DNA from: Halieaceae bacterium
GTDB lineage: Bacteria > Pseudomonadota > Gammaproteobacteria > Pseudomonadales > Halieaceae
Length of the DNA: 64,000 bases
Assembly: GCA_902520195.1 (NCBI GenBank)
Contig: CABYND010000003.1
Span: 62,001 to 126,000 of the forward strand
Direction of reading: 5' to 3'
Below the pieces are notes generated by a model, which saw only the letters and a list, made by a program, of their open reading frames with translations, was not told the DNA's origin and made no database searches. Position numbers and translations under genes: made by a program. This document shows positions 1-64,000 of this stretch, in pieces; within the stretch, counting starts at the first letter, position 1; the number at the start of each line of letters is the position of its first letter.

Positions 1-226
1 TCCACATGAACGTGCCGACGCGGTCACCGGGCACTATACCCAGACGCGTCAACGCGTTCGCAAGGCGTGCACTGCTCGCGTCAATGTCCGCATAACTGCG
101 CCACTGTATTTGCTGACCGTCGTAGTCACCGACGCGACTACTGCCGAAATGTCGCGCGCCGAACCGGTGTAGCGTCTTCACCCCCAGCGGGGTATTCATC
201 ATCGTGCTCGTCATGGTTTTCGCCAT
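1..226 (-). CDS. Acyl-CoA synthetase (AMP-forming), N-terminal fragment
   Basis: The minus strand is open from an ATG at 226 to the window edge, giving the first 75 residues. The text around residues 68-75 (GDRVGTFMW) and the preceding LANALTRLGIVP are typical of the N-terminal domain of fatty-acid/aryl acyl-CoA synthetases, which activate a carboxylic acid with ATP and CoA. Methionines at residues 5, 9 and 10 could also be the start; MNTPLGVKTL is the usual beginning of long-chain members. The catalytic P-loop lies outside the window. It begins 5 bp after the stop of the phosphotransferase gene, so it is probably the third gene of the same minus-strand operon (SDR, phosphotransferase, synthetase). 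Confidence 0.75.
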   Translation of the reverse strand, partial: MAKTMTSTMMNTPLGVKTLHRFGARHFGSSRVGDYDGQQIQWRSYADIDASSARLANALTRLGIVPGDRVGTFMW

Positions 227-231
227 GCCGC

Positions 232-1257
232 CTACCAGTCCCCCGCCGCCGCGGCTTGTGCCTCAGCTAGGAGTGCCGGCACGTCATACTCCAGGCCACG
301 TGCGTAGTCAGAGTCGAGCTTCCCTGCGACATGCAACCCGTAGGCACCCTCGATGATCGCCGCCAAGCGCCAGAAAGCCAGCGCCATATAGAAGTTCATA
401 TGGTTAAGCGGCAGGCCCAGCAACTCTGCCCAGCGACCGGCCAGCTCTCGTCGACTGACCACGGCAGCACGCCGTGACACCGCCTGCAAGGCGCTAAAAG
501 CAGGCGGCTCCTGTGTGCGATAGTCGCCCCAAAACATAAGCATCAGCGCGACGTCCATGTAACAGTCGCCCACCGTGGCGAGCTCCCAATCGATGATCGC
601 GAGGATCTCCGGGTGCTCCTTGGAAGCCAAGGTGTTATCAAGGTGGTAATCCCCGTGAATGACGGCGGGCGCCGACGCTGCGGGCACATTACGCTGCAGC
701 CAGTCTCCGAGAGAGAAGAGCTCGGGCAGATCCCTGACCGCGTGTTCCCTGCGGACGCCCAGCCAGCGCTCAATCTGTCGTTCAACAAAGCGCTCGGGAC
801 GCCCCAGCTTCGCAAGTGCTTCCAAATCGGTAGGCACGGCGTGGAGCGCAGCCAGCTGATCGATCAAATCCTCACCGAGACGGTTCACGCTGTCAGGCGA
901 GTCGGCATAGGCGGACGGCAAGGCATCAGTCAGCGCCACACCATCGACCCATTCCTGCACCAGAAACGGCCGACCGATCACCGTCTCGTCATCGCACCAG
1001 GCCAGCACGCCCGGCGCCTTGACCGGGTAATCGGCGATCGCCTGCAGGATTTGTGCCTCCCGCTGGATGCCTCGCGCAGACGTTGGCGAGATATCGTCAG
1101 CGGGGGGTGTCCGCACGACACAAGCTTTTTCGTGGTCCCGGAACTGCCATGTCAGATTGGAGTTGCCGCCAGCCAGGGCAGACACGAACTCAGCCCGTGC
1201 CCAGCCCAGAGAGTCGCGCAGCCAGTCAGCAACCTGCTCGGTGGCCTCCGACGTCAT
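232..1257 (-). CDS. APH-family phosphotransferase (ACAD10/11 N-domain / LvaA-like)
   Basis: A 341-residue kinase-fold protein of the aminoglycoside phosphotransferase family. The Brenner loop VIHGDYHLDNTL supplies the catalytic Asp and a metal-binding Asn, and IIDWELATVGD supplies the second metal Asp. I chose the ATG at 1257 because it overlaps the TGA of the upstream SDR gene (ATGA); an in-frame start at 1341 would lie inside that gene. In human ACAD10/11 and the Pseudomonas levulinate pathway (LvaA), this family phosphorylates 4-hydroxyacyl-CoAs so that an acyl-CoA dehydrogenase-like partner can eliminate phosphate. An acyl-CoA dehydrogenase begins divergently at 2155, which supports that role over antibiotic resistance. 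The exact substrate cannot be read from the sequence. Confidence 0.85.
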   Translation of the reverse strand: MTSEATEQVADWLRDSLGWARAEFVSALAGGNSNLTWQFRDHEKACVVRTPPADDISPTSARGIQREAQILQAIADYPVKAPGVLAWCDDETVIGRPFLVQEWVDGVALTDALPSAYADSPDSVNRLGEDLIDQLAALHAVPTDLEALAKLGRPERFVERQIERWLGVRREHAVRDLPELFSLGDWLQRNVPAASAPAVIHGDYHLDNTLASKEHPEILAIIDWELATVGDCYMDVALMLMFWGDYRTQEPPAFSALQAVSRRAAVVSRRELAGRWAELLGLPLNHMNFYMALAFWRLAAIIEGAYGLHVAGKLDSDYARGLEYDVPALLAEAQAAAAGDW

Positions 1258-1985
1258 CACACTACACCGAAGCTGGACAGCAGGCCACCATCCACCGGCA
1301 CGACCGCGCCTGTCATGTATCGACTCTGCGCCACCCAGCACACCACCTCGGCGACTTCGCTATCCTCGGCAAATCGTCGCAACGGAATTTGCTGCGTCAT
1401 TTTATCGAGTGCGGCCTCGCTCAGTTCGGATGTCATTTCGGTGAGCACCAGACCCGGAATCACCAGATTGGCCGTGATGGCTTTTGGCGCCAGTTCAATC
1501 GCCAGCGCCTGAGTGAGCCCCGACAACCCTGCTTTGGAGGAGGCATAGGCCGAGTCGCCGGGGAAGCCACGGAAACCCACCACCGCGCCTACATTGACCA
1601 CTGCGCAGCCTCCGCTCATGTGCGGCACAGCGGCCCGGGTCATATTCATGGCACCCGTGAGATTGACCTGAAGCACCTCTTGCCAAGCCTCGTCGGTCAG
1701 GCGGTGTATCTTGCCGCCGCGGTGCACGCCCGCATTGTTGACCAGCACCTCAACGCGTCCGAAACGTGCCACGATCGCGTCAACCGCTTCGCTAACTGAG
1801 GCTGGGTCAGCCACGTCGCACTGGAACCCTGCCGCGGACTCCCCGAGCGACTGAGCAAGCTCCATTACGGATTCACTCCGCGCGATCAGTGCCACGTTAT
1901 GCCCCGCATCGACTGCCAGCCGTGCGATCGTCGCACCAATCCCCCGCGAGGCACCGGTGACGATCCAGACTCCATCGCCCGCCAT
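1257..1985 (-). CDS. Short-chain dehydrogenase/reductase lacking the catalytic Ser
   Basis: A 242-residue classical SDR. It has the cofactor loop TGASRGIG at 10-17, NNAG at 83-86, and Tyr147 and Lys151 in AYASSKAG. The residue 13 before Tyr147, normally the catalytic Ser, is Ala134 (NVGAVVG), so activity may be reduced or changed. I chose the ATG at 1985, preceded by AGGAGTG at good spacing, over an upstream ATG at 2012 with no such site. Its stop overlaps the phosphotransferase start (ATGA). It probably oxidises or reduces a hydroxyacyl-CoA or a related alcohol in the same pathway. Confidence 0.87.
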   Translation of the reverse strand: MAGDGVWIVTGASRGIGATIARLAVDAGHNVALIARSESVMELAQSLGESAAGFQCDVADPASVSEAVDAIVARFGRVEVLVNNAGVHRGGKIHRLTDEAWQEVLQVNLTGAMNMTRAAVPHMSGGCAVVNVGAVVGFRGFPGDSAYASSKAGLSGLTQALAIELAPKAITANLVIPGLVLTEMTSELSEAALDKMTQQIPLRRFAEDSEVAEVVCWVAQSRYMTGAVVPVDGGLLSSFGVV

Positions 1986-2154
1986 AGTATTCACTCCTGA
2001 ATTGCGCGCCAACGCGCCGCAAACCCTTTTATTTCTTATCGGTCTCGTTGCTTGTTTGCGTCTAGCAAGTCTAAACTAGCGCCCTGATTTGGCAAGCCTT
2101 ACGGCTGCCCCACGGTACGAGAGCCGACGATAGATACCCTCAGGAGGAAAAGGC

Positions 2155-3489
2155 GTGTGGTCATTTGAAACAGACCCGGAATTTCAGGCATCACTGGACT
2201 GGATTGACGAATTTACCCGCGAGGAAATTGAACCCCTAGATCTGGTATTCCGTGAGCCTGGTGATCCATGGGACCCCAATTCCCCGGCTTTTTCCGCCAT
2301 GGCGCCGCTCAGAGAGGTGGTCAAACAGAAGCAGCTCTGGGCGTGCCATTTGGAGCCCGAGCTGGGCGGGCAAGGTTACGGGCAGGTCAGTCTGGGGCTC
2401 ATGAATGAGATTCTCGGTCGCAGCCGCTTTGGACCCAGCGTATTCGGCTGTCAGGCTCCCGATTCCGGCAACGCGGAGATTCTGGCCAAATTCGGCACGC
2501 CGGAGCAGAAGGAAAAATATCTCAAACCGCTACTCAATGCCGAAATCGCCTCCTGTTACTCCATGACAGAACCTCAGGCAGGCGCCGATCCGGGAGAGTT
2601 CCTGTGTGCAGCAACCCAAGACGGCGATGACTGGGTGATCAATGGCGAGAAGTGGTTTGCCTCCCACGCCCGCTTTTCCGCTTTTCTACTAGTCATGGTG
2701 GTGACCAATCCGGACGTTCCCATCCATGAGGGCGCGTCGATTTTCCTAGTGGAGCAAGGCACACCGGGCATGGAGATCATCCGCAATTCCGCGGTCGGTC
2801 CCTTCATCGAACAGGGCGACGGCGTGCATGCCTATATCTCGTTTAAGGATTGCCGTGTCCCCGCAGAGAACCTGCTCGGTAACGAGGGACAGGGTTTCCA
2901 TGTGGCGCAAACCCGTCTGGGTGGTGGTCGGGTGCACCACGCCATGCGCACGGTCGGCGTCATCCGACGTGCCATCGATATGATGTGCGAACGCGCACTA
3001 AGCCGCCGTACTAAGGGTGAGCTGCTGGCGGACAAGCAAATGTCGCAAGAAAAAATTGCTGACGCTTACACGATGATGATGCAGTACCGACTGCATGTGC
3101 TCTACACCGCTTGGCTGATCGACAAACACAAGGAATACAACCGGGAAGTACGCAAAGAAATTGCCGCCATCAAAGCCGCGACACCCAAAGTGTTGGTAGA
3201 GATTGTATCCCGGGCGATGCACCTGCATGGCAGCCTCGGCAGTTCTGATGAGACGCCACTAGCGAATATGTGGGCGAACATTCCGGAATTGGGCGTGGTG
3301 GATGGCCCGACAGAGGTTCACAAGGTTGCGGTCGCCAAAGCCGTACTGCGAAATTACTCCGCGCACGATGCCCTATTCCCGAGTTATCACACACCGACTC
3401 AGCGAGCCAAAGCATTGGAAAAATATGGTCATTTTTTGCCAAGCTCGGAGCGCGACAGGGCCGGACTAATGAGCGCTGGCGGAGCCTGA
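2155..3489 (+). CDS. Acyl-CoA dehydrogenase (ACAD10/11-like)
   Basis: A 444-residue flavoprotein of the acyl-CoA dehydrogenase family. The flavin-binding segment MTEPQAGADPG lies near residue 137, the middle beta domain carries WVINGEKWFAS, and the C-terminal helical domain ends with VVDGPTEVHKVAVAKAVLR. Where medium-chain enzymes have the catalytic Glu (YEGT), this protein has Asp (VDGP), as is common in the ACAD10/11 branch. Translation starts at GTG 2155, six bases after a strong AGGAGG. It is divergent from the phosphotransferase operon, with which it may share 4-hydroxyacyl-CoA processing, and lies 38 bp upstream of a PQQ dehydrogenase gene. Confidence 0.9.
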   Translation: MWSFETDPEFQASLDWIDEFTREEIEPLDLVFREPGDPWDPNSPAFSAMAPLREVVKQKQLWACHLEPELGGQGYGQVSLGLMNEILGRSRFGPSVFGCQAPDSGNAEILAKFGTPEQKEKYLKPLLNAEIASCYSMTEPQAGADPGEFLCAATQDGDDWVINGEKWFASHARFSAFLLVMVVTNPDVPIHEGASIFLVEQGTPGMEIIRNSAVGPFIEQGDGVHAYISFKDCRVPAENLLGNEGQGFHVAQTRLGGGRVHHAMRTVGVIRRAIDMMCERALSRRTKGELLADKQMSQEKIADAYTMMMQYRLHVLYTAWLIDKHKEYNREVRKEIAAIKAATPKVLVEIVSRAMHLHGSLGSSDETPLANMWANIPELGVVDGPTEVHKVAVAKAVLRNYSAHDALFPSYHTPTQRAKALEKYGHFLPSSERDRAGLMSAGGA

Positions 3490-3527
3490 TCTTCTGCCTA
3501 TCCGAGCAGAAATCAGGGGGATGCTCG

Positions 3528-5624
3528 ATGAAAGAATCTTCACTTTCAGGGGTGGCACGGGTCCATACTAACTGGGCCGCAATACTCTTCCTGGTTGCCG
3601 CGATATCACCGCTGTCCTGGGCGGCCACCGACACCGGCGAGCGCCTTTACAGTGAGCATTGTGCGAGCTGTCACGCCGCCACATTGAGGGGCTCAGCTCA
3701 TGGCGCCGCCCTCTCCGGTCCAGCATTTGCTAACAAATGGGCCGCGGTCTCTGCTAAATCTTTTCTCACTTACCAGAGTGCAGAAATGCCGCCTGGAGAG
3801 GCCCATAGCCTGTCTCCGGCGCAGCATGCGAGCATCGCGCAGTATGTGATAAGTCAATCTGGCCTTGACGCGGAGGCCTTACTTGTCAGTTCGGCGGAGG
3901 CGCTCACCGGCACGCCTGCGGACAACATCGAGGTGGTAGAGTTTGCCGAGGCAGGGAGCGTCATGGACATGGCGCGCAGTGCCGGTGCCTTCACTATGCG
4001 GCGCGTTGACAACTTCAAGCCCGTGACCACCGAGGAGCTTAATCAGCCTGACGCCGCCGACTGGTTGAACTGGCGGAGAACGCCGGACGGACATGCGCAC
4101 AGTCCATTGGTCGACATCTCCAGAGATAACGTCTCTAGACTGAGTATGACCTGGTCAATGGCCATGCACCAAGGCAGCAACCAACCCACCCCGCTGGTGC
4201 GAGACGGGATCATGTTCCTAACCCATGCCCACAACAAGATTCAAGCGATCGAGGCCGCAACCGGTGAACTGATCTGGGAATATCAATACGAGTTCCCGCC
4301 GGCCTCCAAGATGCTAGGCGGGCCCACCCGCAATATCGCACTGTGGCAGGACCGCCTGTTTCTGACGACCTACGACGCTGCCATTGTGGCCATCGACGCG
4401 ACAACCGGATTCGAACTCTGGCGTACCGAGAAAGCCGACTATCGGGAGGCCTTTACCCACAGCGCGGGGCCCATTGTGGCCGACGGTATCGTCGTTAGCG
4501 GTATCAACGGCTGTGAGCTGTTTACACAAGATGGCTGCTTCATTACTGGCCATGACCCCAAGACCGGCGAGGAACTCTGGCGAACGGCAACGCTGGCGGA
4601 GCCCGGGACGCCCGAATACGCCAGCTGGGGTGATGTGAGCCCCGATCGCCGCGGAGGAGGCGATATCTGGATAGCCGGATCCTATGACCCCGGGCTGGAT
4701 CTCGTTTACTTTGGCACCTCTCAACCCAAACCTTGGGCAGCGCCTAGTCGGGGCATGTCAGTTGAAGACGCCGCGCTCTACACCAACGCCACGTTGGCCG
4801 TGAAACCCAAAACAGGGGAACTGGTTTGGCACTTCCAGCACATCCCCGGTGAGACCATCGATATGGAGGTCGGTTTCGAACGAATACTCGCTGATATCGA
4901 CGATGAGCAAACGCTGCTGACGGTGGGCAAGGACGGCATTTTATGGAAATTGGATCGCGCCACCGGTGACTATCTGGATTTGCTCGACACTATGGACCAA
5001 ACAATTTTCGAGGTTGATCGAGGCACCGGGCAGTTGACCTACCGGGAGGATATCGCCACCGCTGGTATCGGTGACACCTACACCGCATGCCCCGGCATAT
5101 ACGGGGGCCACAACTGGCAGTCTGCGACGTACGACGATGCGCGACATTTGCTCTTCCTGCCCATGCATCAACTATGTTCTGACATGACCCCTCGTGAGGT
5201 GGATTTGAGCCCCGGCGGCGGTGGCTATGGTGCCGATGTTGCCACCTACCCCATGCCGGGCAAAGAGGGCCTGGCGGGCGCCCTACTGGCGATCGATGTG
5301 CGCACGATGGAAGTTCGTTGGAAAGTGGAACAGCCGGCGTTATTCTTGAGCGGCGCCCTGTCGACCGATGGCGGCCTGCTCTTCATTGGCGATTTGGATA
5401 GGCATTTACAGGCGTTCGATACCGAGACGGGCGAGCGATTATGGTCCACTCGCCTGCCAGCACCGGCCCATGGCTACCCCATTACCTATGAGGCCGAGGG
5501 GAGACAGTTCGTCGCAATTCCAGCAGGTATTGGTGTATTCCGGGCGCTGACCGCGGTGATTTTCCCCGATATTTATCAGCCCCCAGATGGCCAGGGGCTA
5601 TTCGTTTTCAGCCTGCCTCAGTAA
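3528..5624 (+). CDS. Quinohaemoprotein (PQQ) dehydrogenase with N-terminal cytochrome c
   Basis: A 698-residue periplasmic protein. A signal peptide (hydrophobic core about residues 17-32) precedes a cytochrome c domain with CASCH at 45-49 and a likely Met ligand in QSAEMPPGE. From about residue 130 a PQQ beta-propeller follows, with repeats such as AIEAATGELIWEYQ and AIDATTGFELWR. Haem-first order is the reverse of ordinary type II alcohol dehydrogenases, where cytochrome c is C-terminal. The adjacent-cysteine pair of methanol/ethanol dehydrogenases is replaced by two spaced cysteines (NGC...DGC). The start at 3528 follows AGGGGG; longer in-frame starts lie inside the preceding gene. It should oxidise an alcohol and pass electrons to the respiratory chain. 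No pqq synthesis genes are in the window. Confidence 0.88.
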   Translation: MKESSLSGVARVHTNWAAILFLVAAISPLSWAATDTGERLYSEHCASCHAATLRGSAHGAALSGPAFANKWAAVSAKSFLTYQSAEMPPGEAHSLSPAQHASIAQYVISQSGLDAEALLVSSAEALTGTPADNIEVVEFAEAGSVMDMARSAGAFTMRRVDNFKPVTTEELNQPDAADWLNWRRTPDGHAHSPLVDISRDNVSRLSMTWSMAMHQGSNQPTPLVRDGIMFLTHAHNKIQAIEAATGELIWEYQYEFPPASKMLGGPTRNIALWQDRLFLTTYDAAIVAIDATTGFELWRTEKADYREAFTHSAGPIVADGIVVSGINGCELFTQDGCFITGHDPKTGEELWRTATLAEPGTPEYASWGDVSPDRRGGGDIWIAGSYDPGLDLVYFGTSQPKPWAAPSRGMSVEDAALYTNATLAVKPKTGELVWHFQHIPGETIDMEVGFERILADIDDEQTLLTVGKDGILWKLDRATGDYLDLLDTMDQTIFEVDRGTGQLTYREDIATAGIGDTYTACPGIYGGHNWQSATYDDARHLLFLPMHQLCSDMTPREVDLSPGGGGYGADVATYPMPGKEGLAGALLAIDVRTMEVRWKVEQPALFLSGALSTDGGLLFIGDLDRHLQAFDTETGERLWSTRLPAPAHGYPITYEAEGRQFVAIPAGIGVFRALTAVIFPDIYQPPDGQGLFVFSLPQ

Positions 5625-5637
5625 GTAGAGCGGCCTG

Positions 5638-6483
5638 TCAGTCGACGCCCTTTCGCCCCGCCTCACGCACCATGGGCGCATACTCGGCAAACGCCGGCGG
5701 TTCTGCAGTGGAACCGGTTGTAGTACCGGCGTCCACTGTCAGGGTCAAACCACTGGTATAGCCTGACTCTTCACTAGCCAACCAGAGCGCTGCGTTGGCG
5801 ACGTCCTGGGCCAGACCAGCGCGGTCTTTCAGGGGTGATGCCTCCGCCAGCGCCGCAATCGTGTCATCAAGGTTATGGTGATCTCCCGTCAATACATCAG
5901 CTACCATTGGCGTGGCCATCCCTGCAGGCGCAATACAGTTCACACGCACTCCGTAGCCGCCCATTTCGGCCGCCACATTCTTAGTCATCCCGACAACCGC
6001 GTGTTTGGCCGCCGCGTAGGCATGAGGACCCAACCCGCCCATCACACCTGCGGTGCTGGACATGCTGATGATCGAGCCGGAGCCAGCCTCCTTCATGTAT
6101 CGAGCAGCATGCTTCATGCCATAAAAGACACCATTGATCATGATGTCGATAGTGAGCTTCCACTCCGCAGCAGGCGTGGTAGATATAGGACCCACCGCAC
6201 CGACAATGCCCGCGCAGTTGAAGATCACATCGATTTGGCCGAACTCCGAGACAGCGGCTTCTACCAGTCCCTGAACGTCCGCTTCTTCCGTCACATTGCA
6301 GTGACGATAAATGGCACGGGTCGAGTCACCCAGTGCGGCGGCCATGCTCTTACCCGCCTCATCCTGAATGTCGCCCAATACCACTCGGGCACCGTGATCC
6401 ACATAAGTCTTTGCCGTTGCCGCACCGATCCCACTGGCAGCCCCGGTAACGACCGCGACTTTGCCCTCCAGCCTACCGCTCAT
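5638..6483 (-). CDS. Short-chain dehydrogenase (SDR), copy 1 of a pair
   Basis: A 281-residue classical SDR with TGAASGIG near the N-terminus, NCAG, catalytic Ser in SMSSTAG and the Tyr/Lys pair in AYAAAKHAV. The ATG at 6483 follows GAGGAG at 5 nt; a GTG two codons upstream would sit on top of that site. It is strikingly similar along its whole length to the SDR at 7014-7850, including the shared C-terminal tails around TTGS and REAGRKGVD/REAGKRGVE, so the two arose by duplication around a SnoaL-like gene. It is convergent with the PQQ dehydrogenase, 13 bp apart. It probably oxidises a secondary alcohol, possibly steroid-like or alicyclic; the substrate is unknown. Confidence 0.88.
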   Translation of the reverse strand: MSGRLEGKVAVVTGAASGIGAATAKTYVDHGARVVLGDIQDEAGKSMAAALGDSTRAIYRHCNVTEEADVQGLVEAAVSEFGQIDVIFNCAGIVGAVGPISTTPAAEWKLTIDIMINGVFYGMKHAARYMKEAGSGSIISMSSTAGVMGGLGPHAYAAAKHAVVGMTKNVAAEMGGYGVRVNCIAPAGMATPMVADVLTGDHHNLDDTIAALAEASPLKDRAGLAQDVANAALWLASEESGYTSGLTLTVDAGTTTGSTAEPPAFAEYAPMVREAGRKGVD

Positions 6484-6576
6484 TTTCACTCCTCGTTTTC
6501 GTAAATCAAAGCCGTCTCAGCTCAAGCAACCCGCTAAATCAGGTTGTAATCGATGAGGTGCAACGTTCAACCCGTC

Positions 6577-7014
6577 TCAATTCATATCGGCCCTGTGTCG
6601 CGACATGTCGCCAATCAGATCTGGCGTAATCGCTCTCTCCACAAAGTGCCAGGCATCACCGTCTTTCGCGAAGGTATCGTTGTACGATCCAATGAATATC
6701 GCCTGCATCGCAAAGTCATCCGGTACGTGCTGCATCACTGTAATGCAGCTTTTCGCGACCGCCGTCTGGCCTGACGGATCAATATTGATGGCAACATTGC
6801 TCATCAGATGACGGGTGTTCGGCCTTCCATCATATAAGGTGACGTTATCAAGTTGTGCACTGACTTCCTCCGCACCTTGAGCGAGCGTGCCGACGATCCC
6901 CCACGCGCCTTTCTCAAACAGCGCAGCACAGCCGGCCAAATCACCACAATCGATCAAATCACAGTACTGAATCATTAACTCAGTTATAGAAGCCAGATCT
7001 CCCGTGTCAGCCAT
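6577..7014 (-). CDS. SnoaL/NTF2-fold protein
   Basis: A 145-residue protein with the pattern of the SnoaL-like NTF2-fold family: an N-terminal helix ITELMIQYCDLIDCGD, then ALFEKGAWG, NTRHLMSNVAI and a C-terminal strand ending FVERAI. Such proteins act as small-molecule isomerases, dehydratases or cyclases in aromatic, terpenoid or steroid metabolism, or have no known reaction. The ATG at 7014 overlaps the TGA of the upstream SDR (ATGA), indicating coupling; a GTG one codon earlier is also possible. It sits between two duplicated SDR genes, so it probably acts on the same substrate class. Confidence 0.8.
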   Translation of the reverse strand: MADTGDLASITELMIQYCDLIDCGDLAGCAALFEKGAWGIVGTLAQGAEEVSAQLDNVTLYDGRPNTRHLMSNVAINIDPSGQTAVAKSCITVMQHVPDDFAMQAIFIGSYNDTFAKDGDAWHFVERAITPDLIGDMSRHRADMN

Positions 7015-7850
7015 CACTCTACCCCTCGCTTTCCAGCTTCTCTCATCAAAGGCGCCTTCTCGGCAAAGCGTGGCGGACCCGCCATGGATCCCGTCGTAAT
7101 GCCCGCATCGATGGTCAGCGTGTGGCCGCTCGTATAACCCGATTCGTCACTAGCTAGCCACAGCACAGCATTCGCAACGTCATCCGCTAAACCCGGTCGC
7201 CCGTTGAGAGGCGACTCATCGGTCAACATTTTTAGCGTCGAATCAATATCGGTGTGATCATCCAAATAGGCCTGAGCGACCATTGGTGTCGCCACGCTGT
7301 ATGGCGCAATGCAATTCACCCTGACACCGAATGCGCAGACTTCTGCAGCTAAATTTCGAGTAATACCGACCACCGCGTGCTTGGCCGCAGCGTAGGCGTG
7401 GGGACCCAAGCCACCAGTGACACCGGCCACACTCGACATGCTGATAATGGACCCGGATCGCGCTTGTTTCATGTGCTTTGAGGCGTGCTTCATGCCGTAG
7501 AAAACACCATTAAGGAGAATGTCTAACGTGAACTGCCACTCCTCTGCGGTGGTCGACTCCAGAGGGCCCAAAGCACCCACGATGCCCGCATTGTTGAACA
7601 TCACGTCGATCCTGCCGAATTCATCAACGGCAGATTGAACCAACGCCTCGACTTGCTCTTCTTTGGTAACGTCACAAACTTTAAAGCGACTCCGATCGCC
7701 CAACACTGCCACCATGTCGGCCCCCGCCTGTTCTTGAATATCACCCAGCACTACATAGGCACCCTCACCCAGCAACTTCTCAGCGGCTGCTGCACCGATG
7801 CCGCTCGCACCTCCTGTAATCACCACAACCTTGTCAGTTATGCGACCCAT
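7014..7850 (-). CDS. Short-chain dehydrogenase (SDR), copy 2 of a pair
   Basis: A 278-residue classical SDR with TGGASGIG, NNAG, Ser in SMSSVAG and AYAAAKHAV containing the catalytic Tyr and Lys. It is a close paralogue of the SDR at 5638-6483. The start ATG at 7850 has GGGAG about 9 nt upstream. It leads the trio SDR-SnoaL-SDR and follows the terminator of the TonB receptor gene, so it likely has its own promoter in 7851-7910. The function suggested by family and context is oxidation of an alicyclic or terpenoid alcohol; this is inference. Confidence 0.88.
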   Translation of the reverse strand: MGRITDKVVVITGGASGIGAAAAEKLLGEGAYVVLGDIQEQAGADMVAVLGDRSRFKVCDVTKEEQVEALVQSAVDEFGRIDVMFNNAGIVGALGPLESTTAEEWQFTLDILLNGVFYGMKHASKHMKQARSGSIISMSSVAGVTGGLGPHAYAAAKHAVVGITRNLAAEVCAFGVRVNCIAPYSVATPMVAQAYLDDHTDIDSTLKMLTDESPLNGRPGLADDVANAVLWLASDESGYTSGHTLTIDAGITTGSMAGPPRFAEKAPLMREAGKRGVE

Positions 7851-7910
7851 ATCCCGGTCTCCCTTTTTGTTTTCTTTATTTCTCGCTTGGCACTGTCAGT
7901 GCACACGCCC

Positions 7911-7943
7911 AAAACAAAAGAGGCGCTCACAATGAGCGCCTCT
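7911..7943 (-). terminator. Rho-independent terminator of the TonB receptor gene
   Basis: GAGGCGCTCA (7920-7929) and TGAGCGCCTC (7933-7942) form a 10-bp perfect stem, 11 with the flanking A-T pair, around a 3-nt loop. On the minus strand it is followed by TTTGTTTT. It lies 29 bp past the stop of the receptor gene and separates it from the SDR trio. Confidence 0.85.
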
Positions 7944-7971
7944 CAGATTATGTGAAACGCTACTCGGCCTT

Positions 7972-10221
7972 TTAATTACCGAAATCGTACACGACCTCTA
8001 CTCCCCAGGTTCTCGGAGCAACCGGCGTAGCATAGGACCACAAGCCAGAAACATTGAGGCCATGCGCCAGCGCATCCTCGTCAGTTAAGTTACGGCCAAA
8101 CAAGCTAAATGTCGCGCCACCTCGCTGATAATTAATCGACGCATCCAGATAGTTCTGTTTACCGTTCTTCAGCTCCGCTCTATTGGTTTGCTCTACGAAT
8201 AAGTCGTCAATGAAACGGAAGGCACCGCGAATCCAAGCTTGGCCTCCCGCCATATCCCATTCATAGGTTCCGGATATGGAGCCGGTGTACTCCGGGGCAC
8301 GCCTGAATTCGAGACCGCTGTTATCGACAATGCCGAACCCCGAATCAAAGGTGAACTCGTCATATTCCGAGTCGAGGTAACCGAAATTAGCTGCCAGAGT
8401 GAGACCCTCACTCACCAGAGCCTGACCTTGAAGCTCGATACCTTTCATCGTAGCGGTTGCCGCATTGAACACTGAGATTCTTTGCCCGGTAGCGCCATCA
8501 GACTTCAGACCGATTTCTTCCTGCTTGTCCTTGTAGTCCATATAGAAGTAGGCGCCGTTCAGACGGAAGCGACCACCACCGAACTCGGATTTGAAACCCA
8601 CCTCGTAATTTTCAAGAAACTCCGGGTTGTAGGGGATGGTCGCCGATTCAAAGCTGTCGACGCGGCCATTGTATCCTCCGCTGCGGTAGCCCTCCGAATA
8701 AGTGGCATAAAGCATGGCATCGTCATTCAAGCGAAAGCGCAGACCCACTTTAGGCGTGAATTCGCTCCAGTCAGTATCAGCATCTGCGGGCAAGTTACCG
8801 CGCTGTCGCGTCAGCTTCTCATCCTTGGTGTATCGACCGCCCACCGTCAAGGTCCAGCTGTCATTGAAGGCGTAATCTGCCTCAAAGAACGCCGCTCGCG
8901 AGTCGGTCTCCTGATGCGTGTACTGGGGAATGTCCAGAACGACGCCCGGGACAACAAAGGTAATCCAGCTGCGCAGCCGAATGTCGTATTCAGACTGCCA
9001 ATCGTAGACGCCCGCCACCAGCTTCAGGGCACCACCCGCATCATAAGTAAAGCGCAGCTCGTGACTTTGCTGCTCATACTCGGCGGGTCGATCTGTGCCG
9101 AAGAGCATCGGCTCTTCAGCCGTCCAGTTGGACACAATGGTCTCCTCAGTTTCAAACCTACCGTAGATGTAGTTCATTCTGAGATTTTCCGTGATGTCCC
9201 AGCGCGCTTCGATGATGTGGGTCTCGGCGTCAAATGTGGCATCGTCGGTGTTTAGTGCCAGATCGTCCGGTGAGGAGACCACGATGCCGTCCGGTAGCGG
9301 AAACTCTGTCCAGGTTGTGGGCTCGTAGATCACGCGCGAGGTCTTGTAGCGATCACCCGTCGTCGGTAGGTTGACGCTAGGAGCGCACAGGTTAAATCCA
9401 CTACAGAACAACTGATCGGGCTGCCCTACATTGAGGAGTGGCGGCGTATCCTGATCCGTCTCTTCGTTGGTATAGGTGTATTCCAGCTCAAAGTTGTCTG
9501 TCGCGTTCCAGAGCGCGTTAAACCCGTACGACTGATAATCGATCTTGCCCTCATCGCGACCCAGGGCGACATTTTCGTAGTAGCCGTCACGCAGGTTGTT
9601 TCGGGCAGCACTCAGCTTCACGGCGAGATTGTCTGTAACACCGAAATTCAAAATTCCGTCATACCAGTAGTTGTCATAGTCCCCGTAACCAACTCGCACC
9701 TTGCCGCCGAGCTCACCCGTGGGCTGGGTTCTCTCGACGCGAATGGTGCCGCCGACCGTATTACGACCGAACAAGGTACCCTGAGGTCCTCTGAGCACCT
9801 CCACTGATGCCAAATCGATGCTGCGCAAAATCGCGCCACTGTTCGCACCGATGAACAAGCCGTCGATCTCGACACCCACCGCAGGATCGAAGTTTTTCTC
9901 CACATCGGCCACACCGACCCCGCGGATATAAAGCGCCGCGTTACCACCCGGGCCCTGCGAGGTGTCGTCGAAAATCAGGTTTGGGGAGATAAACGCGAGG
10001 TCTCTGATGTCGCGCGCAAAGGTGCGATTGATCTCTGTCTCGGTCAAAGCACTCACCGAGAGACCTACGTCCTGAAGGTCTTCGGTCCTCTTTCGCGCAC
10101 TGACCACGACCTCCTCCAGCATCAACCCTTCTTGCGCGAGCGCAACAGGCGCAACGGGCAGCGCCGCCAGAGCGGCCAATACCGCAGCGCTCAGAACAGT
10201 CTGTCTTGATCCTATCTTCAT
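7972..10221 (-). CDS. TonB-dependent outer-membrane receptor
   Basis: A 749-residue receptor. The signal peptide is residues 1 to about 29 (cleavage after VALAQ or VALA), a TonB box lies in EEVVVSARK, and a plug domain contains LRGPQGTLFGRNTVGG. A 22-strand-type barrel ends VVYDFGN; the last residue is Asn rather than the usual aromatic. It transports a bulky or scarce nutrient across the outer membrane using TonB energy. In this catabolic setting a hydrophobic organic substrate is more likely than a siderophore, but the sequence does not decide. GAAGAGGG precedes the ATG. A strong terminator follows the gene, and a SnoaL-like gene lies 66 bp upstream on the same strand. Confidence 0.93.
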   Translation of the reverse strand: MKIGSRQTVLSAAVLAALAALPVAPVALAQEGLMLEEVVVSARKRTEDLQDVGLSVSALTETEINRTFARDIRDLAFISPNLIFDDTSQGPGGNAALYIRGVGVADVEKNFDPAVGVEIDGLFIGANSGAILRSIDLASVEVLRGPQGTLFGRNTVGGTIRVERTQPTGELGGKVRVGYGDYDNYWYDGILNFGVTDNLAVKLSAARNNLRDGYYENVALGRDEGKIDYQSYGFNALWNATDNFELEYTYTNEETDQDTPPLLNVGQPDQLFCSGFNLCAPSVNLPTTGDRYKTSRVIYEPTTWTEFPLPDGIVVSSPDDLALNTDDATFDAETHIIEARWDITENLRMNYIYGRFETEETIVSNWTAEEPMLFGTDRPAEYEQQSHELRFTYDAGGALKLVAGVYDWQSEYDIRLRSWITFVVPGVVLDIPQYTHQETDSRAAFFEADYAFNDSWTLTVGGRYTKDEKLTRQRGNLPADADTDWSEFTPKVGLRFRLNDDAMLYATYSEGYRSGGYNGRVDSFESATIPYNPEFLENYEVGFKSEFGGGRFRLNGAYFYMDYKDKQEEIGLKSDGATGQRISVFNAATATMKGIELQGQALVSEGLTLAANFGYLDSEYDEFTFDSGFGIVDNSGLEFRRAPEYTGSISGTYEWDMAGGQAWIRGAFRFIDDLFVEQTNRAELKNGKQNYLDASINYQRGGATFSLFGRNLTDEDALAHGLNVSGLWSYATPVAPRTWGVEVVYDFGN

Positions 10222-10287
10222 GGCTTTACCCTCTTCATGTGTTGTGGCTGTTTTGATTTATTGGGCGTTAAGTTCTTCAACGCAGAA

Positions 10288-10755
10288 CTACCCTTCCGGA
10301 GCACTAAGTGTCGTGCCCGCGAATTGGTTGAAATAATGGATGGTGACCTCCCGCTCGGAGATCCGCCAAATACCGTCACGTCGCGCGTAGCTGTCTTTGT
10401 AGGTGGCGCCGACGAAGGTGGCTTCGGTGCTGTCCGTCAGCAGCCCCATACAGTCCACGTCGCAGAGCCCGGTCGCTGTATCGGGCCCGGTGAACTCCAC
10501 CACCAAATTCGACGTCACGTGCTGCGATTGGACCCAAGCAGGCCAGAGCACCTCGTATACCGCCTCATGAATGCCATCGTGACCGGCAAAATCGCCAAAA
10601 GGTGGACCAATTTTCCACACGCAGTCATCCCACCAGATCGACAAAAACCGATCGAAGTCTCGCTTGTCGAAACCGTGACAATAATTGCTGACCAGCGCCT
10701 CGATGTGGTGTCGAGACTCCAGTTGGTCCAGGCGGGCAATTAACTCATCGCTCAC
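10288..10755 (-). CDS. SnoaL/NTF2-fold protein
   Basis: A 155-residue protein of the SnoaL-like family, related in layout to the one at 6577-7014: helix IEALVSNYCHGFDKRDFDRF, a strand pair around WWDDCVWKIG, and a C-terminal SYARRDGIWRISEREVTIHYF. It starts at GTG 10755 behind a strong AAGGGGGAG. The reaction is unknown; relatives isomerise or dehydrate ring compounds. It precedes the TonB receptor gene on the same strand and follows the F420 operon after 154 bp in which I see no strong terminator. Confidence 0.8.
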   Translation of the reverse strand: MSDELIARLDQLESRHHIEALVSNYCHGFDKRDFDRFLSIWWDDCVWKIGPPFGDFAGHDGIHEAVYEVLWPAWVQSQHVTSNLVVEFTGPDTATGLCDVDCMGLLTDSTEATFVGATYKDSYARRDGIWRISEREVTIHYFNQFAGTTLSAPEG

Positions 10756-10909
10756 CGATACTCCCCCTTTCTGCGGCGATTAACCGCTATTTTCTGCAAG
10801 ATAACTCATTATAAGAGAGGCTTTCGAAACCCTATCAGGCCGCCTGCTTTATGCCTCTTGCTTGTTGGTAGCAAGCCAGATTCGACAACAAGCGTCAAGC
10901 CCCTGCGCG

Positions 10910-13315
10910 TCAGGCGCTTTCTGAGGTTTTGGAGGTGGCCTCCCGCCCCGCAGGCGTCTCACAGACCCAGCGGATCGCGGCCGGCTGAAGATCAATGCTA
11001 CTGGTCTGCAGTGGCTCGTATCGGGTGTTTCGCTGTTGCGGGATGCGCCCTGCCCCCACGATGGCCTGCGACAGCGCTTCGGGATGCCACATTTGGCCGT
11101 GGGCCGCGCCGGCTGCCCGGGTGATGCTCTCATTGATCAGTACACCGCCCAGATCATTGGCTCCCGCCGATAACATATCCAGGGCACCAGCGCGCCCTAA
11201 CTTCACCCAGGAGGCCTGAATGTTGGGAATGAAATGCCCAATGATCAGTCGCAGTACCGCGTGCATCAGGCGTGCTTCGCGCCAGGTTGGCCCTGGACGC
11301 GACTCACCGCGGCGATACAGCGGCGCGCCCTCGCTGACGAAAGGCAGCGGCACGACCTCGGTAAACCCGCCTGTGCGCCTTTGTAACTCAATGACCCGCT
11401 GCCAATGCGTGACCCATGCGGACGGAGAGTCAACATGCCCGAACATGATCGTTGCGGTGCTGAACAGACCCACCTCATGAGCGCACTCCATAATCTCCAG
11501 CCAACGAGCACTGGTGACCTTGTCGGGGCACAGCATCGCGCGTACCTCCTCATCGAGTACTTCCGCAGCTGTACCCGGCAATGAATCCAGCCCCGCTTCC
11601 TTCAATAGCCTGAGGTAGCGCTCCAACGACAAGCCCAAAGTCTTGGCGCCCTGATCGATTTCCAGCGGAGAAAAAGCGTGCACATGCATATCAGGCGCAG
11701 CCGCCTTCACCGTCTCGATGATGTCCAGATAGGTCTGCCCGGTATAGTCAGGGTGAATGCCCCCCTGCAAACATACTTCTGTCGCACCCAGCGCGGCCGC
11801 TTCCTGAACCCGTCTGTACAGCTCCGCACCATCGAGGTCGTAGGCAGTGCGGCCGGAAGCAACCTCACCGCCCCCTTTTGAGAATGCACAAAATCGGCAG
11901 CTGTAATGGCACACGTTGGTGTAGTTAATGTTGCGGTTGATCACATAACTGACCACGTTGCCCACCTGCGTCTGGCGTAGCGCGTCTGCCGCCGCGCAAA
12001 CCGCCTCGACGTCCGCTCCTCGCGCACTGAACAGCGCCAGCATGCCGTCGGTGTCGACCGCCTCACCGCATAAACAGGCATCGAGTGCTTCTGTTACCGC
12101 AGGATCCATTCTCTGTGTGACAAGCGCAGTGGGCTGGGGTGGCTGCTCAGACACACCCGCTCGCCAGGCGTCATCGCGCACCAACCCCTCCGCGTCTGCC
12201 CACTCGAGTGATCGGCGTCTGACGTCCCGATCCAGCCACCGAGGCGCGGCGAGATACTGCGGATACACGGTCAAGCGGGCCAGCAGGTGCTTCTTTTGTT
12301 CCGCCGTTGCCGCGCGCAGTGCAGACAGGCTAGGCCAGGGTGCCTCGGGGTTGACGTAATCCGGCGTGACCGGGGAAACACCACCCCAGTCGTTAATGCC
12401 CGCCTCAATCAACCGACCCAGCTGCCCCGGACTCAGGTTCGGTGGTGCCTGCACGCTGACATCGGCTGGGAGAATCACCCTCGCCTGCGCAATGGTCCAC
12501 AGCAACTCTGACAAAGCTGCGTCCTGCGCATCGGCCATTAACGTCCCGGGCTTGGCGCAGAAATTCTGAATGATAACCTCCTGAATATGACCGTAGCGGT
12601 GGTGAAGTCGGGCGATCCCCTGCAGGTCTTTGACTCGCTCTTCGCGTGTCTCTCCGATGCCGACCAACAAGCCCGTAGTCATCGGTACCCGCAGCGCGCC
12701 CGCCCGGGCAAGGGTCAACCAACGACGAAACGGCCTTTTATCCGGAGATCCAAAGTGAGGCCCGCCACGCTCGGTCAGTCGCAGGGCGCCGCTCTCGAGC
12801 ATAACCCCCATCGATGCGGCAACCGGCCGCAATGTTTGCAGTTCGCTGCGAGTCAGGGTGCCGGCATTGATATGGGGTAACAGTGCCGTCTCGTCGAGCA
12901 CGCGCTGCGCGACCGCCGCCACATAGTCCACGGTGCTATCGAAACCCGCCGCTTGAAGCCATTCCCTCGCTGCGCGATACCGTAACTCAGGCTTCTCACC
13001 CAGCGTCAGCAATACCTCTCGGCACCCGGCACGGGCACCTTCACGGACGGTGGCGATAATTTCGTCCACCTCCAGATACAGCGCGCTCAATTGAGAGGGT
13101 GTTTTCGCGAATGTGCAGTAGTGGCACACATCTCTGCAGAGCCGTGTGACGGGGATAAAGACCTTGGGGCTGTAGGTAATGCGGGGACCATAATGGCGGT
13201 CTCGAATGCTACGAGCACGCGCCATGAGGACGTCGTCCATCTCGACCACGTCACTCCCATCTGCGAGCGCAACCATCGATCGCGCCGCATACCACTCGTT
13301 ATGCTGTGCCCCCAT
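10910..13315 (-). CDS. fbiC: FO synthase, fused CofG-CofH
   Basis: An 801-residue double radical-SAM enzyme that makes FO, the deazaflavin core of coenzyme F420, from tyrosine and a flavin-pathway ribityl diaminouracil. The N-terminal CofG half has its 4Fe-4S motif CRDVCHYC at residues 60-67. The C-terminal CofH half has CHYSCRFC at about 475. The fused form is typical of Actinobacteria; archaea mostly carry separate genes. It is the last gene of the F420 operon, 20 bp after cofC. The start at 13315 has only a weak ribosome-binding site, and Met14 is an alternative. Both clusters are intact, so the enzyme looks functional. Confidence 0.95.
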   Translation of the reverse strand: MGAQHNEWYAARSMVALADGSDVVEMDDVLMARARSIRDRHYGPRITYSPKVFIPVTRLCRDVCHYCTFAKTPSQLSALYLEVDEIIATVREGARAGCREVLLTLGEKPELRYRAAREWLQAAGFDSTVDYVAAVAQRVLDETALLPHINAGTLTRSELQTLRPVAASMGVMLESGALRLTERGGPHFGSPDKRPFRRWLTLARAGALRVPMTTGLLVGIGETREERVKDLQGIARLHHRYGHIQEVIIQNFCAKPGTLMADAQDAALSELLWTIAQARVILPADVSVQAPPNLSPGQLGRLIEAGINDWGGVSPVTPDYVNPEAPWPSLSALRAATAEQKKHLLARLTVYPQYLAAPRWLDRDVRRRSLEWADAEGLVRDDAWRAGVSEQPPQPTALVTQRMDPAVTEALDACLCGEAVDTDGMLALFSARGADVEAVCAAADALRQTQVGNVVSYVINRNINYTNVCHYSCRFCAFSKGGGEVASGRTAYDLDGAELYRRVQEAAALGATEVCLQGGIHPDYTGQTYLDIIETVKAAAPDMHVHAFSPLEIDQGAKTLGLSLERYLRLLKEAGLDSLPGTAAEVLDEEVRAMLCPDKVTSARWLEIMECAHEVGLFSTATIMFGHVDSPSAWVTHWQRVIELQRRTGGFTEVVPLPFVSEGAPLYRRGESRPGPTWREARLMHAVLRLIIGHFIPNIQASWVKLGRAGALDMLSAGANDLGGVLINESITRAAGAAHGQMWHPEALSQAIVGAGRIPQQRNTRYEPLQTSSIDLQPAAIRWVCETPAGREATSKTSESA

Positions 13316-13335
13316 AGTTCGGCTACTGTACAGCC

Positions 13336-14013
13336 TTAGGAGGCCCGATGGGTAGCGCTCAATGACACATTGATGTTGGTAGCCACCGACCAGCGAACCG
13401 TTGACTCGCCGAGGTCGGGGTCATCGGCGTCCAACCGATCCAGATCCTCTGGCTCATCGACATCCCTCGCCACACCGCTGGCACGCACGACCCGCCACCG
13501 GGTTTCGGCAGCTTTGGCTGCCTGCTGATGGCGCGCGAAACTGTCCTCACCAAAACAAAGCGGCACTGACTGATCGCGCCAACGGAGTACGGCGTTGGTA
13601 CCCGTTTCTGTGAAATCTGGGCTGAACACCGCGTGATGATCGACCGATGCGGCGATCACAGCAGAGATATCCTCCTGACCCAGAAACGGTAAGTCAGCGT
13701 GGATGAAGAGCAGTCGTTCGGCCTCTGTCCTCACGGCGACCATTTCGTGCGCGGCAATAAGACCGTGCTCGTGGCTTTCGGATTCCTGCCACACTACCAG
13801 AGGCCCCTCGGGAAAGACGTCGCGCATCCATCCCTCGCCACACACGACGTGCACAGCATCAATCTCGGGATGCCTCATGAGACACGACAGCACATCTTGC
13901 GCCATCGCCTCTACCAGGTCAGAGCGTTGCTCATCGTTCAGCACAGCAGACAAGCGCCGCTTGCTCTGTGAAAGTGTCTTCAGCGCCACCACTGCTTCAA
14001 TGGTCAACTTCAC
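13336..14013 (-). CDS. cofC: Phospholactate/phosphoenolpyruvate guanylyltransferase (CofC/FbiD)
   Basis: A 225-residue nucleotidyltransferase with the N-terminal VVALKTLSQSKRRLS that binds GTP and a central HADLPFLGQEDI metal-binding segment. It activates a three-carbon phospho-acid (2-phospholactate, PEP or 3-phosphoglycerate, depending on lineage) with GTP for transfer to FO. The start is a GTG at 14013 that overlaps the end of cofD by 17 bp. CofC is the step that sets which F420 variant is made, and the substrate cannot be read from the sequence here. Confidence 0.9.
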   Translation of the reverse strand: MKLTIEAVVALKTLSQSKRRLSAVLNDEQRSDLVEAMAQDVLSCLMRHPEIDAVHVVCGEGWMRDVFPEGPLVVWQESESHEHGLIAAHEMVAVRTEAERLLFIHADLPFLGQEDISAVIAASVDHHAVFSPDFTETGTNAVLRWRDQSVPLCFGEDSFARHQQAAKAAETRWRVVRASGVARDVDEPEDLDRLDADDPDLGESTVRWSVATNINVSLSATHRAS

Positions 14014-14992
14014 AAATCCTTAACAACCAGTCACCAAATGCCGCAGCGCGCGCGGGATCTGACATCACTGTCGACGTCGTCCGGATGTCCACACCCTCGG
14101 CGCGTAGATCGCCCGCCGCTAGCTGATCGGTTTCGTCCCACACCCACACGTCGACCAATCCTGGGTAATGCTCGCTCATCCAGTGGGTCCACCCGGCTGC
14201 GGATACCTCCAGACCCAGCTCTGACATGATTTTGCCGGTCGGACCCTTCAGCGCTTGCCCACCGATAATCGGCGATACCGCGACCACACGACGGGCAGCG
14301 TGGCGCAACAATCCCTGCATATCGGGAATATCGAGAATCGGCGCGATACTCAGGAACGGATTCGAAGGACCGAGCACGACATCTGTCCCTGCCGTGCCGA
14401 CGTCATCCAGCGCCTTGCTTAGTCGCTCTGCAGGCGAAGCCGAGTCAATCCCCTCGTATACGACATGACGGAGAACGGGTGTGCAGCGATGCGCAACAAA
14501 GTATTCCTGAAAAGCCATCTTGCCCTGGTCACTGATCACGTGGGTTCTGATTGGGGACGCCGTGGCGGGGACCACCGTGACGTGAGGCGGCACACCCAAT
14601 CGATCTCCCAGCTCCGTGGTTACACCCGCAACATCCTCTCCTGCCGCCAGCATGGCGGAGCGGGACAAGTGCAGGGCGAGATCCTTATCCCCCAACTGAA
14701 ACCAGTCCGGGCCACCCAGATTTTTGAGCGCCTCGAACACCGACCAGCTCTCCTCTGCGCGGCCCCAGCCTCTCTGGGGATCGATCGTCTTGGAGACGGC
14801 GTAAAGCACACTGTCAGTGTCCGGGCAGATCGAGAGGCCACAATGCTCGAAGTCGTCACCGGTATTGGTAACCACGAGCAGTGGCCTTTCGGCAGGAGCT
14901 TGAGACAAACCCGCGGCGAGTCGGGCGCCGCCACCCCCGCCACTCAGTAATACCAGCGGGGCGTTGCGTGCTGCACTCGGCACGTCACCCAT
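13997..14992 (-). CDS. cofD: 2-phospholactate transferase (CofD/FbiA)
   Basis: A 331-residue enzyme with the glycine-rich LLSGGGGGARLAAGL at about 14-28, the FO-binding PDTDSVLYAVSKTIDPQRGWG, and LGPSNPFLSIAPIL. It transfers the phospho-acid moiety from the guanylated CofC product to FO, giving F420-0 or its dehydro form. Its ATG overlaps the stop of cofE (ATGA), so translation is coupled. Length and motifs agree with the family. Confidence 0.95.
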   Translation of the reverse strand: MGDVPSAARNAPLVLLSGGGGGARLAAGLSQAPAERPLLVVTNTGDDFEHCGLSICPDTDSVLYAVSKTIDPQRGWGRAEESWSVFEALKNLGGPDWFQLGDKDLALHLSRSAMLAAGEDVAGVTTELGDRLGVPPHVTVVPATASPIRTHVISDQGKMAFQEYFVAHRCTPVLRHVVYEGIDSASPAERLSKALDDVGTAGTDVVLGPSNPFLSIAPILDIPDMQGLLRHAARRVVAVSPIIGGQALKGPTGKIMSELGLEVSAAGWTHWMSEHYPGLVDVWVWDETDQLAAGDLRAEGVDIRTTSTVMSDPARAAAFGDWLLRICEVDH

Positions 14993-15771
14993 CAGCGAAA
15001 CATATCCTGCTCAAGCGGTCGCAGTAATTGTTGGGCAGAGGCATTCTCCGACAAACGCAGATGACACCCTTGCACCCACACCACCGGCTGACCCTGATCG
15101 GTTTCACCCTGAACCAGCGACGCCGACGCCGCGAGCGCATCGGCAATAGCAGGCGCGGTGACCTGCATCATCCGACCATCAAGATCCCGCTCCCCAACCT
15201 GATCCCAGATCGGCTCAAAACCACTCACGCCGATGGCAAAGCCGACAGTGCCCATCCGCCAGGGCCGCCCCAGACTATCGCTGATGATGACCGGCACGGG
15301 CAAACCGAATGCCTCGCCAAGGTGTCGCGCCAGCGCGTGTGCGCTGGCATCCGGATTGTCCGGCCAAAGGAGCACGCTCTCTCCGTCGGAACCACCTGTG
15401 TCACCGACATTCGATCCGTCGATGCCTGCGTTAGCCAAAATATGCCCTGTGCGATGCTCCGCAATGATGAGCCCCGGGCGGGTGCGAATAATCGAGCGCG
15501 ACTCACTCAAAATGAGTGTGACAAGACGGGGGTCCTTACCCGTCAGGTCTGCAAGCGCCTGCGCCTCCGATGTGACGTCGACATCAGCTAGTCTGACCCG
15601 CCGCCCCTCAGCCTTGGACACCACCTTCTGCGCGACGATCAAGACCGAACCGGCATCAGGCGTTATATCTTGAGCGCGTGTCGCTGCAACGACGAGCTCG
15701 CCCAGCGCATCCCCCGCCAGAACGGCGGGGAAGTCCCGCAGCGGGGTTAGATGCAGCGCGCCGGGTTTCAC
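14992..15771 (-). CDS. cofE: F420:gamma-L-glutamyl ligase (CofE)
   Basis: A 259-residue ligase with VLIVAQKVVSKAEGR, RTRPGLIIAEHRTGHI and ISDSLGRPWRMGTVGFAIG, all characteristic of CofE. It adds glutamates to F420-0 using GTP. It is the stand-alone short form; the actinobacterial FbiB carries an extra C-terminal nitroreductase-like domain, absent here. Translation starts at GTG 15771, 4 bp after the npdG stop. No separate FbiB C-domain homologue is visible in the window. Confidence 0.93.
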   Translation of the reverse strand: MKPGALHLTPLRDFPAVLAGDALGELVVAATRAQDITPDAGSVLIVAQKVVSKAEGRRVRLADVDVTSEAQALADLTGKDPRLVTLILSESRSIIRTRPGLIIAEHRTGHILANAGIDGSNVGDTGGSDGESVLLWPDNPDASAHALARHLGEAFGLPVPVIISDSLGRPWRMGTVGFAIGVSGFEPIWDQVGERDLDGRMMQVTAPAIADALAASASLVQGETDQGQPVVWVQGCHLRLSENASAQQLLRPLEQDMFR

Positions 15772-15775
15772 AGGG

Positions 15776-16453
15776 TCATTCGATACCCGTCAAGCGGAGC
15801 CCGGCATGGGTTTTGTACTGTTTATTGATATTGATCAGCACGGAGGTGAGCGCCTCTGCCGCTGCGGCATTGTGGATGAGTCCTGCATGGAAGCCACGCA
15901 TCCCCATGGCCTCGATCAGATCGATCACACTCTGGCGCGCAGTCTTTTCGTTGCCGGTGACCAGCACATCGCAGGGAATATCCATATCGGCCTGTAAGTG
16001 CGCCGCCGCCACATTTTGTAGCGCACTGACCACCTGCACCTCTTCCCCCAGTAGCGTCTGGGCAATCATGCCAGCGCTGCCCTCTGGAGGTAATTGCACT
16101 CGCGCCACCCGCGGCGGCACCAACGGCACAGTCACGTCTACCACTACTTTACCCTGCACGGCGTTCTTAATGCTCTCCAACGTGGGGGTGTGCGCACCAA
16201 AAGGCACCGTCACAAAGACAATGTCACCCCGCTCTGCAGCACTTACGTTATCCAACCCCTCAATAGGCTGATGTGCAACACCACGACTGGCGAGCTCCGC
16301 CGTAAGCGCCTCGGCCGCTTCAACCGCCTGCTCCGGTTTTCTGGAACCCACCAGCACATCATGCCCGGCTTTGGCTAAACGCAGGGCCAAGCCACGGCCA
16401 AGATCACCAGTGCCACCGACGATTCCGATCGATGGTGTTGTATTGGAAGACAT
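15776..16453 (-). CDS. npdG: F420:NADPH oxidoreductase
   Basis: A 225-residue Rossmann protein with SIGIVGGTGDLGRGLALRLA near the N-terminus and VGSRKPEQA, the NADP-binding signature of the F420-dependent NADP reductase family. It exchanges hydride between NADPH and F420 and so supplies reduced F420. I chose the ATG at 16453, 8 nt after AGAGG; an ATG two codons upstream abuts that site. It is the first gene of the F420 operon and is divergent from a Baeyer-Villiger-type monooxygenase across 219 bp. Confidence 0.9.
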   Translation of the reverse strand: MSSNTTPSIGIVGGTGDLGRGLALRLAKAGHDVLVGSRKPEQAVEAAEALTAELASRGVAHQPIEGLDNVSAAERGDIVFVTVPFGAHTPTLESIKNAVQGKVVVDVTVPLVPPRVARVQLPPEGSAGMIAQTLLGEEVQVVSALQNVAAAHLQADMDIPCDVLVTGNEKTARQSVIDLIEAMGMRGFHAGLIHNAAAAEALTSVLININKQYKTHAGLRLTGIE

Positions 16454-16672
16454 ATTCATAACCTCTATTGTGGCGACATCGTTGACAAGGTTCAGAGCCT
16501 TGGCGATAGTGGTATCGGCGACTTGCTGAACACAAGTAAGTTTAGCTCAGACTGGCTTGAGACAAGAGCCCAAAGACAAGAAAAACGGCGGAGCAACCGC
16601 TGGTCGCAATCAACATGAGTGTACTGGAGTATCGACCTCTGGGCAGGGTTTCCGGGGAGCAGGAGAATTTTT

Positions 16673-18295
16673 ATGAGCAGCAACCATTCTGCAGACTACG
16701 ATGTGATCGCCGTTGGCGCGGGTTTTGCCGGCATATCGCTGAGCTACCACCTTCGAGAAGCGGGCTTTAACGTCAAGGTATTTGATCGGGCCAGCGATGT
16801 GGGCGGCACTTGGGCATGGAACAAATACCCCGGGGCAGCCACAGACAGCGAGTCCTATTACTACTGCTTAACCTTTTCAAAAGAGGTGCTGCAAGAGTGG
16901 TCCTGGAGCAAACGCTACTCGGGTTGGGAAGAGACACAAAACTACCTGAAATTTGTCATGGACAAGTTTTCACTCTGGCCCATGTTCCAACTGAACACCG
17001 AAGTCGAGAGCGCCGAGTTCGACAACGAAACCGGCCTATGGAATATCCGCACCCAGGGGGGAGAAACCCACACCGCCAAGTACTTTGTCAGCGCCATGGG
17101 CATGATTTCGCAGCCCGTGCTGCCCAACATTGCTGGACAGGACCGCTTTAATGGTCCGATCTTCCACTCCTCCCGATGGCCAGAAGGCCTCGACGTGGCA
17201 GGCAAGCGCGTCGGCATCATTGGTGCGGGTGCCACCACGGTACAAATGTTACCCGAGGTCGCGAAAACCGCCGCGCAGGTCACGGTATTCCAGCGCACAC
17301 CCAACTTTGTGCTGCCCGCTATGCAAAAGGACATGACGCCTGAGTGGGAAAAAGAGATCAAAGACAATTACGACGAAATCATCGCCAAAGCGCGCAACCA
17401 CATGTTCGGCATGGCCTTTGAGCAACCCCCGGGGCGCAATGCCGTCGATACCCCACCGGAAGAGGTCCAACGCATCTTTGAAGAGCACTGGAACGGCAGC
17501 TTCCGCTGGGTATTCGAAACCTTCGACGATCTGCTGGGTAGCGCCGAGGCGAACCAAATGGCCTCTGACTTCATCACCAGCAAAATCAAAGAGAAGGTCA
17601 GCGATCCCGAGCTGGCCGAGTTGCTGACACCCAAGGGCTATCCGCTCTTTGCAAAGCGCCCGCCTCTGGACCACGGTTACTACGAGGCCTATAACCGCGA
17701 CAACGTCAAGCTGGTCGACATCAAAGATCGTGAGCCGATCCAGGAGATCACCGAAACCGGCATTCAGACCAGCGAGAATCTGTTCGAGTTTGACATCATC
17801 GTATTGGCAACCGGCTTTCAGGCCTACACCGGAGCGCTGGAAGCGATCGACATTCGCGGCAGCGACGGGCACACGCTGCGCGAGAAGTGGGACGACGAAT
17901 CCAAGTCCATTATGGGCGTCTACGCCGCAGGCTACCCCAACTTCTTTATGATTACCGGCCCTCAGGCACCCTTCGCTAACCTGCCAACATCCATCGAGCA
18001 GAACGTAGCCTACATCGCGGACTGCATCCAAAAGATGGAGTCGGAGGGCTATGACCTCTTCCAGCCAAGCCAGGAAGCAGAAGACGAGTGGTCAGCGCAC
18101 ACTGCCGAAATTCACGAGCAAACGCTGATGGCCCAGGGAGATAAGGTGAACTCATGGATGATGGGCGCCAACCTCGAGAAGAGAAAGCCGCGGGTGCTAG
18201 TCTACTTTGGTGGCGCACACATCTACTACGACAAGTTGCGAGAGTCAGCAGACGGCGGCTTCCCGGAGCTGTCCTTCAGCAAAAGCGCTGCCTGA
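16673..18295 (+). CDS. Baeyer-Villiger-type flavin monooxygenase
   Basis: A 540-residue FAD/NADPH monooxygenase. The first Rossmann motif GAGFAG is at 15-20, and the Baeyer-Villiger fingerprint FNGPIFHSSRWP at 159-170 matches FxGxxxHxxxWP exactly. The second Rossmann motif GAGATT follows shortly, and VLATGFQA is present near residue 380. Such enzymes insert oxygen next to a ketone to give an ester or lactone, often on cyclic or steroidal ketones. The start at 16673 follows GGAGCAGGAG. It is divergent from the F420 operon and uses FAD, so F420 is not its cofactor; a functional link is unproven. Confidence 0.92.
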   Translation: MSSNHSADYDVIAVGAGFAGISLSYHLREAGFNVKVFDRASDVGGTWAWNKYPGAATDSESYYYCLTFSKEVLQEWSWSKRYSGWEETQNYLKFVMDKFSLWPMFQLNTEVESAEFDNETGLWNIRTQGGETHTAKYFVSAMGMISQPVLPNIAGQDRFNGPIFHSSRWPEGLDVAGKRVGIIGAGATTVQMLPEVAKTAAQVTVFQRTPNFVLPAMQKDMTPEWEKEIKDNYDEIIAKARNHMFGMAFEQPPGRNAVDTPPEEVQRIFEEHWNGSFRWVFETFDDLLGSAEANQMASDFITSKIKEKVSDPELAELLTPKGYPLFAKRPPLDHGYYEAYNRDNVKLVDIKDREPIQEITETGIQTSENLFEFDIIVLATGFQAYTGALEAIDIRGSDGHTLREKWDDESKSIMGVYAAGYPNFFMITGPQAPFANLPTSIEQNVAYIADCIQKMESEGYDLFQPSQEAEDEWSAHTAEIHEQTLMAQGDKVNSWMMGANLEKRKPRVLVYFGGAHIYYDKLRESADGGFPELSFSKSAA

Positions 18296-18300
18296 GGCAG

Positions 18301-19260
18301 TCAAGGCTGACCTCTGTACTCGGCGGCCAGTGCATTCACCAGGCGACCGAGCTCATCAGCCGGCAGACGGTCAATACCTGCCGCTGCCTGACGGCCACCA
18401 CCCGTTTCAAACTGTGAGCAGACAGTTTCTGCGCCCGTGCGTCGATCAAAAGGCGCTCTTACACTGACAAGAAAAGAATCGTCGTCGCGCTCGGTCAGCA
18501 CCGCGTGCGCTCGCCTAGGGAAAGCACGCACGAGGTCGTTGCTAAACACACCGCTGACACGTCGTGCCCACGTTGCATCAGGCAACTGATACACAGCAAA
18601 TGCTGGCTCCTCGACCACAGGTGTCAGCGCTGCAGACGCCGCGAGATCCTGTTGGTAGCCTTGCTGAAGCTGGCGAAAGGTCGGCGAATCGAGAAACGCC
18701 TGCGGCCGCTCTGCCTCGAACAAGCTCTCGTACAGGACGTTGGGGTGAAAGTGCAGGTCATCCAACGACAGCCCGTAGCCATTGTAGTTGATGCAGACGC
18801 CCAATTCCTTTAGCGCTGCAATATGCGACGCCTGAAACCCTGATTTATCGGCAAGGCGCTGGGCCGGCTCATCCAGATTGTCGCCAAAAGCACCCGTAAT
18901 CGCCCACTCAACCCGGGCACTGCGTAGACGCCCATTTACCAATAAAGTGGTGCACACCTCAGGGGCATCGCTGATAGTAGCGGTAAGATTGGGGTGATCG
19001 GGGATCTCACCGGCAGCGTGGTGATCAATGTAATCCACAACGACGCCTTTATCGAGTAACTGCCTGAGCGCGTTGCTATTTTTGATCATAGAGATATCGA
19101 GCACTGTTAGGGAGTCACCCGGCTCCGCGTGCGCCCTCTCCAACAAGGCAATATCGCGTTTGATGCCGGTAATGCGCGTCGAAACCAGCGGCTGTTCCAA
19201 CCGTAACTGCAGCAGCGCACAGATGCCGTCAGCGTCGCCATTAAACACGTCGTAATGCAT
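18301..19260 (-). CDS. DHH/DHHA1-family phosphoesterase-like protein
   Basis: A 319-residue protein. FNGDADGICA (residues 6-15), VLDIS and YIDHHAAGE (the DHH motif) provide a binuclear metal site. The C-terminal GGGRQAAAGID is the DHHA1 glycine motif. The family cleaves phosphodiester or oligonucleotide substrates (RecJ, NrnA, GdpP relatives), but length and motif spacing do not assign it to one subgroup. It ends 5 bp from the convergent monooxygenase gene. A housekeeping nuclease or nanoRNase role is plausible and unrelated to the neighbouring catabolic genes. Confidence 0.82.
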   Translation of the reverse strand: MHYDVFNGDADGICALLQLRLEQPLVSTRITGIKRDIALLERAHAEPGDSLTVLDISMIKNSNALRQLLDKGVVVDYIDHHAAGEIPDHPNLTATISDAPEVCTTLLVNGRLRSARVEWAITGAFGDNLDEPAQRLADKSGFQASHIAALKELGVCINYNGYGLSLDDLHFHPNVLYESLFEAERPQAFLDSPTFRQLQQGYQQDLAASAALTPVVEEPAFAVYQLPDATWARRVSGVFSNDLVRAFPRRAHAVLTERDDDSFLVSVRAPFDRRTGAETVCSQFETGGGRQAAAGIDRLPADELGRLVNALAAEYRGQP

Positions 19261-19360
19261 GGGCGAAGTCTAATTGGAACTCTCCGTCTTTGCCTAATCA
19301 CTTAGCGCGCGAGGAGCAACCCGAGTATTCTCTTGAGTCGGATTGAATTAGGGGGATGTG

Positions 19361-20116
19361 ATGGAGCTGTCTCTGAAAGGCAAAAAAATACTGATCACCG
19401 GCGCAGGCGCCGGCATTGGCCTAGCTTGTGCAGAGGCGTTTGTGACTGCCGGCGCGGATGTCGCCATTTGTGACGTGGAACAGGCGCGACTGGATGAAGC
19501 ACTGGCATCGCTCACCGCCATTGGCGGGGCCCACTATTGCCAGCTGTGTGACGTGGCCAAGGCCGATGCGGTAGAAGACTTCTTCGCGAACAGCGTGAGA
19601 GCGCTGGGGGCACTGGATATTGTGCTCAACAACGCAGGCGTCGGCTCGCCGCTGGTGCCGCTAGAGGAGACCGACGAGGCTGATTACGATCGACTCATGG
19701 GCATTAATCTCAAGGGGGTTTGGCTCTGCATGCGCGAGAGCCTCAAGGTAATGTCGCCTGCCGGCTCAGGGCACATCATCAACATGGCCTCGGCGCTGAG
19801 CAAAACCACCTTCCCCGGTGCGGGACTATATGTCGCCTCAAAGTATGCCGTGGGCGGCCTGACTCGCAACACGGCGGTGGAATATGGTAAGTCCGGCATC
19901 CGCATCAATGCGATTTGCCCGGGCTTTATCGAAACGCCACTGCTTAGGGAGTCCGTCCCAGAGGAAGATCGCGCGCACCTTGCAAGCCGTCACCCGATGA
20001 ATCGCCTAGGCACGCCAGAAGATGTTGCCAAGGCTGCCATTTGGCTGGCGAGTGAAGCGTCGAGCTTTGTCACCGGCATGTTGTTCTCGGTAGACGGTGG
20101 CTGGACGGCGATTTAA
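19361..20116 (+). CDS. Short-chain dehydrogenase (SDR)
   Basis: A 251-residue classical SDR with TGAGAGIG, NNAG, a Ser in NMASALS exactly 13 residues before Tyr, and LYVASKYAVGG with the catalytic Tyr/Lys. It ends FSVDGGWTAI, the usual SDR C-terminus. The ATG at 19361 follows GGGGGA; a GTG one codon upstream is unlikely. It probably oxidises a hydroxy substrate with NAD. It is the last gene before composition shifts to lower G+C and before a gene-poor 391-bp stretch. Confidence 0.9.
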   Translation: MELSLKGKKILITGAGAGIGLACAEAFVTAGADVAICDVEQARLDEALASLTAIGGAHYCQLCDVAKADAVEDFFANSVRALGALDIVLNNAGVGSPLVPLEETDEADYDRLMGINLKGVWLCMRESLKVMSPAGSGHIINMASALSKTTFPGAGLYVASKYAVGGLTRNTAVEYGKSGIRINAICPGFIETPLLRESVPEEDRAHLASRHPMNRLGTPEDVAKAAIWLASEASSFVTGMLFSVDGGWTAI

Positions 20117-20507
20117 TCAACTGCGGGCTAACACCGAAGACGCTTTGCTGTCACGTCTGCGCATAATAGCACTCCCGCCATGATAACCTTGTGAGCAGAA
20201 TTACAAATTGCCCACCGCTCGGAAATCACCTCAACAGGCCATTTTAAGCCTCCACCTCGAGGCGAATTTAGGATCATTTTGAACTGAGAAACATGCTGCC
20301 ACGTCCTCGACCGCGTCGAGATCTCGCAGCAACCTCTCTTTCTCCTTACTTAAGTCGCACAACCTAAATGCTTATTATGTTGGATACGGCACTACACGCC
20401 GCTGGAGACGTAATATTTGCTGGTGTCCCCTACAAACCAAATTTGTGCTGCCACACTTGTGCACTCCACAGAGCCAGAGCAAAGCCTTGGCAAATCTGCC
20501 AAAACGC
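20117..20507. other. Gene-free 391-bp stretch at the island edge
   Basis: No convincing coding frame on either strand. On the minus strand two similar words occur about 38 bp apart: CAAAATGATCC near 20274 and TAAAATGGCC near 20238. Repeats of this kind are found at the ends of IS21-type elements, but no terminal dinucleotide, transposase remnant or target duplication was identified. It marks the change to lower G+C sequence. Confidence 0.3.
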
Positions 20508-22892
20508 TCAGAAGTCTTTTGTAAATCTCACTCCCCACTGGCGCGGCATGCCGTCTACCGCCATGTTTGATGAATTCACAGCCTCCCTATACTGCTCATA
20601 TTCTTCATCGAACACGTTTTGCGCAAATAGTGTCAATTCCCAGCTATCAATGTTAGCCAATGTAAGTCGCAGGTTTGCTATCCAGTATGAACCCACATCA
20701 AGCAAACCGGTTTCTGTAGCATCCACCGCTCCCACATACGTGTCACCTGTGAGAGTCTCGCTTTGGTAGGAGTAATCAAACGTTGCGCTGGCGATATAAC
20801 CAGCCCCAAGCTGTTCCAACGTCCATTCGTAATTTATCGCACCGTAATATTGCCACTCAGGAAACCCAATATCTTGGCCCGCTGAGTCATTGTAGACAGG
20901 AGTAAAAAATCCATCCCAGTCCTCGCTGAGAGTTTGGGCTCTAGTTGCGGTCTGGTTTACCCGACTGAAAGTTGTGTACTCACCATGACTGTAGCCGAGG
21001 TTCTGGATTATCGTTAATCCGTCCATGGGCGCCCACAAAACTTCCGCCTCAAAACCATAAATCTCAGTTTCGGGCGCATTTACAATTGCCAAAATTGGCC
21101 CTATCAATGGATCTACAATGGCGTCGACCACTTGTTGATCTTCATAATCGTAAAAGTACACCGAAGCATTGAGTCGGAAAGTGTCGTCTATTTGCCCCTT
21201 GGCACCGACCTCAAATGCATTGAGGTACTCTGCTTTGTTGGGTGCAAAAGTTGCTCTGTTTGAGGCAGCGTTATCGGCAAAACCACCGGATTTGAAGCCT
21301 CTGGAGAAACTAGCATATAGCAACCAATCGTCACTCATTTGGTAATTCAGCCCAAGCTTTCCCGAGAAGTCGTCATAAGTAGCCGAGTCTGCGTAACCTC
21401 CAGGCGGACCAGGTTGACAGTCAGCGGGGTTGCCCGTCGCAAAACAAGCAAAATTTGCCCCCGTTAATGTGTCACCGGGTGTCGTAAGTGTGGGCCCAGG
21501 ACGAAAACCAGTAATAGCGGCGACCAGTCCTGATCCATCACCTGCCTGAAAAGTACCTTGCTGCGTTTGACTTCTGGTCTCATCCGTAAACCTGAGACCT
21601 GCGATCAGTGCCAACTCATCTGTCAAAGCAAACTCAATGTGCCCGAATACAGCCCAAACATCGCGCTTCTGAGTAGGGTTTTGCATTCCAATTCCAGGGT
21701 AAGTTGTCTCGTCGCGCGCATCGAAAGCACTGAGCTGAACCGTTGTGTCGTCGGCATAGCTCGCACCAAGCAGCCAACTGAGGTCAGACTCATCGTCAGA
21801 GGCTAGCCTTAACTCAGTTGACCAAGCCTCTATATCACTCTGAAAAATATAATTAAAATACTTAAAATTGGAGCCATCAGGGTCGATCATATCTGACCGG
21901 GCGAAATCCTCGTAGCCCGTTATAGAGGTCAACGTCATGCCGCCCAAGTCCCAATCTAAACGCAGTGAAGCGCCGGTGCTCTCGCGATCTACGAACGGAT
22001 CTCTGTCTGGGTAAAAAACATCTGGGCCATAACCCACTGAATTGGATTGTGTGGTGCCCGGTATAAGTTGCGAGGGGTCACCCAACAGCCAAAACCCCAG
22101 CCCCCAAGTCGTTGTAAGCGGTCTAGCCGCAAGAGCATCGGATTCATTCACGGTGTGATGAGCGGACAGAATAGCTGTCGCTTCATCAGACAGATCAAAT
22201 TCAAGCGTCCCTCGTATTCCCCATTTCTCGGCCTCTCCCAATTTCTCACCAGTGAAGCTGTTTGTTTGAAAGCCTTCACCTCGCTCTAATCGAGAATATG
22301 CTAATCGCCCGCGAACAGAGTCTGATAGCGCACCGCTAACGTAGCCCTCAGCTTTAGTATGTTCGAAACGCCCAGCTTCCAGCGATATGGAGGCTTCGAA
22401 GTCTTCTGTGGGTTTGCCGGTTATGAAATTTATAGTGCCGCCAGTAGTATTTAGCCCAAACAAATCTCCCTGAGGTCCTCGCAAGACTTCAACACGTTCT
22501 AAATCGAAAAGGTAATTCAGTCCTACAATTGGATAAGGATACGGTATCTCATTGACATGAATGGCTACCGGAGAGCTCGAAACGGTAGTGGGATCCGTTT
22601 GAAAACCCACCCCGCGCAGCGAGAACCTCGGGACAGCCCCCCCCTTCCCCGAGCCCGCCTGAATTCTAAGATTTGGCACGATCTCATCTAAGTTCGTAAT
22701 GTCATCAATGCCACGATCTCGCAGATCTTTTCCGGAAAATGCTGAGATTGAAATTCCTACGTCCTGCATCGACTCTGCTCTCTTCTGAGCAGTAACCACT
22801 ACTTCCTCGAGTTGCGCACTAGTTGTTGTCGCACCAGTCGTCACAACAATGGCAACCGTAACTGCTAAAACACCACCACAACGCTTCTTCAT
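20508..22892 (-). CDS. TonB-dependent outer-membrane receptor
   Basis: A 794-residue receptor. A signal peptide (about 1-25, ending TTSA) and the TonB box LEEVVVTAQKR are followed by a plug with VEVLRGPQGDLFGLNTTGG and a beta-barrel ending WGVRFTKDF with the terminal aromatic. I chose the ATG at 22892, which begins MKKRCGG and has GGAGCAGGAT upstream, over one 14 codons earlier. It resembles receptors found with xenobiotic and terpenoid catabolic genes rather than siderophore clusters. It is divergent from the amidase operon across 186 bp containing two perfect palindromes, so both may share control. Confidence 0.92.
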   Translation of the reverse strand: MKKRCGGVLAVTVAIVVTTGATTTSAQLEEVVVTAQKRAESMQDVGISISAFSGKDLRDRGIDDITNLDEIVPNLRIQAGSGKGGAVPRFSLRGVGFQTDPTTVSSSPVAIHVNEIPYPYPIVGLNYLFDLERVEVLRGPQGDLFGLNTTGGTINFITGKPTEDFEASISLEAGRFEHTKAEGYVSGALSDSVRGRLAYSRLERGEGFQTNSFTGEKLGEAEKWGIRGTLEFDLSDEATAILSAHHTVNESDALAARPLTTTWGLGFWLLGDPSQLIPGTTQSNSVGYGPDVFYPDRDPFVDRESTGASLRLDWDLGGMTLTSITGYEDFARSDMIDPDGSNFKYFNYIFQSDIEAWSTELRLASDDESDLSWLLGASYADDTTVQLSAFDARDETTYPGIGMQNPTQKRDVWAVFGHIEFALTDELALIAGLRFTDETRSQTQQGTFQAGDGSGLVAAITGFRPGPTLTTPGDTLTGANFACFATGNPADCQPGPPGGYADSATYDDFSGKLGLNYQMSDDWLLYASFSRGFKSGGFADNAASNRATFAPNKAEYLNAFEVGAKGQIDDTFRLNASVYFYDYEDQQVVDAIVDPLIGPILAIVNAPETEIYGFEAEVLWAPMDGLTIIQNLGYSHGEYTTFSRVNQTATRAQTLSEDWDGFFTPVYNDSAGQDIGFPEWQYYGAINYEWTLEQLGAGYIASATFDYSYQSETLTGDTYVGAVDATETGLLDVGSYWIANLRLTLANIDSWELTLFAQNVFDEEYEQYREAVNSSNMAVDGMPRQWGVRFTKDF

Positions 22893-22945
22893 AATTATAT
22901 CCTGCTCCGGAAGCTTAAGCTGCGAGTCTAACAAAACTTAAAAAA

Positions 22946-22980
22946 ATTGCGCAATATTACAAGGGAGTGCTTCTAGAAGC
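22946..22980. promoter_or_regulatory. Two perfect palindromes between divergent receptor and amidase operon
   Basis: ATTGCGCAAT (22946-22955) and GCTTCTAGAAGC (22969-22980) are both perfect inverted repeats in the 186-bp gap between two divergent transcription units. They could bind a dimeric regulator. No regulator gene lies next to them, so this is a position-based suggestion only. Confidence 0.35.
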
Positions 22981-23078
22981 TGATCACTTGTCTTGTAGAG
23001 AGTCATACGTCGTTGCTCGCTTATCGTTTTCTGTTGTACTAGACTGAACGGAAAGACAACACTCGCGAACCTTTGTCT

Positions 23079-24524
23079 ATGAAGGAATACGGGAATTACG
23101 ATGCTATAGGTTTAGCTTATCTAGTTCAGTCTAAAGAAGTCTCGCCCCTCGAGTTGTTGGACGCGGCCATCAACAGAGTGGAAGCATTTGACAGCGACAT
23201 AAATGCAGTCATCACAGAGATGTACGACCTTGCCAGGCGGTCGATAGCGGATGGTTTGCCAGAGGGACCACTTGCCGGGGTGCCCTTTCTTCTCAAAGAC
23301 ATTAGGGCAGCTTACGCTGGTGTACCCACAAGTTCCGGCAGTGCGTTTTTAAAAGACTATATCCCTGATCATGACTCAACTCTGGTCTCCAAGTACAAGG
23401 AATCAGGGCTTGTGATCTTTGGAAAAACCAACACTCCGGAATTCGCTTGCTGCCCAAGCACCGAAGGAGCGTTATTCGGAGCGACCAAAAACCCATGGAA
23501 TACACAGCTGAGCGCTGGTGGCTCCAGCGGGGGGTCTGCTGCAGCAGTGGCTGCAGGCTACGTCCCAGCTGCTCATGGATCTGATGGCGGCGGTTCTATC
23601 CGTATACCTGCTTCTTGCTGCGGAATTTTTGGTTTCAAACCCTCCCGTGGTTTGATCGCCGCCGGTCCCGACTTAGGCGAGGCGTGGAATGGATTGAGTA
23701 CTGAAAACTCGCTTACTCGAAGCGTGCGCGATTGCGCGCTCTTTATGGATATTGGAAGCGGTCGCTCAATCGGAGATCCTTACAATGGACCCGAGTTCGA
23801 AACCTCTTTGGTCGAGCTATCGTCACAGGCACCGGGACCTCTAAAGATCGCTGTTCAAACGAAAGCCCCAAATGGGGCGCCGGTGCATCAAGATTGCATG
23901 AAGGCAGTCAATGAAACGGTCACGCTGTTAACCGATTTGGGTCACCACGTTGAGGAGGCAAGTCCCGAATACGACTCTAGTGCAGTGGCTAGTGCGTATA
24001 CACTGATTATTGCGGCCAACGTTCAGGCCGCCATCGACACCCACGCGGCAACGATTGGCAGAAAACCAGAACCATCGGAGATTGAGCCCATAATCAAGTT
24101 CCTAGCAGCAATAGGTCACCAAAAAACAGCGTCTGAGCTGGCGCATGCTATTTGGACCATGCATAGAGCGGGAAGAGATGTTGGTTATTTTTTCTCTAAA
24201 TACGACGCGTTAGTCTCTCCAGTTGTAGCCACACCACCACCAGTCTTAGGCACCCTTGACACTAGTTCTAATGATGTAGACGCGTATCTACAGGCAGTCT
24301 TCAACTTCATTCCTTTTACCGCAATATCTAATCAGGCTGGCATTCCATCCATGTCAGTGCCATTACACTGGAATGATCAGAATGTGCCCATCGGCGTGCA
24401 CTTTATGGCGGGGTACGGCAAAGACGATAAGTTGTTGCAGCTTGCATCTCAGCTCGAAACGGCTCAACCCTGGGGCTCTCGGCGACCTCAACTAAACAAA
24501 AAGGGACCAGAAAATGAGATTTAG
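23079..24524 (+). CDS. Amidase-signature hydrolase
   Basis: A 481-residue amidase-signature enzyme that hydrolyses a C-N amide bond. The Ser-Ser-Lys triad is visible: Lys73 in LLKDI, the GGSSGGS block at 147-153 and the nucleophile Ser173 in [13 protein letters not shown] chose the ATG at 23079 (MKEYGNY) over a TTG two codons earlier. The next gene begins inside its last codons. It leads a five-gene operon with a luciferase-like oxidoreductase, an aspartoacylase-like protein, an unknown protein and an aldehyde dehydrogenase, which suggests stepwise breakdown of an amide- or lactam-containing compound. The substrate is unknown. Confidence 0.92.
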
Positions 24525-25533
24525 TATCGCACCCGCCATGCAAAAGCTTGTTGATGGAAAGCGAAGCCTGGATATCCCTGGTTTCTTAGCGGAATGTCAA
24601 ACGGCTGAGAGATATAATTTTTTTGGGGCTTACTCCGGAGAGAAGCACCAAGGTGATACAAGTTACACTACAAACGCGCTTTTGCCTTGCATCCTGGGCC
24701 TATCTGAGACAGAAAACCTCAAGTTTGGAACCTCCGTAACGGTGCTCCCAACCCAACATCCAGTAAGGATCGCCGAGGATGCCTGTTTAGTAGACGCCAT
24801 GTTTCCCGGCAGATTCAGATTAACTGTGGGCATTGGTTATTTTCAAGGTGACTTTGATCCGTTTGGTGTCTCTTTACGAGAGCGCAAGATTAGGATGGAT
24901 ATTGGTATGGAAGTCATTGAGGCACATCGTCACGGACGCAAAATGGAAATCCCCGATCCCTGGGCAGGCACTGTTCCACCCAGAGACGCTGCACTCGGAG
25001 AAGACAATTTGGAAGTTTTTATCGGAGCTTGGTCAGTGCCTGGTGTAAAGCGCGCAGCAAGGACCGCGGATGGCTGGATTACCGATCCCATTCGCAGTGG
25101 TAAATGGATCAGCCACCTCGCAAAAGTGTATCGCGATGAATGCGAAGCACTTGGGAAAAAGCCTCGCATAGTGCTTTTCCGGGAAGCCTGGATAGATAAG
25201 ACAGACGCTGCGGCTGAGAAAGCTTACGGTCCGCATGTGCTGGGTTACTCAAAAGTCTATTTTGATCGCGGTAATGCTTACCATGAAGACTATGATCCGT
25301 GGCTGAGAGATGTACCCACTTCTAACGATCTTAAGCTCCACCATGTTTTGCCCGACAGGGTACTCTGTGGTGGCACTCAGACTTGGTTAAATCAAATCGG
25401 AGAGTGGGTAGAAGAACTGCAGCCTGAAGAGTTGATGATAAGGATGCGGCATTTTCAGGGCCCAGATTTGAGTTCAACGCTTGACGCCATTTCTCAGGTG
25501 GGTGAAGAGGTTATGCCTGTTTACGCAAAATGA
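24514..25533 (+). CDS. Luciferase-like (LLM) flavin/F420-dependent oxidoreductase
   Basis: A 339-residue TIM-barrel protein of the bacterial luciferase-like family: N-terminal FSIAPAM, TSVTVLPTQHPVRIAEDACLVDAMFPGRF and VGIGYFQGDF. Members use FMNH2 with oxygen as monooxygenases or F420 as hydride carrier. Sequence alone does not settle which, but the same genome fragment encodes a full F420 pathway. AAGGGA precedes the ATG, which overlaps the amidase gene by 11 bp; its own stop overlaps the next start by 4 bp. The tight coupling points to consecutive steps on one substrate. Confidence 0.9.
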   Translation: MRFSIAPAMQKLVDGKRSLDIPGFLAECQTAERYNFFGAYSGEKHQGDTSYTTNALLPCILGLSETENLKFGTSVTVLPTQHPVRIAEDACLVDAMFPGRFRLTVGIGYFQGDFDPFGVSLRERKIRMDIGMEVIEAHRHGRKMEIPDPWAGTVPPRDAALGEDNLEVFIGAWSVPGVKRAARTADGWITDPIRSGKWISHLAKVYRDECEALGKKPRIVLFREAWIDKTDAAAEKAYGPHVLGYSKVYFDRGNAYHEDYDPWLRDVPTSNDLKLHHVLPDRVLCGGTQTWLNQIGEWVEELQPEELMIRMRHFQGPDLSSTLDAISQVGEEVMPVYAK

Positions 25534-26459
25534 CCACGCTAGCAACTTTTGATAGGAGTATTGGATGCAGGGCTGACGGCACCCCCTATAACGTCCGCTT
25601 TCTGGTTTTAGAGGGCAAATCAACTGGAGCCACAACGGTATTTGTTGCGGGATTGTTTGGCGATAAGCCCCTGGCCACATTGGCTCTGTGGCGTTTAGCC
25701 AAACGCTTGTGCGAAGAAGATGAACTTCATGGCAAGGTTGTGCTGTGCCCTGCCGCGAATCCGTTTGCGTTGGACACTGGCACAAGAGTGAGCCCTGATC
25801 ATCTCTATCTCAACAGATCATTTCCGGGAAAAAGTGATGGACCTCTCACTGGGCAAATAGCGCTCGAAGTTTTGCAAACCGTACTTAATGAATCAGACTG
25901 CGTGGTTGATTTGCACTCTGGTACTCCACAAATGTCATTGTGGTACACCTATGATTACGGGAATTTAGAGTTATCATCATCATTTGGTTTCACACCAGTG
26001 ATAACTGGTTTAGCCCAACCTGGACAGCTATCAAAGGCAGTTGTAGACGCCGGCGGCAAATCAATGCTTGTGGAGTTTGGTGGTGGTAGTCTTTCTGACT
26101 GTGAGGTCGGGGTAAACGGTTGCATGAACGTCTTAAAGTACCGAGGACAATTGCGTGGAGCAATTTCGGGACCAAAAAAGGTACCTTTGATTGAGGGAAC
26201 AGATGTCTCGCTTTACCAACCATCAACGACCGGCATGTTGATTTCAACCCATCCAACTGCGGCTGTAGGTCAGACCATTAATACGGGCACCATAGCGACC
26301 CTTCTGTGTCCAGGCACTGGGCAGCAGCTAGAGGAATTTGAATCAAAACGCGAGGGCGCCTTATTGTTACTCGCTAACGCATCTCCAGCTATGATGGCCG
26401 CTGGTGACTTCGGTGCCGCTATTGGCTACCCAAGTAAAAATATTACAGTGCCTAGCTGA
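25530..26459 (+). CDS. Aspartoacylase/succinylglutamate desuccinylase-like protein with altered zinc site
   Basis: A 309-residue protein with the M14-like fold of AstE/aspartoacylase: CPAANPFALDTGTR, YLNRSFPG, VVDLHSG (His129) and LVEFGGG near the end of the catalytic domain. The normal zinc motif GxHGxE is here GLFGDK (41-46), so the ligand His is Phe43 and the ligand Glu is Lys46; only the third ligand, His129, remains. The usual DLNR is YLNR. Hydrolysis by the standard zinc mechanism is therefore doubtful. The start overlaps the LLM stop (ATGA). It could be a non-zinc hydrolase, a binding protein or an enzyme using another mechanism. Confidence 0.78.
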   Translation: MTTLATFDRSIGCRADGTPYNVRFLVLEGKSTGATTVFVAGLFGDKPLATLALWRLAKRLCEEDELHGKVVLCPAANPFALDTGTRVSPDHLYLNRSFPGKSDGPLTGQIALEVLQTVLNESDCVVDLHSGTPQMSLWYTYDYGNLELSSSFGFTPVITGLAQPGQLSKAVVDAGGKSMLVEFGGGSLSDCEVGVNGCMNVLKYRGQLRGAISGPKKVPLIEGTDVSLYQPSTTGMLISTHPTAAVGQTINTGTIATLLCPGTGQQLEEFESKREGALLLLANASPAMMAAGDFGAAIGYPSKNITVPS

Positions 26460-26494
26460 AAGGGCCTTAGTTAACCAGAATCAGAAACAAAGAC

Positions 26495-27205
26495 ATGCTG
26501 CCGCTTTTATACATAGTGAGGATGGACGTTAACATGGAGTACGTTAGCGACTTCGTGAAGTGGTACGACACTCGACACGGTCCAGACTTAATCGCTTCCG
26601 GCTTTTTCAGTTGCAATGCCTATCATTCGATTAGGGGCGGACCATTAATTTGTAATGTTTATGAGATTGCTGACATAGATATATTCTCAACAGCGGCCTA
26701 CCAAAGTGTGCGCAAAAAGGATGAGCAGCTGGTAAATGAGGTGCTACACAAGATCAGCAACCATTCCAACACCACTTATTGTCAAACGCTTCTACTGGAT
26801 AAACTTTCGAATAATGAGCAACGTAGCGGCAACAGTCCCTGTTGGTCTCGAGCAGTGAAGTGCCCAGTGATCTCAACAAGTTGCTTCGACTTTTCACGGG
26901 AAGACGACCAGATTTTACGAGACTGGGCAAACAGCTACTACGAGCACATATCGCAGTCCGAGAGCGGTTTAATTCGAGTAAGATTGCTAAAACAAGAAGG
27001 GAAACATCCTCTGTTTCCCTCATCTCAACCAGAGTGGTTATTGATGTGTGAGTGGGCAAGCGTCCAGAACGCAGAGCAGCATTATGCGCCTAACCCTTTT
27101 TTACTGAGCTTCGATCACGATATCAGTTCTCTGATTTCGGATTGCAAAAGCAATCTAGCGGCATTAAACGCATCCCTTCTGAATGCCCATGCCTGGTCTT
27201 ACTGA
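26495..27205 (+). CDS. Uncharacterised protein, probable tandem dimeric alpha/beta-barrel
   Basis: A 236-residue protein that I do not recognise. The first half (LLYIVRMDVNMEYVSDFVKW, YDTRHGPDLIASGF, CNVYEIADIDIFSTAAYQSV) has the strand-helix-helix-strand spacing of EthD-like or ferredoxin-fold dimeric barrels. The second half (FSREDDQILRDWANSYYEHI, GLIRVRLLKQEG, WLLMCEWASV) looks like a second copy, so the protein may be an internal fusion. No signal peptide or membrane segment. It lies 35 bp after the aspartoacylase-like gene and overlaps the aldehyde dehydrogenase start by 23 bp, so it belongs to the amidase operon. A role in handling an unstable intermediate would fit the fold; this is inference. 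Confidence 0.6.
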   Translation: MLPLLYIVRMDVNMEYVSDFVKWYDTRHGPDLIASGFFSCNAYHSIRGGPLICNVYEIADIDIFSTAAYQSVRKKDEQLVNEVLHKISNHSNTTYCQTLLLDKLSNNEQRSGNSPCWSRAVKCPVISTSCFDFSREDDQILRDWANSYYEHISQSESGLIRVRLLKQEGKHPLFPSSQPEWLLMCEWASVQNAEQHYAPNPFLLSFDHDISSLISDCKSNLAALNASLLNAHAWSY

Positions 27206-28676
27206 TGCTCCGAGTGAGATGAATTCCTGCAATTTGTTCTTCATAAACGGCACGTGGGTTGAGCCGAGCGGCACCGAAGTCCAAACTATTATCGATCCTA
27301 GTACTGAATCCCCCATCGGCACGGTATCGCTGGGCACGGATGCAGATATCGGAAAAGCTGCGGTTGCGGCCAAAGTGGCTTTTGAAACCTTTGCAAAAAG
27401 CACTGTTGAAGATCGCATACAAATACTCAGACGATTGGAAAAGGAGTATGCGAAACGATTTGACGAAATTGTGGAAGCAATTACTTTTGAAATGGGGGCT
27501 CCGCTTGAGCTATCGAAGGGTATTCAGGCCCCCACGGGGGTACTGCACATACAGAGCACCTTGGCTTTATTATCAGACTTTTCGTTTGAAGAGGTGCGCG
27601 GCAGTACTTGTGTAGTTAAAGAGCCGATTGGAGTGTGTGGTCTGATCACTCCTTGGAACTGGCCTGTGAACCAATTCGCTTGCAAGGCATTTCCTGCCAT
27701 TGCAGCAGGGTGCAGCTTGATTTGGAAGCCTAGTGAGTACAGTCCTATCTCAGCGACCATTCTTGCTGAAATTTTCGCGGCAGCAGACCTTCCACCCGGC
27801 GTTTTCAACATGGTGCACGGTACCGGTGAGATAGCAGGACGCTCGCTAGCTAAACACCCTATGGTGGATATGATCTCTTTTACCGGCAGCACCCGAGCCG
27901 GCATTGATATTTCTAAAGTAGCTGCCGATTCAATTAAAAGAGTCACTACTGAACTCGGCGGAAAATCGGCAAATATAGTCCTAGACGACGGAAGCTTTGA
28001 AGAGGGAGTTGAGGCCGGTGTCTCTCTGGTCTTAATAAATTCTGGACAATCTTGCGCTGCACCCACCCGACTGTTAGTTCCCCGATGGAGACTCTCTGAC
28101 GCCGAGGTAATCGCGGCACGAGTAGCGGAAGCTGCATTGGTCGGTGATCCCCGAAACCCAGATGTCACCATGGGTCCAGTCGCGAATCTCCAGCAATTCA
28201 CCAAAACCCAGAACATGATTGAGCGGGCAATTAAGGATGGGGCTAAGTTGCTCACAGGAGGGCTAGGCCGGCCGGATAATCTGAGCAGGGGCTTCTTCGT
28301 GAAACCAACCATTTTCTCAGAAGTGGACAATCGGCATATGATTGCGAGAGAAGAAATATTCGGGCCGGTGCTATGTATCACTCCCTACGACAACTTGGAC
28401 CACGCAATTTCGCTCGCCAATGACAGTGACTACGGACTGTCTGGGTACGTCGGAGCATCCGACCACGAGACAGCGATTTCTATCGCCAGGCGGTTGCGCA
28501 CTGGCAGCGTTTTTGTCAACGGAGCGGCAATCGACCCTATGGCGCCACTCGGTGGCTACAAAAAATCAGGCAATGGTCGGGAGTGGGGGGTTGAGGGACT
28601 ACTGGAGTATTTGGAAACTAAATCGATAGTCGGATATTTACCAACGACTGATGGCAACAGCATTTCGCTAGTGTGA
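27183..28676 (+). CDS. NAD(P)-dependent aldehyde dehydrogenase
   Basis: A 497-residue aldehyde dehydrogenase with PWNWPVNQF, FTGSTRAG, the general-base Glu in TELGGKSAN and the catalytic Cys in NSGQSCAAPTR, then EEIFGPVL and GGYKKSGNGREWG. It oxidises an aldehyde to the acid. The start is uncertain: the ATG at 27183 overlaps the preceding gene, while MNSCNLFFINGTW at 27219 fits the usual family N-terminus better. It is the last gene of the amidase operon and converges with a P450 gene 3 bp away; it could take the aldehyde made by the nearby P450/PQQ enzymes. Confidence 0.92.
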   Translation: MPMPGLTDAPSEMNSCNLFFINGTWVEPSGTEVQTIIDPSTESPIGTVSLGTDADIGKAAVAAKVAFETFAKSTVEDRIQILRRLEKEYAKRFDEIVEAITFEMGAPLELSKGIQAPTGVLHIQSTLALLSDFSFEEVRGSTCVVKEPIGVCGLITPWNWPVNQFACKAFPAIAAGCSLIWKPSEYSPISATILAEIFAAADLPPGVFNMVHGTGEIAGRSLAKHPMVDMISFTGSTRAGIDISKVAADSIKRVTTELGGKSANIVLDDGSFEEGVEAGVSLVLINSGQSCAAPTRLLVPRWRLSDAEVIAARVAEAALVGDPRNPDVTMGPVANLQQFTKTQNMIERAIKDGAKLLTGGLGRPDNLSRGFFVKPTIFSEVDNRHMIAREEIFGPVLCITPYDNLDHAISLANDSDYGLSGYVGASDHETAISIARRLRTGSVFVNGAAIDPMAPLGGYKKSGNGREWGVEGLLEYLETKSIVGYLPTTDGNSISLV

Positions 28677-28679
28677 GAT

Positions 28680-29879
28680 TCAGTGACCAGTCAACTCAAT
28701 CGGCAAATACGTAATTGATCGGAACTGTAAGTTTTGTCGTCTACTGAGGTTTGAGGGTTGTCTGAATTGCGAATACCTCTCTGTCATCTCTCTAAATACT
28801 GCCTCCATCTCTAACTTTGCCAAACTCCTACCAAGGCAAAAGTGCCTACCACCGCCAAAAGCATGGTGGTCACCAACCTCACGGCGTATGTCTATATTTT
28901 GGGGGTTGGTATACCGAGCTGGGTCTCTATTGGACGCTCCAGTTAGCAACAAAACTGCCTGTCCAGGACTAACCAAAGCATCAGAAAGATTCACTTCTCT
29001 GGCAGAGTACCGCAGGATGGCTTGAACTGGAGTTTCCCAGCGCAAAATTTCCTCAGCAGCGTTAGCTATTAACGAAGTGTCCTCCCGTAACAGCTGAAAT
29101 TGCTCCTGATAGCTAGCGAAAGCATGGAAGCTGGCAGAAATCCCTGCCGCCGTCGTTTCATACCCTGCTGTAAACAGACCGCGTAACAAGCCAACTAACT
29201 GAGCTAGGGAGATGTCTCCGTTTTGCAGTGGTCCAAAAGTTAGTTGAGAGATCAAGTCATCGCGATTACGGTCGCTGCTCGATTTCACGCATTTTTGAAA
29301 ATAATCTATAAACGTGCGGCTAGCTGCGTTGATTTCTTCCGCTGTGATTCGAGAGGCGTTGATAGGTAAAAATATTTTAAGGAAAGAATTAGTGACGTTA
29401 AGGAGTTGGCGGCCGTCCTGGATAGGAATTCCCAACAGTCGACAAATCACACGCATTGGTATCTCGTTGGATATAGATTTGACAACCTCAATCTTTTTGG
29501 TGGTGATCTCATCGAAAACTTCCGCGGTTACTTCGTCTACGATTACTTTGAAGCTACTAACGTTTTTTTGACTAAAGTGATTGCCTGCCGTACGCCTTAC
29601 TTTCGTATGCACCGGCGGATCCATTCTGGAGATTGAATTTTCCCATAACGATTCTGAGGCACTGCCTGCAAAAATTTCGGGTACCGTTGTCCCGGGTCGG
29701 TTAACTCGCGTTTCTCGATCGTTAAGTATTACAGCAACATCATCAAACTTGGTGACTACTAAGACTCTCTCACCGCCAAACTGGGCGAAAAAAACGGGGC
29801 GCTTCTGTTGAAAAGCCGAGTAGATTGGATAGGGATCTTCAATTAGGTGGGGGTCATTTAAGTCAAATGAAAGATTCAT
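28680..29879 (-). CDS. Cytochrome P450 (bacterial class I)
   Basis: A 399-residue soluble P450. The haem loop FGGGRHFCLGRSLAKLE places the thiolate at Cys348. The I-helix AGYETTAAG carries the acid-alcohol pair for oxygen activation, and EEILRWETP is the K-helix ExxR. It hydroxylates a hydrophobic substrate and needs a ferredoxin and reductase, neither of which is adjacent. Its ATG overlaps the TGA of the PQQ dehydrogenase gene (ATGA). The pairing suggests hydroxylation followed by alcohol oxidation, although the PQQ enzyme is periplasmic and the P450 cytosolic. Confidence 0.93.
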   Translation of the reverse strand: MNLSFDLNDPHLIEDPYPIYSAFQQKRPVFFAQFGGERVLVVTKFDDVAVILNDRETRVNRPGTTVPEIFAGSASESLWENSISRMDPPVHTKVRRTAGNHFSQKNVSSFKVIVDEVTAEVFDEITTKKIEVVKSISNEIPMRVICRLLGIPIQDGRQLLNVTNSFLKIFLPINASRITAEEINAASRTFIDYFQKCVKSSSDRNRDDLISQLTFGPLQNGDISLAQLVGLLRGLFTAGYETTAAGISASFHAFASYQEQFQLLREDTSLIANAAEEILRWETPVQAILRYSAREVNLSDALVSPGQAVLLLTGASNRDPARYTNPQNIDIRREVGDHHAFGGGRHFCLGRSLAKLEMEAVFREMTERYSQFRQPSNLSRRQNLQFRSITYLPIELTGH

Positions 29880-31954
29880 TTGCTCGGAGAACTGTCTGCT
29901 TTGGCATCTTTATAGGCGATTGCATCCAAATATGACAACAGAGCTTCAAAACCCTCGTCATCTAATTTGCCATTAAAGGAGGGCATCCCTTTTTCTTTTA
30001 AAACACCGTGAATCACCACGTCTTCGATGTATGTGCGATCCAACAAACCAAAATATTTCGGATCTGGAAGCAGGCCAGTCTGACCAAACCACCCGTGGCA
30101 TGCCCCGCAGTTAGTGTTATAAATCTGCTTGCCTTGAATTTGATTCCCGCCCAGTTGAACGTACTTATTCCCGCCACGTGCCTGCGAGACATACCTCTCC
30201 TCTTTCGGTTTCGGCATATCAGACCCACCGAGCTTCAAAACAATAACTTTTCCGTCGTTGGGATACTTTCTAGCCGCAATGCTATCGTCGGCTAGAACAA
30301 AGTTCGCTCCGCCCCACCCTGCAGCAATCGCCAAATACTCTTCACCTTCTATTTGATACGCTATTGGCGGCGCCACCACACCAACTCCAAGGAAGATCTT
30401 CCGTAGCAACTCGCCAGAGAGTGAGTCGTAAAAATTTAGATACCCGTCAGCATCGCCCTGTATCACCAAGTTTGAAGCAGTGGATAAAACGCCCGCATTT
30501 GCAAAGTTTGGATAAACCTTTTTCCAGACGACTTTTCTTGCGCTCGGGTCCCACGCCAATAAGATTGAGAAACCGACCCAGGGATCAGGTACCACTTGTT
30601 CCGAAGTGGTCTCGTGGTCTGTCTCCAACAAAATTGAAAGCTTGTCTGGTGAAAAATAAGTAGCAGCGTCTTGAGCTGGTATGAAAACTAAACCATTCGC
30701 TTGATCATAGGACATTGGATGCCAATTGTGCCCACCAAGAGTTGCGGGAAACACGACGCTCGCCCGCTCGCTATAGTCCGCCGTATCAGTAAGCACTGGA
30801 CGCCCAGTTTTGGCATCCACATGGCTAGCCCAAGTGGCACGCACATACTTATCAGCTGACAGAAGTTCCCCGGTAACACGGTCGATGACATAAAAAAAGC
30901 CGTTCTTTGGTGCCTGGAATAAGACTTGCCTCTCATCCCCATCCCATAATATGTCGGCCAGAATGATGTGCTGGGTAGCCGTGTAGTCCCAGCTGTCGCC
31001 CGGAGTAGTTTGGTAGTACCAGGCCATCCTACCCGTATCCGCATCAAGCGCCACAATGGAAGAGAGAAACAGGTTGTCGCCGCCTGCGGGACTGCGCACA
31101 AAATTAGGCCAAGGTGAGCCGTTTCCGGTGCCAACATAGATCAGATTGGTCTGCGCATCAAACGCCATACTGTCCCACACAGTACCACCGCCCCCATACT
31201 CCCAAGCGCTCTCAGGATCCCAAGTTGGGGCGGCAATTTCTAATTCCGGGTGTTCGTGGGGTCCGTCGAAGCTTTTAGGAACGGTAAAAAATCTCCATTT
31301 GAGTTCCCCCGTCACTAAATCATAGGCGGACAGATACCCTCTCACTCCAAAATCAGCCCCCCCGTTGCCTATAAGCACGACGTCTCCAGCTATCCTCGGC
31401 GCGCCAGTAATGGTGTAAGGCTTTTCTCTATCAATTGTGTTGACCTCCCAATTGACCGTGCCATCGTCGACATCTAATGCAATTAATCTCCCGTCAAAAG
31501 TTCCTACGAAAAGCTGTTCGTTATGAATCGCCACACCTCTATTAACAACATCGCAACAACCCTTTTGGGCCCAAGCTTTGGGTACTTTTGGATCGAATTC
31601 CCATAAACGCGCCCCGGTCTTGGCGTCTAACGCAAATACTCTGCTCCAAGTAGACGTTACGTACATTCGCCCCCCAACCACCAGTGGGGTCGCTTCTATC
31701 CCGCGCTTACTATCAAGTGACGCGGACCAAGCCAATCCAAGCTTGTCTAGATTGGAGGAGTCTATCTGAGTGAGGAGAGAGTGGCGGGTTTCAAATTGGT
31801 CCAAACCATGAAACGGCCAACCAACATTTTCTGAGTTGCCCTGAGCATTATCGCTATGTTGACTATTCGCGAAGGACGTTTGCAGAAAAATGGTTAGTAG
31901 GAACCCAGAACTGAAGGACGTCAGCATTTGCAATCTGGCAGTCACGCTACTCAT
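29876..31954 (-). CDS. Quinohaemoprotein alcohol dehydrogenase (PQQ, C-terminal cytochrome c)
   Basis: A 692-residue periplasmic enzyme with a signal peptide (hydrophobic stretch about 10-29). The PQQ propeller contains the vicinal cysteine pair in AQKGCCDVVN and the active-site segment PGDSWDYTATQ, where Asp acts as base. A C-terminal cytochrome c carries CGACH at 616-620 with Met657 as likely sixth ligand (EKGMPSF). This is the normal order for type II quinohaemoprotein alcohol dehydrogenases, unlike the haem-first enzyme at 3528. It starts the two-gene unit with the P450 and is divergent from an amidohydrolase. Confidence 0.93.
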   Translation of the reverse strand: MSSVTARLQMLTSFSSGFLLTIFLQTSFANSQHSDNAQGNSENVGWPFHGLDQFETRHSLLTQIDSSNLDKLGLAWSASLDSKRGIEATPLVVGGRMYVTSTWSRVFALDAKTGARLWEFDPKVPKAWAQKGCCDVVNRGVAIHNEQLFVGTFDGRLIALDVDDGTVNWEVNTIDREKPYTITGAPRIAGDVVLIGNGGADFGVRGYLSAYDLVTGELKWRFFTVPKSFDGPHEHPELEIAAPTWDPESAWEYGGGGTVWDSMAFDAQTNLIYVGTGNGSPWPNFVRSPAGGDNLFLSSIVALDADTGRMAWYYQTTPGDSWDYTATQHIILADILWDGDERQVLFQAPKNGFFYVIDRVTGELLSADKYVRATWASHVDAKTGRPVLTDTADYSERASVVFPATLGGHNWHPMSYDQANGLVFIPAQDAATYFSPDKLSILLETDHETTSEQVVPDPWVGFSILLAWDPSARKVVWKKVYPNFANAGVLSTASNLVIQGDADGYLNFYDSLSGELLRKIFLGVGVVAPPIAYQIEGEEYLAIAAGWGGANFVLADDSIAARKYPNDGKVIVLKLGGSDMPKPKEERYVSQARGGNKYVQLGGNQIQGKQIYNTNCGACHGWFGQTGLLPDPKYFGLLDRTYIEDVVIHGVLKEKGMPSFNGKLDDEGFEALLSYLDAIAYKDAKADSSPSK

Positions 31955-32163
31955 AAAGTGCGGTCTCCCGATGGTGTTTTATTAGCCGCGCGCCGCGCTT
32001 GACTTGAACTATAACAACTGTGCACGAAAAAAAAATCTAGAGGGCTGGTCAACGTTTTGTAACAAGATCAAATGCTCGACGAGAGCGTGGCCTGGCCTAG
32101 CATGGACTGGCAAAGCACTTCATGCTTAATATATAAATGGGCGGAGTACCGGAGTCGAACCTC

Positions 32164-33255
32164 ATGTTGATAATTGATGCTGATACCCACGCAGATGAAA
32201 CTGAAGAAACGTGGAGTTTCCTAGAACCGGGAGAAAAACACCTCGAACCTATGACGCTAAGCCCCGCTAGAGCGGGCGGCAGTGAGACCAGCATAAAGGG
32301 CTACAACCGTTACTGGGCTATCGACGGCCAAATGAGAGTAAGACGAGTAAGGGACGACGTCAGAACAGGAACCGTTCAGGGCGTGAGAGAACTGACCGAC
32401 ATCCCTGCGAGGCTCCGCCAAATGGACGATTTAGGCGTCGATATTCAGGTCATTTATCCCTCCCTCTTTCTGAGTCAGGTCAGTGCCAGAGCGGAAACAG
32501 AAGTAGCGCTATGTAAGGCTTACAACAGATGGATGGCTCAGAAGTTTGCGTTGGGTGGGGGGAGATTACGATGGGTCGCCCCACTGCCACTACTTACGAT
32601 GAGTGCGGCTCTTGAGGAGTTGGAATTCGTTGCAGAGAATGGAGCGTGCGGCATTCTCAAGAAGGGGAGAGAGTGTGGTGGTAGATTACCGAGCGATTCT
32701 TACTTTTTCCCGCTTTATCGAGCTGCCGAAGTTGCGAACATGCCCATATGTATCCACCTTGGCACCGGCGATCCTAATTTTACTGATGCTGATCCGCGCG
32801 CGTTCGACAGCATGCTAGTCCTAACGATGCCAGTTTTGGAGGCGTTTCACGGGCTTATTACCAACAAAACAGCATGCCAGTTTGATGACCTTCGATTTGG
32901 TTTCATTGAGACATCAGGCTCATGGCTACCATTTATGATTAAAGAGCTCAAGCGTTGCGCGGATCGAATGGATTGGATGAAATCTTTTCAGCTGGAGACA
33001 GATTTGCTGCAGAAACATCGACTTTATATAGCATGCGATACTTATGATGATCTACCTGAGCTTGTCTCACTTGCAGGTGATTCCAATTTGGTAATAGGCT
33101 CAGATTTCGGTCACGCAGATATGGCGTCCGAAATTGACGCACTTGCGAGGCTTAGACAGATGGCAGATGAAGGCTGCCTATGCAAGGAGAGCAGTCGAAA
33201 AATTCTCAGCAGTAATCCGGCAAAATTTTATGGCTTGGAATCAGTCGAACTTTAG
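32164..33255 (+). CDS. Amidohydrolase-2 family metal hydrolase/decarboxylase
   Basis: A 363-residue TIM-barrel amidohydrolase. The N-terminal DADTHADE keeps the second His of the usual DxHxH, with Asp in place of the first. HLGTGDPN carries the strand-5 His, and GSDFGHAD carries the catalytic Asp and a further His. The Amidohydro_2 group includes decarboxylases and C-C hydrolases of aromatic catabolism as well as amidases. I chose the ATG at 32164 (MLIIDADTH), which has CGGAG upstream, over 32137. A polytopic membrane protein follows after 8 bp. The island context suggests ring or side-chain cleavage. Confidence 0.85.
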   Translation: MLIIDADTHADETEETWSFLEPGEKHLEPMTLSPARAGGSETSIKGYNRYWAIDGQMRVRRVRDDVRTGTVQGVRELTDIPARLRQMDDLGVDIQVIYPSLFLSQVSARAETEVALCKAYNRWMAQKFALGGGRLRWVAPLPLLTMSAALEELEFVAENGACGILKKGRECGGRLPSDSYFFPLYRAAEVANMPICIHLGTGDPNFTDADPRAFDSMLVLTMPVLEAFHGLITNKTACQFDDLRFGFIETSGSWLPFMIKELKRCADRMDWMKSFQLETDLLQKHRLYIACDTYDDLPELVSLAGDSNLVIGSDFGHADMASEIDALARLRQMADEGCLCKESSRKILSSNPAKFYGLESVEL

Positions 33256-33263
33256 TTGGTTGT

Positions 33264-34007
33264 ATGGCCGAGACACCCTCTCCAATCAATTATAAGGCGC
33301 AATTGTTTGGCTTCTGGTCGGGTGTGGCCTACGTGGTGCTACTCGGAATTGGATTTCAACTCATTGCTGGATACTTGCCACCTCACAACCCTGCCGCAAC
33401 CGCGATCGAGGTAGCCACTATTTATCAGCGAGATAGCATCGCCATTAAAATGGGCATGATCCTATGCATGTTTAGTGCAATCTGCTACCTACCATTTTCT
33501 ATATCGATCGCAACTGAGCTAGAGCGTATAGAGGGTCGACTGGGCATGCTTAGTCTTAGCCAATTAATGGGCGGCATGGGGACATGTGTGTTGACATTTT
33601 ATCCTGCAATGTGGTGGTTAAGCGCAGCCTATAGGGTCGATAGAACACCAGATTTGATTATGATGCTCAACGATGCCGCGTGGCTTCAATTCGTTGGTGG
33701 GTTGTCAATGTTCATGCCTTGCGTTCTGAGTATTATCGCAGGGTCATTTGCCGATACGCGCCAGCATCCGGTATTTCCGAGGTGGTGCGCTTATTTTTCG
33801 ATTTGGCTAGCAATTTTCGTCTTGCCGGGTCAGCTAGTATTCTTTTTCTACTCGGGACCCTTCGCCTGGAATGGCTTGTTCGGTTTTTGGCTGCCTGTTG
33901 GTGCTCTTGTAGTATGGCTCCTAACAATCGCAATATTGCTTCGACAATCGGCTCTTCGCTTAAAAAAAGAGGCACAATCTGAAACACCCGAGAGTCCTAT
34001 AAGCTAA
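33264..34007 (+). CDS. Polytopic inner-membrane protein, unknown function
   Basis: A 247-residue protein with about six predicted membrane spans (for example FWSGVAYVVLLGIGFQLIAG, MGMILCMFSAICYLPFSIS, LIMMLNDAAWLQFVGG, WCAYFSIWLAIFVLPGQLVF, LPVGALVVWLLTIAILL). It ends in a basic Lys/Arg-Leu-Lys-Lys-Glu tail. I do not recognise a family. It is coupled to the amidohydrolase (8-bp gap) and overlaps the convergent cytochrome oxidase subunit IV-like gene by 4 bp. It could be a permease partner or a small-molecule sensor; there is no evidence for either. Confidence 0.65.
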   Translation: MAETPSPINYKAQLFGFWSGVAYVVLLGIGFQLIAGYLPPHNPAATAIEVATIYQRDSIAIKMGMILCMFSAICYLPFSISIATELERIEGRLGMLSLSQLMGGMGTCVLTFYPAMWWLSAAYRVDRTPDLIMMLNDAAWLQFVGGLSMFMPCVLSIIAGSFADTRQHPVFPRWCAYFSIWLAIFVLPGQLVFFFYSGPFAWNGLFGFWLPVGALVVWLLTIAILLRQSALRLKKEAQSETPESPIS

Positions 34008-34297
34008 GCGGCAGACAGAGATACGAGCATAATCCATATTACGAAGACTGATAGTTCGGATAAAAATCTGAAACGAAGCGGGAACGTGCGAATGTTAAAA
34101 AAGTAGTAGAGGATGACCATAACCTTAGCCACGGCCAAAGACAAAACTAGCGTGCCAGTACTCGATGGAGGTAAAAAGTCCTCTAGCTGCCGGGCAAAAC
34201 CCTCTGCGAGTAACCACGAAAGCGCGGTAATCGTTACCAACCCCAGCCAGACGATAACCAAATTATCCTGAGAAAACTGTTTAATCACTGCCATCAT
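34004..34297 (-). CDS. Cytochrome c oxidase subunit IV-like (NorF-type) membrane protein
   Basis: A 97-residue protein with three likely membrane spans (LVIVWLGLVTITALSWLLAE, GTLVLSLAVAKVMVILYYFF, LSVFVIWIMLVSLSA), the layout of prokaryotic haem-copper oxidase subunit IV. The ATG at 34297 overlaps the TGA of the subunit III-like gene (ATGA), so I prefer it to a start 26 codons upstream. No catalytic subunit I or II is nearby; it and its partner may assist another oxidase or a nitric-oxide reductase. Confidence 0.7.
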   Translation of the reverse strand: MMAVIKQFSQDNLVIVWLGLVTITALSWLLAEGFARQLEDFLPPSSTGTLVLSLAVAKVMVILYYFFNIRTFPLRFRFLSELSVFVIWIMLVSLSAA

Positions 34298-34881
34298 CGT
34301 ATTACGTATAACAAGGGAAATAGCAGCACCCACAGCAAATCTACTAAATGCCAAAAGTAGGCGACACTCTCGCAAAGAGCTTTGAATCCAGCGCCAACGC
34401 GAGGTTTTCTTGCCTCTCTAATCAGGAACCAAAGCAACACGATACCAAAAATAACGTGTATCGCGTGGATCCCAGTCAAAACGAAATAAAACATGAAAAA
34501 CTCGTTTGTGACCAGCGTGAAGCCTTGGTCAAACTTCTGTAAATATTCAATCAACTTTATTAGCAGGAAGCTGAACCCACAGACAAACGCTGCCACCAAC
34601 AAAGGTACTTGCACATGTCTCTCACGAGGTGTCGGAAATTCTTCGGCTCTTTGCAAATTCTTAGTGGCTTGAGCTATGAACAGCGAGCTGGTTAGCAGCA
34701 ATAATGTGTTTATGGCACCTAGTGTAATGTTCAGACTGCTTTGGTATTCCTGAAAGACATGAACATCTCGCGCCCTAGCATGCAGATAACAGTAAAAAAG
34801 AAGGCCAAATACAATGAGGTCTAATTGAAGGAATAACCATACGCCGGAGTTTGTTTGGATTTTATTGGAAGTAGTGTCCAT
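34294..34881 (-). CDS. Cytochrome c oxidase subunit III-like (NorE-type) membrane protein
   Basis: A 195-residue membrane protein with five likely spans. It carries subunit III hallmarks: GVWLFLQLDLIVFGLLFYCY at the N-terminus, NTLLLLTSSLFIAQA, TGIHAIHVIFGIVLLW and ESVAYFWHLVDLLWVLLFPL at the end. It resembles NorE, the subunit III paralogue next to nitric-oxide reductases, more than an aa3 subunit III, which has seven spans. It is preceded by a transporter gene (12 bp) and followed by the subunit IV-like gene. The separation from any subunit I is unusual. Confidence 0.82.
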   Translation of the reverse strand: MDTTSNKIQTNSGVWLFLQLDLIVFGLLFYCYLHARARDVHVFQEYQSSLNITLGAINTLLLLTSSLFIAQATKNLQRAEEFPTPRERHVQVPLLVAAFVCGFSFLLIKLIEYLQKFDQGFTLVTNEFFMFYFVLTGIHAIHVIFGIVLLWFLIREARKPRVGAGFKALCESVAYFWHLVDLLWVLLFPLLYVIR

Positions 34882-34893
34882 TTTAAGCTCAAC

Positions 34894-36252
34894 CTACGCG
34901 GCTTGATCGTGATTCAATCCTGCAACTAGGCTGAGAATTCCTACGGGCATGAGTAAGCAAGAGACGGTAGCAAGCGACTTGCCAACAGCTAAATCGTCCA
35001 CGAATACAAAATCTGTGGTCACTGCCACCGAAAGAGGTCCCAAGCCAGTACCAATTAGGGCTACTATCAAGAAATATATCGCGGTGACTTGGGCTCGCAT
35101 GTGATTAGGAGTAACTAGTTGCACCGCAGCCGCAGTGAGGCCGACGGGTGACGCTAGAAGAAAGGTCACTGGAATCAGCAGTAATATCGATAACGTTTGC
35201 GATCCCACCAGAGGCATGGCGACGGCAAGCGGGAGTGCGATACTGCAGACGATGAGTGTCGTGCGCACCTGGGCATCTTTGTAACCGCGAGCAGCGAGAG
35301 TGTCTGCTAGCCAACCCCCTAGAAATGAGCCTGACGTGCCAAAAAGGAGTAAAATCCATCCATATTGATATCCCACCTCTGCAGCCGATAGGTTGTGTAT
35401 TCTGATCAGGTAAGTAGGGACCCACGACAAAATAGCAACGATGACCATGCCGATCATGGATAGTCCGACAAAAATAGAAGCGAAGAAACGCCTCTTGGAA
35501 AATAAAAAAACTACGATCTGTCGGTAGCTTACGTCCGCTGATAAGCTGCTACTTGAAGAATGTTCGTAATGATTTCTCCTGACCGGCTCCTTTACCGAGA
35601 ACATCAGAGCGCAAACTGCCAGTCCCGGGAGCCCGACCGCAATGAACGCCATCTGCCAGGGTTTTATTGATCCTACAAACATTAATTCTACGGGCTTCGC
35701 CATTGAAATTACGTCAATCACTGCGCCACCAATTAGCATGGCTACTCCAGCTCCGGCATACACGCCCAATGCATACATGCCTGTGGCTTTTGCCAGTCGA
35801 TGTGGAGGGAAGTAATCTGCGATGATCGAGTAGGCAGGTGGAGATAATGCGGCTTCGCCGACACCGACGCCAATTCTGGCAATAAATAGTTGAGCGAAAT
35901 TTTTAGCTAGCCCGCAAATAGCCGTCATGAAACACCACACGAATATACCGATGGCAATTACATTCCTGCGATTCCCTCTGTCGGCCACCCGAGCGATAGG
36001 CACACCGAGAACGCTATAGAAAACTGCGAACGCTAACCCCTGCAACAGGCTAATTTGCGTGTCCGAGATCTGTAAATCAGCCTTAATAGGCTCCACCAAA
36101 AGATTTATGATTTGGCGATCTACAAACGAAACTGTATATGCGAGCGTAAGTATAAGGACAACATACCAAGCGTAGGCTGGCGCAGGCCACTGCTCATCGA
36201 CCAACCATTTATATTGATCCGCATCCCTCCTTTGCTTTGATTTAAATAACAC
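34894..36252 (-). CDS. MFS transporter (spinster-like)
   Basis: A 452-residue transporter with about 12 membrane spans. The first span region AYTVSFVDRQIINLLVEPIK and the loop between spans 2 and 3, GVPIARVADRGNRRNVI, match the MFS signature; GVGEAALSPPAYSIIADYFP is typical of the spinster/anion-symporter group. It starts at GTG 36252. It probably imports an organic acid or amphipathic product of the catabolic island across the inner membrane. It forms a unit with the downstream subunit III/IV-like genes. Confidence 0.88.
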   Translation of the reverse strand: MLFKSKQRRDADQYKWLVDEQWPAPAYAWYVVLILTLAYTVSFVDRQIINLLVEPIKADLQISDTQISLLQGLAFAVFYSVLGVPIARVADRGNRRNVIAIGIFVWCFMTAICGLAKNFAQLFIARIGVGVGEAALSPPAYSIIADYFPPHRLAKATGMYALGVYAGAGVAMLIGGAVIDVISMAKPVELMFVGSIKPWQMAFIAVGLPGLAVCALMFSVKEPVRRNHYEHSSSSSLSADVSYRQIVVFLFSKRRFFASIFVGLSMIGMVIVAILSWVPTYLIRIHNLSAAEVGYQYGWILLLFGTSGSFLGGWLADTLAARGYKDAQVRTTLIVCSIALPLAVAMPLVGSQTLSILLLIPVTFLLASPVGLTAAAVQLVTPNHMRAQVTAIYFLIVALIGTGLGPLSVAVTTDFVFVDDLAVGKSLATVSCLLMPVGILSLVAGLNHDQAA

Positions 36253-36615
36253 TGCGGTCTGCCTCTTCGCCCACCTAGCACGATGTGCCTTACTCTACTA
36301 TTTTGACTTGCTCAAGTCCTGCATGGATATTTACCTAGCGCAGTAAATTGCTACACGAACGGGCTCCTAATCGCGCGGTATGGGGCTCGGACTCTGCAGA
36401 TTTTTAGGCCCGTTTGAAAGCGCCGCTCGGGCAGAGTTTTTCATGCCGCCACTCCGCGAGCACAACCCCACAATCGACTGAGGTTGTGGCCCGAGGGCTA
36501 TCAGGTGGTCACAGAATAATTAACAATTCTTTACTGGTGACGAACAAGCGGTTGTCTCTTCGGCAGTGTCGCCACGATGTCAGGGTCGGGTTAGTTTGGC
36601 AGCACGGATCGATAT
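36253..36615. other. Gene-free 363-bp stretch at the far island edge
   Basis: No convincing coding frame. A weak hairpin, CCACAA with TTGTGG around a 10-nt loop, lies near 36469-36490, but no T-run follows, so I do not call it a terminator. G+C content rises again from here onward. It separates the 3' end of the long minus-strand operon (36616) from the start of the MFS gene, so it may contain the MFS promoter. Confidence 0.35.
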
Positions 36616-37695
36616 CTAATTTGCGGCAATACAACCCGCCTCTGTAAGCGTTGGTTGTATTTCTTTTGCGAACCGATGCAAATCATCTAAGTACTCAGGA
36701 AATGTAAGCATCACCGCGTTGACGCCGGCTCGATGTGCTTCGATAAGTTGTTCTGCAACATCGGCAGCACTACCGACCATGTGCACACCACCACCAGAAG
36801 CCGCCAACATGTCACTGGTAAAGACGTCAAAAGAGCCGCTTCCAGCAGTTAGATCATGAAGCCAGTTTGCTGTAGCGACTTCATCCTTCTCAGAGATAAT
36901 CGACGCAAGCCGATCCTCGGCCTCGACACGGGATTCTCCCCAGATCAGGAAAGGGAAGATCGCAGTTTTGACTGAACGCCCAAAAACTTGGGCCTTAAGA
37001 GCGATATCGTCAATGATGGAGCCCACCACGTCGATTGAAGGAGTGGAGATAAAAGCCCAATCGCACAACCTAGCCGTCATATTTTTTGCGTCCTCCGATA
37101 CGCCAGCATTTGCAATCATAGGAGGCACCTCAGGTACAGGAGAGGCCTGTCCTCCACTGACTGAGTACCAGTCGCATTCGTAGTTAAATGGCTGATCTTC
37201 AGCAGACCACAGTTTTTTGAGGATTTCGATGAAACAACTGGTCCGCTCGTAACGACGAGTGTGCTCTGCGAGCGAGATACCCATCATGCCAAACTCTCTC
37301 TCGCTCCAGCCGCTCACAACATTCAGCCCCCATCTGTTACCGCTCATATGTGAGAGGGTGGCCCCCATCTTGGCAACGACGAAGGGGTGAAAGAGAGGGA
37401 TATGAACAGTGGAGAACACATTAATGGAACTGGTCGCTCGCAAGAGTGCGGCTGCCCAGGTCGTGGTCTCGAGCGAAGTACCGAGAAAATTGGTCTCTCC
37501 ACCAAAACCTCGCCAACGCGAGACTGGGAACAAATATTCAAAGCCATAACTTTCTGCAGCTAGCGCAAGAGACTCGTTATGCTCGTATGTCCATTGATCT
37601 TTAACGACGCGGTGGGTCGAGATCGAGGGCATGTTAGAACAATTGGGCATGAACAAACCCAGAGCGAGCTTTTGAAGCTGTTCAGTCGGCATCAT
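36616..37695 (-). CDS. Luciferase-like monooxygenase (SsuD/RutA type)
   Basis: A 359-residue TIM-barrel flavin monooxygenase with LGLFMPNCSNMPSIS, a strand-2 FPVSRWRGFGG, INVFSTVHIPLFHPFVVAKM, GLNVVSGWSEREFGMMG and ANAGVSEDAKNM, all typical of the FMNH2-dependent SsuD/RutA/SfnG branch. It should use reduced flavin from a separate reductase; F420 use is less likely than for the protein at 24514. Its ATG directly follows the P450 stop codon. It is the last gene of the six-gene minus-strand operon and may cleave a C-C, C-N or C-S bond after P450 hydroxylation. Confidence 0.9.
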   Translation of the reverse strand: MMPTEQLQKLALGLFMPNCSNMPSISTHRVVKDQWTYEHNESLALAAESYGFEYLFPVSRWRGFGGETNFLGTSLETTTWAAALLRATSSINVFSTVHIPLFHPFVVAKMGATLSHMSGNRWGLNVVSGWSEREFGMMGISLAEHTRRYERTSCFIEILKKLWSAEDQPFNYECDWYSVSGGQASPVPEVPPMIANAGVSEDAKNMTARLCDWAFISTPSIDVVGSIIDDIALKAQVFGRSVKTAIFPFLIWGESRVEAEDRLASIISEKDEVATANWLHDLTAGSGSFDVFTSDMLAASGGGVHMVGSAADVAEQLIEAHRAGVNAVMLTFPEYLDDLHRFAKEIQPTLTEAGCIAAN

Positions 37696-38946
37696 TCATC
37701 CCCGCAGGGTGACTCGCAGATCCTCGTAACCGCGAAACAAGAAGGCACCTCTGAGTCGCGCTGACTCGGTATCGACAGAGAAGTTGGGGTATCGTGAGAA
37801 CAACTCTTCCAGGAATATTTTGCCCTCCAAACGAGCGAGCGCCGCACCAACACAGTAGTGAATCCCGCCCCCGAAGGTGAGCGGCTTTTGTGATCTGGGG
37901 CTGATATCAAAGGACTCTGGATTGTCGAAGTGACGTTCGTCTCGATTAGCAGCCGCAACGATAGTTAAAACACGCTCTCCAACCTCAATCTTTTGTCCGG
38001 CGACCTCTCTAGGTTCCAGAGCAGTGCGATACGTCGCCTGCAAAGATGACTCAAATCGGAGAATCTCTTCGACCGCTGCATCCACCAAATTCATATTGTG
38101 CCGCAACTTAAGTCGCTGCTCTGGGTTGTCGCCAAGACAAAATAACCCGTTTCCGATCATGTGGGCTGTAGTTTCAAACCCGGCGCCGAATAGTCCAATG
38201 ACAGAGGTGCTCAGCTCTTCTGGTGTTAAAGCATCCTCACCATCGCCAGCGCTGACCATTGCGGTAGTGAGGTCGTCTCGGGGATGCTTCTTTCTTCTCT
38301 GAAAGAGCTCGTCGAAAAATTCGGTCAAGAACTCCATCTGCCGATTAGCCAGCGCTAATTCATCTGGCTCAAGCGCACGCGTTTCAAAAACGGGGAAAGT
38401 GTCTGCCACTGCCTGATTGAGCTCGGCCAGAAGCTCCCAGGAAAACTCCCCTTCTTGCATGCCCAGCATGTCGCACATCACTAGCGTAGGAAACAAGTAG
38501 GCGAAGTCGGTGATGAAGTTCGCATCTTCGCGCTCAGCAAACTTCTGTAACTGTTGCTGTGAGAGGCGCCTTATCCGTGGCGCCATTTCCGTAATCCGCT
38601 TGAGCGACAGCGCGCTCGCTACTAGGTCTCTCACTCTGGTGTGTTGTGGCGGATCCTGCATAACGAAAACCCGAGAGAGCCAAGCGTAGGCAGGCTGCGC
38701 TAAGACATCGAATGAGTCGTCGTAGAAAAGCTGAATATTTTTGACAAAATCGCCCTGCCCGAAAGACTTATCTATGAGGATCGAGCGACAGTCATCGTAA
38801 CGAGTAGCAACCCAGAAGCCGAGTTCAGACCGGTGGATGGGGTCTGTTTCACGCATTTCTCGGAATATGGGGTATGGATCCCGAAGCATATCGGGATCCA
38901 TTGGGTTGAAATTAAAACCAGTCACTACTCTAGTTCCGCGCCGCAA
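37696..38946 (-). CDS. Cytochrome P450 (bacterial class I)
   Basis: A 416-residue soluble P450. FGGGIHYCVGAALARLEG places the haem thiolate at Cys365, GAGFETTAHM is the I-helix oxygen-activation motif, and EEILRFESS is the K-helix. The N-terminal MDPDMLRDPYPIFREMRE is normal for the family. The start is uncertain: TTG at 38946, or GTG at 38925 giving MTGFNFNP; neither has a good ribosome-binding site. It lies 8 bp after the TonB receptor gene and abuts the LLM gene, so it is firmly part of this operon. It probably makes the first hydroxylation of the imported substrate. Confidence 0.92.
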   Translation of the reverse strand: MRRGTRVVTGFNFNPMDPDMLRDPYPIFREMRETDPIHRSELGFWVATRYDDCRSILIDKSFGQGDFVKNIQLFYDDSFDVLAQPAYAWLSRVFVMQDPPQHTRVRDLVASALSLKRITEMAPRIRRLSQQQLQKFAEREDANFITDFAYLFPTLVMCDMLGMQEGEFSWELLAELNQAVADTFPVFETRALEPDELALANRQMEFLTEFFDELFQRRKKHPRDDLTTAMVSAGDGEDALTPEELSTSVIGLFGAGFETTAHMIGNGLFCLGDNPEQRLKLRHNMNLVDAAVEEILRFESSLQATYRTALEPREVAGQKIEVGERVLTIVAAANRDERHFDNPESFDISPRSQKPLTFGGGIHYCVGAALARLEGKIFLEELFSRYPNFSVDTESARLRGAFLFRGYEDLRVTLRG

Positions 38947-38954
38947 GTTCTGCG

Positions 38955-41147
38955 CTAGAACTGATAGGTAACGGTCGCTCCGTAGGTGCGTGGGGGAAGC
39001 ACTGCGCCCACCCGAAGCGAATCATACAGAGGCGCAGTGATGATGTTGTTAGACATCACTTCTTCATCACTTAAATTACGACCCCACAGGCTGAGCAACC
39101 ATTGGTCATTCCATGAATAATCTACCGATGCGTTAATTTGCTCGTAGGATTTTTGGTACGCATCCTCTCGGTTCCACTCCGTGAAGTACACATCATCCTG
39201 ATAGTAAGCCTCGCCTCGAACAGTCAACGTGCCGCCACCAACAGCGCCCTCCCACGTCAGTCCCAGCTTTGCTGTGCTCTCGGGTGCGTTAGGGAGCGTA
39301 TTGCCACTGAGATCAGTGATCGCAAAGCCATTGGCATAATCACCATTGAAAAACTCCTGATACTCAGCATTGAGGTACGTCAGATAAAAATCAAACGCGA
39401 AACCGTTACCGAGGCTACCGTCGACCTCTAGTTCAATCCCTGAATTTTCCGCTTCTGCCGCGTTAACTGTCGAGACGGTGCTGGTCTCATCCACAAAGGA
39501 AATCTGCATGTCCTGATAGTCATAGAAAAATGCTGCGACGGAGTAACGTAGCGTCCCGCTCGCGTTTTGCCCCTTCAGGCCCACCTCAAAGGCATCGACA
39601 GTCTCTGGATCGAGCGGCGGGCTAGTGCTACCCGTATTTATCACGCCTGACTTAAACGCCTCCGTATAAGTCGCATAAAGAAGCATGTTGTCGTTTGGAG
39701 AGTATTGCAGCGTAATTCTGGGGGTTAGATCATTCCAACTCTCTCGCTGGTTGGTCGGAACATTGAGAGAGATCGCATCAAAAATGAAAGAGCCAGTCCC
39801 ATCTCTCTCCTCATAGTTGTAGCGCAGACCAGCAATCACCGACCATTTGTCAGAAATACTGTAATTCGCCTCGACATAAGCACCCCAGGCTTCAATATCC
39901 ACATCGCCATCTTGCAGGTAATTGCCTCCATTAAGAAAATCGCCAACCGGGGTCCCGCAAGCTGCGGGCGCAAGCAAGAAACACAAATTAGTCAGGGGAA
40001 CTCTGACTTCACCATACAGATCCTCTTCAAAATACATCACCCCACCCAGCACATCGAGCCGGTCTGCCGAGTAGTTGAGGATCAGCTCCTGTCCAAACGA
40101 GTCGCTTTCTTCGGTGTAATTATTCTGACCAAACAGGTTGGCATCCGTTGAATCCAGGTCATCTCTCAGAAAGCGATCCATACTCTGAGAGGAGGTAATG
40201 GATTTGAGACTCCAGCGGTCGTTGAAGGCATAATCAATAGTGAGGTTGATCAATTGCCCGTCGCGATCGTTAATAGGCTCCTGGTCGGAGTTGATATCGT
40301 AAAATCCACCACCCGCCATACCCACGGTATTGCCGCCAAGAATAGGCACGCCAAAGGGTACAGGTATGCTCGAACCCTCGGACTGGCCGAAATAACTGAA
40401 GGCATAGTTATTGTCGTCTTCCTCATAGTATTGAGCAGAAAGGGTTGCGGTTAGGGGCCCGCCGGCGTCATAGACGAACGTTGCGCGGTAGGCACTGGCA
40501 TCCCGATCGTTGATGTCTGAGCCGGTGAAAATGTTATTGCCGTAACCATCCCTGCTGTCCAGACTTCCCGCGAGTCGCATCGACAACGCATCGCCCATCG
40601 GCACATCAATGGCGCCCCTGAACTGCGCAAGGCCGTAGTTACCCGCCGTCACACTCAAGTATCCGCCAAGCTCTTTGCCGGGCTTGGCCGTTACCATATT
40701 AATTGCGCCAGCTGTGGCACCACGACCGTAAAGAGTACCCTGCGGACCTCGCAGCACTTCGACTTGATCCAGATCGAACATACCCATTAACTGAGCTGCT
40801 GGGCGAGGCACAATCGCGCCGTCCTGGAGGAATGCCACTGCGCCCTCACCGCCAATGTCGATACTGGTCATGCCGATGCCACGCATAAAGACACGAGCGA
40901 AACCAAATTGATCGCCCAGAGACAGGTTTGGTATGTCAACCTGCATGTCACGCACTTCCTGAATCCCACCGGGACCTAACTTATCGGCGCCCAAAACGTT
41001 GGCAGATCCCGCAAGGTCTTGGAGCGCAACAGTGCGTTTAGTAGCGGTCACCACTACTTCCTCTAAACTGTTGTCCTGCGCCAGAACACCCGCAGAGCCG
41101 GTCAGAAATATCACCCCTAAACCCAGTAACGGCCCATAATTACTCAT
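38955..41147 (-). CDS. TonB-dependent outer-membrane receptor
   Basis: A 730-residue receptor. Signal peptide to about residue 24 (GVLAQ), TonB box LEEVVVTATKR, plug VEVLRGPQGTLYGRGATAGA and a barrel ending YGATVTYQF with the terminal Phe. I chose the ATG at 41147 (MSNYGPL), with GGGAGTG nine bases upstream; the in-frame ATG at 41165 is less well placed. It lies 47 bp behind a CoA ligase gene and 8 bp before the P450. Being inside the catabolic operon, it is very likely the uptake protein for that pathway's substrate. Confidence 0.92.
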   Translation of the reverse strand: MSNYGPLLGLGVIFLTGSAGVLAQDNSLEEVVVTATKRTVALQDLAGSANVLGADKLGPGGIQEVRDMQVDIPNLSLGDQFGFARVFMRGIGMTSIDIGGEGAVAFLQDGAIVPRPAAQLMGMFDLDQVEVLRGPQGTLYGRGATAGAINMVTAKPGKELGGYLSVTAGNYGLAQFRGAIDVPMGDALSMRLAGSLDSRDGYGNNIFTGSDINDRDASAYRATFVYDAGGPLTATLSAQYYEEDDNNYAFSYFGQSEGSSIPVPFGVPILGGNTVGMAGGGFYDINSDQEPINDRDGQLINLTIDYAFNDRWSLKSITSSQSMDRFLRDDLDSTDANLFGQNNYTEESDSFGQELILNYSADRLDVLGGVMYFEEDLYGEVRVPLTNLCFLLAPAACGTPVGDFLNGGNYLQDGDVDIEAWGAYVEANYSISDKWSVIAGLRYNYEERDGTGSFIFDAISLNVPTNQRESWNDLTPRITLQYSPNDNMLLYATYTEAFKSGVINTGSTSPPLDPETVDAFEVGLKGQNASGTLRYSVAAFFYDYQDMQISFVDETSTVSTVNAAEAENSGIELEVDGSLGNGFAFDFYLTYLNAEYQEFFNGDYANGFAITDLSGNTLPNAPESTAKLGLTWEGAVGGGTLTVRGEAYYQDDVYFTEWNREDAYQKSYEQINASVDYSWNDQWLLSLWGRNLSDEEVMSNNIITAPLYDSLRVGAVLPPRTYGATVTYQF

Positions 41148-41194
41148 TCCCGTGGTCACTCCCATTCCATATCTATTCGATAGTTGTTGCGCAG

Positions 41195-42820
41195 CTAGCT
41201 AACTTTTTTCTCTCTTTTAAAACTGATGTTGTGCTGGTCTCGATCCCAAGTATCCGGTGTGACACCCTGAGATCTCAGAATATGCTTCATGACTTTGGAT
41301 GACGGCGTTTTGGGCAATTCCTCAAGAACCCTGATGTACCTCGGCACCATGAAATAGGGCATTCTGTCACCCAAAAAATTTATGAGGCTAGTCTGATCAA
41401 TATCTTTGCCCGCTACAGCAGCAACAGAAATCATTACATCATCTTCACCTAGGTCGCTCGGTACAGCGTAGGCGGCAGCTTCCCGAACATCGGGGTAGGC
41501 AACGACCTCAGCCTCTACCTCGAAAGATGAAATGTTCTCCCCGCGACGACGCATGGCATCTTTCATCCGGTCGACGAAGTAAAAGTAGCCCTCCTCGTCC
41601 TGCCGAAAGCAATCACCGGTGTGAAACCACCCGTTTCGCCAAGCCTCGGCAGTAGCCACCGGATTTTTGTAATAACCGCTATTCATACCCCACGGTCGAT
41701 CGGTTCTTAGAATCATTTCACCGATCTCCCCAAGCGCCACCTCGCAGTCATTTCCATCAACGAGCCTCACGTCTACACCATCCCTTTTCTTACCACAGGT
41801 TCCGCGCTTAGTCGGATTGGGCCCGGAGACAATGGGCGACGAAATTTCGGTCATATTAAAAATTGTGTAAACGTCAATCCCAAACCGCTCATAAAACTCG
41901 GTGCAGGTCTCAGTTAACGGCACCATGAATGCCAGGCGGACACTATGGTCCTTGTCATGCTCGGAGGGTTCTTGTTTCAACAAAAACGTGGTCATCACTC
42001 CGAGCAGGAAAAAGGCGCTGGTGCGGCTCTCCCTTACAAAAGGCCAAAACTTTTCGGTGTCGAAACCGTCCATCACAGCGATCGATCCGCCTCGGCATAG
42101 CATGACAAAGATCACACCCATGCCACCTATATGAAAGATAGGCATATTGATGAGAAAACGATCCTCGCCAGTTACAAAATGCCACGTTTCCGGCCCGGCG
42201 TTAGTAAAGATGTGGAGATAAGACGACAGCACACCCTTGGACGGGCCCGTTGTCCCGGAAGTAAAGATGATCGACTGCGTATCCCACGGCTCAATAGGCT
42301 TGAGTAAATCGGGGGGCTCAGACGCGTCGCTGATAACGGCTGAGAAATCTACAAACTCATAATCGGTTGCGGCCGTGTTATCGCCTAGATGAATGACTTT
42401 GGCAATCTGCGCTGTTTCTACTGCATCAAGGCGCTCCAGTAATTGACCATGAGCAACCATCACGGTCGCGTCTGAAACGTCTAAAACATGACTGAGCACC
42501 TGCCCCTTATAAGCGGTATTGAGGGGAACAAATACAGCGCCCAGGTAGTTGATAGCAAAGAAAGTCAGAATGGCCTCCTTACTATCAAACATCCATACGG
42601 CAACATGGTCACCCTGCTTGACGCCATGCACGTCGAAGCCCGCCGCCAAGGTCCTGACTTTCCTTCTGACCGCCTCGTAAGACCAAACCTCTCCGTCCTC
42701 AAATACGGCAAATTCTTTTTCTGGCTGCGTTTTCGCGAAGTCGTCCAATAAATAACGGGTAACGCAACGCTCCCTTGGCAGCACTCTGGGATCTGTGGTC
42801 ACAGCTTGCTCAACACTCAT
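41195..42820 (-). CDS. AMP-forming acyl-CoA ligase (CaiC-like)
   Basis: A 541-residue acyl-CoA synthetase. The P-loop IIFTSGTTGPSKGV and the adenylation motifs GWFHTGDCF and FVDRMKDAMRRRGENIS are intact, and the C-terminal Lys lies in ELPKTPSSKVMKHILR. The sequence resembles carnitine/crotonobetaine-CoA ligases and other short or branched acid ligases more than long-chain enzymes. Its start overlaps the TetR gene by 11 bp. It is the logical entry to the CoA-level steps performed by the divergent mutase operon. Confidence 0.93.
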   Translation of the reverse strand: MSVEQAVTTDPRVLPRERCVTRYLLDDFAKTQPEKEFAVFEDGEVWSYEAVRRKVRTLAAGFDVHGVKQGDHVAVWMFDSKEAILTFFAINYLGAVFVPLNTAYKGQVLSHVLDVSDATVMVAHGQLLERLDAVETAQIAKVIHLGDNTAATDYEFVDFSAVISDASEPPDLLKPIEPWDTQSIIFTSGTTGPSKGVLSSYLHIFTNAGPETWHFVTGEDRFLINMPIFHIGGMGVIFVMLCRGGSIAVMDGFDTEKFWPFVRESRTSAFFLLGVMTTFLLKQEPSEHDKDHSVRLAFMVPLTETCTEFYERFGIDVYTIFNMTEISSPIVSGPNPTKRGTCGKKRDGVDVRLVDGNDCEVALGEIGEMILRTDRPWGMNSGYYKNPVATAEAWRNGWFHTGDCFRQDEEGYFYFVDRMKDAMRRRGENISSFEVEAEVVAYPDVREAAAYAVPSDLGEDDVMISVAAVAGKDIDQTSLINFLGDRMPYFMVPRYIRVLEELPKTPSSKVMKHILRSQGVTPDTWDRDQHNISFKREKKVS

Positions 42821-43523
42821 CTTGCTTGCCTCCCACGGGGCTGATGGATCTTACAGACGGGATATTTCCGAGTTGGCCCACTGAACCATCCAACGGGCGA
42901 AAAGCCTTTTTTGAGGCAACGATCGTGAAAATCATCTCCAATACATGTGTCAGTATTTCCAGCTTCGATCGTTTGCCATCCGGCGAATACCAGAGCGAAA
43001 CCCAGGTGACTACTCCGCCAATGGTGTTAGCGGTTAACAGAGGGTCAGAGACCTGAAACTCACCTGTTTGATCGCCTTCACGAAGCAAATCAGCTAACTG
43101 ATGATCGAACAGCTTCCGCTGTTCTCTGATCTCCCTCGCCTCCGCGGGCCGCAGATTTTTCTCCTCTCTCGTGTAAACCACGATAAATTTTTGATGCTCG
43201 AAAATGACCTCCAGTACCGATTCTGCCAGGCACTGCAATCTCTCAGTAGAGGGTCGCGGCTGGGAGCATGCAGCACTCACTGCATCAAGAGAGAGCGCGA
43301 TACCGGTGCGGCAAATATCGAAGAGAAGCTCTCCCTTGTTGTCGTAGTGCTTGTATAAAAAGGGTTTGGTTACCTTAAGACGCTTCGCTATGGCGTCGAG
43401 CGTCGTGCTCTCGTAACCCAACTCGTAGAACAGGTTGCAAGCTTCTTCACGAATCCTTTTCTTCTTAAAGTCCGACACTTCATCTTTCAGATCAAAGTCA
43501 GGCTGGAGGATTGCCTTAATCAT
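42810..43523 (-). CDS. TetR-family transcriptional regulator
   Basis: A 237-residue regulator. The N-terminal helix-turn-helix spans KKRIREEACNLFYELGYEST to TKPFLYKHYDNKGELLFDI (about 20-70), and a C-terminal ligand-binding domain follows. It ends with a disordered tail after about residue 215. It lies between the iron alcohol dehydrogenase (3 bp) and the CoA ligase (11-bp overlap), so it is expressed from the promoter it probably controls. The perfect inverted repeat at 44738-44754 in the divergent promoter gap is a good candidate operator. Acyl-CoA or the substrate itself may be the inducer. Confidence 0.9.
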   Translation of the reverse strand: MIKAILQPDFDLKDEVSDFKKKRIREEACNLFYELGYESTTLDAIAKRLKVTKPFLYKHYDNKGELLFDICRTGIALSLDAVSAACSQPRPSTERLQCLAESVLEVIFEHQKFIVVYTREEKNLRPAEAREIREQRKLFDHQLADLLREGDQTGEFQVSDPLLTANTIGGVVTWVSLWYSPDGKRSKLEILTHVLEMIFTIVASKKAFRPLDGSVGQLGNIPSVRSISPVGGKQDEC

Positions 43524-43526
43524 GCT

Positions 43527-44705
43527 TTAGAGCGCCATCTCCAAAATACCGCGCACATCCTCGGGTCCACTTATTTCTCTGGGGTTGGTGCGAGACCAAA
43601 AATCCAGCATGGTGTACTCAGCGATCAGGTCCAGTTGATCTTCAGTGATGCCCACAGCGGTCAGACTTCGCGGCATTCCCAGACCCGTAATGAATTCATC
43701 GACAATCTCGCTTGCTGCGCGGTCCGGCTGGCCCAGACAGGCACTGATTTGCTTCTGCTTCTCACCGTTAACGGATTGATTGAAAGCAAGTACCGAGGGG
43801 GCCATTACGCAAGAGCAATAACCATGAGGTACATCAGCGGTGCCGCCCAGTACGTGCCCGATGGCATGACTCGCGCCCATGGGCACACCACCAATGACTG
43901 GAATCATAGATTGCCAAGCACCTACCTGGCATCGCAGACGCGCATCCAGATCCGTGCCATCGGCTTTTACCTCCGGCAGTGCACTACCTAACAATCGGAG
44001 CGCACTGCCTGCAATGCCGTCACAAAAATGGTTTGAGTGTGTGGAGCCCAGGGCTTCAAGGGCGTGATCCAGGGCTCTGACACCGGTAGAGAACCACAGC
44101 CATTCGGGAGTATGTATTGTGAGAGCAGGGTCAAGAACGATCGCGATCGGCGCCATCATCCTGTGCGTATAGCCCTGCTTTTTATTCTCTTTGTCATCCG
44201 TCACCCCACCCATGGTGTTGAATTCACCACCCGACAAAGTCGTTGGACAACAAATGACTCTTATCTCCGGCGCGTCAAATTGCGGAACAACCGTTTCACC
44301 CGCTTCATCGACATAAACATAGAACCCCTCGAAATCCTCATGCTTTTCAAAGCCGTGTTTTAACCCCAAGGCAACTACTTTGCCCGCGTCGGTGACCGAA
44401 CCACCGCCCACAGTAATGATGAGGTCAGCGTCAACAGCGCGGGCTTCCTCCAGCGCGGCGAGAACATCTGATCTAGGCCCATGGGCCTTGATGCCATCGA
44501 AAACACAGGCTAGGGAGTCACCCAAAGCTGCTTCGATATCGCTGATGTCAGTGGTGGTAGTTCTGAGGGTCGTGCTAACCAGCAAAAAGACGCGCTGTGC
44601 ACCCAGCGTCTGAACTTCCTCTGCCAGAGCCTCAGCCGCTCTGCGGCCAATATGCACTCGTTCAGTCGCTGTTAAACCCAGCGTGGCGCTGTTAGCAGAA
44701 AACAT
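43527..44705 (-). CDS. Iron-containing alcohol dehydrogenase
   Basis: A 392-residue group III alcohol dehydrogenase / maleylacetate reductase-type protein. GGGSVTDAGK is the NAD-binding turn, CCPTTLSGGEFN is the family signature, and the metal ligands appear in RALDHALEAL, GASHAIGHVLGG and PHGYC. It oxidises an alcohol or reduces a keto-acid or aldehyde with NAD(P). It is the first gene of the six-gene minus-strand operon, starting 116 bp from the divergent mutase start. A role after P450 hydroxylation is plausible. Confidence 0.9.
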   Translation of the reverse strand: MFSANSATLGLTATERVHIGRRAAEALAEEVQTLGAQRVFLLVSTTLRTTTTDISDIEAALGDSLACVFDGIKAHGPRSDVLAALEEARAVDADLIITVGGGSVTDAGKVVALGLKHGFEKHEDFEGFYVYVDEAGETVVPQFDAPEIRVICCPTTLSGGEFNTMGGVTDDKENKKQGYTHRMMAPIAIVLDPALTIHTPEWLWFSTGVRALDHALEALGSTHSNHFCDGIAGSALRLLGSALPEVKADGTDLDARLRCQVGAWQSMIPVIGGVPMGASHAIGHVLGGTADVPHGYCSCVMAPSVLAFNQSVNGEKQKQISACLGQPDRAASEIVDEFITGLGMPRSLTAVGITEDQLDLIAEYTMLDFWSRTNPREISGPEDVRGILEMAL

Positions 44706-44737
44706 CAGAGGCCTCTTTGTTGTATTTATGACCCGAG

Positions 44738-44754
44738 AGTATCAATGTGATACT
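44738..44754. promoter_or_regulatory. Inverted repeat, probable TetR operator in a divergent promoter
   Basis: AGTATCA-ATG-TGATACT is a perfect 7-bp inverted repeat with a 3-bp spacer. It is centred in the 116-bp gap between the iron alcohol dehydrogenase (minus) and mutase (plus) genes. Size and symmetry suit a TetR dimer, and a TetR gene is the second gene of the minus-strand operon. Binding is inferred. Confidence 0.6.
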
Positions 44755-44821
44755 GATAAGTAAATTGGGGTATGCTTCCGACGCGTTAGGCCCAAAAACC
44801 GATAAATAAAGTGGCAATCAG

Positions 44822-46453
44822 ATGCAAAAAAAATCCACCGACAAGGCGGTCTTCTCTCGCTCCGGAATAGAACTCAAATCATTTTACACCGGTGATGATA
44901 TTCCTGATGAACACAGGGATCGGGCCGCGGCGGCACCTGGCGAGACGCCCTACCATCGTGGCTTTCACCCATCCGGATATCGCAGTAAGCCCTGGAGAAT
45001 CTTTCAACTCAGCGGCTTCGGTAAACCCGAAGACGAGAATGAGCGCATTAAGTTTCTGCTGAAAAATGGCGAAACGGGCTTCATCATGGAGCATGATCGC
45101 AACACCGCCGATCACTGCTACAACGTCGACCACCCAGAAGTTGTGGCGCGGCGCGAAGATGTTGGATTAACCGGGGCCGTCATGCAAAGTGTTCGCGACA
45201 CAGCCATCTGTATGGACGGCTTGCCTGTGGACAGCAGCTTCGGCCACGCAGGGGGCGCCGTTGTTCAACACGCGCCCTTCGCCCTCGCCGCCTACTGGAC
45301 CGTTGCCAAACAGCGAGGATTTAACCTCGCAAAATTACCCGGCACGGGTCAGAGCGACTTCAATCTGACGTACTTGGGATGTGTGACCAAGGAGCAGATC
45401 CCGACGCTGCCGGGTCTCCGATTCAATGCCGACATCATTGAATTCTGCGATCGCTACCTGCCTTATTGGGTACCAGTGTCAATAGCCGGCTATAACGCGG
45501 CCGACACTGGTCTCAGTCCAGATCAGGAGTTGGGCGTCCTCTTCGCCAATGCCGTTGAATATCTCGATGAAATCAAGAGAAGGGGTAGCGTAGATCTGAC
45601 CAAAGCCGCCAAAGCCTGCGGTGGCGTGAGCTTCAGGGCCTCGATCGAATTTATCGAGGAGGCCTGCAAAATGAGGGCCGCCAGGCTGATGTGGGCTGAC
45701 CTCCTACGAGAGCGCTACGGCATAACCGACCCCAAAGTGGCCAATCTGCGAATCCACTGCGTTACCGCGGGATCAAAAATGACCTACCAACAGCCGCTGA
45801 ACAATATTGTCAGAGGCACCTTGATGGCCCTTGGAGCTGTTTTTGGCGGAGTGCAGTCACTCGGCGTGTCGGGTTACGACGAGGCCCTGTCAATTCCCTC
45901 AGAACATGCGCACCAAATGTCGGTGAGGATTCAGCAGATTCTTCAGGAAGAAACAGGAATAGCCAACGTTACGGACCCGTTGGGCGGTTCGTATTATGTC
46001 GAGACACTCACTGCTCAGCTAGCTGAGAAGGCTTGGGAGTTTTTTGAGGAAATTCAAAACCAGGGCGGCTACTTGGCCACTTTAGATTCAGGTTGGTTGC
46101 ACGCGCGCGCCGCAGAGAATCAATATCAAGAGTTCATGGACATGGAAAACGGCGACCAGCAGGTGATCGGCGTGAATTGCTTTCAGGACGACGAATCACC
46201 CTTCGAGGTGGATGGCTTCATGGGAACCGATGACGCCTTTGATGTGGCAACAGCGCGTCTTAATGACGTTCTCAGAACCCGTCATGAGAAGGCTGCAGCC
46301 TCCGCTCTGAAGCAGCTCGAGGCTGATTGCCGCAGTGATACAAATATCATGCCCGCGATGATGGAAGCGATGTCGGCTGAAGTCACACTGGGCGAAATCG
46401 GTAACGTCTACAGAGAAGTTTTTGGCAACTGGAATACGCCGATTCAGATGTGA
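44822..46453 (+). CDS. B12-dependent acyl-CoA mutase, large subunit, atypical active site
   Basis: A 543-residue catalytic subunit of the methylmalonyl-CoA mutase superfamily. Conserved landmarks include KPWRIFQLSGFG, SIAGYN, TYQQPLNNIVRGT and DPLGGSYYVE. Like isobutyryl- and 2-hydroxyisobutyryl-CoA mutases it lacks a fused B12 domain, which is the next gene. By-eye alignment to propionibacterial MCM gives Tyr75 to His49, Arg82 to Lys56, Arg87 to Phe61, Tyr89 to Leu63, Arg207 to Val188 (or Cys187) and His244 to Asn225. About four extra residues lie in EHDRNTADHCYNVD. It should therefore not act on methylmalonyl-CoA. A branched or quaternary acyl-CoA lacking a free carboxylate is my inference. 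Confidence 0.88.
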   Translation: MQKKSTDKAVFSRSGIELKSFYTGDDIPDEHRDRAAAAPGETPYHRGFHPSGYRSKPWRIFQLSGFGKPEDENERIKFLLKNGETGFIMEHDRNTADHCYNVDHPEVVARREDVGLTGAVMQSVRDTAICMDGLPVDSSFGHAGGAVVQHAPFALAAYWTVAKQRGFNLAKLPGTGQSDFNLTYLGCVTKEQIPTLPGLRFNADIIEFCDRYLPYWVPVSIAGYNAADTGLSPDQELGVLFANAVEYLDEIKRRGSVDLTKAAKACGGVSFRASIEFIEEACKMRAARLMWADLLRERYGITDPKVANLRIHCVTAGSKMTYQQPLNNIVRGTLMALGAVFGGVQSLGVSGYDEALSIPSEHAHQMSVRIQQILQEETGIANVTDPLGGSYYVETLTAQLAEKAWEFFEEIQNQGGYLATLDSGWLHARAAENQYQEFMDMENGDQQVIGVNCFQDDESPFEVDGFMGTDDAFDVATARLNDVLRTRHEKAAASALKQLEADCRSDTNIMPAMMEAMSAEVTLGEIGNVYREVFGNWNTPIQM

Positions 46454-46474
46454 TTGAGCGCTGGGGGGATTAGA

Positions 46475-46852
46475 TTGCAAAAGCGGATACTGATGGCCAA
46501 AACCGGCCTCGACGGCCACTGGCGCGGCCCCACTATCGTCGCCAGAGCACTTCGTGATGCAGGCTTTGAAGTGATAATGATCGGCATGGCCAACACCGAT
46601 GACATTGTCACATCGGCGGTAGATGAAGACGTTGACCTCGTAGGCCTCAATGTCGGCGGTCACATTGATGTGGCAATCAGGGCGATCGAGAGCGTGCAGC
46701 GTGCTCGCCCCGAACTGCCGATATTTGCCGGCGGCACAATTACTCCCCGAGCTGCCAAACAACTTGAGGCCTTGGGAGTGGAGGTTTACCCGCCCGGGTC
46801 TCAATTAACGGATATCGTAGACGCCGCCAAGCGTCTTACCGACAAAAAGTAA
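46475..46852 (+). CDS. B12-dependent mutase, cobalamin-binding small subunit
   Basis: A 125-residue B12-binding Rossmann protein. GLDGHWRG contains the His that ligates cobalt from below, GLNVGGHID is a shortened version of the usual Ser-x-Leu loop, and FAGGTI is the conserved Gly-Gly segment. I start it at TTG 46475, behind a GGGGGG stretch, because its product begins with the usual strand LQKRILMAKTGLDGH; an in-frame TTG at 46454 is also possible. It pairs with the large subunit 21 bp upstream, and its stop lies 5 bp before the GTPase gene. Confidence 0.9.
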   Translation: MQKRILMAKTGLDGHWRGPTIVARALRDAGFEVIMIGMANTDDIVTSAVDEDVDLVGLNVGGHIDVAIRAIESVQRARPELPIFAGGTITPRAAKQLEALGVEVYPPGSQLTDIVDAAKRLTDKK

Positions 46853-46857
46853 GAACG

Positions 46858-47811
46858 ATGACCGAGGCAACTACGCAGACGTTACTCGCGTCTGCTCTAA
46901 ATGGAGATCGCTCTAGCCTGGCCCGCCTTCTCAGCCACGTAGAACGAGACCCGAGCGCGGAAGCAGAGATACGTGCCGGTCTCGCCAACATGAAGACTGA
47001 ATCGGTAGTGATCGGGGTAACTGGGCCGCCAGGTGCTGGCAAGTCTTCTCTCATTAGCGCGCTACTGCCTCACACAACCAAATCCTTTGACAGGACCGCC
47101 GTGCTGGCCGTGGACCCCTCATCGCCCTTCTCAGGGGGTGCATTACTCGGTGATCGTGTCCGAATGCAGAACCACGATTTAGGTGATCGGGTGCTCATCC
47201 GCTCAATGGCATCAAAAGGCGAGAGCGGCGGACTGGCGAGGGCCGCGGCAACGGCGATTCAGGTGCTGGCAGCCTGCGGTTGGCCACTGATACTGGTGGA
47301 AACCTTGGGCATTGGTCAGGTAGAACTGGACGTGATGGATTTGGCGACGGTGGTAGCCGTGGTGCTCAACCCTGGTTGGGGAGATACCTTTCAGGCAAAC
47401 AAAGCGGGCCTCACTGAAGCGGGCGACGTCTTCGTTATTAACAAAGCTGACAAAGATGGCGTTCAACAGACCCGTGCCGACCTGCAAGATTCTTTATCAT
47501 TATTGCAGTCTCCAGTGCCTATCCAGATTTTCGAAACCATAGCTGTGAATGAAGACGGTGTCGCTGCGCTGTGGCAAGGGATCGAGACATATTTAGCCGA
47601 CGCGCAGACGACCGGGCTTCAAGAACAAAAGCAACGTATCAGACGTCGCCGCTTGCTAATCAGAATATTACAAAGCGGCTGTGAAGCTCGAATAGACGCC
47701 TACTGTTGCAGTGACCACGGCAGTGCTCAGGTAGATAGAGCGCTGGCGGGTGAACTGTCCATTGAGGCGCTGCAAGCAGACCTGTTTGCAAGCATATCTC
47801 AACCCGGATGA
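46858..47811 (+). CDS. MeaB/ArgK-type GTPase, mutase chaperone
   Basis: A 317-residue G3E-type GTPase. The P-loop GPPGAGKSS is at about 55-63, then VDPSSPFSGGALLGDRVRM, SMASKGESGG, ETLGIGQVE (switch region, commonly ETVGVGQSE) and NKAD. These proteins load adenosylcobalamin into acyl-CoA mutases and remove damaged cofactor. The gene lies directly after the small subunit, so it most likely serves this mutase specifically. Confidence 0.93.
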   Translation: MTEATTQTLLASALNGDRSSLARLLSHVERDPSAEAEIRAGLANMKTESVVIGVTGPPGAGKSSLISALLPHTTKSFDRTAVLAVDPSSPFSGGALLGDRVRMQNHDLGDRVLIRSMASKGESGGLARAAATAIQVLAACGWPLILVETLGIGQVELDVMDLATVVAVVLNPGWGDTFQANKAGLTEAGDVFVINKADKDGVQQTRADLQDSLSLLQSPVPIQIFETIAVNEDGVAALWQGIETYLADAQTTGLQEQKQRIRRRRLLIRILQSGCEARIDAYCCSDHGSAQVDRALAGELSIEALQADLFASISQPG

Positions 47812-47835
47812 ACCCTTTCAATGATGGAATAGCCC

Positions 47836-48972
47836 ATGCCCACGCAAAATGACGAAGCTCTTACGATTTTTCAGAATAGCCTCGCTACGTTTCTGGACAC
47901 AACTGCGCCACCTGAGGCCATCGAACGCTGGAATCAGAACAAGCAGGTAGATCGTGATGCCTGGTTGGCTGCTGGCGAGTTTGGGATGCTCGGCGTTCTG
48001 GTACCGGAAGAACATGGCGGTCTGGGCGTGGATTTTCGCTACGAGCGAGCAATCATGGAAGCCTTCGCCGAGCGAGGCCTTGAGGGATGGGGTGTGCCAG
48101 TGCATAACATGATCGCAGCCCCTTACCTGATCGAGCATGGGACACCAGACCAAAAAACCCAGTGGCTACCCAGGGTTGTCTCCGGCGAGACGATCTTAGC
48201 GATCGCGATGACCGAGCCTGGCGCTGGGTCCGACCTGCAGGGCATGCGCACCCGCGCGGTTCGCAATGGTGACGAGTGGATTATCAATGGCAGCAAGGTA
48301 TTTATCTCAAACGGCCAGATGTCGGATTTGGTATTGCTGTGCGCAAAAACCGAAATGGAAGACGGCCCAGATAAGATTTCGATTTTCTTGGTCGAGGGCG
48401 ACCGGCCGGGGTTTAAGCGGGGCAAAAATCTCGACAAGGTCGGGCGCGATGCTCAGGACACGTCTGAGCTCTTTTTTGAGGATGTCCGACTTCCAATGAG
48501 CAATGTGCTGGGAGGGGTGCCCGGGAAAGGTTTTGCCCAATTGATGGAGCTGTTACCCCAAGAACGACTGGGTATTGCCGTGATGGGTCTAGGCATGCTC
48601 GAGCGTGCTCTCAATCTCACCGTTGAGTACACCAAGGAACGGCAGGCTTTTGGCCAGTCATTATTCGACTTTCAAAATACTGCATTTTCATTGGCCGACA
48701 TTAAAACGGAGGTCACCATTGGTAAGGCCTTCATAGACCACTGCACTGATTTACTGATCAAAGGTGAGTTGGATGCGGCGACCGCGTCGATGGCAAAACT
48801 CTGGATTACCGAACGCGAGTTAGACGGCATAAACCGGTGCGTACAGTTTTTCGGTGGCTATGGCTGGATGAATGAGTACCCTATTGCCCAGCTTTATAAA
48901 GACGCGCGCATCGACACCATTCATGGAGGCACCTCTGAGATCATGCGGCTACTGATCGCACGCTCAATATAA
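47836..48972 (+). CDS. Acyl-CoA dehydrogenase
   Basis: A 378-residue acyl-CoA dehydrogenase: MTEPGAGSDLQGMRTRA binds the flavin, EWIINGSKVFISNG follows, and the C-terminal domain contains QFFGGYGWMNEYPIAQLYKD and HGGTSEIMR. The usual catalytic Glu of the YEGT position is Gly here, as in long-chain and isovaleryl types whose base is on another helix. It begins 24 bp after the GTPase gene. It probably introduces the double bond after the mutase rearrangement, passing electrons to ETF. Confidence 0.92.
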   Translation: MPTQNDEALTIFQNSLATFLDTTAPPEAIERWNQNKQVDRDAWLAAGEFGMLGVLVPEEHGGLGVDFRYERAIMEAFAERGLEGWGVPVHNMIAAPYLIEHGTPDQKTQWLPRVVSGETILAIAMTEPGAGSDLQGMRTRAVRNGDEWIINGSKVFISNGQMSDLVLLCAKTEMEDGPDKISIFLVEGDRPGFKRGKNLDKVGRDAQDTSELFFEDVRLPMSNVLGGVPGKGFAQLMELLPQERLGIAVMGLGMLERALNLTVEYTKERQAFGQSLFDFQNTAFSLADIKTEVTIGKAFIDHCTDLLIKGELDAATASMAKLWITERELDGINRCVQFFGGYGWMNEYPIAQLYKDARIDTIHGGTSEIMRLLIARSI

Positions 48973-49021
48973 TCTCGTCCCACTGAATCAAAGATTTGCC
49001 ACCAAAGATGGAAGTAACACC

Positions 49022-49813
49022 GTGACCGATGCACTACTCCAAGAGCTGAGAGGTGACACACTCTGGTTAACTCTCAACCGACCCAACGAACTTAACGCGA
49101 TGAATAAGCCCTTGGTGAGCGCTTTGCGAGATACGTTTGAGGCTCTTAGTAGCCGACACGAGGTGCGTATTGTTGTTCTTCAAGCAAAAGGCAAAGCTTT
49201 TTGTGCAGGGCTAGACTTGCAGTCAGAAAGTTGGGGAGATGATGCCTCACCGCAGGCTCTGCTCGCTATGCAGCGTGACATATCTGATATCTATCGGGCA
49301 ATGCGCCGCTGTCCGCAGCCCATCATCGCTCTGATCCAAGGCGCTGCCTGCGGGGGTGGATTTAGCCTAGCGCTCGCATCAGACATACGGATAGCCGCAA
49401 CGACTGCAAAAATGAATGCCGCCTTCATACGCGCGGGTTTAACCGCGTGCGATATGGGTTGCAGTTACTTATTACCTAGACTCGTCGGCTTGTCAGTGGC
49501 TAGCGAGCTGATGATGACCGGGAAATTCATCAGCGCTGAAAGAGCACTGAGAGTAAATTTAGTCTCCGAGGTCGTCAGCGAGCAGGAGCTCGCCAATACC
49601 GCCGAGCGGTACGTTGCTGACATGCTGGCAACGTCACCGATGGGTTTGCGGTTAACCAAGGATGGGTTGAACTTTAGTGTCGACGCGCCCTCTCTAGATG
49701 CCGCCATGGCGCTGGAAGACCGACAGCAAGCGCTCGTTGCAGGTTCGGCTGACGCGAGAGAGGCGATCAATGCGTTTTTGGAAAAAAGAGCACCCATTTG
49801 GAAAAACCAATAG
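49022..49813 (+). CDS. Enoyl-CoA hydratase/isomerase (crotonase) family protein
   Basis: A 263-residue crotonase-fold protein with LTLNRPNELNAMNK, KGKAFCAGLDL and GAACGGGFSLALASDIRIA, which forms the oxyanion hole. The two Glu residues of true hydratases are not evident: the segment FIRAGLTACDMGCSYLLPRLVG has Phe and Asp/Met at those places, as in some isomerases and actinobacterial EchA proteins. It starts at GTG 49022. It follows the acyl-CoA dehydrogenase by 49 bp and probably hydrates or isomerises the enoyl-CoA product. Confidence 0.88.
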   Translation: MTDALLQELRGDTLWLTLNRPNELNAMNKPLVSALRDTFEALSSRHEVRIVVLQAKGKAFCAGLDLQSESWGDDASPQALLAMQRDISDIYRAMRRCPQPIIALIQGAACGGGFSLALASDIRIAATTAKMNAAFIRAGLTACDMGCSYLLPRLVGLSVASELMMTGKFISAERALRVNLVSEVVSEQELANTAERYVADMLATSPMGLRLTKDGLNFSVDAPSLDAAMALEDRQQALVAGSADAREAINAFLEKRAPIWKNQ

Positions 49814-50254
49814 CGACTGGAGTTTCTCGAATTAAGGGTTTAGCCCCGCACTTGTTGGCGTTGGACTTCTCGCCTGGCAGGGCCGCCATGAAAAACAACG
49901 TCGCGATGGGGCGCCGCGCCCGAGAGGCAATCTCGGAAGATATGCCTGTGCTGATTTTCTCTTCGGGGTTCGTCTCAACGGCAGGACAATTCGGTACCGG
50001 GCGGGCGGTCGATGCGCCCTCGACGACCTTCGTCGCCAAACTCATCAGCGACGCGCGCACTAACATGGTGCCGATTTTCTTCCATGGCCAACAGCAGTGC
50101 GTTTCATATCGCGTCCCACCTCTCGGAGTCCTTGCGTATGGCGTTTCTTGTTCGTGACGCGAGGGCCCGCTTCGACGTCACGATCCGGGATACCCTGCCC
50201 TATGAATCCTTCGAGGGTATTGAAGGAAGAAAAGCGCTAACGCATTACCTCTAA
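49814..50254 (+). pseudogene. Decayed PlsC-type lysophospholipid acyltransferase remnant
   Basis: Two frames together read as the C-terminal half of a lysophospholipid/ornithine-lipid acyltransferase. One frame gives FSPGRAAMKNN, PVLIFSSGFVSTAGQFGTGR and MVPIFFHGQ up to about 50090. The next frame continues NSSAFHIASHLSESLRM and TIRDTLPYESFEGIEGRKAL to the TAA at 50254. A one-base frameshift near 50088-50095 separates them. The N-terminal HX4D half is missing, so this is a truncated and frameshifted relic. Confidence 0.72.
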
Positions 50255-50375
50255 GATGCCGTTCAACAGTTGAGCGAGGCGCAATCAGGCGAATTGGTTT
50301 AACGCCGCTGAATCGGGCTTTTCTGCAGGTCACGTGCGTTTTTGACACAATCGGCGCTGAATAAAGGAGCCCACC

Positions 50376-51377
50376 ATGCCTGTACTCACCCTCGAGCAGA
50401 TTGAATCTCTTTGCGCTGACGCCCTAAAGCGCGCCGGTGCCAGCGACGAGCAAGCGGCGATCGTCGCCGAAGAGATCATGGACGCCGAAGCCGAGGGCAT
50501 CCGCAATGTTGGGCTCGGCTATCTGCATCTGTACCTGAAGCATCTTCGCTGCGGCAAAGTAAACCCGGCCGCGGCACCAAAAATCGTCAAAACCTCGGAA
50601 TCAACCACGGTAGTCGATGCGGATTTTGGCTTTTGTCACCACGCCTATGTGATTGCCGAAGGGCGGCTCATTGAGACGACCCGCGCCCAAGGTGTGGGAC
50701 TCATGTCGATTCATCATTCTTCATCGGCGGGCGTGCTGGGGTGGTTTGTGCGACGCCTCGCGCGCGAGGGTTTGGTGTCGCTGATGTTCGCCAATAGCTC
50801 CAAAGCCGTAGCGGCCCACGGCGGTAAAGTGCCCTTCTTTGGCACCAACCCCTTCGCGATGGGCGCCCCGCGCGCCGGTGATGAGCCACTAGTGATCGAT
50901 ATGGCGACAGCCTCGACCGCGCGAGTGAATCTGGTGCGCGCCGCCGCGGAGGGCCGCGAGATTGAGCCCGGCCATGCGATCGACCCCGACGGCAACCCCA
51001 CCACGGACCCGGCGGCAGGACTCAAAGGCGCACAGCTCCCCGTGGGCGGCCCCAAAGGCTTTGGTCTGGGCTTGATGGTCGATGTGCTGGCCGGCGTACT
51101 CACTGGCAGCAACTGCTCCTACGAGGCTTCGATGTTCGCGACCACCGAAGGCGGCCCCCCGAATGTCGGTCAAACCATCATCGCGATGGATCCGACCTTT
51201 ATTGGCGACGGGTTCAACCCCCATCTGGAGACGATGTTCAGCGCACTCACGGAGGGCAACGAGGTGCGGATCCCCGGCGAGCGCCGCGGGGCTGAGCGTG
51301 TAAAGCATGAAGCAGAGGGCGTTGAAGTACCGGAGACGCTACTAGAGCAAATCGAGACGCTGGCGGCCGGTGGCTAA
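50376..51377 (+). CDS. Ldh2/MDH2-family NAD(P)-dependent dehydrogenase
   Basis: A 333-residue protein of the malate/L-lactate dehydrogenase type 2 family: ADALKRAGASDEQAAIVAE at the N-terminus, HHSSSAGVLGWFVRRLAREG, FFGTNPFAMGAPR and VGGPKGFGLGLMVDVLAGVL. The family reduces or oxidises 2-keto/2-hydroxy acids and cyclic imino acids such as piperideine-2-carboxylate. AAAGGAG precedes the ATG. It converges on the sarcosine oxidase operon 10 bp away, so an N-methyl amino or imino acid substrate is plausible but unproven. Confidence 0.9.
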   Translation: MPVLTLEQIESLCADALKRAGASDEQAAIVAEEIMDAEAEGIRNVGLGYLHLYLKHLRCGKVNPAAAPKIVKTSESTTVVDADFGFCHHAYVIAEGRLIETTRAQGVGLMSIHHSSSAGVLGWFVRRLAREGLVSLMFANSSKAVAAHGGKVPFFGTNPFAMGAPRAGDEPLVIDMATASTARVNLVRAAAEGREIEPGHAIDPDGNPTTDPAAGLKGAQLPVGGPKGFGLGLMVDVLAGVLTGSNCSYEASMFATTEGGPPNVGQTIIAMDPTFIGDGFNPHLETMFSALTEGNEVRIPGERRGAERVKHEAEGVEVPETLLEQIETLAAGG

Positions 51378-51387
51378 AGCGACAGAG

Positions 51388-51945
51388 TTACTCGAGCCAC
51401 TCTCCCATCGCATCTTCAATAGCCTCCCACAGATAACGCGCGAGGGATTGATCAACAAACATTGAAAACACAGGGTGATCGTTTTCACTCTGATGGGCGG
51501 CGATGATCACCGACACGCGGGCCACCTGCGTCTGGGCGACGCTACCCAGCGGAAAGGCGGCCTCTGAGAGGTCAACGCCACAGAGCTTCGCCATGATCTC
51601 GGCCCGCGGCTCTCCTGCCAATTGCAGCCATGCATGACTATGCTGGCAATAAAACGGCCAGACGCCCGCCGCGACCGCCTCGGATGCCGGTCGGCCTGTT
51701 GATGCCTCGCTATCTGGTTGTAACAGCCAAAACTCGCGATGACTCAGTGACATCACAAGGCCTAACTCGCCGCTGGCGACAATCTGGCTCGGTGCGTCCT
51801 GGAGTGCATGTCCCTGACTCAATAGCCATTCGCGAGCACCGGCGCCCCGCACGCCCTCTCGGTGCGCGAGCGTTAGATCACTCAGCCGAAGCCCAGCGGG
51901 GCCTTCGACCACACCAATGCCTTCAAGTGGGCTGCGCAGGCTCAC
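51388..51945 (-). CDS. soxG: Sarcosine oxidase gamma subunit
   Basis: A 185-residue protein with GLRLSDLTLAHREGVRG, SQIVASGELGLVMSLSHREF and PLGSVAQTQVARVSVII, fitting the small gamma subunit of heterotetrameric sarcosine oxidase. It stabilises the complex and has no known active site. Its ATG overlaps the TGA of soxA (ATGA). It is the last gene of the operon. Confidence 0.85.
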   Translation of the reverse strand: MSLRSPLEGIGVVEGPAGLRLSDLTLAHREGVRGAGAREWLLSQGHALQDAPSQIVASGELGLVMSLSHREFWLLQPDSEASTGRPASEAVAAGVWPFYCQHSHAWLQLAGEPRAEIMAKLCGVDLSEAAFPLGSVAQTQVARVSVIIAAHQSENDHPVFSMFVDQSLARYLWEAIEDAMGEWLE

Positions 51946-54839
51946 AACGCTTGCCTCGCGTTGTCGGGGTCGTAAAACGGCAGGGCCTCAACGCGCGCCT
52001 GGACGAGCACTCCGCCCTCGGTGCGGATCGCAATGCGATCGCCCGGGCTCGCATCATCGGGGTGCGCGTAGGCCAGCCCAATGATCCGATTCAGCGTGGG
52101 AGAGATCTCGCAGGAGGTGACGTTTCCCACAATGCCGCCGTCTTTAATCACCAAGTGCCCCTCCAATGGTTTGGGCGCCGTGAGATCCAGCGAAAACCCG
52201 ACCAGCTGCCGGATGGGCACGGAACCCGCGAGAATATCCACCGAGCGGCGCCCCACAAAATCGGGCTTGCTGCGATTCATCGCCCAGTCCAGTCCCACCT
52301 CGCCCGGGTGTGTCATCCCATCGGTATCCTGCCCTAAGATGATGTGACCCTTCTCCAAACGCAGGAGACGCTGCGCCTCGACGCCGAAGGGTTTGATGTG
52401 CCACTGCGCGCCAGCCTTCGTAACTGCATCCCACAACGCGGCGGCAAACAGGCTTGGTACGTGAAGCTCGTAACCCAATTCCCCTACAAACCCGACCCGC
52501 ATGAGGCGCGCGGGCACACCCGCAACATCACCCTCTCTGCAACCGAGATAAGGGAAAGCGTCGGCACTGAGATCGATCGAACAGCCCAACGCCTCAAGCA
52601 CGGCGCGGGAATTAGGCCCTGCAATATTGATCGCCGAGAAAGCCGCCGTGACATTGGCAATGTCGAGCGATAAACGCCACTGGGCGTTCCAGCGCAGCAT
52701 CTCGCGATACACCCGGTCGACACCCCCCGTAGTCGCCGTGACGTAAAAATGATCCTCCGCAAGGCGCGCGGCCACACCATCGTCGATGACCACGCCTTGC
52801 TCACTGACCAATACGGCGTAGCGGGTGCGTCCCACGGACTGCTTAAGAAACCCGGAGGTATAAAAGCGATTCATAAACTCGGCGGCGTCAGGACCGCGCA
52901 GTTCGATGCCCCCCAAGGTGCTGACGTCGATCACGCCGACGCCGGTTCTCACCGCCGTAACCTCTTCGGCCACGCAACGCTGTTTGTGGTGTGGCTCACC
53001 ATAAAACGCCGGACGACCCCACAGGCCCGCGGGCATCCACTGCGCGCCCTCTGCATCGTGACGGTCAGCGATCGCCGTATGTCGATGGGGGTGGAAACGT
53101 CGCCCGGCTAGGTGGCCCAGCGCTTCCGGCTTGACCGGAGGTCGCGCCGTGGTGACCCCGGTTTCACTCACGGTGCGTTCAGTGGCTTTTGCCACCAAGC
53201 GCGCGGTGAGTAGCGCAGCATGTCGGCCCTGCGAGGGACCCATACCCACCGTCGAGTAGCGTTTCACCAGCTGCACATCGCGGTAACCCAGCCGGGTCGC
53301 GTTCACGATGTCTTTGATTTGCAGGTCTTCGTCGAAATCGACGAATTCCCTGCCTTTTGGGTGTGGGAAGATGGGCCAGGGGTGATTCACCTGCGCGGCG
53401 CAGGCAGCGGACTCATCTTCGTCGGCGGTCATATCAATGTAACGAAGCGCGGCGCGCGCCGCGTTGCGGCCATCGGCCAATACCACGTCGAGCGAGTGAG
53501 TGCTGTTTACACTGCCAGCTAAAAAGAGCCCTGCGGGAAGCCCGCTCAAAGTAAAGACCGCGCGGTCGTCGTCATAGTCGAGTTTTGCCCCGGCCTGACA
53601 CGCCAGCTGGTACGCCGGCATAAAGCCCGCACTCATGGCGAGCACGGCGCAATCATGTTGCGCGGTCAACTCACCCACCTCGCCCCGAGCATCGATGCGA
53701 TGAATATCGACACCGCACAACGACTGACTCTCTGCATCGCGCTGCGCGGTGTACACCGTTGCGCCCGTGTGCACAGTCATGCCCCGCGCATTCGCCTCAG
53801 CCAGCAACGCTGCGTCGTCCGGTGCGTCACGAAGGTCTACCACGGCCCCCACGGAGAGCCCCGCTTCTGCCGCCGTGAGCGCGGTCAACCAGGCCTGATC
53901 ATTCCCCGCGAGCACCACCAGCTTTCCTTGTGGCGACACCGCGTAATGACTCAGCAAGCGCTCCAGCGCGCTGCAAAGCACCACGCCGGGCAGGTCGTTG
54001 TTGCGAAAGACCACGTGCTGCTCGCTGCTGCCTGTTGCCAGCACACAACTTTTGGCGCGCACCTTGAACAGGCGATCGCCCTGAATCACGGGCAGGTAAT
54101 GATCCGTGAACCAGCCGTTACAGAGCGCATGAGTGAGCACCCTGATGCGGGGATGCGAGGCTACGTTGGCGATGAGCGTCTCTGCCTCGCTTTGCACCGG
54201 CGCGTTATCGATGGCAAAGCGATGATAGGTCAGGGAGCCGCCTAGCTCGGGCTGTTCATCGATAAGCAAGACCGAGGCGCCGCCCTCCGCCGCTTTGAGC
54301 GCAGCGCTGAGGCCCGCAGGCCCCGCACCGACTACCGTCACATCGCAGAACAGATACTGCTTGTCTTGGTAGCGCGGGGTAGCGGACAGATTGGCCACGC
54401 CAAGCCCCGCCGCTTTGCGAATCATTCGCTCCCACCAGTGCCAAACGCCGAAAGGCTTGTAAAAAGCGCGGTAGTAGAACCCCACCGGTAAGAATCGACC
54501 AAACCAGTCGATGACGGCATTACGATCCGCCATCAAGCTGCCCGAGATGTTCTGGGCTGAGGTCTCGGGGTAATCGGTTATGGGCAATTCGTCCGCGAGG
54601 CGATTGGGCGCCGCCGGCGTTTGCACCAAGGTGTTGGCGTCGTGCCCCGCCATCGTCAGCGGGCCGCGCGGTCGGTGGTACTTAAAGGACCGGGAGATTA
54701 CCCAATGGCCGCTGGCTACCAGGGCAGAGGCGACGGTATCGCCTTCCAAGGCGGGTAATTCGCGCCCGTCAAAGCGCGCGCCCACCGGGGCATCCCGCTT
54801 GATGCGGCTGCCGTAGGGTAGTGGCAGGCGCTCCGTCAC
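51942..54839 (-). CDS. soxA: Sarcosine oxidase alpha subunit
   Basis: A 965-residue subunit, the expected size. The N-terminal 2Fe-2S-like domain has SRSFKYHRPRGP, the FAD/NAD-binding domain has VTVVGAGPAGLSAALKAAEGG and LGGSLTYHRF, and a C-terminal aminomethyltransferase (GcvT-like) domain binds folate and includes GVIDVSTLGGIELRGPDAAE. The complex oxidatively demethylates sarcosine and transfers the methylene group to tetrahydrofolate, forming glycine and H2O2. Its start overlaps soxD (ATGA). Confidence 0.95.
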   Translation of the reverse strand: MTERLPLPYGSRIKRDAPVGARFDGRELPALEGDTVASALVASGHWVISRSFKYHRPRGPLTMAGHDANTLVQTPAAPNRLADELPITDYPETSAQNISGSLMADRNAVIDWFGRFLPVGFYYRAFYKPFGVWHWWERMIRKAAGLGVANLSATPRYQDKQYLFCDVTVVGAGPAGLSAALKAAEGGASVLLIDEQPELGGSLTYHRFAIDNAPVQSEAETLIANVASHPRIRVLTHALCNGWFTDHYLPVIQGDRLFKVRAKSCVLATGSSEQHVVFRNNDLPGVVLCSALERLLSHYAVSPQGKLVVLAGNDQAWLTALTAAEAGLSVGAVVDLRDAPDDAALLAEANARGMTVHTGATVYTAQRDAESQSLCGVDIHRIDARGEVGELTAQHDCAVLAMSAGFMPAYQLACQAGAKLDYDDDRAVFTLSGLPAGLFLAGSVNSTHSLDVVLADGRNAARAALRYIDMTADEDESAACAAQVNHPWPIFPHPKGREFVDFDEDLQIKDIVNATRLGYRDVQLVKRYSTVGMGPSQGRHAALLTARLVAKATERTVSETGVTTARPPVKPEALGHLAGRRFHPHRHTAIADRHDAEGAQWMPAGLWGRPAFYGEPHHKQRCVAEEVTAVRTGVGVIDVSTLGGIELRGPDAAEFMNRFYTSGFLKQSVGRTRYAVLVSEQGVVIDDGVAARLAEDHFYVTATTGGVDRVYREMLRWNAQWRLSLDIANVTAAFSAINIAGPNSRAVLEALGCSIDLSADAFPYLGCREGDVAGVPARLMRVGFVGELGYELHVPSLFAAALWDAVTKAGAQWHIKPFGVEAQRLLRLEKGHIILGQDTDGMTHPGEVGLDWAMNRSKPDFVGRRSVDILAGSVPIRQLVGFSLDLTAPKPLEGHLVIKDGGIVGNVTSCEISPTLNRIIGLAYAHPDDASPGDRIAIRTEGGVLVQARVEALPFYDPDNARQAL

Positions 54840-55138
54840 GAATCGGCCCCCGTTGGTTCGGCCGCAGGCGAAGCGCCGACATCAAAAAGCTCCGCCGGAT
54901 CATAGGTGCGAATCACTTCATCGGTCTGGTTATGACGTTCAACAATAAACCAGTAGCTACTGGGCGTGTGCATCCACCACTCGCGGACTACACCAATATG
55001 GTTGTCGCCATAAAAAACGTAATGCGCCCACTCTTGATCCGTGGCCTCGCTCGGATTAGGCATGGGCTTCACCTGACCACCGTAGGTGAACTCGGCGATG
55101 TTGCGCGGGCCATTCAAAGGGCAGGTGAGGATTTTCAT
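54836..55138 (-). CDS. soxD: Sarcosine oxidase delta subunit, zinc cysteines missing
   Basis: A 100-residue delta subunit with MKILTCPLNGPRNIAEF and GVVREWWMHTPSSYWFIVER. The zinc site of classic SoxD (CxxC followed by HxxxC) is mostly lost: Cys6 and His57 remain, but the other two positions are Asn9 and Ser61. I believe this CPLNG form occurs as a subfamily in other bacteria, so it is probably a zinc-free variant rather than a damaged gene. Gap of 8 bp after soxB. Confidence 0.88.
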   Translation of the reverse strand: MKILTCPLNGPRNIAEFTYGGQVKPMPNPSEATDQEWAHYVFYGDNHIGVVREWWMHTPSSYWFIVERHNQTDEVIRTYDPAELFDVGASPAAEPTGADS

Positions 55139-55146
55139 GCCGGCCC

Positions 55147-56394
55147 CTAGTGACTCGCCGCCGTGGCGCCCATCTCGTTCACCTGCCGGAAGGCATCGAA
55201 ACGATCGAGACTAAAGGGCGTAATCAGATCGGGTACTTTGCCACCCGATGCCACCAGCTCCGCCATGGTGACGCCACAGATGGGGGTCGCCTTGAAGCCC
55301 CAGGTACCCCACCCCGCGTCCAGATAATAGTTCTCGACCGGACTCAAGCCCATGATCGGACTGTAGTCGCTGGTCATATCGGTGATCCCCGCCCACTGGC
55401 GCATGAGGCGCATCTCACTCATGAACGGGAACATCTCTACCGCAGACGCAATCAGACCCTCTTTCAGCTCGAGGGTGGAGCGCGTGCCATAAAGCGGATA
55501 AGGGTCAGACCCGCCACCGATCACAATCTCGCCGCGACTGGTCTGGTGCACATAACAATGCAGCGCAGAAGAGCTCACATGAGGATCTAAGAACGGCTTC
55601 ACCGGCTGAGTCACCATTGCCTGCAGCGGGTACGCCACGATCGGCAGCGGAAAGCCTGCCATTTTGGAGACGTCGGCACTGAGGCCCGAAACCGCCTGCA
55701 CCACGCAGCCGCAAGACACCTTCCCACGATTGGTTTGTACCCCGGTGACGCGCCCCGCTTCGATATCGACACGCGTGACTTCTGTCAGCTGATGCAGCTC
55801 GACGCCGCGTTGGGTGGCGCCTTTGGCATAACCCCAGGCGACCGCGTCATGGCGCGCGGTGGCGCCATCGAGGTGCCAGAGGCCCGCGAGTATCGGCAGG
55901 CCAGCAGGATCTAAATTGAGGCTGGGCACCAAATCGCCCACCGCCTGGCGGTCAATCAATTCAGTGCGACCCCCAAAATGTTTGTTGACCTCGGCCCGCT
56001 GCCGGAACGCCCTGACCGTGGCATCGGTATGCGCCAGCGTCAGCTGGCCCCGCTGCGAGTACATGATGTTGAAATCAAACTCGTTCGACAGCCGCTCATA
56101 AAGCTTTACCGACTCGGTGTAAAAGCGAACGCCCGCGGAGGTGAGGTAATTGGAGCGAATCACCGCGGTGTTGCGCGCCGTGTTGCCGCCACCCAAGTAG
56201 GCCTTCTCAAGCACTGCGATGTTCGTGATGCCGTGATATTTGGCGAGGTAATACGCGGTCGCCACACCATGCCCCCCGCCGCCGATAATCACCACGTCAT
56301 AGTGGGATTTGAGATCAGTGGGGCCCGGCAGATCGGCGATCTGCTCAAACGGGTAGTCTTTATTCAGACCGAATTTCAGCAGTGAGAACGGCAC
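55147..56394 (-). CDS. soxB: Sarcosine oxidase beta subunit
   Basis: A 415-residue FAD-dependent oxidoreductase of the DAO family: YDVVIIGGGGHGVATAYYLA (FAD Rossmann), GGGNTARNTAVIRSNYL near the flavin, and a C-terminal DAGWGTWGFKATPICG. It carries the sarcosine oxidation site. Translation starts at GTG 56394, sharing the last base of the stop of the 60-residue gene upstream (TAGTG). It is the first sox subunit gene of the operon (order soxB-D-A-G). Confidence 0.95.
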   Translation of the reverse strand: MPFSLLKFGLNKDYPFEQIADLPGPTDLKSHYDVVIIGGGGHGVATAYYLAKYHGITNIAVLEKAYLGGGNTARNTAVIRSNYLTSAGVRFYTESVKLYERLSNEFDFNIMYSQRGQLTLAHTDATVRAFRQRAEVNKHFGGRTELIDRQAVGDLVPSLNLDPAGLPILAGLWHLDGATARHDAVAWGYAKGATQRGVELHQLTEVTRVDIEAGRVTGVQTNRGKVSCGCVVQAVSGLSADVSKMAGFPLPIVAYPLQAMVTQPVKPFLDPHVSSSALHCYVHQTSRGEIVIGGGSDPYPLYGTRSTLELKEGLIASAVEMFPFMSEMRLMRQWAGITDMTSDYSPIMGLSPVENYYLDAGWGTWGFKATPICGVTMAELVASGGKVPDLITPFSLDRFDAFRQVNEMGATAASH

Positions 56395-56576
56395 TATCGA
56401 TAGCCTCTCTCAAGCAACAACAAGTAAGAATCGAACGATCGCTGACTTCCCAACAAGCCGGCTACCGCTCGGTCGTGGGCATTAAGCCAGTGTGTCCATG
56501 AGGTGACCGCTCCAGCAACACAGACTGTCTGAGAGGGCTCACTGATCTCGATGGCCCAGCTCACTGTCGTGTTCAT
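56394..56576 (-). CDS. 60-residue small protein, translationally coupled to soxB
   Basis: A 60-residue open frame (MNTTVSWAIEISEPSQTVCV, ending LLLERGYR). It starts at ATG 56576, overlapping the stop of the DUF3726-like gene (ATGA), and stops in TAG sharing a base with the soxB GTG. This exact fit between two genes argues that it is translated. No known domain. It could be a small assembly or stability factor for the oxidase. Confidence 0.6.
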   Translation of the reverse strand: MNTTVSWAIEISEPSQTVCVAGAVTSWTHWLNAHDRAVAGLLGSQRSFDSYLLLLERGYR

Positions 56577-57328
56577 TCTGCAGGCCCCGCACCGGAGCGC
56601 GATTGCTTAGACGCCTCGACCAACGTCTTCGCAGCAAAGCTTTTAAGCTGCTGCCAAATCTCAGGATCGACGGTGAGTCCCTCCTCCAAAGCCTGCTGCT
56701 TAGCAGCAAGCAAGTCAGACTCATCGTGACGGGCAAGCAATTTGTACTCGTCTTCAGAACGAATGGTGGGCAACAAATCGACATGATTCGCCATCAGAAT
56801 CGTCACCCCATCATTCGGGACGTCATCCTCGGGAATGTCAGCAAGCTCATAGACCCTAATGGACGGTACCGCAGAGCCCGCGCGAAAACCGACAACTTGC
56901 TCGGTAATAGGCGACTGCGAATGTCGCCAGAACGCGGTCACATTCATACCCCGGCTGGCGAGACGGGCCAGATACCCCATAATCAGCTGGCGCTGACGGC
57001 AATGCCGAATCTTGATGACGGCGAGGCCACGAATCCGCGCCTTCGCAAACGCCAACTCCAGCGCCAAGTTACCGGAGGACAGTACGCTCATGTGTTGCCC
57101 GTCTACGACAGCGAGATCTGCGTCCTGATAGATCACGTCGGGCCGTGCTGAGGCCGCAGATGCCACCACGCACTCAAGCCCCTCACTGAGTTCTTTCATG
57201 CCGTTAAGCTTGTAACTCTGCATCCACGCCACCATCGCGGAGGCATCATCGGCATGCCCCGTCGTGAACCCCATACCCATAAAAGCCTTACGGCAAACCG
57301 ACTGCAGTTCGTTGAGGGAGATCTTCAT
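56573..57328 (-). CDS. DUF3726-like protein (Ldh2-related)
   Basis: A 251-residue protein whose N-terminus, MKISLNELQSVCRKAFMGMG, followed by HADDASAMVAWMQ, matches the pattern I remember for DUF3726 proteins that travel with N-methyl amino acid demethylase genes. Its N-terminal helices also resemble those of Ldh2 dehydrogenases. No catalytic residues can be assigned. Its ends overlap both neighbours by 4 bp (ATGA), so it is a fixed part of the operon. The family name rests on recall, not on a search. Confidence 0.68.
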   Translation of the reverse strand: MKISLNELQSVCRKAFMGMGFTTGHADDASAMVAWMQSYKLNGMKELSEGLECVVASAASARPDVIYQDADLAVVDGQHMSVLSSGNLALELAFAKARIRGLAVIKIRHCRQRQLIMGYLARLASRGMNVTAFWRHSQSPITEQVVGFRAGSAVPSIRVYELADIPEDDVPNDGVTILMANHVDLLPTIRSEDEYKLLARHDESDLLAAKQQALEEGLTVDPEIWQQLKSFAAKTLVEASKQSRSGAGPAE

Positions 57329-59061
57329 GGCGAGGCACTCACCCGCTCAGAACCGGGCGCCACAGGAAAGCTCCAATCATCAAATACCTGCGGGGACGCA
57401 GCGCTATCATCGTAGTCACTCAGCAGCGGCGCGCCTTGGAAAAAAGTGACGCGCACCCAGCGGTCGCCTTTAGGATCGAAGCGATGCGCACCCAGAAACG
57501 ACAGTTTGGCGCGCAACAAATGCATGGGCTTCATGTCGCGGTGCCATAAATTGGCCCTGATCTCTCCATACACGGTGGCGGCCATTGTCTGTATGCGACG
57601 CACGACCCGCATGTGCTCGGGAAACGCCATCAGCAAATCGATGGTCAGCGCCCGGGGCTGAGCATCCAATAATTCAACAACGTCACGATAGACCCGCTGG
57701 GCAGTCGGCGCGATGGCAAGCCCAAGCTCCTTTTCCTCGCCCAGCTCCTCACCTCGCACACCCAGCCGCGGCTCCTCCTTTTCTGCAGACTGATACCAGA
57801 ACCAGTACCGGGCATCCTCGCACTCGTAATCAGCATCAATCGCCCAGTCAAAGCGGGTCTCAAGAATCTGCTTGAGTTGAATCAGAGGCATATCGGGCGT
57901 CAGATCCAGATTTTCGTCGGCACCCATCGGGTCATTCAGTGCATCAACTAGGTCGGGATAAAGCTCAATCAGCAGAGTATTAATCAACTCCTGCGTCTCA
58001 AGCGATAAGTGCGTCTGCGCCCAGTTGAGCAACTGCTGCCAGAGGACCTCATCAAGCGGCACTTGCTCCAACCACGCGATGACCTGCGTGAGCTCCTCAT
58101 ACGCTTCGCTATTGCGCTTCCTTTGCGGCGCATCTTCAACGTGGGTATCGGCTAAATAGGCGGCTGCCCGACGACATAGCGCCAACATCCTGTCCCGATC
58201 GTACTCGGTTGGCGCTTGTGCAACCGCGATAGCCAGCGCTCGCTCTCGAACCCAAACCCATTGACTGATGAGTTGGGGGTGATTGATCAAAAAAGGCGCC
58301 ATGCCAAGCCCAGTGGAATTGCCGATTCCCAGGTACCGTCGCGCCTCTGGGTGCAGTGCCACGGCGCGGCCCGGGCCTGCCTGCCTCGCGATGTGCTCGA
58401 CCTGATCCACTGAAAATTCCCTAAGCATGTAGACCGCCGCCATCTGCGCAGAGAAAGGCTGCCAAAAGTCCTGATAGCCTTTAAGTCGATCGAAATCGGC
58501 AATGCCAAACTTACCGTTGCCGTACACGGCGGTTGTTCGATAGAGATATCCCGCCTCTTTAAGGTGATCGATGTCCGGTTGCTGGCCCGATGCCAATGCT
58601 GCTGAAACCGTCGCGAAGGCACGCACCGACTTATTCGCTCGAGATATGACCAACAATCGCGGATGCTGGCGACCTGCTTCTTGCAGGGGCACGTTAGCGG
58701 ACAACGCTGACATCAGCTCAGCATCGACCTCGCCCTCCAACAGGCAAAAAGTGAGGTCCCAGGCCTCGGCGATAACCCTGTCGGTGCGCTGAGCATCCTC
58801 CAGATGCCGAGAGAAAACAACCACATGGTAGCGGTAAGCGGGTGTCTGCAGGCAATAGATGGCGAAACCGTGACCTTTCTCGTCCAGCTCAAACTGTGTG
58901 CGAGATACCTTCCATTGTTGCTCGAACATCAAGCGCGTGAGCCGTCTTGCAAAGCTCAGTCGCGTCGGTGAAAACGACCCCAGCCGCTCAAGATCCATAA
59001 CAGTCGCGGGTGATCGGAGCGACAGCATGGCGTCTTCAACAGTTGGGATCAGCTGAGTCAT
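57325..59061 (-). CDS. Conserved-looking 578-residue protein, unknown function
   Basis: A 578-residue soluble protein that I do not recognise. It has no signal peptide or membrane span. Features are an aromatic, basic N-terminal part (TRLSFARRLTRLMFEQQWKV), a segment KFGIADFDRLKGYQDFWQPF, an acidic stretch around EEPRLGVRGEELGEEKE and a C-terminal GAHRFDPKGDRW. Stops and starts overlap with both neighbours (ATGA at each end), so it is certainly translated with the sox operon. It could be a flavinylation or assembly factor, or a regulatory enzyme; no direct evidence. Confidence 0.72.
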   Translation of the reverse strand: MTQLIPTVEDAMLSLRSPATVMDLERLGSFSPTRLSFARRLTRLMFEQQWKVSRTQFELDEKGHGFAIYCLQTPAYRYHVVVFSRHLEDAQRTDRVIAEAWDLTFCLLEGEVDAELMSALSANVPLQEAGRQHPRLLVISRANKSVRAFATVSAALASGQQPDIDHLKEAGYLYRTTAVYGNGKFGIADFDRLKGYQDFWQPFSAQMAAVYMLREFSVDQVEHIARQAGPGRAVALHPEARRYLGIGNSTGLGMAPFLINHPQLISQWVWVRERALAIAVAQAPTEYDRDRMLALCRRAAAYLADTHVEDAPQRKRNSEAYEELTQVIAWLEQVPLDEVLWQQLLNWAQTHLSLETQELINTLLIELYPDLVDALNDPMGADENLDLTPDMPLIQLKQILETRFDWAIDADYECEDARYWFWYQSAEKEEPRLGVRGEELGEEKELGLAIAPTAQRVYRDVVELLDAQPRALTIDLLMAFPEHMRVVRRIQTMAATVYGEIRANLWHRDMKPMHLLRAKLSFLGAHRFDPKGDRWVRVTFFQGAPLLSDYDDSAASPQVFDDWSFPVAPGSERVSASP

Positions 59062-60074
59062 GGCTCGGCGCCGCTCTCCAACGAGGCAGCGGGTGACTGC
59101 GCGACGCGCTTTAAGAAATCGACCCAGTTACCACCCATGATCAAGGCGAGCTCTTCCTCGGAAAAGCCTTTTTCACGAAGCGCATTCACGATACCCGGGA
59201 AGTCACGGTTATCCGCAAACCAGCTCAGCGGCTCAGGCCAACCGGCGTTATTGGCCGAACCCTCACCGTAATCCATGACCTTGGACCAGCGACCCACACG
59301 CATCCACTCGAGCACCGACTGCGGCTGGGCCTGACAGAGATCCGAGCCAAAGCCGATGCGATTCACGCCCATGCGATCAGCGGTCCAGGCAACCATGTCA
59401 GCGAAGCTCTCAAGCGTACACTGCGGCCCATCTGCGAGATGGAAGGGATACAACGAGAAGCCCAGCAGTCCTTCATTGGCCGCTACGGCGTCCAGCACCT
59501 TGTCGGACTTATTGCGGAGCGCCGGATGAAAGTGGCTGGGGTTAGCGTGGGAAATAATCACCGGCTGCTCTGAGTAGTCGATCGCTCCCAGCGTGGATCG
59601 CTCGGCGCTGTGCGACATGTCGACCACCATGCCGACCCGGTTCATCTCGCGGATAACCTGCTGCCCAAAGCGAGTCAGCCCGCTGTCCTCCTCCTCGTAG
59701 CAACCACAGGCGAGCAAGCTCTGATTGTTGTAGGTGAGCTGCATGATCATGAGGCCGAGGCGCCGCATCACCTCCACCAGACGGATCTCGTCCTCGATCG
59801 GCGAGCAATTCTGCGCACCAAAAATGATACCGATGCGCCCTTCTGCCTTGGCGCGGTCAATGTCAGCCGGCTCATACACGGGCCGGATCAGATCGGGATA
59901 CGTCTCGAAGCGCTGGTTCCACTCGCCGAAACGGGTCAGGGTCTCGCGGGTGTTCTCGTGGTAGGCAATCGTGACGTGCACCGCATTTAGGCCGCCCTCG
60001 TGCATCTGCTCGAAGATCTCGCGCGACCAGGCTGAGTACTGCAGGCCGTCGATGACTGTCCAGTCTGGGTTCAC
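59058..60074 (-). CDS. M19 dipeptidase-like protein with altered metal site
   Basis: A 338-residue TIM-barrel protein of the renal dipeptidase (M19) family: VVDMSHSAERSTLG, PVIISHANPSHFHP, GVNRIGFGSDL and ALIMGGNWVDFLKRV. The N-terminal HxD zinc motif of true dipeptidases is absent (VIDGLQYSAW) and the bridging Glu position reads FGAQN, so ordinary dipeptidase activity is unlikely. The start is set at GTG 60074, five bases after AGGAG; longer frames run into the aldehyde dehydrogenase gene. Similar M19-like genes occur beside dimethylglycine/sarcosine demethylase genes in Pseudomonas, as I recall. Confidence 0.85.
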   Translation of the reverse strand: MNPDWTVIDGLQYSAWSREIFEQMHEGGLNAVHVTIAYHENTRETLTRFGEWNQRFETYPDLIRPVYEPADIDRAKAEGRIGIIFGAQNCSPIEDEIRLVEVMRRLGLMIMQLTYNNQSLLACGCYEEEDSGLTRFGQQVIREMNRVGMVVDMSHSAERSTLGAIDYSEQPVIISHANPSHFHPALRNKSDKVLDAVAANEGLLGFSLYPFHLADGPQCTLESFADMVAWTADRMGVNRIGFGSDLCQAQPQSVLEWMRVGRWSKVMDYGEGSANNAGWPEPLSWFADNRDFPGIVNALREKGFSEEELALIMGGNWVDFLKRVAQSPAASLESGAEP

Positions 60075-60087
60075 AATCACTCCTGCG

Positions 60088-61527
60088 TCACGCCTGAAGG
60101 TAGGTTGTTTTGACCGTGGTGTAAAACTCTCGCGCGTACTGGCCCTGCTCGCGCGGGCCAAAACTGGAGTCCTTTCGCCCACCAAAGGGCACATGGTAAT
60201 CGGTTCCCGCCGTCGGCAGATTGACCATCACACAGCCACTCACCGCGCGCTTTTTAAAATCAGACGCCGTCGCCAGCGATTGGGTCACGATGCCGGCGGT
60301 GAGGCCAAAGTTCGTATCGTTGAGGATCGACAGCGCGTGCTCGTAGTCTTTGGCGCGGATCACGCAGGCGATCGGCGCAAAGAGTTCTTCACGATTGATC
60401 GCCATGTCGTTGTCGGTATCGATAAACAGCGCGGGCGACATGTAGAAGCCGGGAGTCGACATATCGAGTCGCTCACCGCCGCAGAGTAAGGTTGCCCCCT
60501 CTTTCACGCCCCGCTCGATCCAGGCCAGGTTCTCGTTGAGCTGCACCTCGGAGGCCACTGGGCCGATATCGACACCCTCTCCTAAGGCGTGCCCTACCGT
60601 GACCGAGGCCAGCTTGGCCTGCAATTTTTCGACAAAGGCGTCGTACACGCTTTCGTCCACAATCAGGCGCGACGACGCAGTGCATTTTTGCCCCGTGCCG
60701 CTGTATGCGCCGACAAATGCCGCGGTCACCGCCACATCCAGATCGGCATCAGCCGCCACGATCAATGCATTTTTGGAGCCCATCTCGAGCTGGCACTTCA
60801 CCAGGTTCGCAGCGGTCGCGGCCGCGACCTGTTTACCTACTGGCAGGGAACCGGTGAATGACACCGCGTGGATTTGGTCGCTGTGAATGATCTGATCACC
60901 CACCGTGCCGCCACCGCCCATGAGAAGATTAAAGGTGCCATCGGGCAACCCTTGCCTGGAGATAATCTCGGTCAGCGCCCAGGCGCTAGCGGGAACAAGG
61001 TTGGCCGGCTTGAAGATCACGGCGTTACCAAAGGCCAGCGCCGGCGCAATTTTCCAGACGGCAGTCGCCATCGGGAAGTTCCACGGGCTGATGATCGCGA
61101 CAACACCCACAGGTTCTCGTCGCGTTTCAATCTCCACCCCCGGGCGCACTGAATCGGCCCGGTCATCGATCTGGCGGTGCACCTCAGCGGCAAAATAGTG
61201 AAAGAACTGCCCGGAGCGATAAACCTCTCCAACGCCCTCTGCCCGGGTTTTACCCTCCTCGCGAGCCAGCAACTCACCCAGTTCCGCACTGCGCTCAATT
61301 AATTCGTCACCAATGGCCATGAGCACTTGGTAGCGGGTCTCCATCGGAGACACCCCCCACTCTCCGACCGCGCGGTTGGCGGCGGTCAGCGCGTTGCTTA
61401 TCTGCTCCGAACTGGCCTGGGCATATTCACCGATCACGTCATTGGTGTCGGAGGGATTGGTGTTCACGACGGTGTCAGGGCTGGTGACCCAGTTACCGTC
61501 GATATAGAGGGCTTTTTGCTCCGCCAT
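60088..61527 (-). CDS. Aldehyde dehydrogenase (semialdehyde/betaine-aldehyde type)
   Basis: A 479-residue aldehyde dehydrogenase with SPWNFPMATAVWKIAPALAF, FTGSLPVGKQV, the base Glu in QLEMGSKNALIV and the nucleophile in GTGQKCTASSR, then GGRKDSSFGPREQG. It resembles alpha-ketoglutaric-semialdehyde and related dehydrogenases. It is the first gene of the tightly packed sox operon, ending 13 bp before the M19-like start. It probably oxidises an aldehyde formed upstream of sarcosine or from the same N-methylated compound. Confidence 0.9.
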   Translation of the reverse strand: MAEQKALYIDGNWVTSPDTVVNTNPSDTNDVIGEYAQASSEQISNALTAANRAVGEWGVSPMETRYQVLMAIGDELIERSAELGELLAREEGKTRAEGVGEVYRSGQFFHYFAAEVHRQIDDRADSVRPGVEIETRREPVGVVAIISPWNFPMATAVWKIAPALAFGNAVIFKPANLVPASAWALTEIISRQGLPDGTFNLLMGGGGTVGDQIIHSDQIHAVSFTGSLPVGKQVAAATAANLVKCQLEMGSKNALIVAADADLDVAVTAAFVGAYSGTGQKCTASSRLIVDESVYDAFVEKLQAKLASVTVGHALGEGVDIGPVASEVQLNENLAWIERGVKEGATLLCGGERLDMSTPGFYMSPALFIDTDNDMAINREELFAPIACVIRAKDYEHALSILNDTNFGLTAGIVTQSLATASDFKKRAVSGCVMVNLPTAGTDYHVPFGGRKDSSFGPREQGQYAREFYTTVKTTYLQA

Positions 61528-61674
61528 GACGGCGCTCCAGGATTCGTGAAATCGCGGCCGATGCTACCGATACCGTCTCACAATTGAAATCACTCTAGCT
61601 ACTCCAGAGAGGGTATGCCGAAGCTGACGGAGTTCCGAGCTTAGTTCAGATGCTCCAATCAAGCGCTTGAAGTG

Positions 61675-62598
61675 TCAACTCCGCTCGTGGACCTCCAGCC
61701 TAAGCCCAGCGGGCGAGTGGAATATCAGGCTGGATGAGGACTGAAACAGGCTGCTCTCCACTTTGGATGACTCGCACGGGACACCCTGTCCCCTCAGTTG
61801 CGCGGCAAAGGCCTCGATATCATCCCTCCACAAGTTGAGATGCGTGACCCCCCTAGCCCCGGGCTTGGCCCGCGGATAGCGATTTGCGCCATCGGTGCCC
61901 TGATAAGTCACCAACTCCATCTCCCCCAGCGGCTGACCGGGTTCAGCCCAGATGCTCACCTCAAGCGCGCAACCGGCCGGCAAGCCAATCATTTCCTCAA
62001 TCTCGGTGCCTTCGAGTATATTACTATGAGCAAGCGACAGACCTAATATCGTATCAATAAAATGTTTCTCGGCTGCGGGATCTCGTACAATACATACCAG
62101 AGGACCCACACCATAAAAAACGCAAAAGGGAATAGGCGTATCACTGCCAATCACTTGAAGCAACACAATATTGATGTCATCATGGCTAGCGAGGTGGATC
62201 TCACGGAAGTGCACCCCGTCGGGCGAAACCGCCTCGCTGTAGTGGTCATTGCGGAACACCACGCCCTGCTTGGTTAACTGGGCCATGCGCACCGGCAGAT
62301 CGTCGACATAGATATCGAGATTTTTGGGGCAGAGATCAAAAACCTGCGCCTCTGCGCGCACGGATTCAGCGCCCAAATCACGCTCCACCAGATGCATACC
62401 GCCATGTTCAGCCCCCGCTGACCGCACCATGGCCTGCCGCGCAATCTGGCGATCCGATACCCTCCAGTGTTCGCGCAGACCCGGGTCATCTCCTTCCGCA
62501 CGGGCCACACACTCAAATCCAAGCCGATCTACCCAGAAATCGAGTGCCGCCTCCATGTCGGCGGTGCCAATGCTGACCCAGTGCCACGCACTAACCAT
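61675..62598 (-). CDS. Two-domain VOC (glyoxalase/dioxygenase superfamily) protein
   Basis: A 307-residue protein with two consecutive VOC modules, starting VSAWHWVSIGTADMEAALDFWVDRLG and FCVFYGVGPLVCIVRDPAAEKHFIDTILGLSL. Metal ligands may be His6, Glu in HGGMHLVERD, the later HLNLWRDD and the terminal LRLEVHER, but the pattern is not that of a known extradiol dioxygenase or glyoxalase I. It lies 147 bp upstream of the sox operon on the same strand. Function unknown. Confidence 0.82.
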   Translation of the reverse strand: MVSAWHWVSIGTADMEAALDFWVDRLGFECVARAEGDDPGLREHWRVSDRQIARQAMVRSAGAEHGGMHLVERDLGAESVRAEAQVFDLCPKNLDIYVDDLPVRMAQLTKQGVVFRNDHYSEAVSPDGVHFREIHLASHDDINIVLLQVIGSDTPIPFCVFYGVGPLVCIVRDPAAEKHFIDTILGLSLAHSNILEGTEIEEMIGLPAGCALEVSIWAEPGQPLGEMELVTYQGTDGANRYPRAKPGARGVTHLNLWRDDIEAFAAQLRGQGVPCESSKVESSLFQSSSSLIFHSPAGLRLEVHERS

Positions 62599-62635
62599 CG
62601 GTCATACCAATTGGTGTTGGATAGCGTTCATCCAC

Positions 62636-63247
62636 CTAAGCCAGCAGGTCATCTACCGGCATCGCCACGTAATAATCGCTCGATTGCGCCTTGGCCTCAT
62701 TCAGGTAAGCGCGGAGATCCTCCGGGGGAATCGACGGTCCGCAGGCCTCAAAGTCTCCGCGCAGGATGTGCCGTGGGAGCGCAACCAATGCGGCAAGACG
62801 GCGATAACGTGCTGCCCGTTGCCACAACTCATAGGTGTTACAGATATCGGGCTCGATGGTGCGGCCAATGGAGTACAAATACCCGATCACAAACAGCGAC
62901 TGAGGGTAGTCAGCCTCGAGCGCCTTCAGTCGGTAGGGCATCGCCTCCTCGCCCCGCCCCGAGTAGCCATAGGCGCGGCCGAGCTGATAGTTGAGCCTGG
63001 GGTTATTGGGATACGCAGCCACCGCTCGTTGGCAGGCGGCAATCGCAGCGGGCTTATCCATGCTGCGACTGCTAACAGCGGTTGCGACATGACCGGGATC
63101 CCGACCGAGTGAGGCCAGGCGATCATACTCGGTCACGTCTTGTGAAAATCGGGTGTAGTCATAGTCAATAAATTTGACCTCGGCCAGCGCTGACATCCCT
63201 TGACCACAGGTGAGCGCCAGAAATAGGCTCATCGTGATTGGAGACAT
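62636..63247 (-). CDS. Exported TPR/Sel1-like repeat protein
   Basis: A 203-residue protein with a signal peptide (SPITMSLFLALTCGQGMSALA) and TPR-like helices AAIAACQRAVAAYPNNPRLN, YQLGRAYGYSGRGEEAMPYR and LKALEADYPQSLFVIGYLY. GAGGAG lies 7 nt before the ATG at 63247, so I prefer it to an ATG ten codons upstream. It probably acts in the periplasm in protein-protein contacts; its partner is unknown. Confidence 0.75.
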   Translation of the reverse strand: MSPITMSLFLALTCGQGMSALAEVKFIDYDYTRFSQDVTEYDRLASLGRDPGHVATAVSSRSMDKPAAIAACQRAVAAYPNNPRLNYQLGRAYGYSGRGEEAMPYRLKALEADYPQSLFVIGYLYSIGRTIEPDICNTYELWQRAARYRRLAALVALPRHILRGDFEACGPSIPPEDLRAYLNEAKAQSSDYYVAMPVDDLLA

Positions 63248-63491
63248 TGCCAATCTCCTCTTCAAGCAGCTCATCATAAGATGCGTTGATAGTTTGGATA
63301 TCGACGCTCGATAACCATCGAGAGATTACTGTTTTACCACGGTCTGGTGAGCTTAACTTAATAAGCACGGCGCAAGCTCGCATCAGGTCGTGTTAGCGAC
63401 CAACGACAGAAGTAACAAACGCCACTTCTGTGTCAGCGGCGCCTATGGCAAGCTTAAGGGGCTCTTTACACCGCTAAATAAGGATAAAAAG

Positions 63492-63977
63492 ATGCGCGTC
63501 ACTGGCTTTGCTCTAAGCGGTTTTACCGTTTTGTTTTTAACCATCGTCGCTTTTACGGCGATGGCGAACCCCACCGTCTTCCCTACTGGCACGACGAGCT
63601 ATGACCCCGAGCGAGCGTGGAACGGATACGTGCTCTCTTCCGCACCAACGGGGAATACACATCTCATTGATATGGATGGAAACGAGGTGAACCAATGGGA
63701 CCGGCCTGGCTTTCCCGCGGAAATGCTCGATCCAGCCCTGAATGATGGGAAAAAAGGCCATATTTTGGTTCAGATTGAAAACAATGAAGGTATGTGGGGA
63801 GGCATCTTCAACAACGTTGCTATCGGTGAAGTCGACTGGGACGGCCAAACGGTATGGTCGTGGCGCGGCGAAAATAGAGAGGGCGCCGACCAAAGCCACG
63901 ATTGGGCAAGACTGCCAAATGGCAACACGCTGACGGTGGTGGCAGTCCCGCAAATAGTCCCGGCGCTCTCCAAGTAA
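63492..63977 (+). pseudogene. Arylsulfotransferase-family gene, interrupted by an in-frame stop
   Basis: A signal peptide (MRVTGFALSGFTVLFLTIVA) and the N-terminal part of an ASST-like beta-propeller (YDPERAWNGYVLSSAPTGNT, DGQTVWSWRG, DWARLPNGNTLTVV). AAGGATAAAAAG precedes the ATG. A TAA at 63975-63977 ends the frame after PALSK, yet the same frame continues KPITDEH to the window edge, matching the usual PALS-KPI-type continuation of the family. The gene is thus either a recent pseudogene, read through, or affected by a sequence error. The rest lies outside the window. Confidence 0.72.
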
Positions 63978-64000
63978 AAGCCCATTACCGACGAACATAT

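Follow-up and report, generated by a model that had tools for sequence, protein, structure and literature searches.

A coenzyme B12-dependent acyl-CoA mutase with a rebuilt active site, encoded in a conserved gene cluster of marine Halieaceae and probably acting on an unusual substrate

Genes at the mutase locus

The window, which is the whole stretch of 64,000 nucleotides analysed, belongs to a MAG that is 69% complete, and its closest matches among named genomes are records titled Halieaceae or Luminiphilus. The gene at positions 44822-46453 of the forward strand encodes a protein of 543 amino acids, which is assigned as MutL, the large (substrate-binding) subunit of a mutase with an altered active site, from its PF01642 match, a residue map and an AlphaFold2 model. 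MutL scores 462.9 bits against PF01642 (cut-off 22.1) over the full domain length in the Pfam search, and 382 bits against TIGR00641 (cut-off 304) in the NCBIfam search. These scores bear out the assignment to the acyl-CoA mutase superfamily that had been made from the DNA sequence alone. The score against NF006944, the equivalog model of methylmalonyl-CoA mutase (MCM), is 341 bits and lies far below the cut-off of 876. The AlphaFold2 model has a pLDDT of 88.8 and a pTM of 0.90. HcmA (4r3u) is the best match among solved structures both in fold (Foldseek TM-score 0.92-0.93, a fold-level comparison) and in sequence (316 bits against the PDB).

Two genes that would complete the mutase follow on the same strand. 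The gene at 46454-46852 encodes MutS, the B12-binding small subunit of 132 amino acids, which contains KTGLDGHWRG and matches PF02310 (69 bits) and TIGR00640 (89 bits, cut-off 57); its start codon is TTG as listed, and the true start is uncertain. The gene at 46858-47811 encodes a MeaB-type GTPase, a probable mutase chaperone, with 218 bits against PF03308 and 233 bits against TIGR00750, just below the cut-off of 241. Orthologs of MutL are found at 41 loci from named genomes, and the gene content of these loci is counted as homologs with at least 40% identity within flanks that differ in length. The KxxxDGHxxG motif of MutS is present at 40 of the 41 loci and absent from the truncated L069, and a MeaB homolog is present at 34. 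Further downstream lie genes for an acyl-CoA dehydrogenase (ACAD) at 47836-48972 (+; PF00441, PF02770 and PF02771; 6 of 41 loci) and for a protein of the enoyl-CoA hydratase/isomerase family at 49022-49813 (+; PF00378, 171 bits; 22 of 41 loci).

The genes on the other side of mutL are all encoded on the reverse strand. The nearest one, divergent from mutL, encodes an iron-containing alcohol dehydrogenase (FeADH) at 43527-44705 (PF25137 and PF00465; 36 of 41 loci), for which the best NCBIfam model is 4-hydroxybutyrate dehydrogenase, far below its cut-off. It is followed by genes for a TetR-family regulator at 42810-43523 (PF00440 and PF17932; 35 of 41), an AMP-forming acyl-CoA ligase (ACS) at 41195-42820 (PF00501 and PF13193; 35 of 41), a TonB-dependent receptor at 38955-41165 (PF00593 and PF07715; 31 of 41), a cytochrome P450 at 37696-38946 (PF00067, 115 bits; 13 of 41) and an LLM-class flavin monooxygenase of the RutA/SfnG group at 36616-37695 (139 bits to each of RutA and SfnG; 19 of 41). 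The last protein scores 202 bits against the NCBIfam model of SfnG, below the cut-off of 383. In 11 of 42 stretches, the surroundings of the mutase gene also encode a lactonase-like MBL hydrolase, akin to acylhomoserine lactonases and organophosphorus hydrolases. This neighbourhood indicates that MutL functions in catabolism, as judged from gene content. The TonB-dependent receptor is not a BtuB-type B12 receptor, since its score is 60 bits where the cut-off is 600, and neither a cobalamin riboswitch nor any other Rfam family is found at the gathering threshold between 30000 and 64000.

A perfect 17-bp palindrome, AGTATCAATGTGATACT, is located at 44738-44754 between the FeADH gene and mutL. 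Its pattern, which was picked after it had been sighted at the locus and before the shuffle test, has a single match in the window and none in 100 shuffles, and the palindrome is partly retained in close relatives. It would fit a candidate operator of the TetR-family regulator.

Five loci (L061, L065, L066, L067 and L071) are without homologs of FeADH, the TetR-family regulator, the ligase and the TonB-dependent receptor at 40% identity or above. Three of these five are alphaproteobacterial and carry an aldehyde dehydrogenase gene after mutS. These three (L065, 7270-7995; L067, 7240-7941; L071, 2754-3449) also encode a conserved protein of about 240 amino acids directly upstream of mutL; it has no significant Pfam match, and one row matches B12-binding_2 at an E value of 0.05, below the cut-off.

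Farther away in the window, at 10910-16459, ORFs resembling enzymes of F420 biosynthesis (a CofG/H-like fusion and CofC-, CofD- and CofE-like proteins) and an NADP-F420 reductase are recognised by eye, the host being a gammaproteobacterium. F420 is rejected as a fixed partner of the mutase, as the cofH family is above its cut-off in only 8 of 16 carrier genomes.

A related gene module that lacks the mutase

A search of plasmids with FeADH and the ligase reveals a related module. The best matches are encoded on plasmids of Polymorphobacter PAMC 29334 (60% identity for FeADH and 64% for the ligase, which is in two pieces and unannotated there) and Novosphingobium EMRT-2 (57% and 59%, respectively). 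Both sphingomonad plasmids carry the genes for FeADH, the TetR-family regulator and the ligase together with homologs of the TonB-dependent receptor, the P450 and the MBL hydrolase, in a cluster that does not include the mutase. The best matches of the last three proteins to those of the mutase loci show 53-64% identity. Both clusters also encode an FAD enzyme, and that of Polymorphobacter scores 227-229 bits against cyclohexanone and phenylacetone monooxygenases. No counterpart of this Baeyer-Villiger-type enzyme is found within the flanks of the 41 mutase loci. Its only match, with 29% identity, is encoded in the window about 27 kb from the mutase, where an FAD monooxygenase of the Baeyer-Villiger kind at 16619-18295 shows 28-30% identity to the FAD enzymes of the sphingomonad and Tistrella clusters that lack the mutase. 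For the quinone oxidoreductase, hydroxy-acid oxidase, esterase and CoA-transferase encoded in the sphingomonad clusters, no more than a single weak match is found.

Rebuilt active site of MutL

The residues are numbered according to P. shermanii MCM, with the numbering fixed on the 5req chain (titled Y89F mutant), and the positions compared are those that we take, from the MCM literature, to line the active site. MutL carries the changes R87F, Y89L, A116E, F117H, L119R, S162H, S164G, R207C, H244N and S285G, which correspond to F61, L63, E90, H91, R93, H142, G144, C187, N225 and G268 of MutL, respectively. It also has H49 for Y75, K56 for R82, R59 for T85, I88 for S114 and V314 for Q330. In contrast, Q177 (Q197), Y224 (Y243), H312 (H328) and E354 (E370) are retained.

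These residues were compared among 41 distinct family sequences, which are the window protein (P0001) and the proteins from every named-genome locus except the truncated L069 (40 of 41). The positions of Gln197, Tyr243, His328 and Glu370 are retained in all 41 sequences. R59, F61, L63, M89, E90, H91, R93, H142, G144, C187, K190, N225 and G268 of MutL are likewise invariant in all 41. This pattern is not due to chance, because it is invariant in 41 sequences with pairwise identities down to 59%. The background consists of 50 mutases, mostly MCMs, with 2-hydroxyisobutyryl-CoA mutases (HCMs), IcmF, ECM-like proteins and uncharacterised groups, the beta subunit being omitted; it was set against 34 family rows, whereas the residue counts within the family cover all 41. 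Arg87 and His244 are each retained in 49 of the 50 background mutases, Ser164 in 48, Thr85 in 46 and Tyr89 in 40. Phe occupies position 89 in four background rows, one being the 5req mutant itself, and Asp occupies the Glu90 position in four. L098 is the single background row in which neither Arg87 nor His244 is present. MutL is under purifying selection, with a dN/dS of 0.03 to its 98% relative L032; six other pairs gave no value, their synonymous sites being saturated.

The sequence-only reading had found nearly every residue that defines MCM specificity to be replaced, and its alignment by eye proves right, because the residue map of the 41 family and 50 background mutases agrees with it. 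The replacements of Tyr89 by Leu63, Arg87 by Phe61 and His244 by Asn225 are all recovered and occur in 41 of 41 family members, and in no alignment made are Arg, His or Tyr restored at the positions in question. Arg207 had been paired with either Val188 or Cys187, a doubt that is explained by one residue inserted after Cys187; the aligned residue is Cys187 (41 of 41), and neither of the two is Arg. The proposed replacement of Tyr75 by His49 is correct for MutL of the window but is not a signature of the family, in which His, Tyr and Phe occur in 26, 12 and 3 sequences, respectively. Likewise, Leu at the Tyr89 position does differ from Phe of IcmF and Ile of 4r3u as claimed, but it is not unique, being present in Xaut_5043 (1 of 50 background rows). 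Of the roughly four extra residues noted in the segment facing the substrate, one follows Thr95 and three lie immediately ahead of Asp113; the invariant Lys190 occupies an additional inserted position.

Tyr89 and Arg207 presumably contact the carboxylate group of the substrate in MCM, and their loss argues against a malonyl-type substrate. It is possible that the gained Arg59, Arg93, Lys190, His91 and His142 interact with a distal carboxylate group on the substrate.

Distribution and phylogeny of the MutL family

Orthologs of MutL are present in 11 of 58 related genomes, among which 10 of the 37 genomes of the genus are carriers, the window's own genome being counted. Of 43 loci from named genomes, 41 encode orthologs with 61-98% identity, and the other two encode proteins with 29-30% identity. 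Among 390 genomes of the order, 8 carry orthologs (own genome counted), as do 3 of 337 genomes of an alphaproteobacterial draw, these three being the same genomes as in the named-genome set. A draw of 398 genomes of the phylum contains no further orthologs. The best match in the plasmid search shows 37% identity, and phage records give two matches only (28-31%). No sequence with an identity between 39% and 61% is found within the score limits of the genome and plasmid searches. An assembly artefact is ruled out, because the gene recurs at the 41 named-genome loci, for example in Pseudohaliea rubra, Kineobactrum sediminis and Haliea alexandrii. A second, MCM-like mutase gene is present in 9 of the 11 carriers among the related genomes and in all three named genomes checked; the two carriers without it are incomplete MAGs, one being that of the window.

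The MutL family forms one clade with 100/100 support in both IQ-TREE trees, which include 34 and 16 family rows, respectively, and its stem measures 2.69 changes per column in the first tree and 2.92 in the second. MCM, HCM, ICM and ECM form separate, well-supported groups in the second tree (HCM 100/98), the ECM rows being named by length and clade rather than by assay. In this tree, the odd or long rows L094, L091, L098, L089 and L074 were omitted and the MCMs were thinned. Thus, the family is not placed inside a characterised mutase clade, which would have spoken against a mutase with an undescribed substrate. The AU test, which covered five joint clades, gives p-AU values of 0.25 for the family with alpha36, 0.18 with HCM, 0.17 with ICM, 0.09 with the TRAP-type group and 0.043 with MCM. 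Several placements of the family stem at its deep join are therefore compatible, and IQ-TREE warned of long branches. The trees were built without named sequences of RcmA, IcmA, MatB/ActD or a proven pivalyl-CoA mutase, and Xaut_5043 is included in the first tree only, on a long branch.

One member of the genus (G031) has two nearly equally close mutase copies on contigs C63 and C58. The operon of L059, which comes from a MAG titled Klebsiella pneumoniae, is 74% like that of Halieaceae, and the title is probably wrong because of this similarity.

Proposed function of MutL

MutL lacks the tested defining features of MCM, HCM, ICM and ECM. It is a member of the CoA-carbonyl mutase superfamily, and it probably works in the way that other members do. 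In this class, the 5'-deoxyadenosyl radical takes a hydrogen atom from the carbon next to the thioester-bearing one, and the CO-SCoA group migrates. MutS carries B12, which is probably loaded by MeaB. In line with the chemistry of the class, a radical 1,2-migration of the CO-SCoA group would convert a branched acyl-CoA to a straighter one, which is fit for beta-oxidation. The main reading, to which a probability of about 0.6 is assigned, is that MutL is the catalytic subunit of an AdoCbl-dependent CoA-carbonyl mutase that represents a subfamily of its own, that its substrate is probably unlike those of MCM, ICM, ECM and HCM, and that its operon serves import, oxygenation, activation and rearrangement. 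MutL probably rearranges a carbon skeleton outside the range of the known mutases of this kind, because the active site is rebuilt identically in every copy examined. Methylmalonyl-, isobutyryl-, ethylmalonyl- and 2-hydroxyisobutyryl-CoA are probably not its substrates, and we infer that it acts on a substrate that has not been described.

The order of events may be as follows. The TonB-dependent receptor would import a hydrophobic compound, which the P450 and the LLM-class monooxygenase would oxygenate. In some species, the lactonase-like hydrolase would open a lactone. FeADH would then oxidise an alcohol and the ligase would activate the resultant acid, which is finally rearranged by the mutase. 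For a cyclic ketone, the formation and opening of a lactone, oxidation of the hydroxy acid and activation with CoA would make a coherent route, and we infer such a route from gene content. It is opposed by the lack of a counterpart of the Baeyer-Villiger-type enzyme within the flanks of the 41 loci and by the LLM-class monooxygenase, whose closest relatives are RutA and SfnG rather than a ketone monooxygenase. It is also opposed by the fact that the lactonase, P450, LLM-class monooxygenase and ACAD are not universal among the loci, five of which lack the TonB-dependent receptor, the ligase, the TetR-family regulator and FeADH altogether. Our best guess of the substrate, although doubtful when taken by itself, is an oxygenated acyl-CoA with a methyl branch that originates from a terpenoid-like or alicyclic ketone and has its polar group bound by Glu90; the equivalent site in HcmA, Asp117, presumably holds the substrate hydroxyl group. 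Somewhat less doubtful, but still tentative, is the proposal that MutL represents a new functional class, in which oxygenated acyl-CoAs of alicyclic or terpenoid origin are rearranged in aerobic marine bacteria, and in which Glu90-His91-Arg93, His142 and Lys190 replace His244, Arg87 and Ser164.

To our knowledge, few substrates are established for B12-dependent acyl-CoA mutases. In the MutL family, no fewer than ten positions of the active site are changed together and invariant, and the family thereby provides a natural experiment on the requirements of the radical mechanism, and a new scaffold for engineers. Automatic annotation would probably assign these genes to propionate metabolism, because they match general MCM models. 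Instead, they point to an uncharacterised catabolic pathway of marine Halieaceae, and the conserved cluster around the rebuilt mutase is shared by these and a few other bacteria. Rational first-shell changes in the active site are reported to inactivate an HCM-type enzyme (PMC11599936). Further substrates and types of mutases do exist, as the mutases of matlystatin and actinonin (PMC5719088) and RcmAB (PMC7176365) show. The literature search, in which the top matches were considered for larger result sets, returned no description of the MutL family.

Comparison with known mutases and alternative explanations

IcmF resembles MutL as a member of the superfamily that has neither Tyr at position 89 nor Arg at position 207. 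However, it has Phe and Gln at these positions where MutL has Leu and Cys, retains Arg87 and His244, and forms one polypeptide with its GTPase. ECM retains Tyr89, Arg207 and His244, which are lost in MutL, and forms a separate clade. The uncharacterised TRAP-type mutases (L076, L084, L090 and L114) and alpha36 mutases (L118-L122) show about 32-38% identity to MutL, and the TRAP-type ones also have separate subunits and are encoded beside an enoyl-CoA hydratase; unlike MutL, both groups retain Arg87, Tyr89, Arg207 and His244.

HcmAB (4r3u; L075 on a Methylibium plasmid; L088, Xaut_5021) resembles MutL in organisation, with separate large and B12-binding subunits and a MeaB gene nearby. HcmA, at about 32-33% identity, is the top PDB match of MutL by sequence and by fold, and the rows of its group share an acidic residue, Asp, at the Glu90 position (Ala116 of MCM). 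MutL may thus be a distant mutase for 2-hydroxyisobutyryl-CoA or a longer 2-hydroxy-2-methylacyl-CoA that functions in the manner of HcmA or RcmA, in which Asp117 and Ile90, two residues that we take to act as a pair in HCM, are replaced by Glu and Leu, respectively. A joint clade of the two groups is not rejected (p-AU 0.18). However, 4r3u has Ile and Asp where Leu63 and Glu90 are found in 41 of 41 family members, and MutL is not inside the HCM clade. Arg87, His244, Ser164 and Gln330, which all HCM-group rows retain, are lost in MutL, and Gln at position 207 of HCM is Cys in MutL. The HCM loci fetched also differ in neighbourhood, encoding a PaaK-like ligase and a cobalamin adenosyltransferase. 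An HCM-like function is therefore unlikely. Less likely still is the rearrangement of a pivalyl-like 2,2-dimethylacyl-CoA, with no oxygen next to the reacting carbon, in the degradation of gem-dimethyl terpenoids. Such a substrate, without a malonyl-type carboxylate, suits the loss of Arg207 and Tyr89, and the P450 and lactonase surroundings suit terpenoids. Xaut_5043 of Xanthobacter, a proposed native pivalyl-CoA mutase, shares with MutL Leu at the Tyr89 position, the separate subunits and the lack of Arg at position 207. At 31-32% identity to MutL, however, it retains Arg87 and His244 and has Leu at position 116 and Asn at position 207. The gained Glu90, His91, Arg93 and His142 would be unexpected around an acyl group of purely aliphatic nature, and no gene for a carboxylase or an HMG-CoA-lyase-like enzyme is noticed among the annotated neighbours.

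The loss of Arg87, His244 and Ser164, which nearly all other mutases examined retain, would also suit a relative that has little or no catalytic activity and instead serves in regulation or as a structural component. This is very improbable, because the new residues are invariant, dN/dS to L032 is 0.03, the MutS motif and MeaB accompany MutL at 40 and 34 of the 41 loci, and the Gln197, Tyr243, His328 and Glu370 positions are retained throughout. MCM shares these four positions and the superfamily with MutL, and MutL matches the general MCM models PF01642 and TIGR00641, as would be expected if it were an ordinary MCM that had been misaligned by eye. This explanation is ruled out by the active site, in which the changes at Tyr89, Arg207, Arg87 and His244 are confirmed, by the clade, which is separate from that of MCM (joint p-AU 0.043), and by the usual presence of an MCM-like gene in the same genome (9 of 11 carriers); the score against NF006944 also reaches only 341 of 876 bits. 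The identification of MutL as a mutase of a separate subfamily is preferred to all these alternatives.

Other unusual mutases

Several other unusual mutases were observed. L098 (1465-3216, reverse strand) of Haliea alexandrii encodes one of 583 amino acids, adjoined by a MeaB gene, with Thr at position 87, Val at position 89 and Glu in place of Ala116, the alignment of this long branch being uncertain. The alphaproteobacterial mutases encoded by L118-L122, with 35-37% identity, form another group, in which Asn114, Asn287, Ile328 and Gly330 are common to four of the five. An uncharacterised group is encoded on plasmids of Marinobacter, Sulfitobacter and Paraburkholderia (L076, 7905-10009; L084, 3374-5384; L082, 2295-4381), where the genes for an enoyl-CoA hydratase and a CoA transferase adjoin all three. 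TRAP transporter genes are present in L082 and L084, and a TRAP binding protein is encoded farther off in L076. The mutases of this group retain Arg207, Tyr89 and His244, and have Ala for Tyr243 and Gly for His328.
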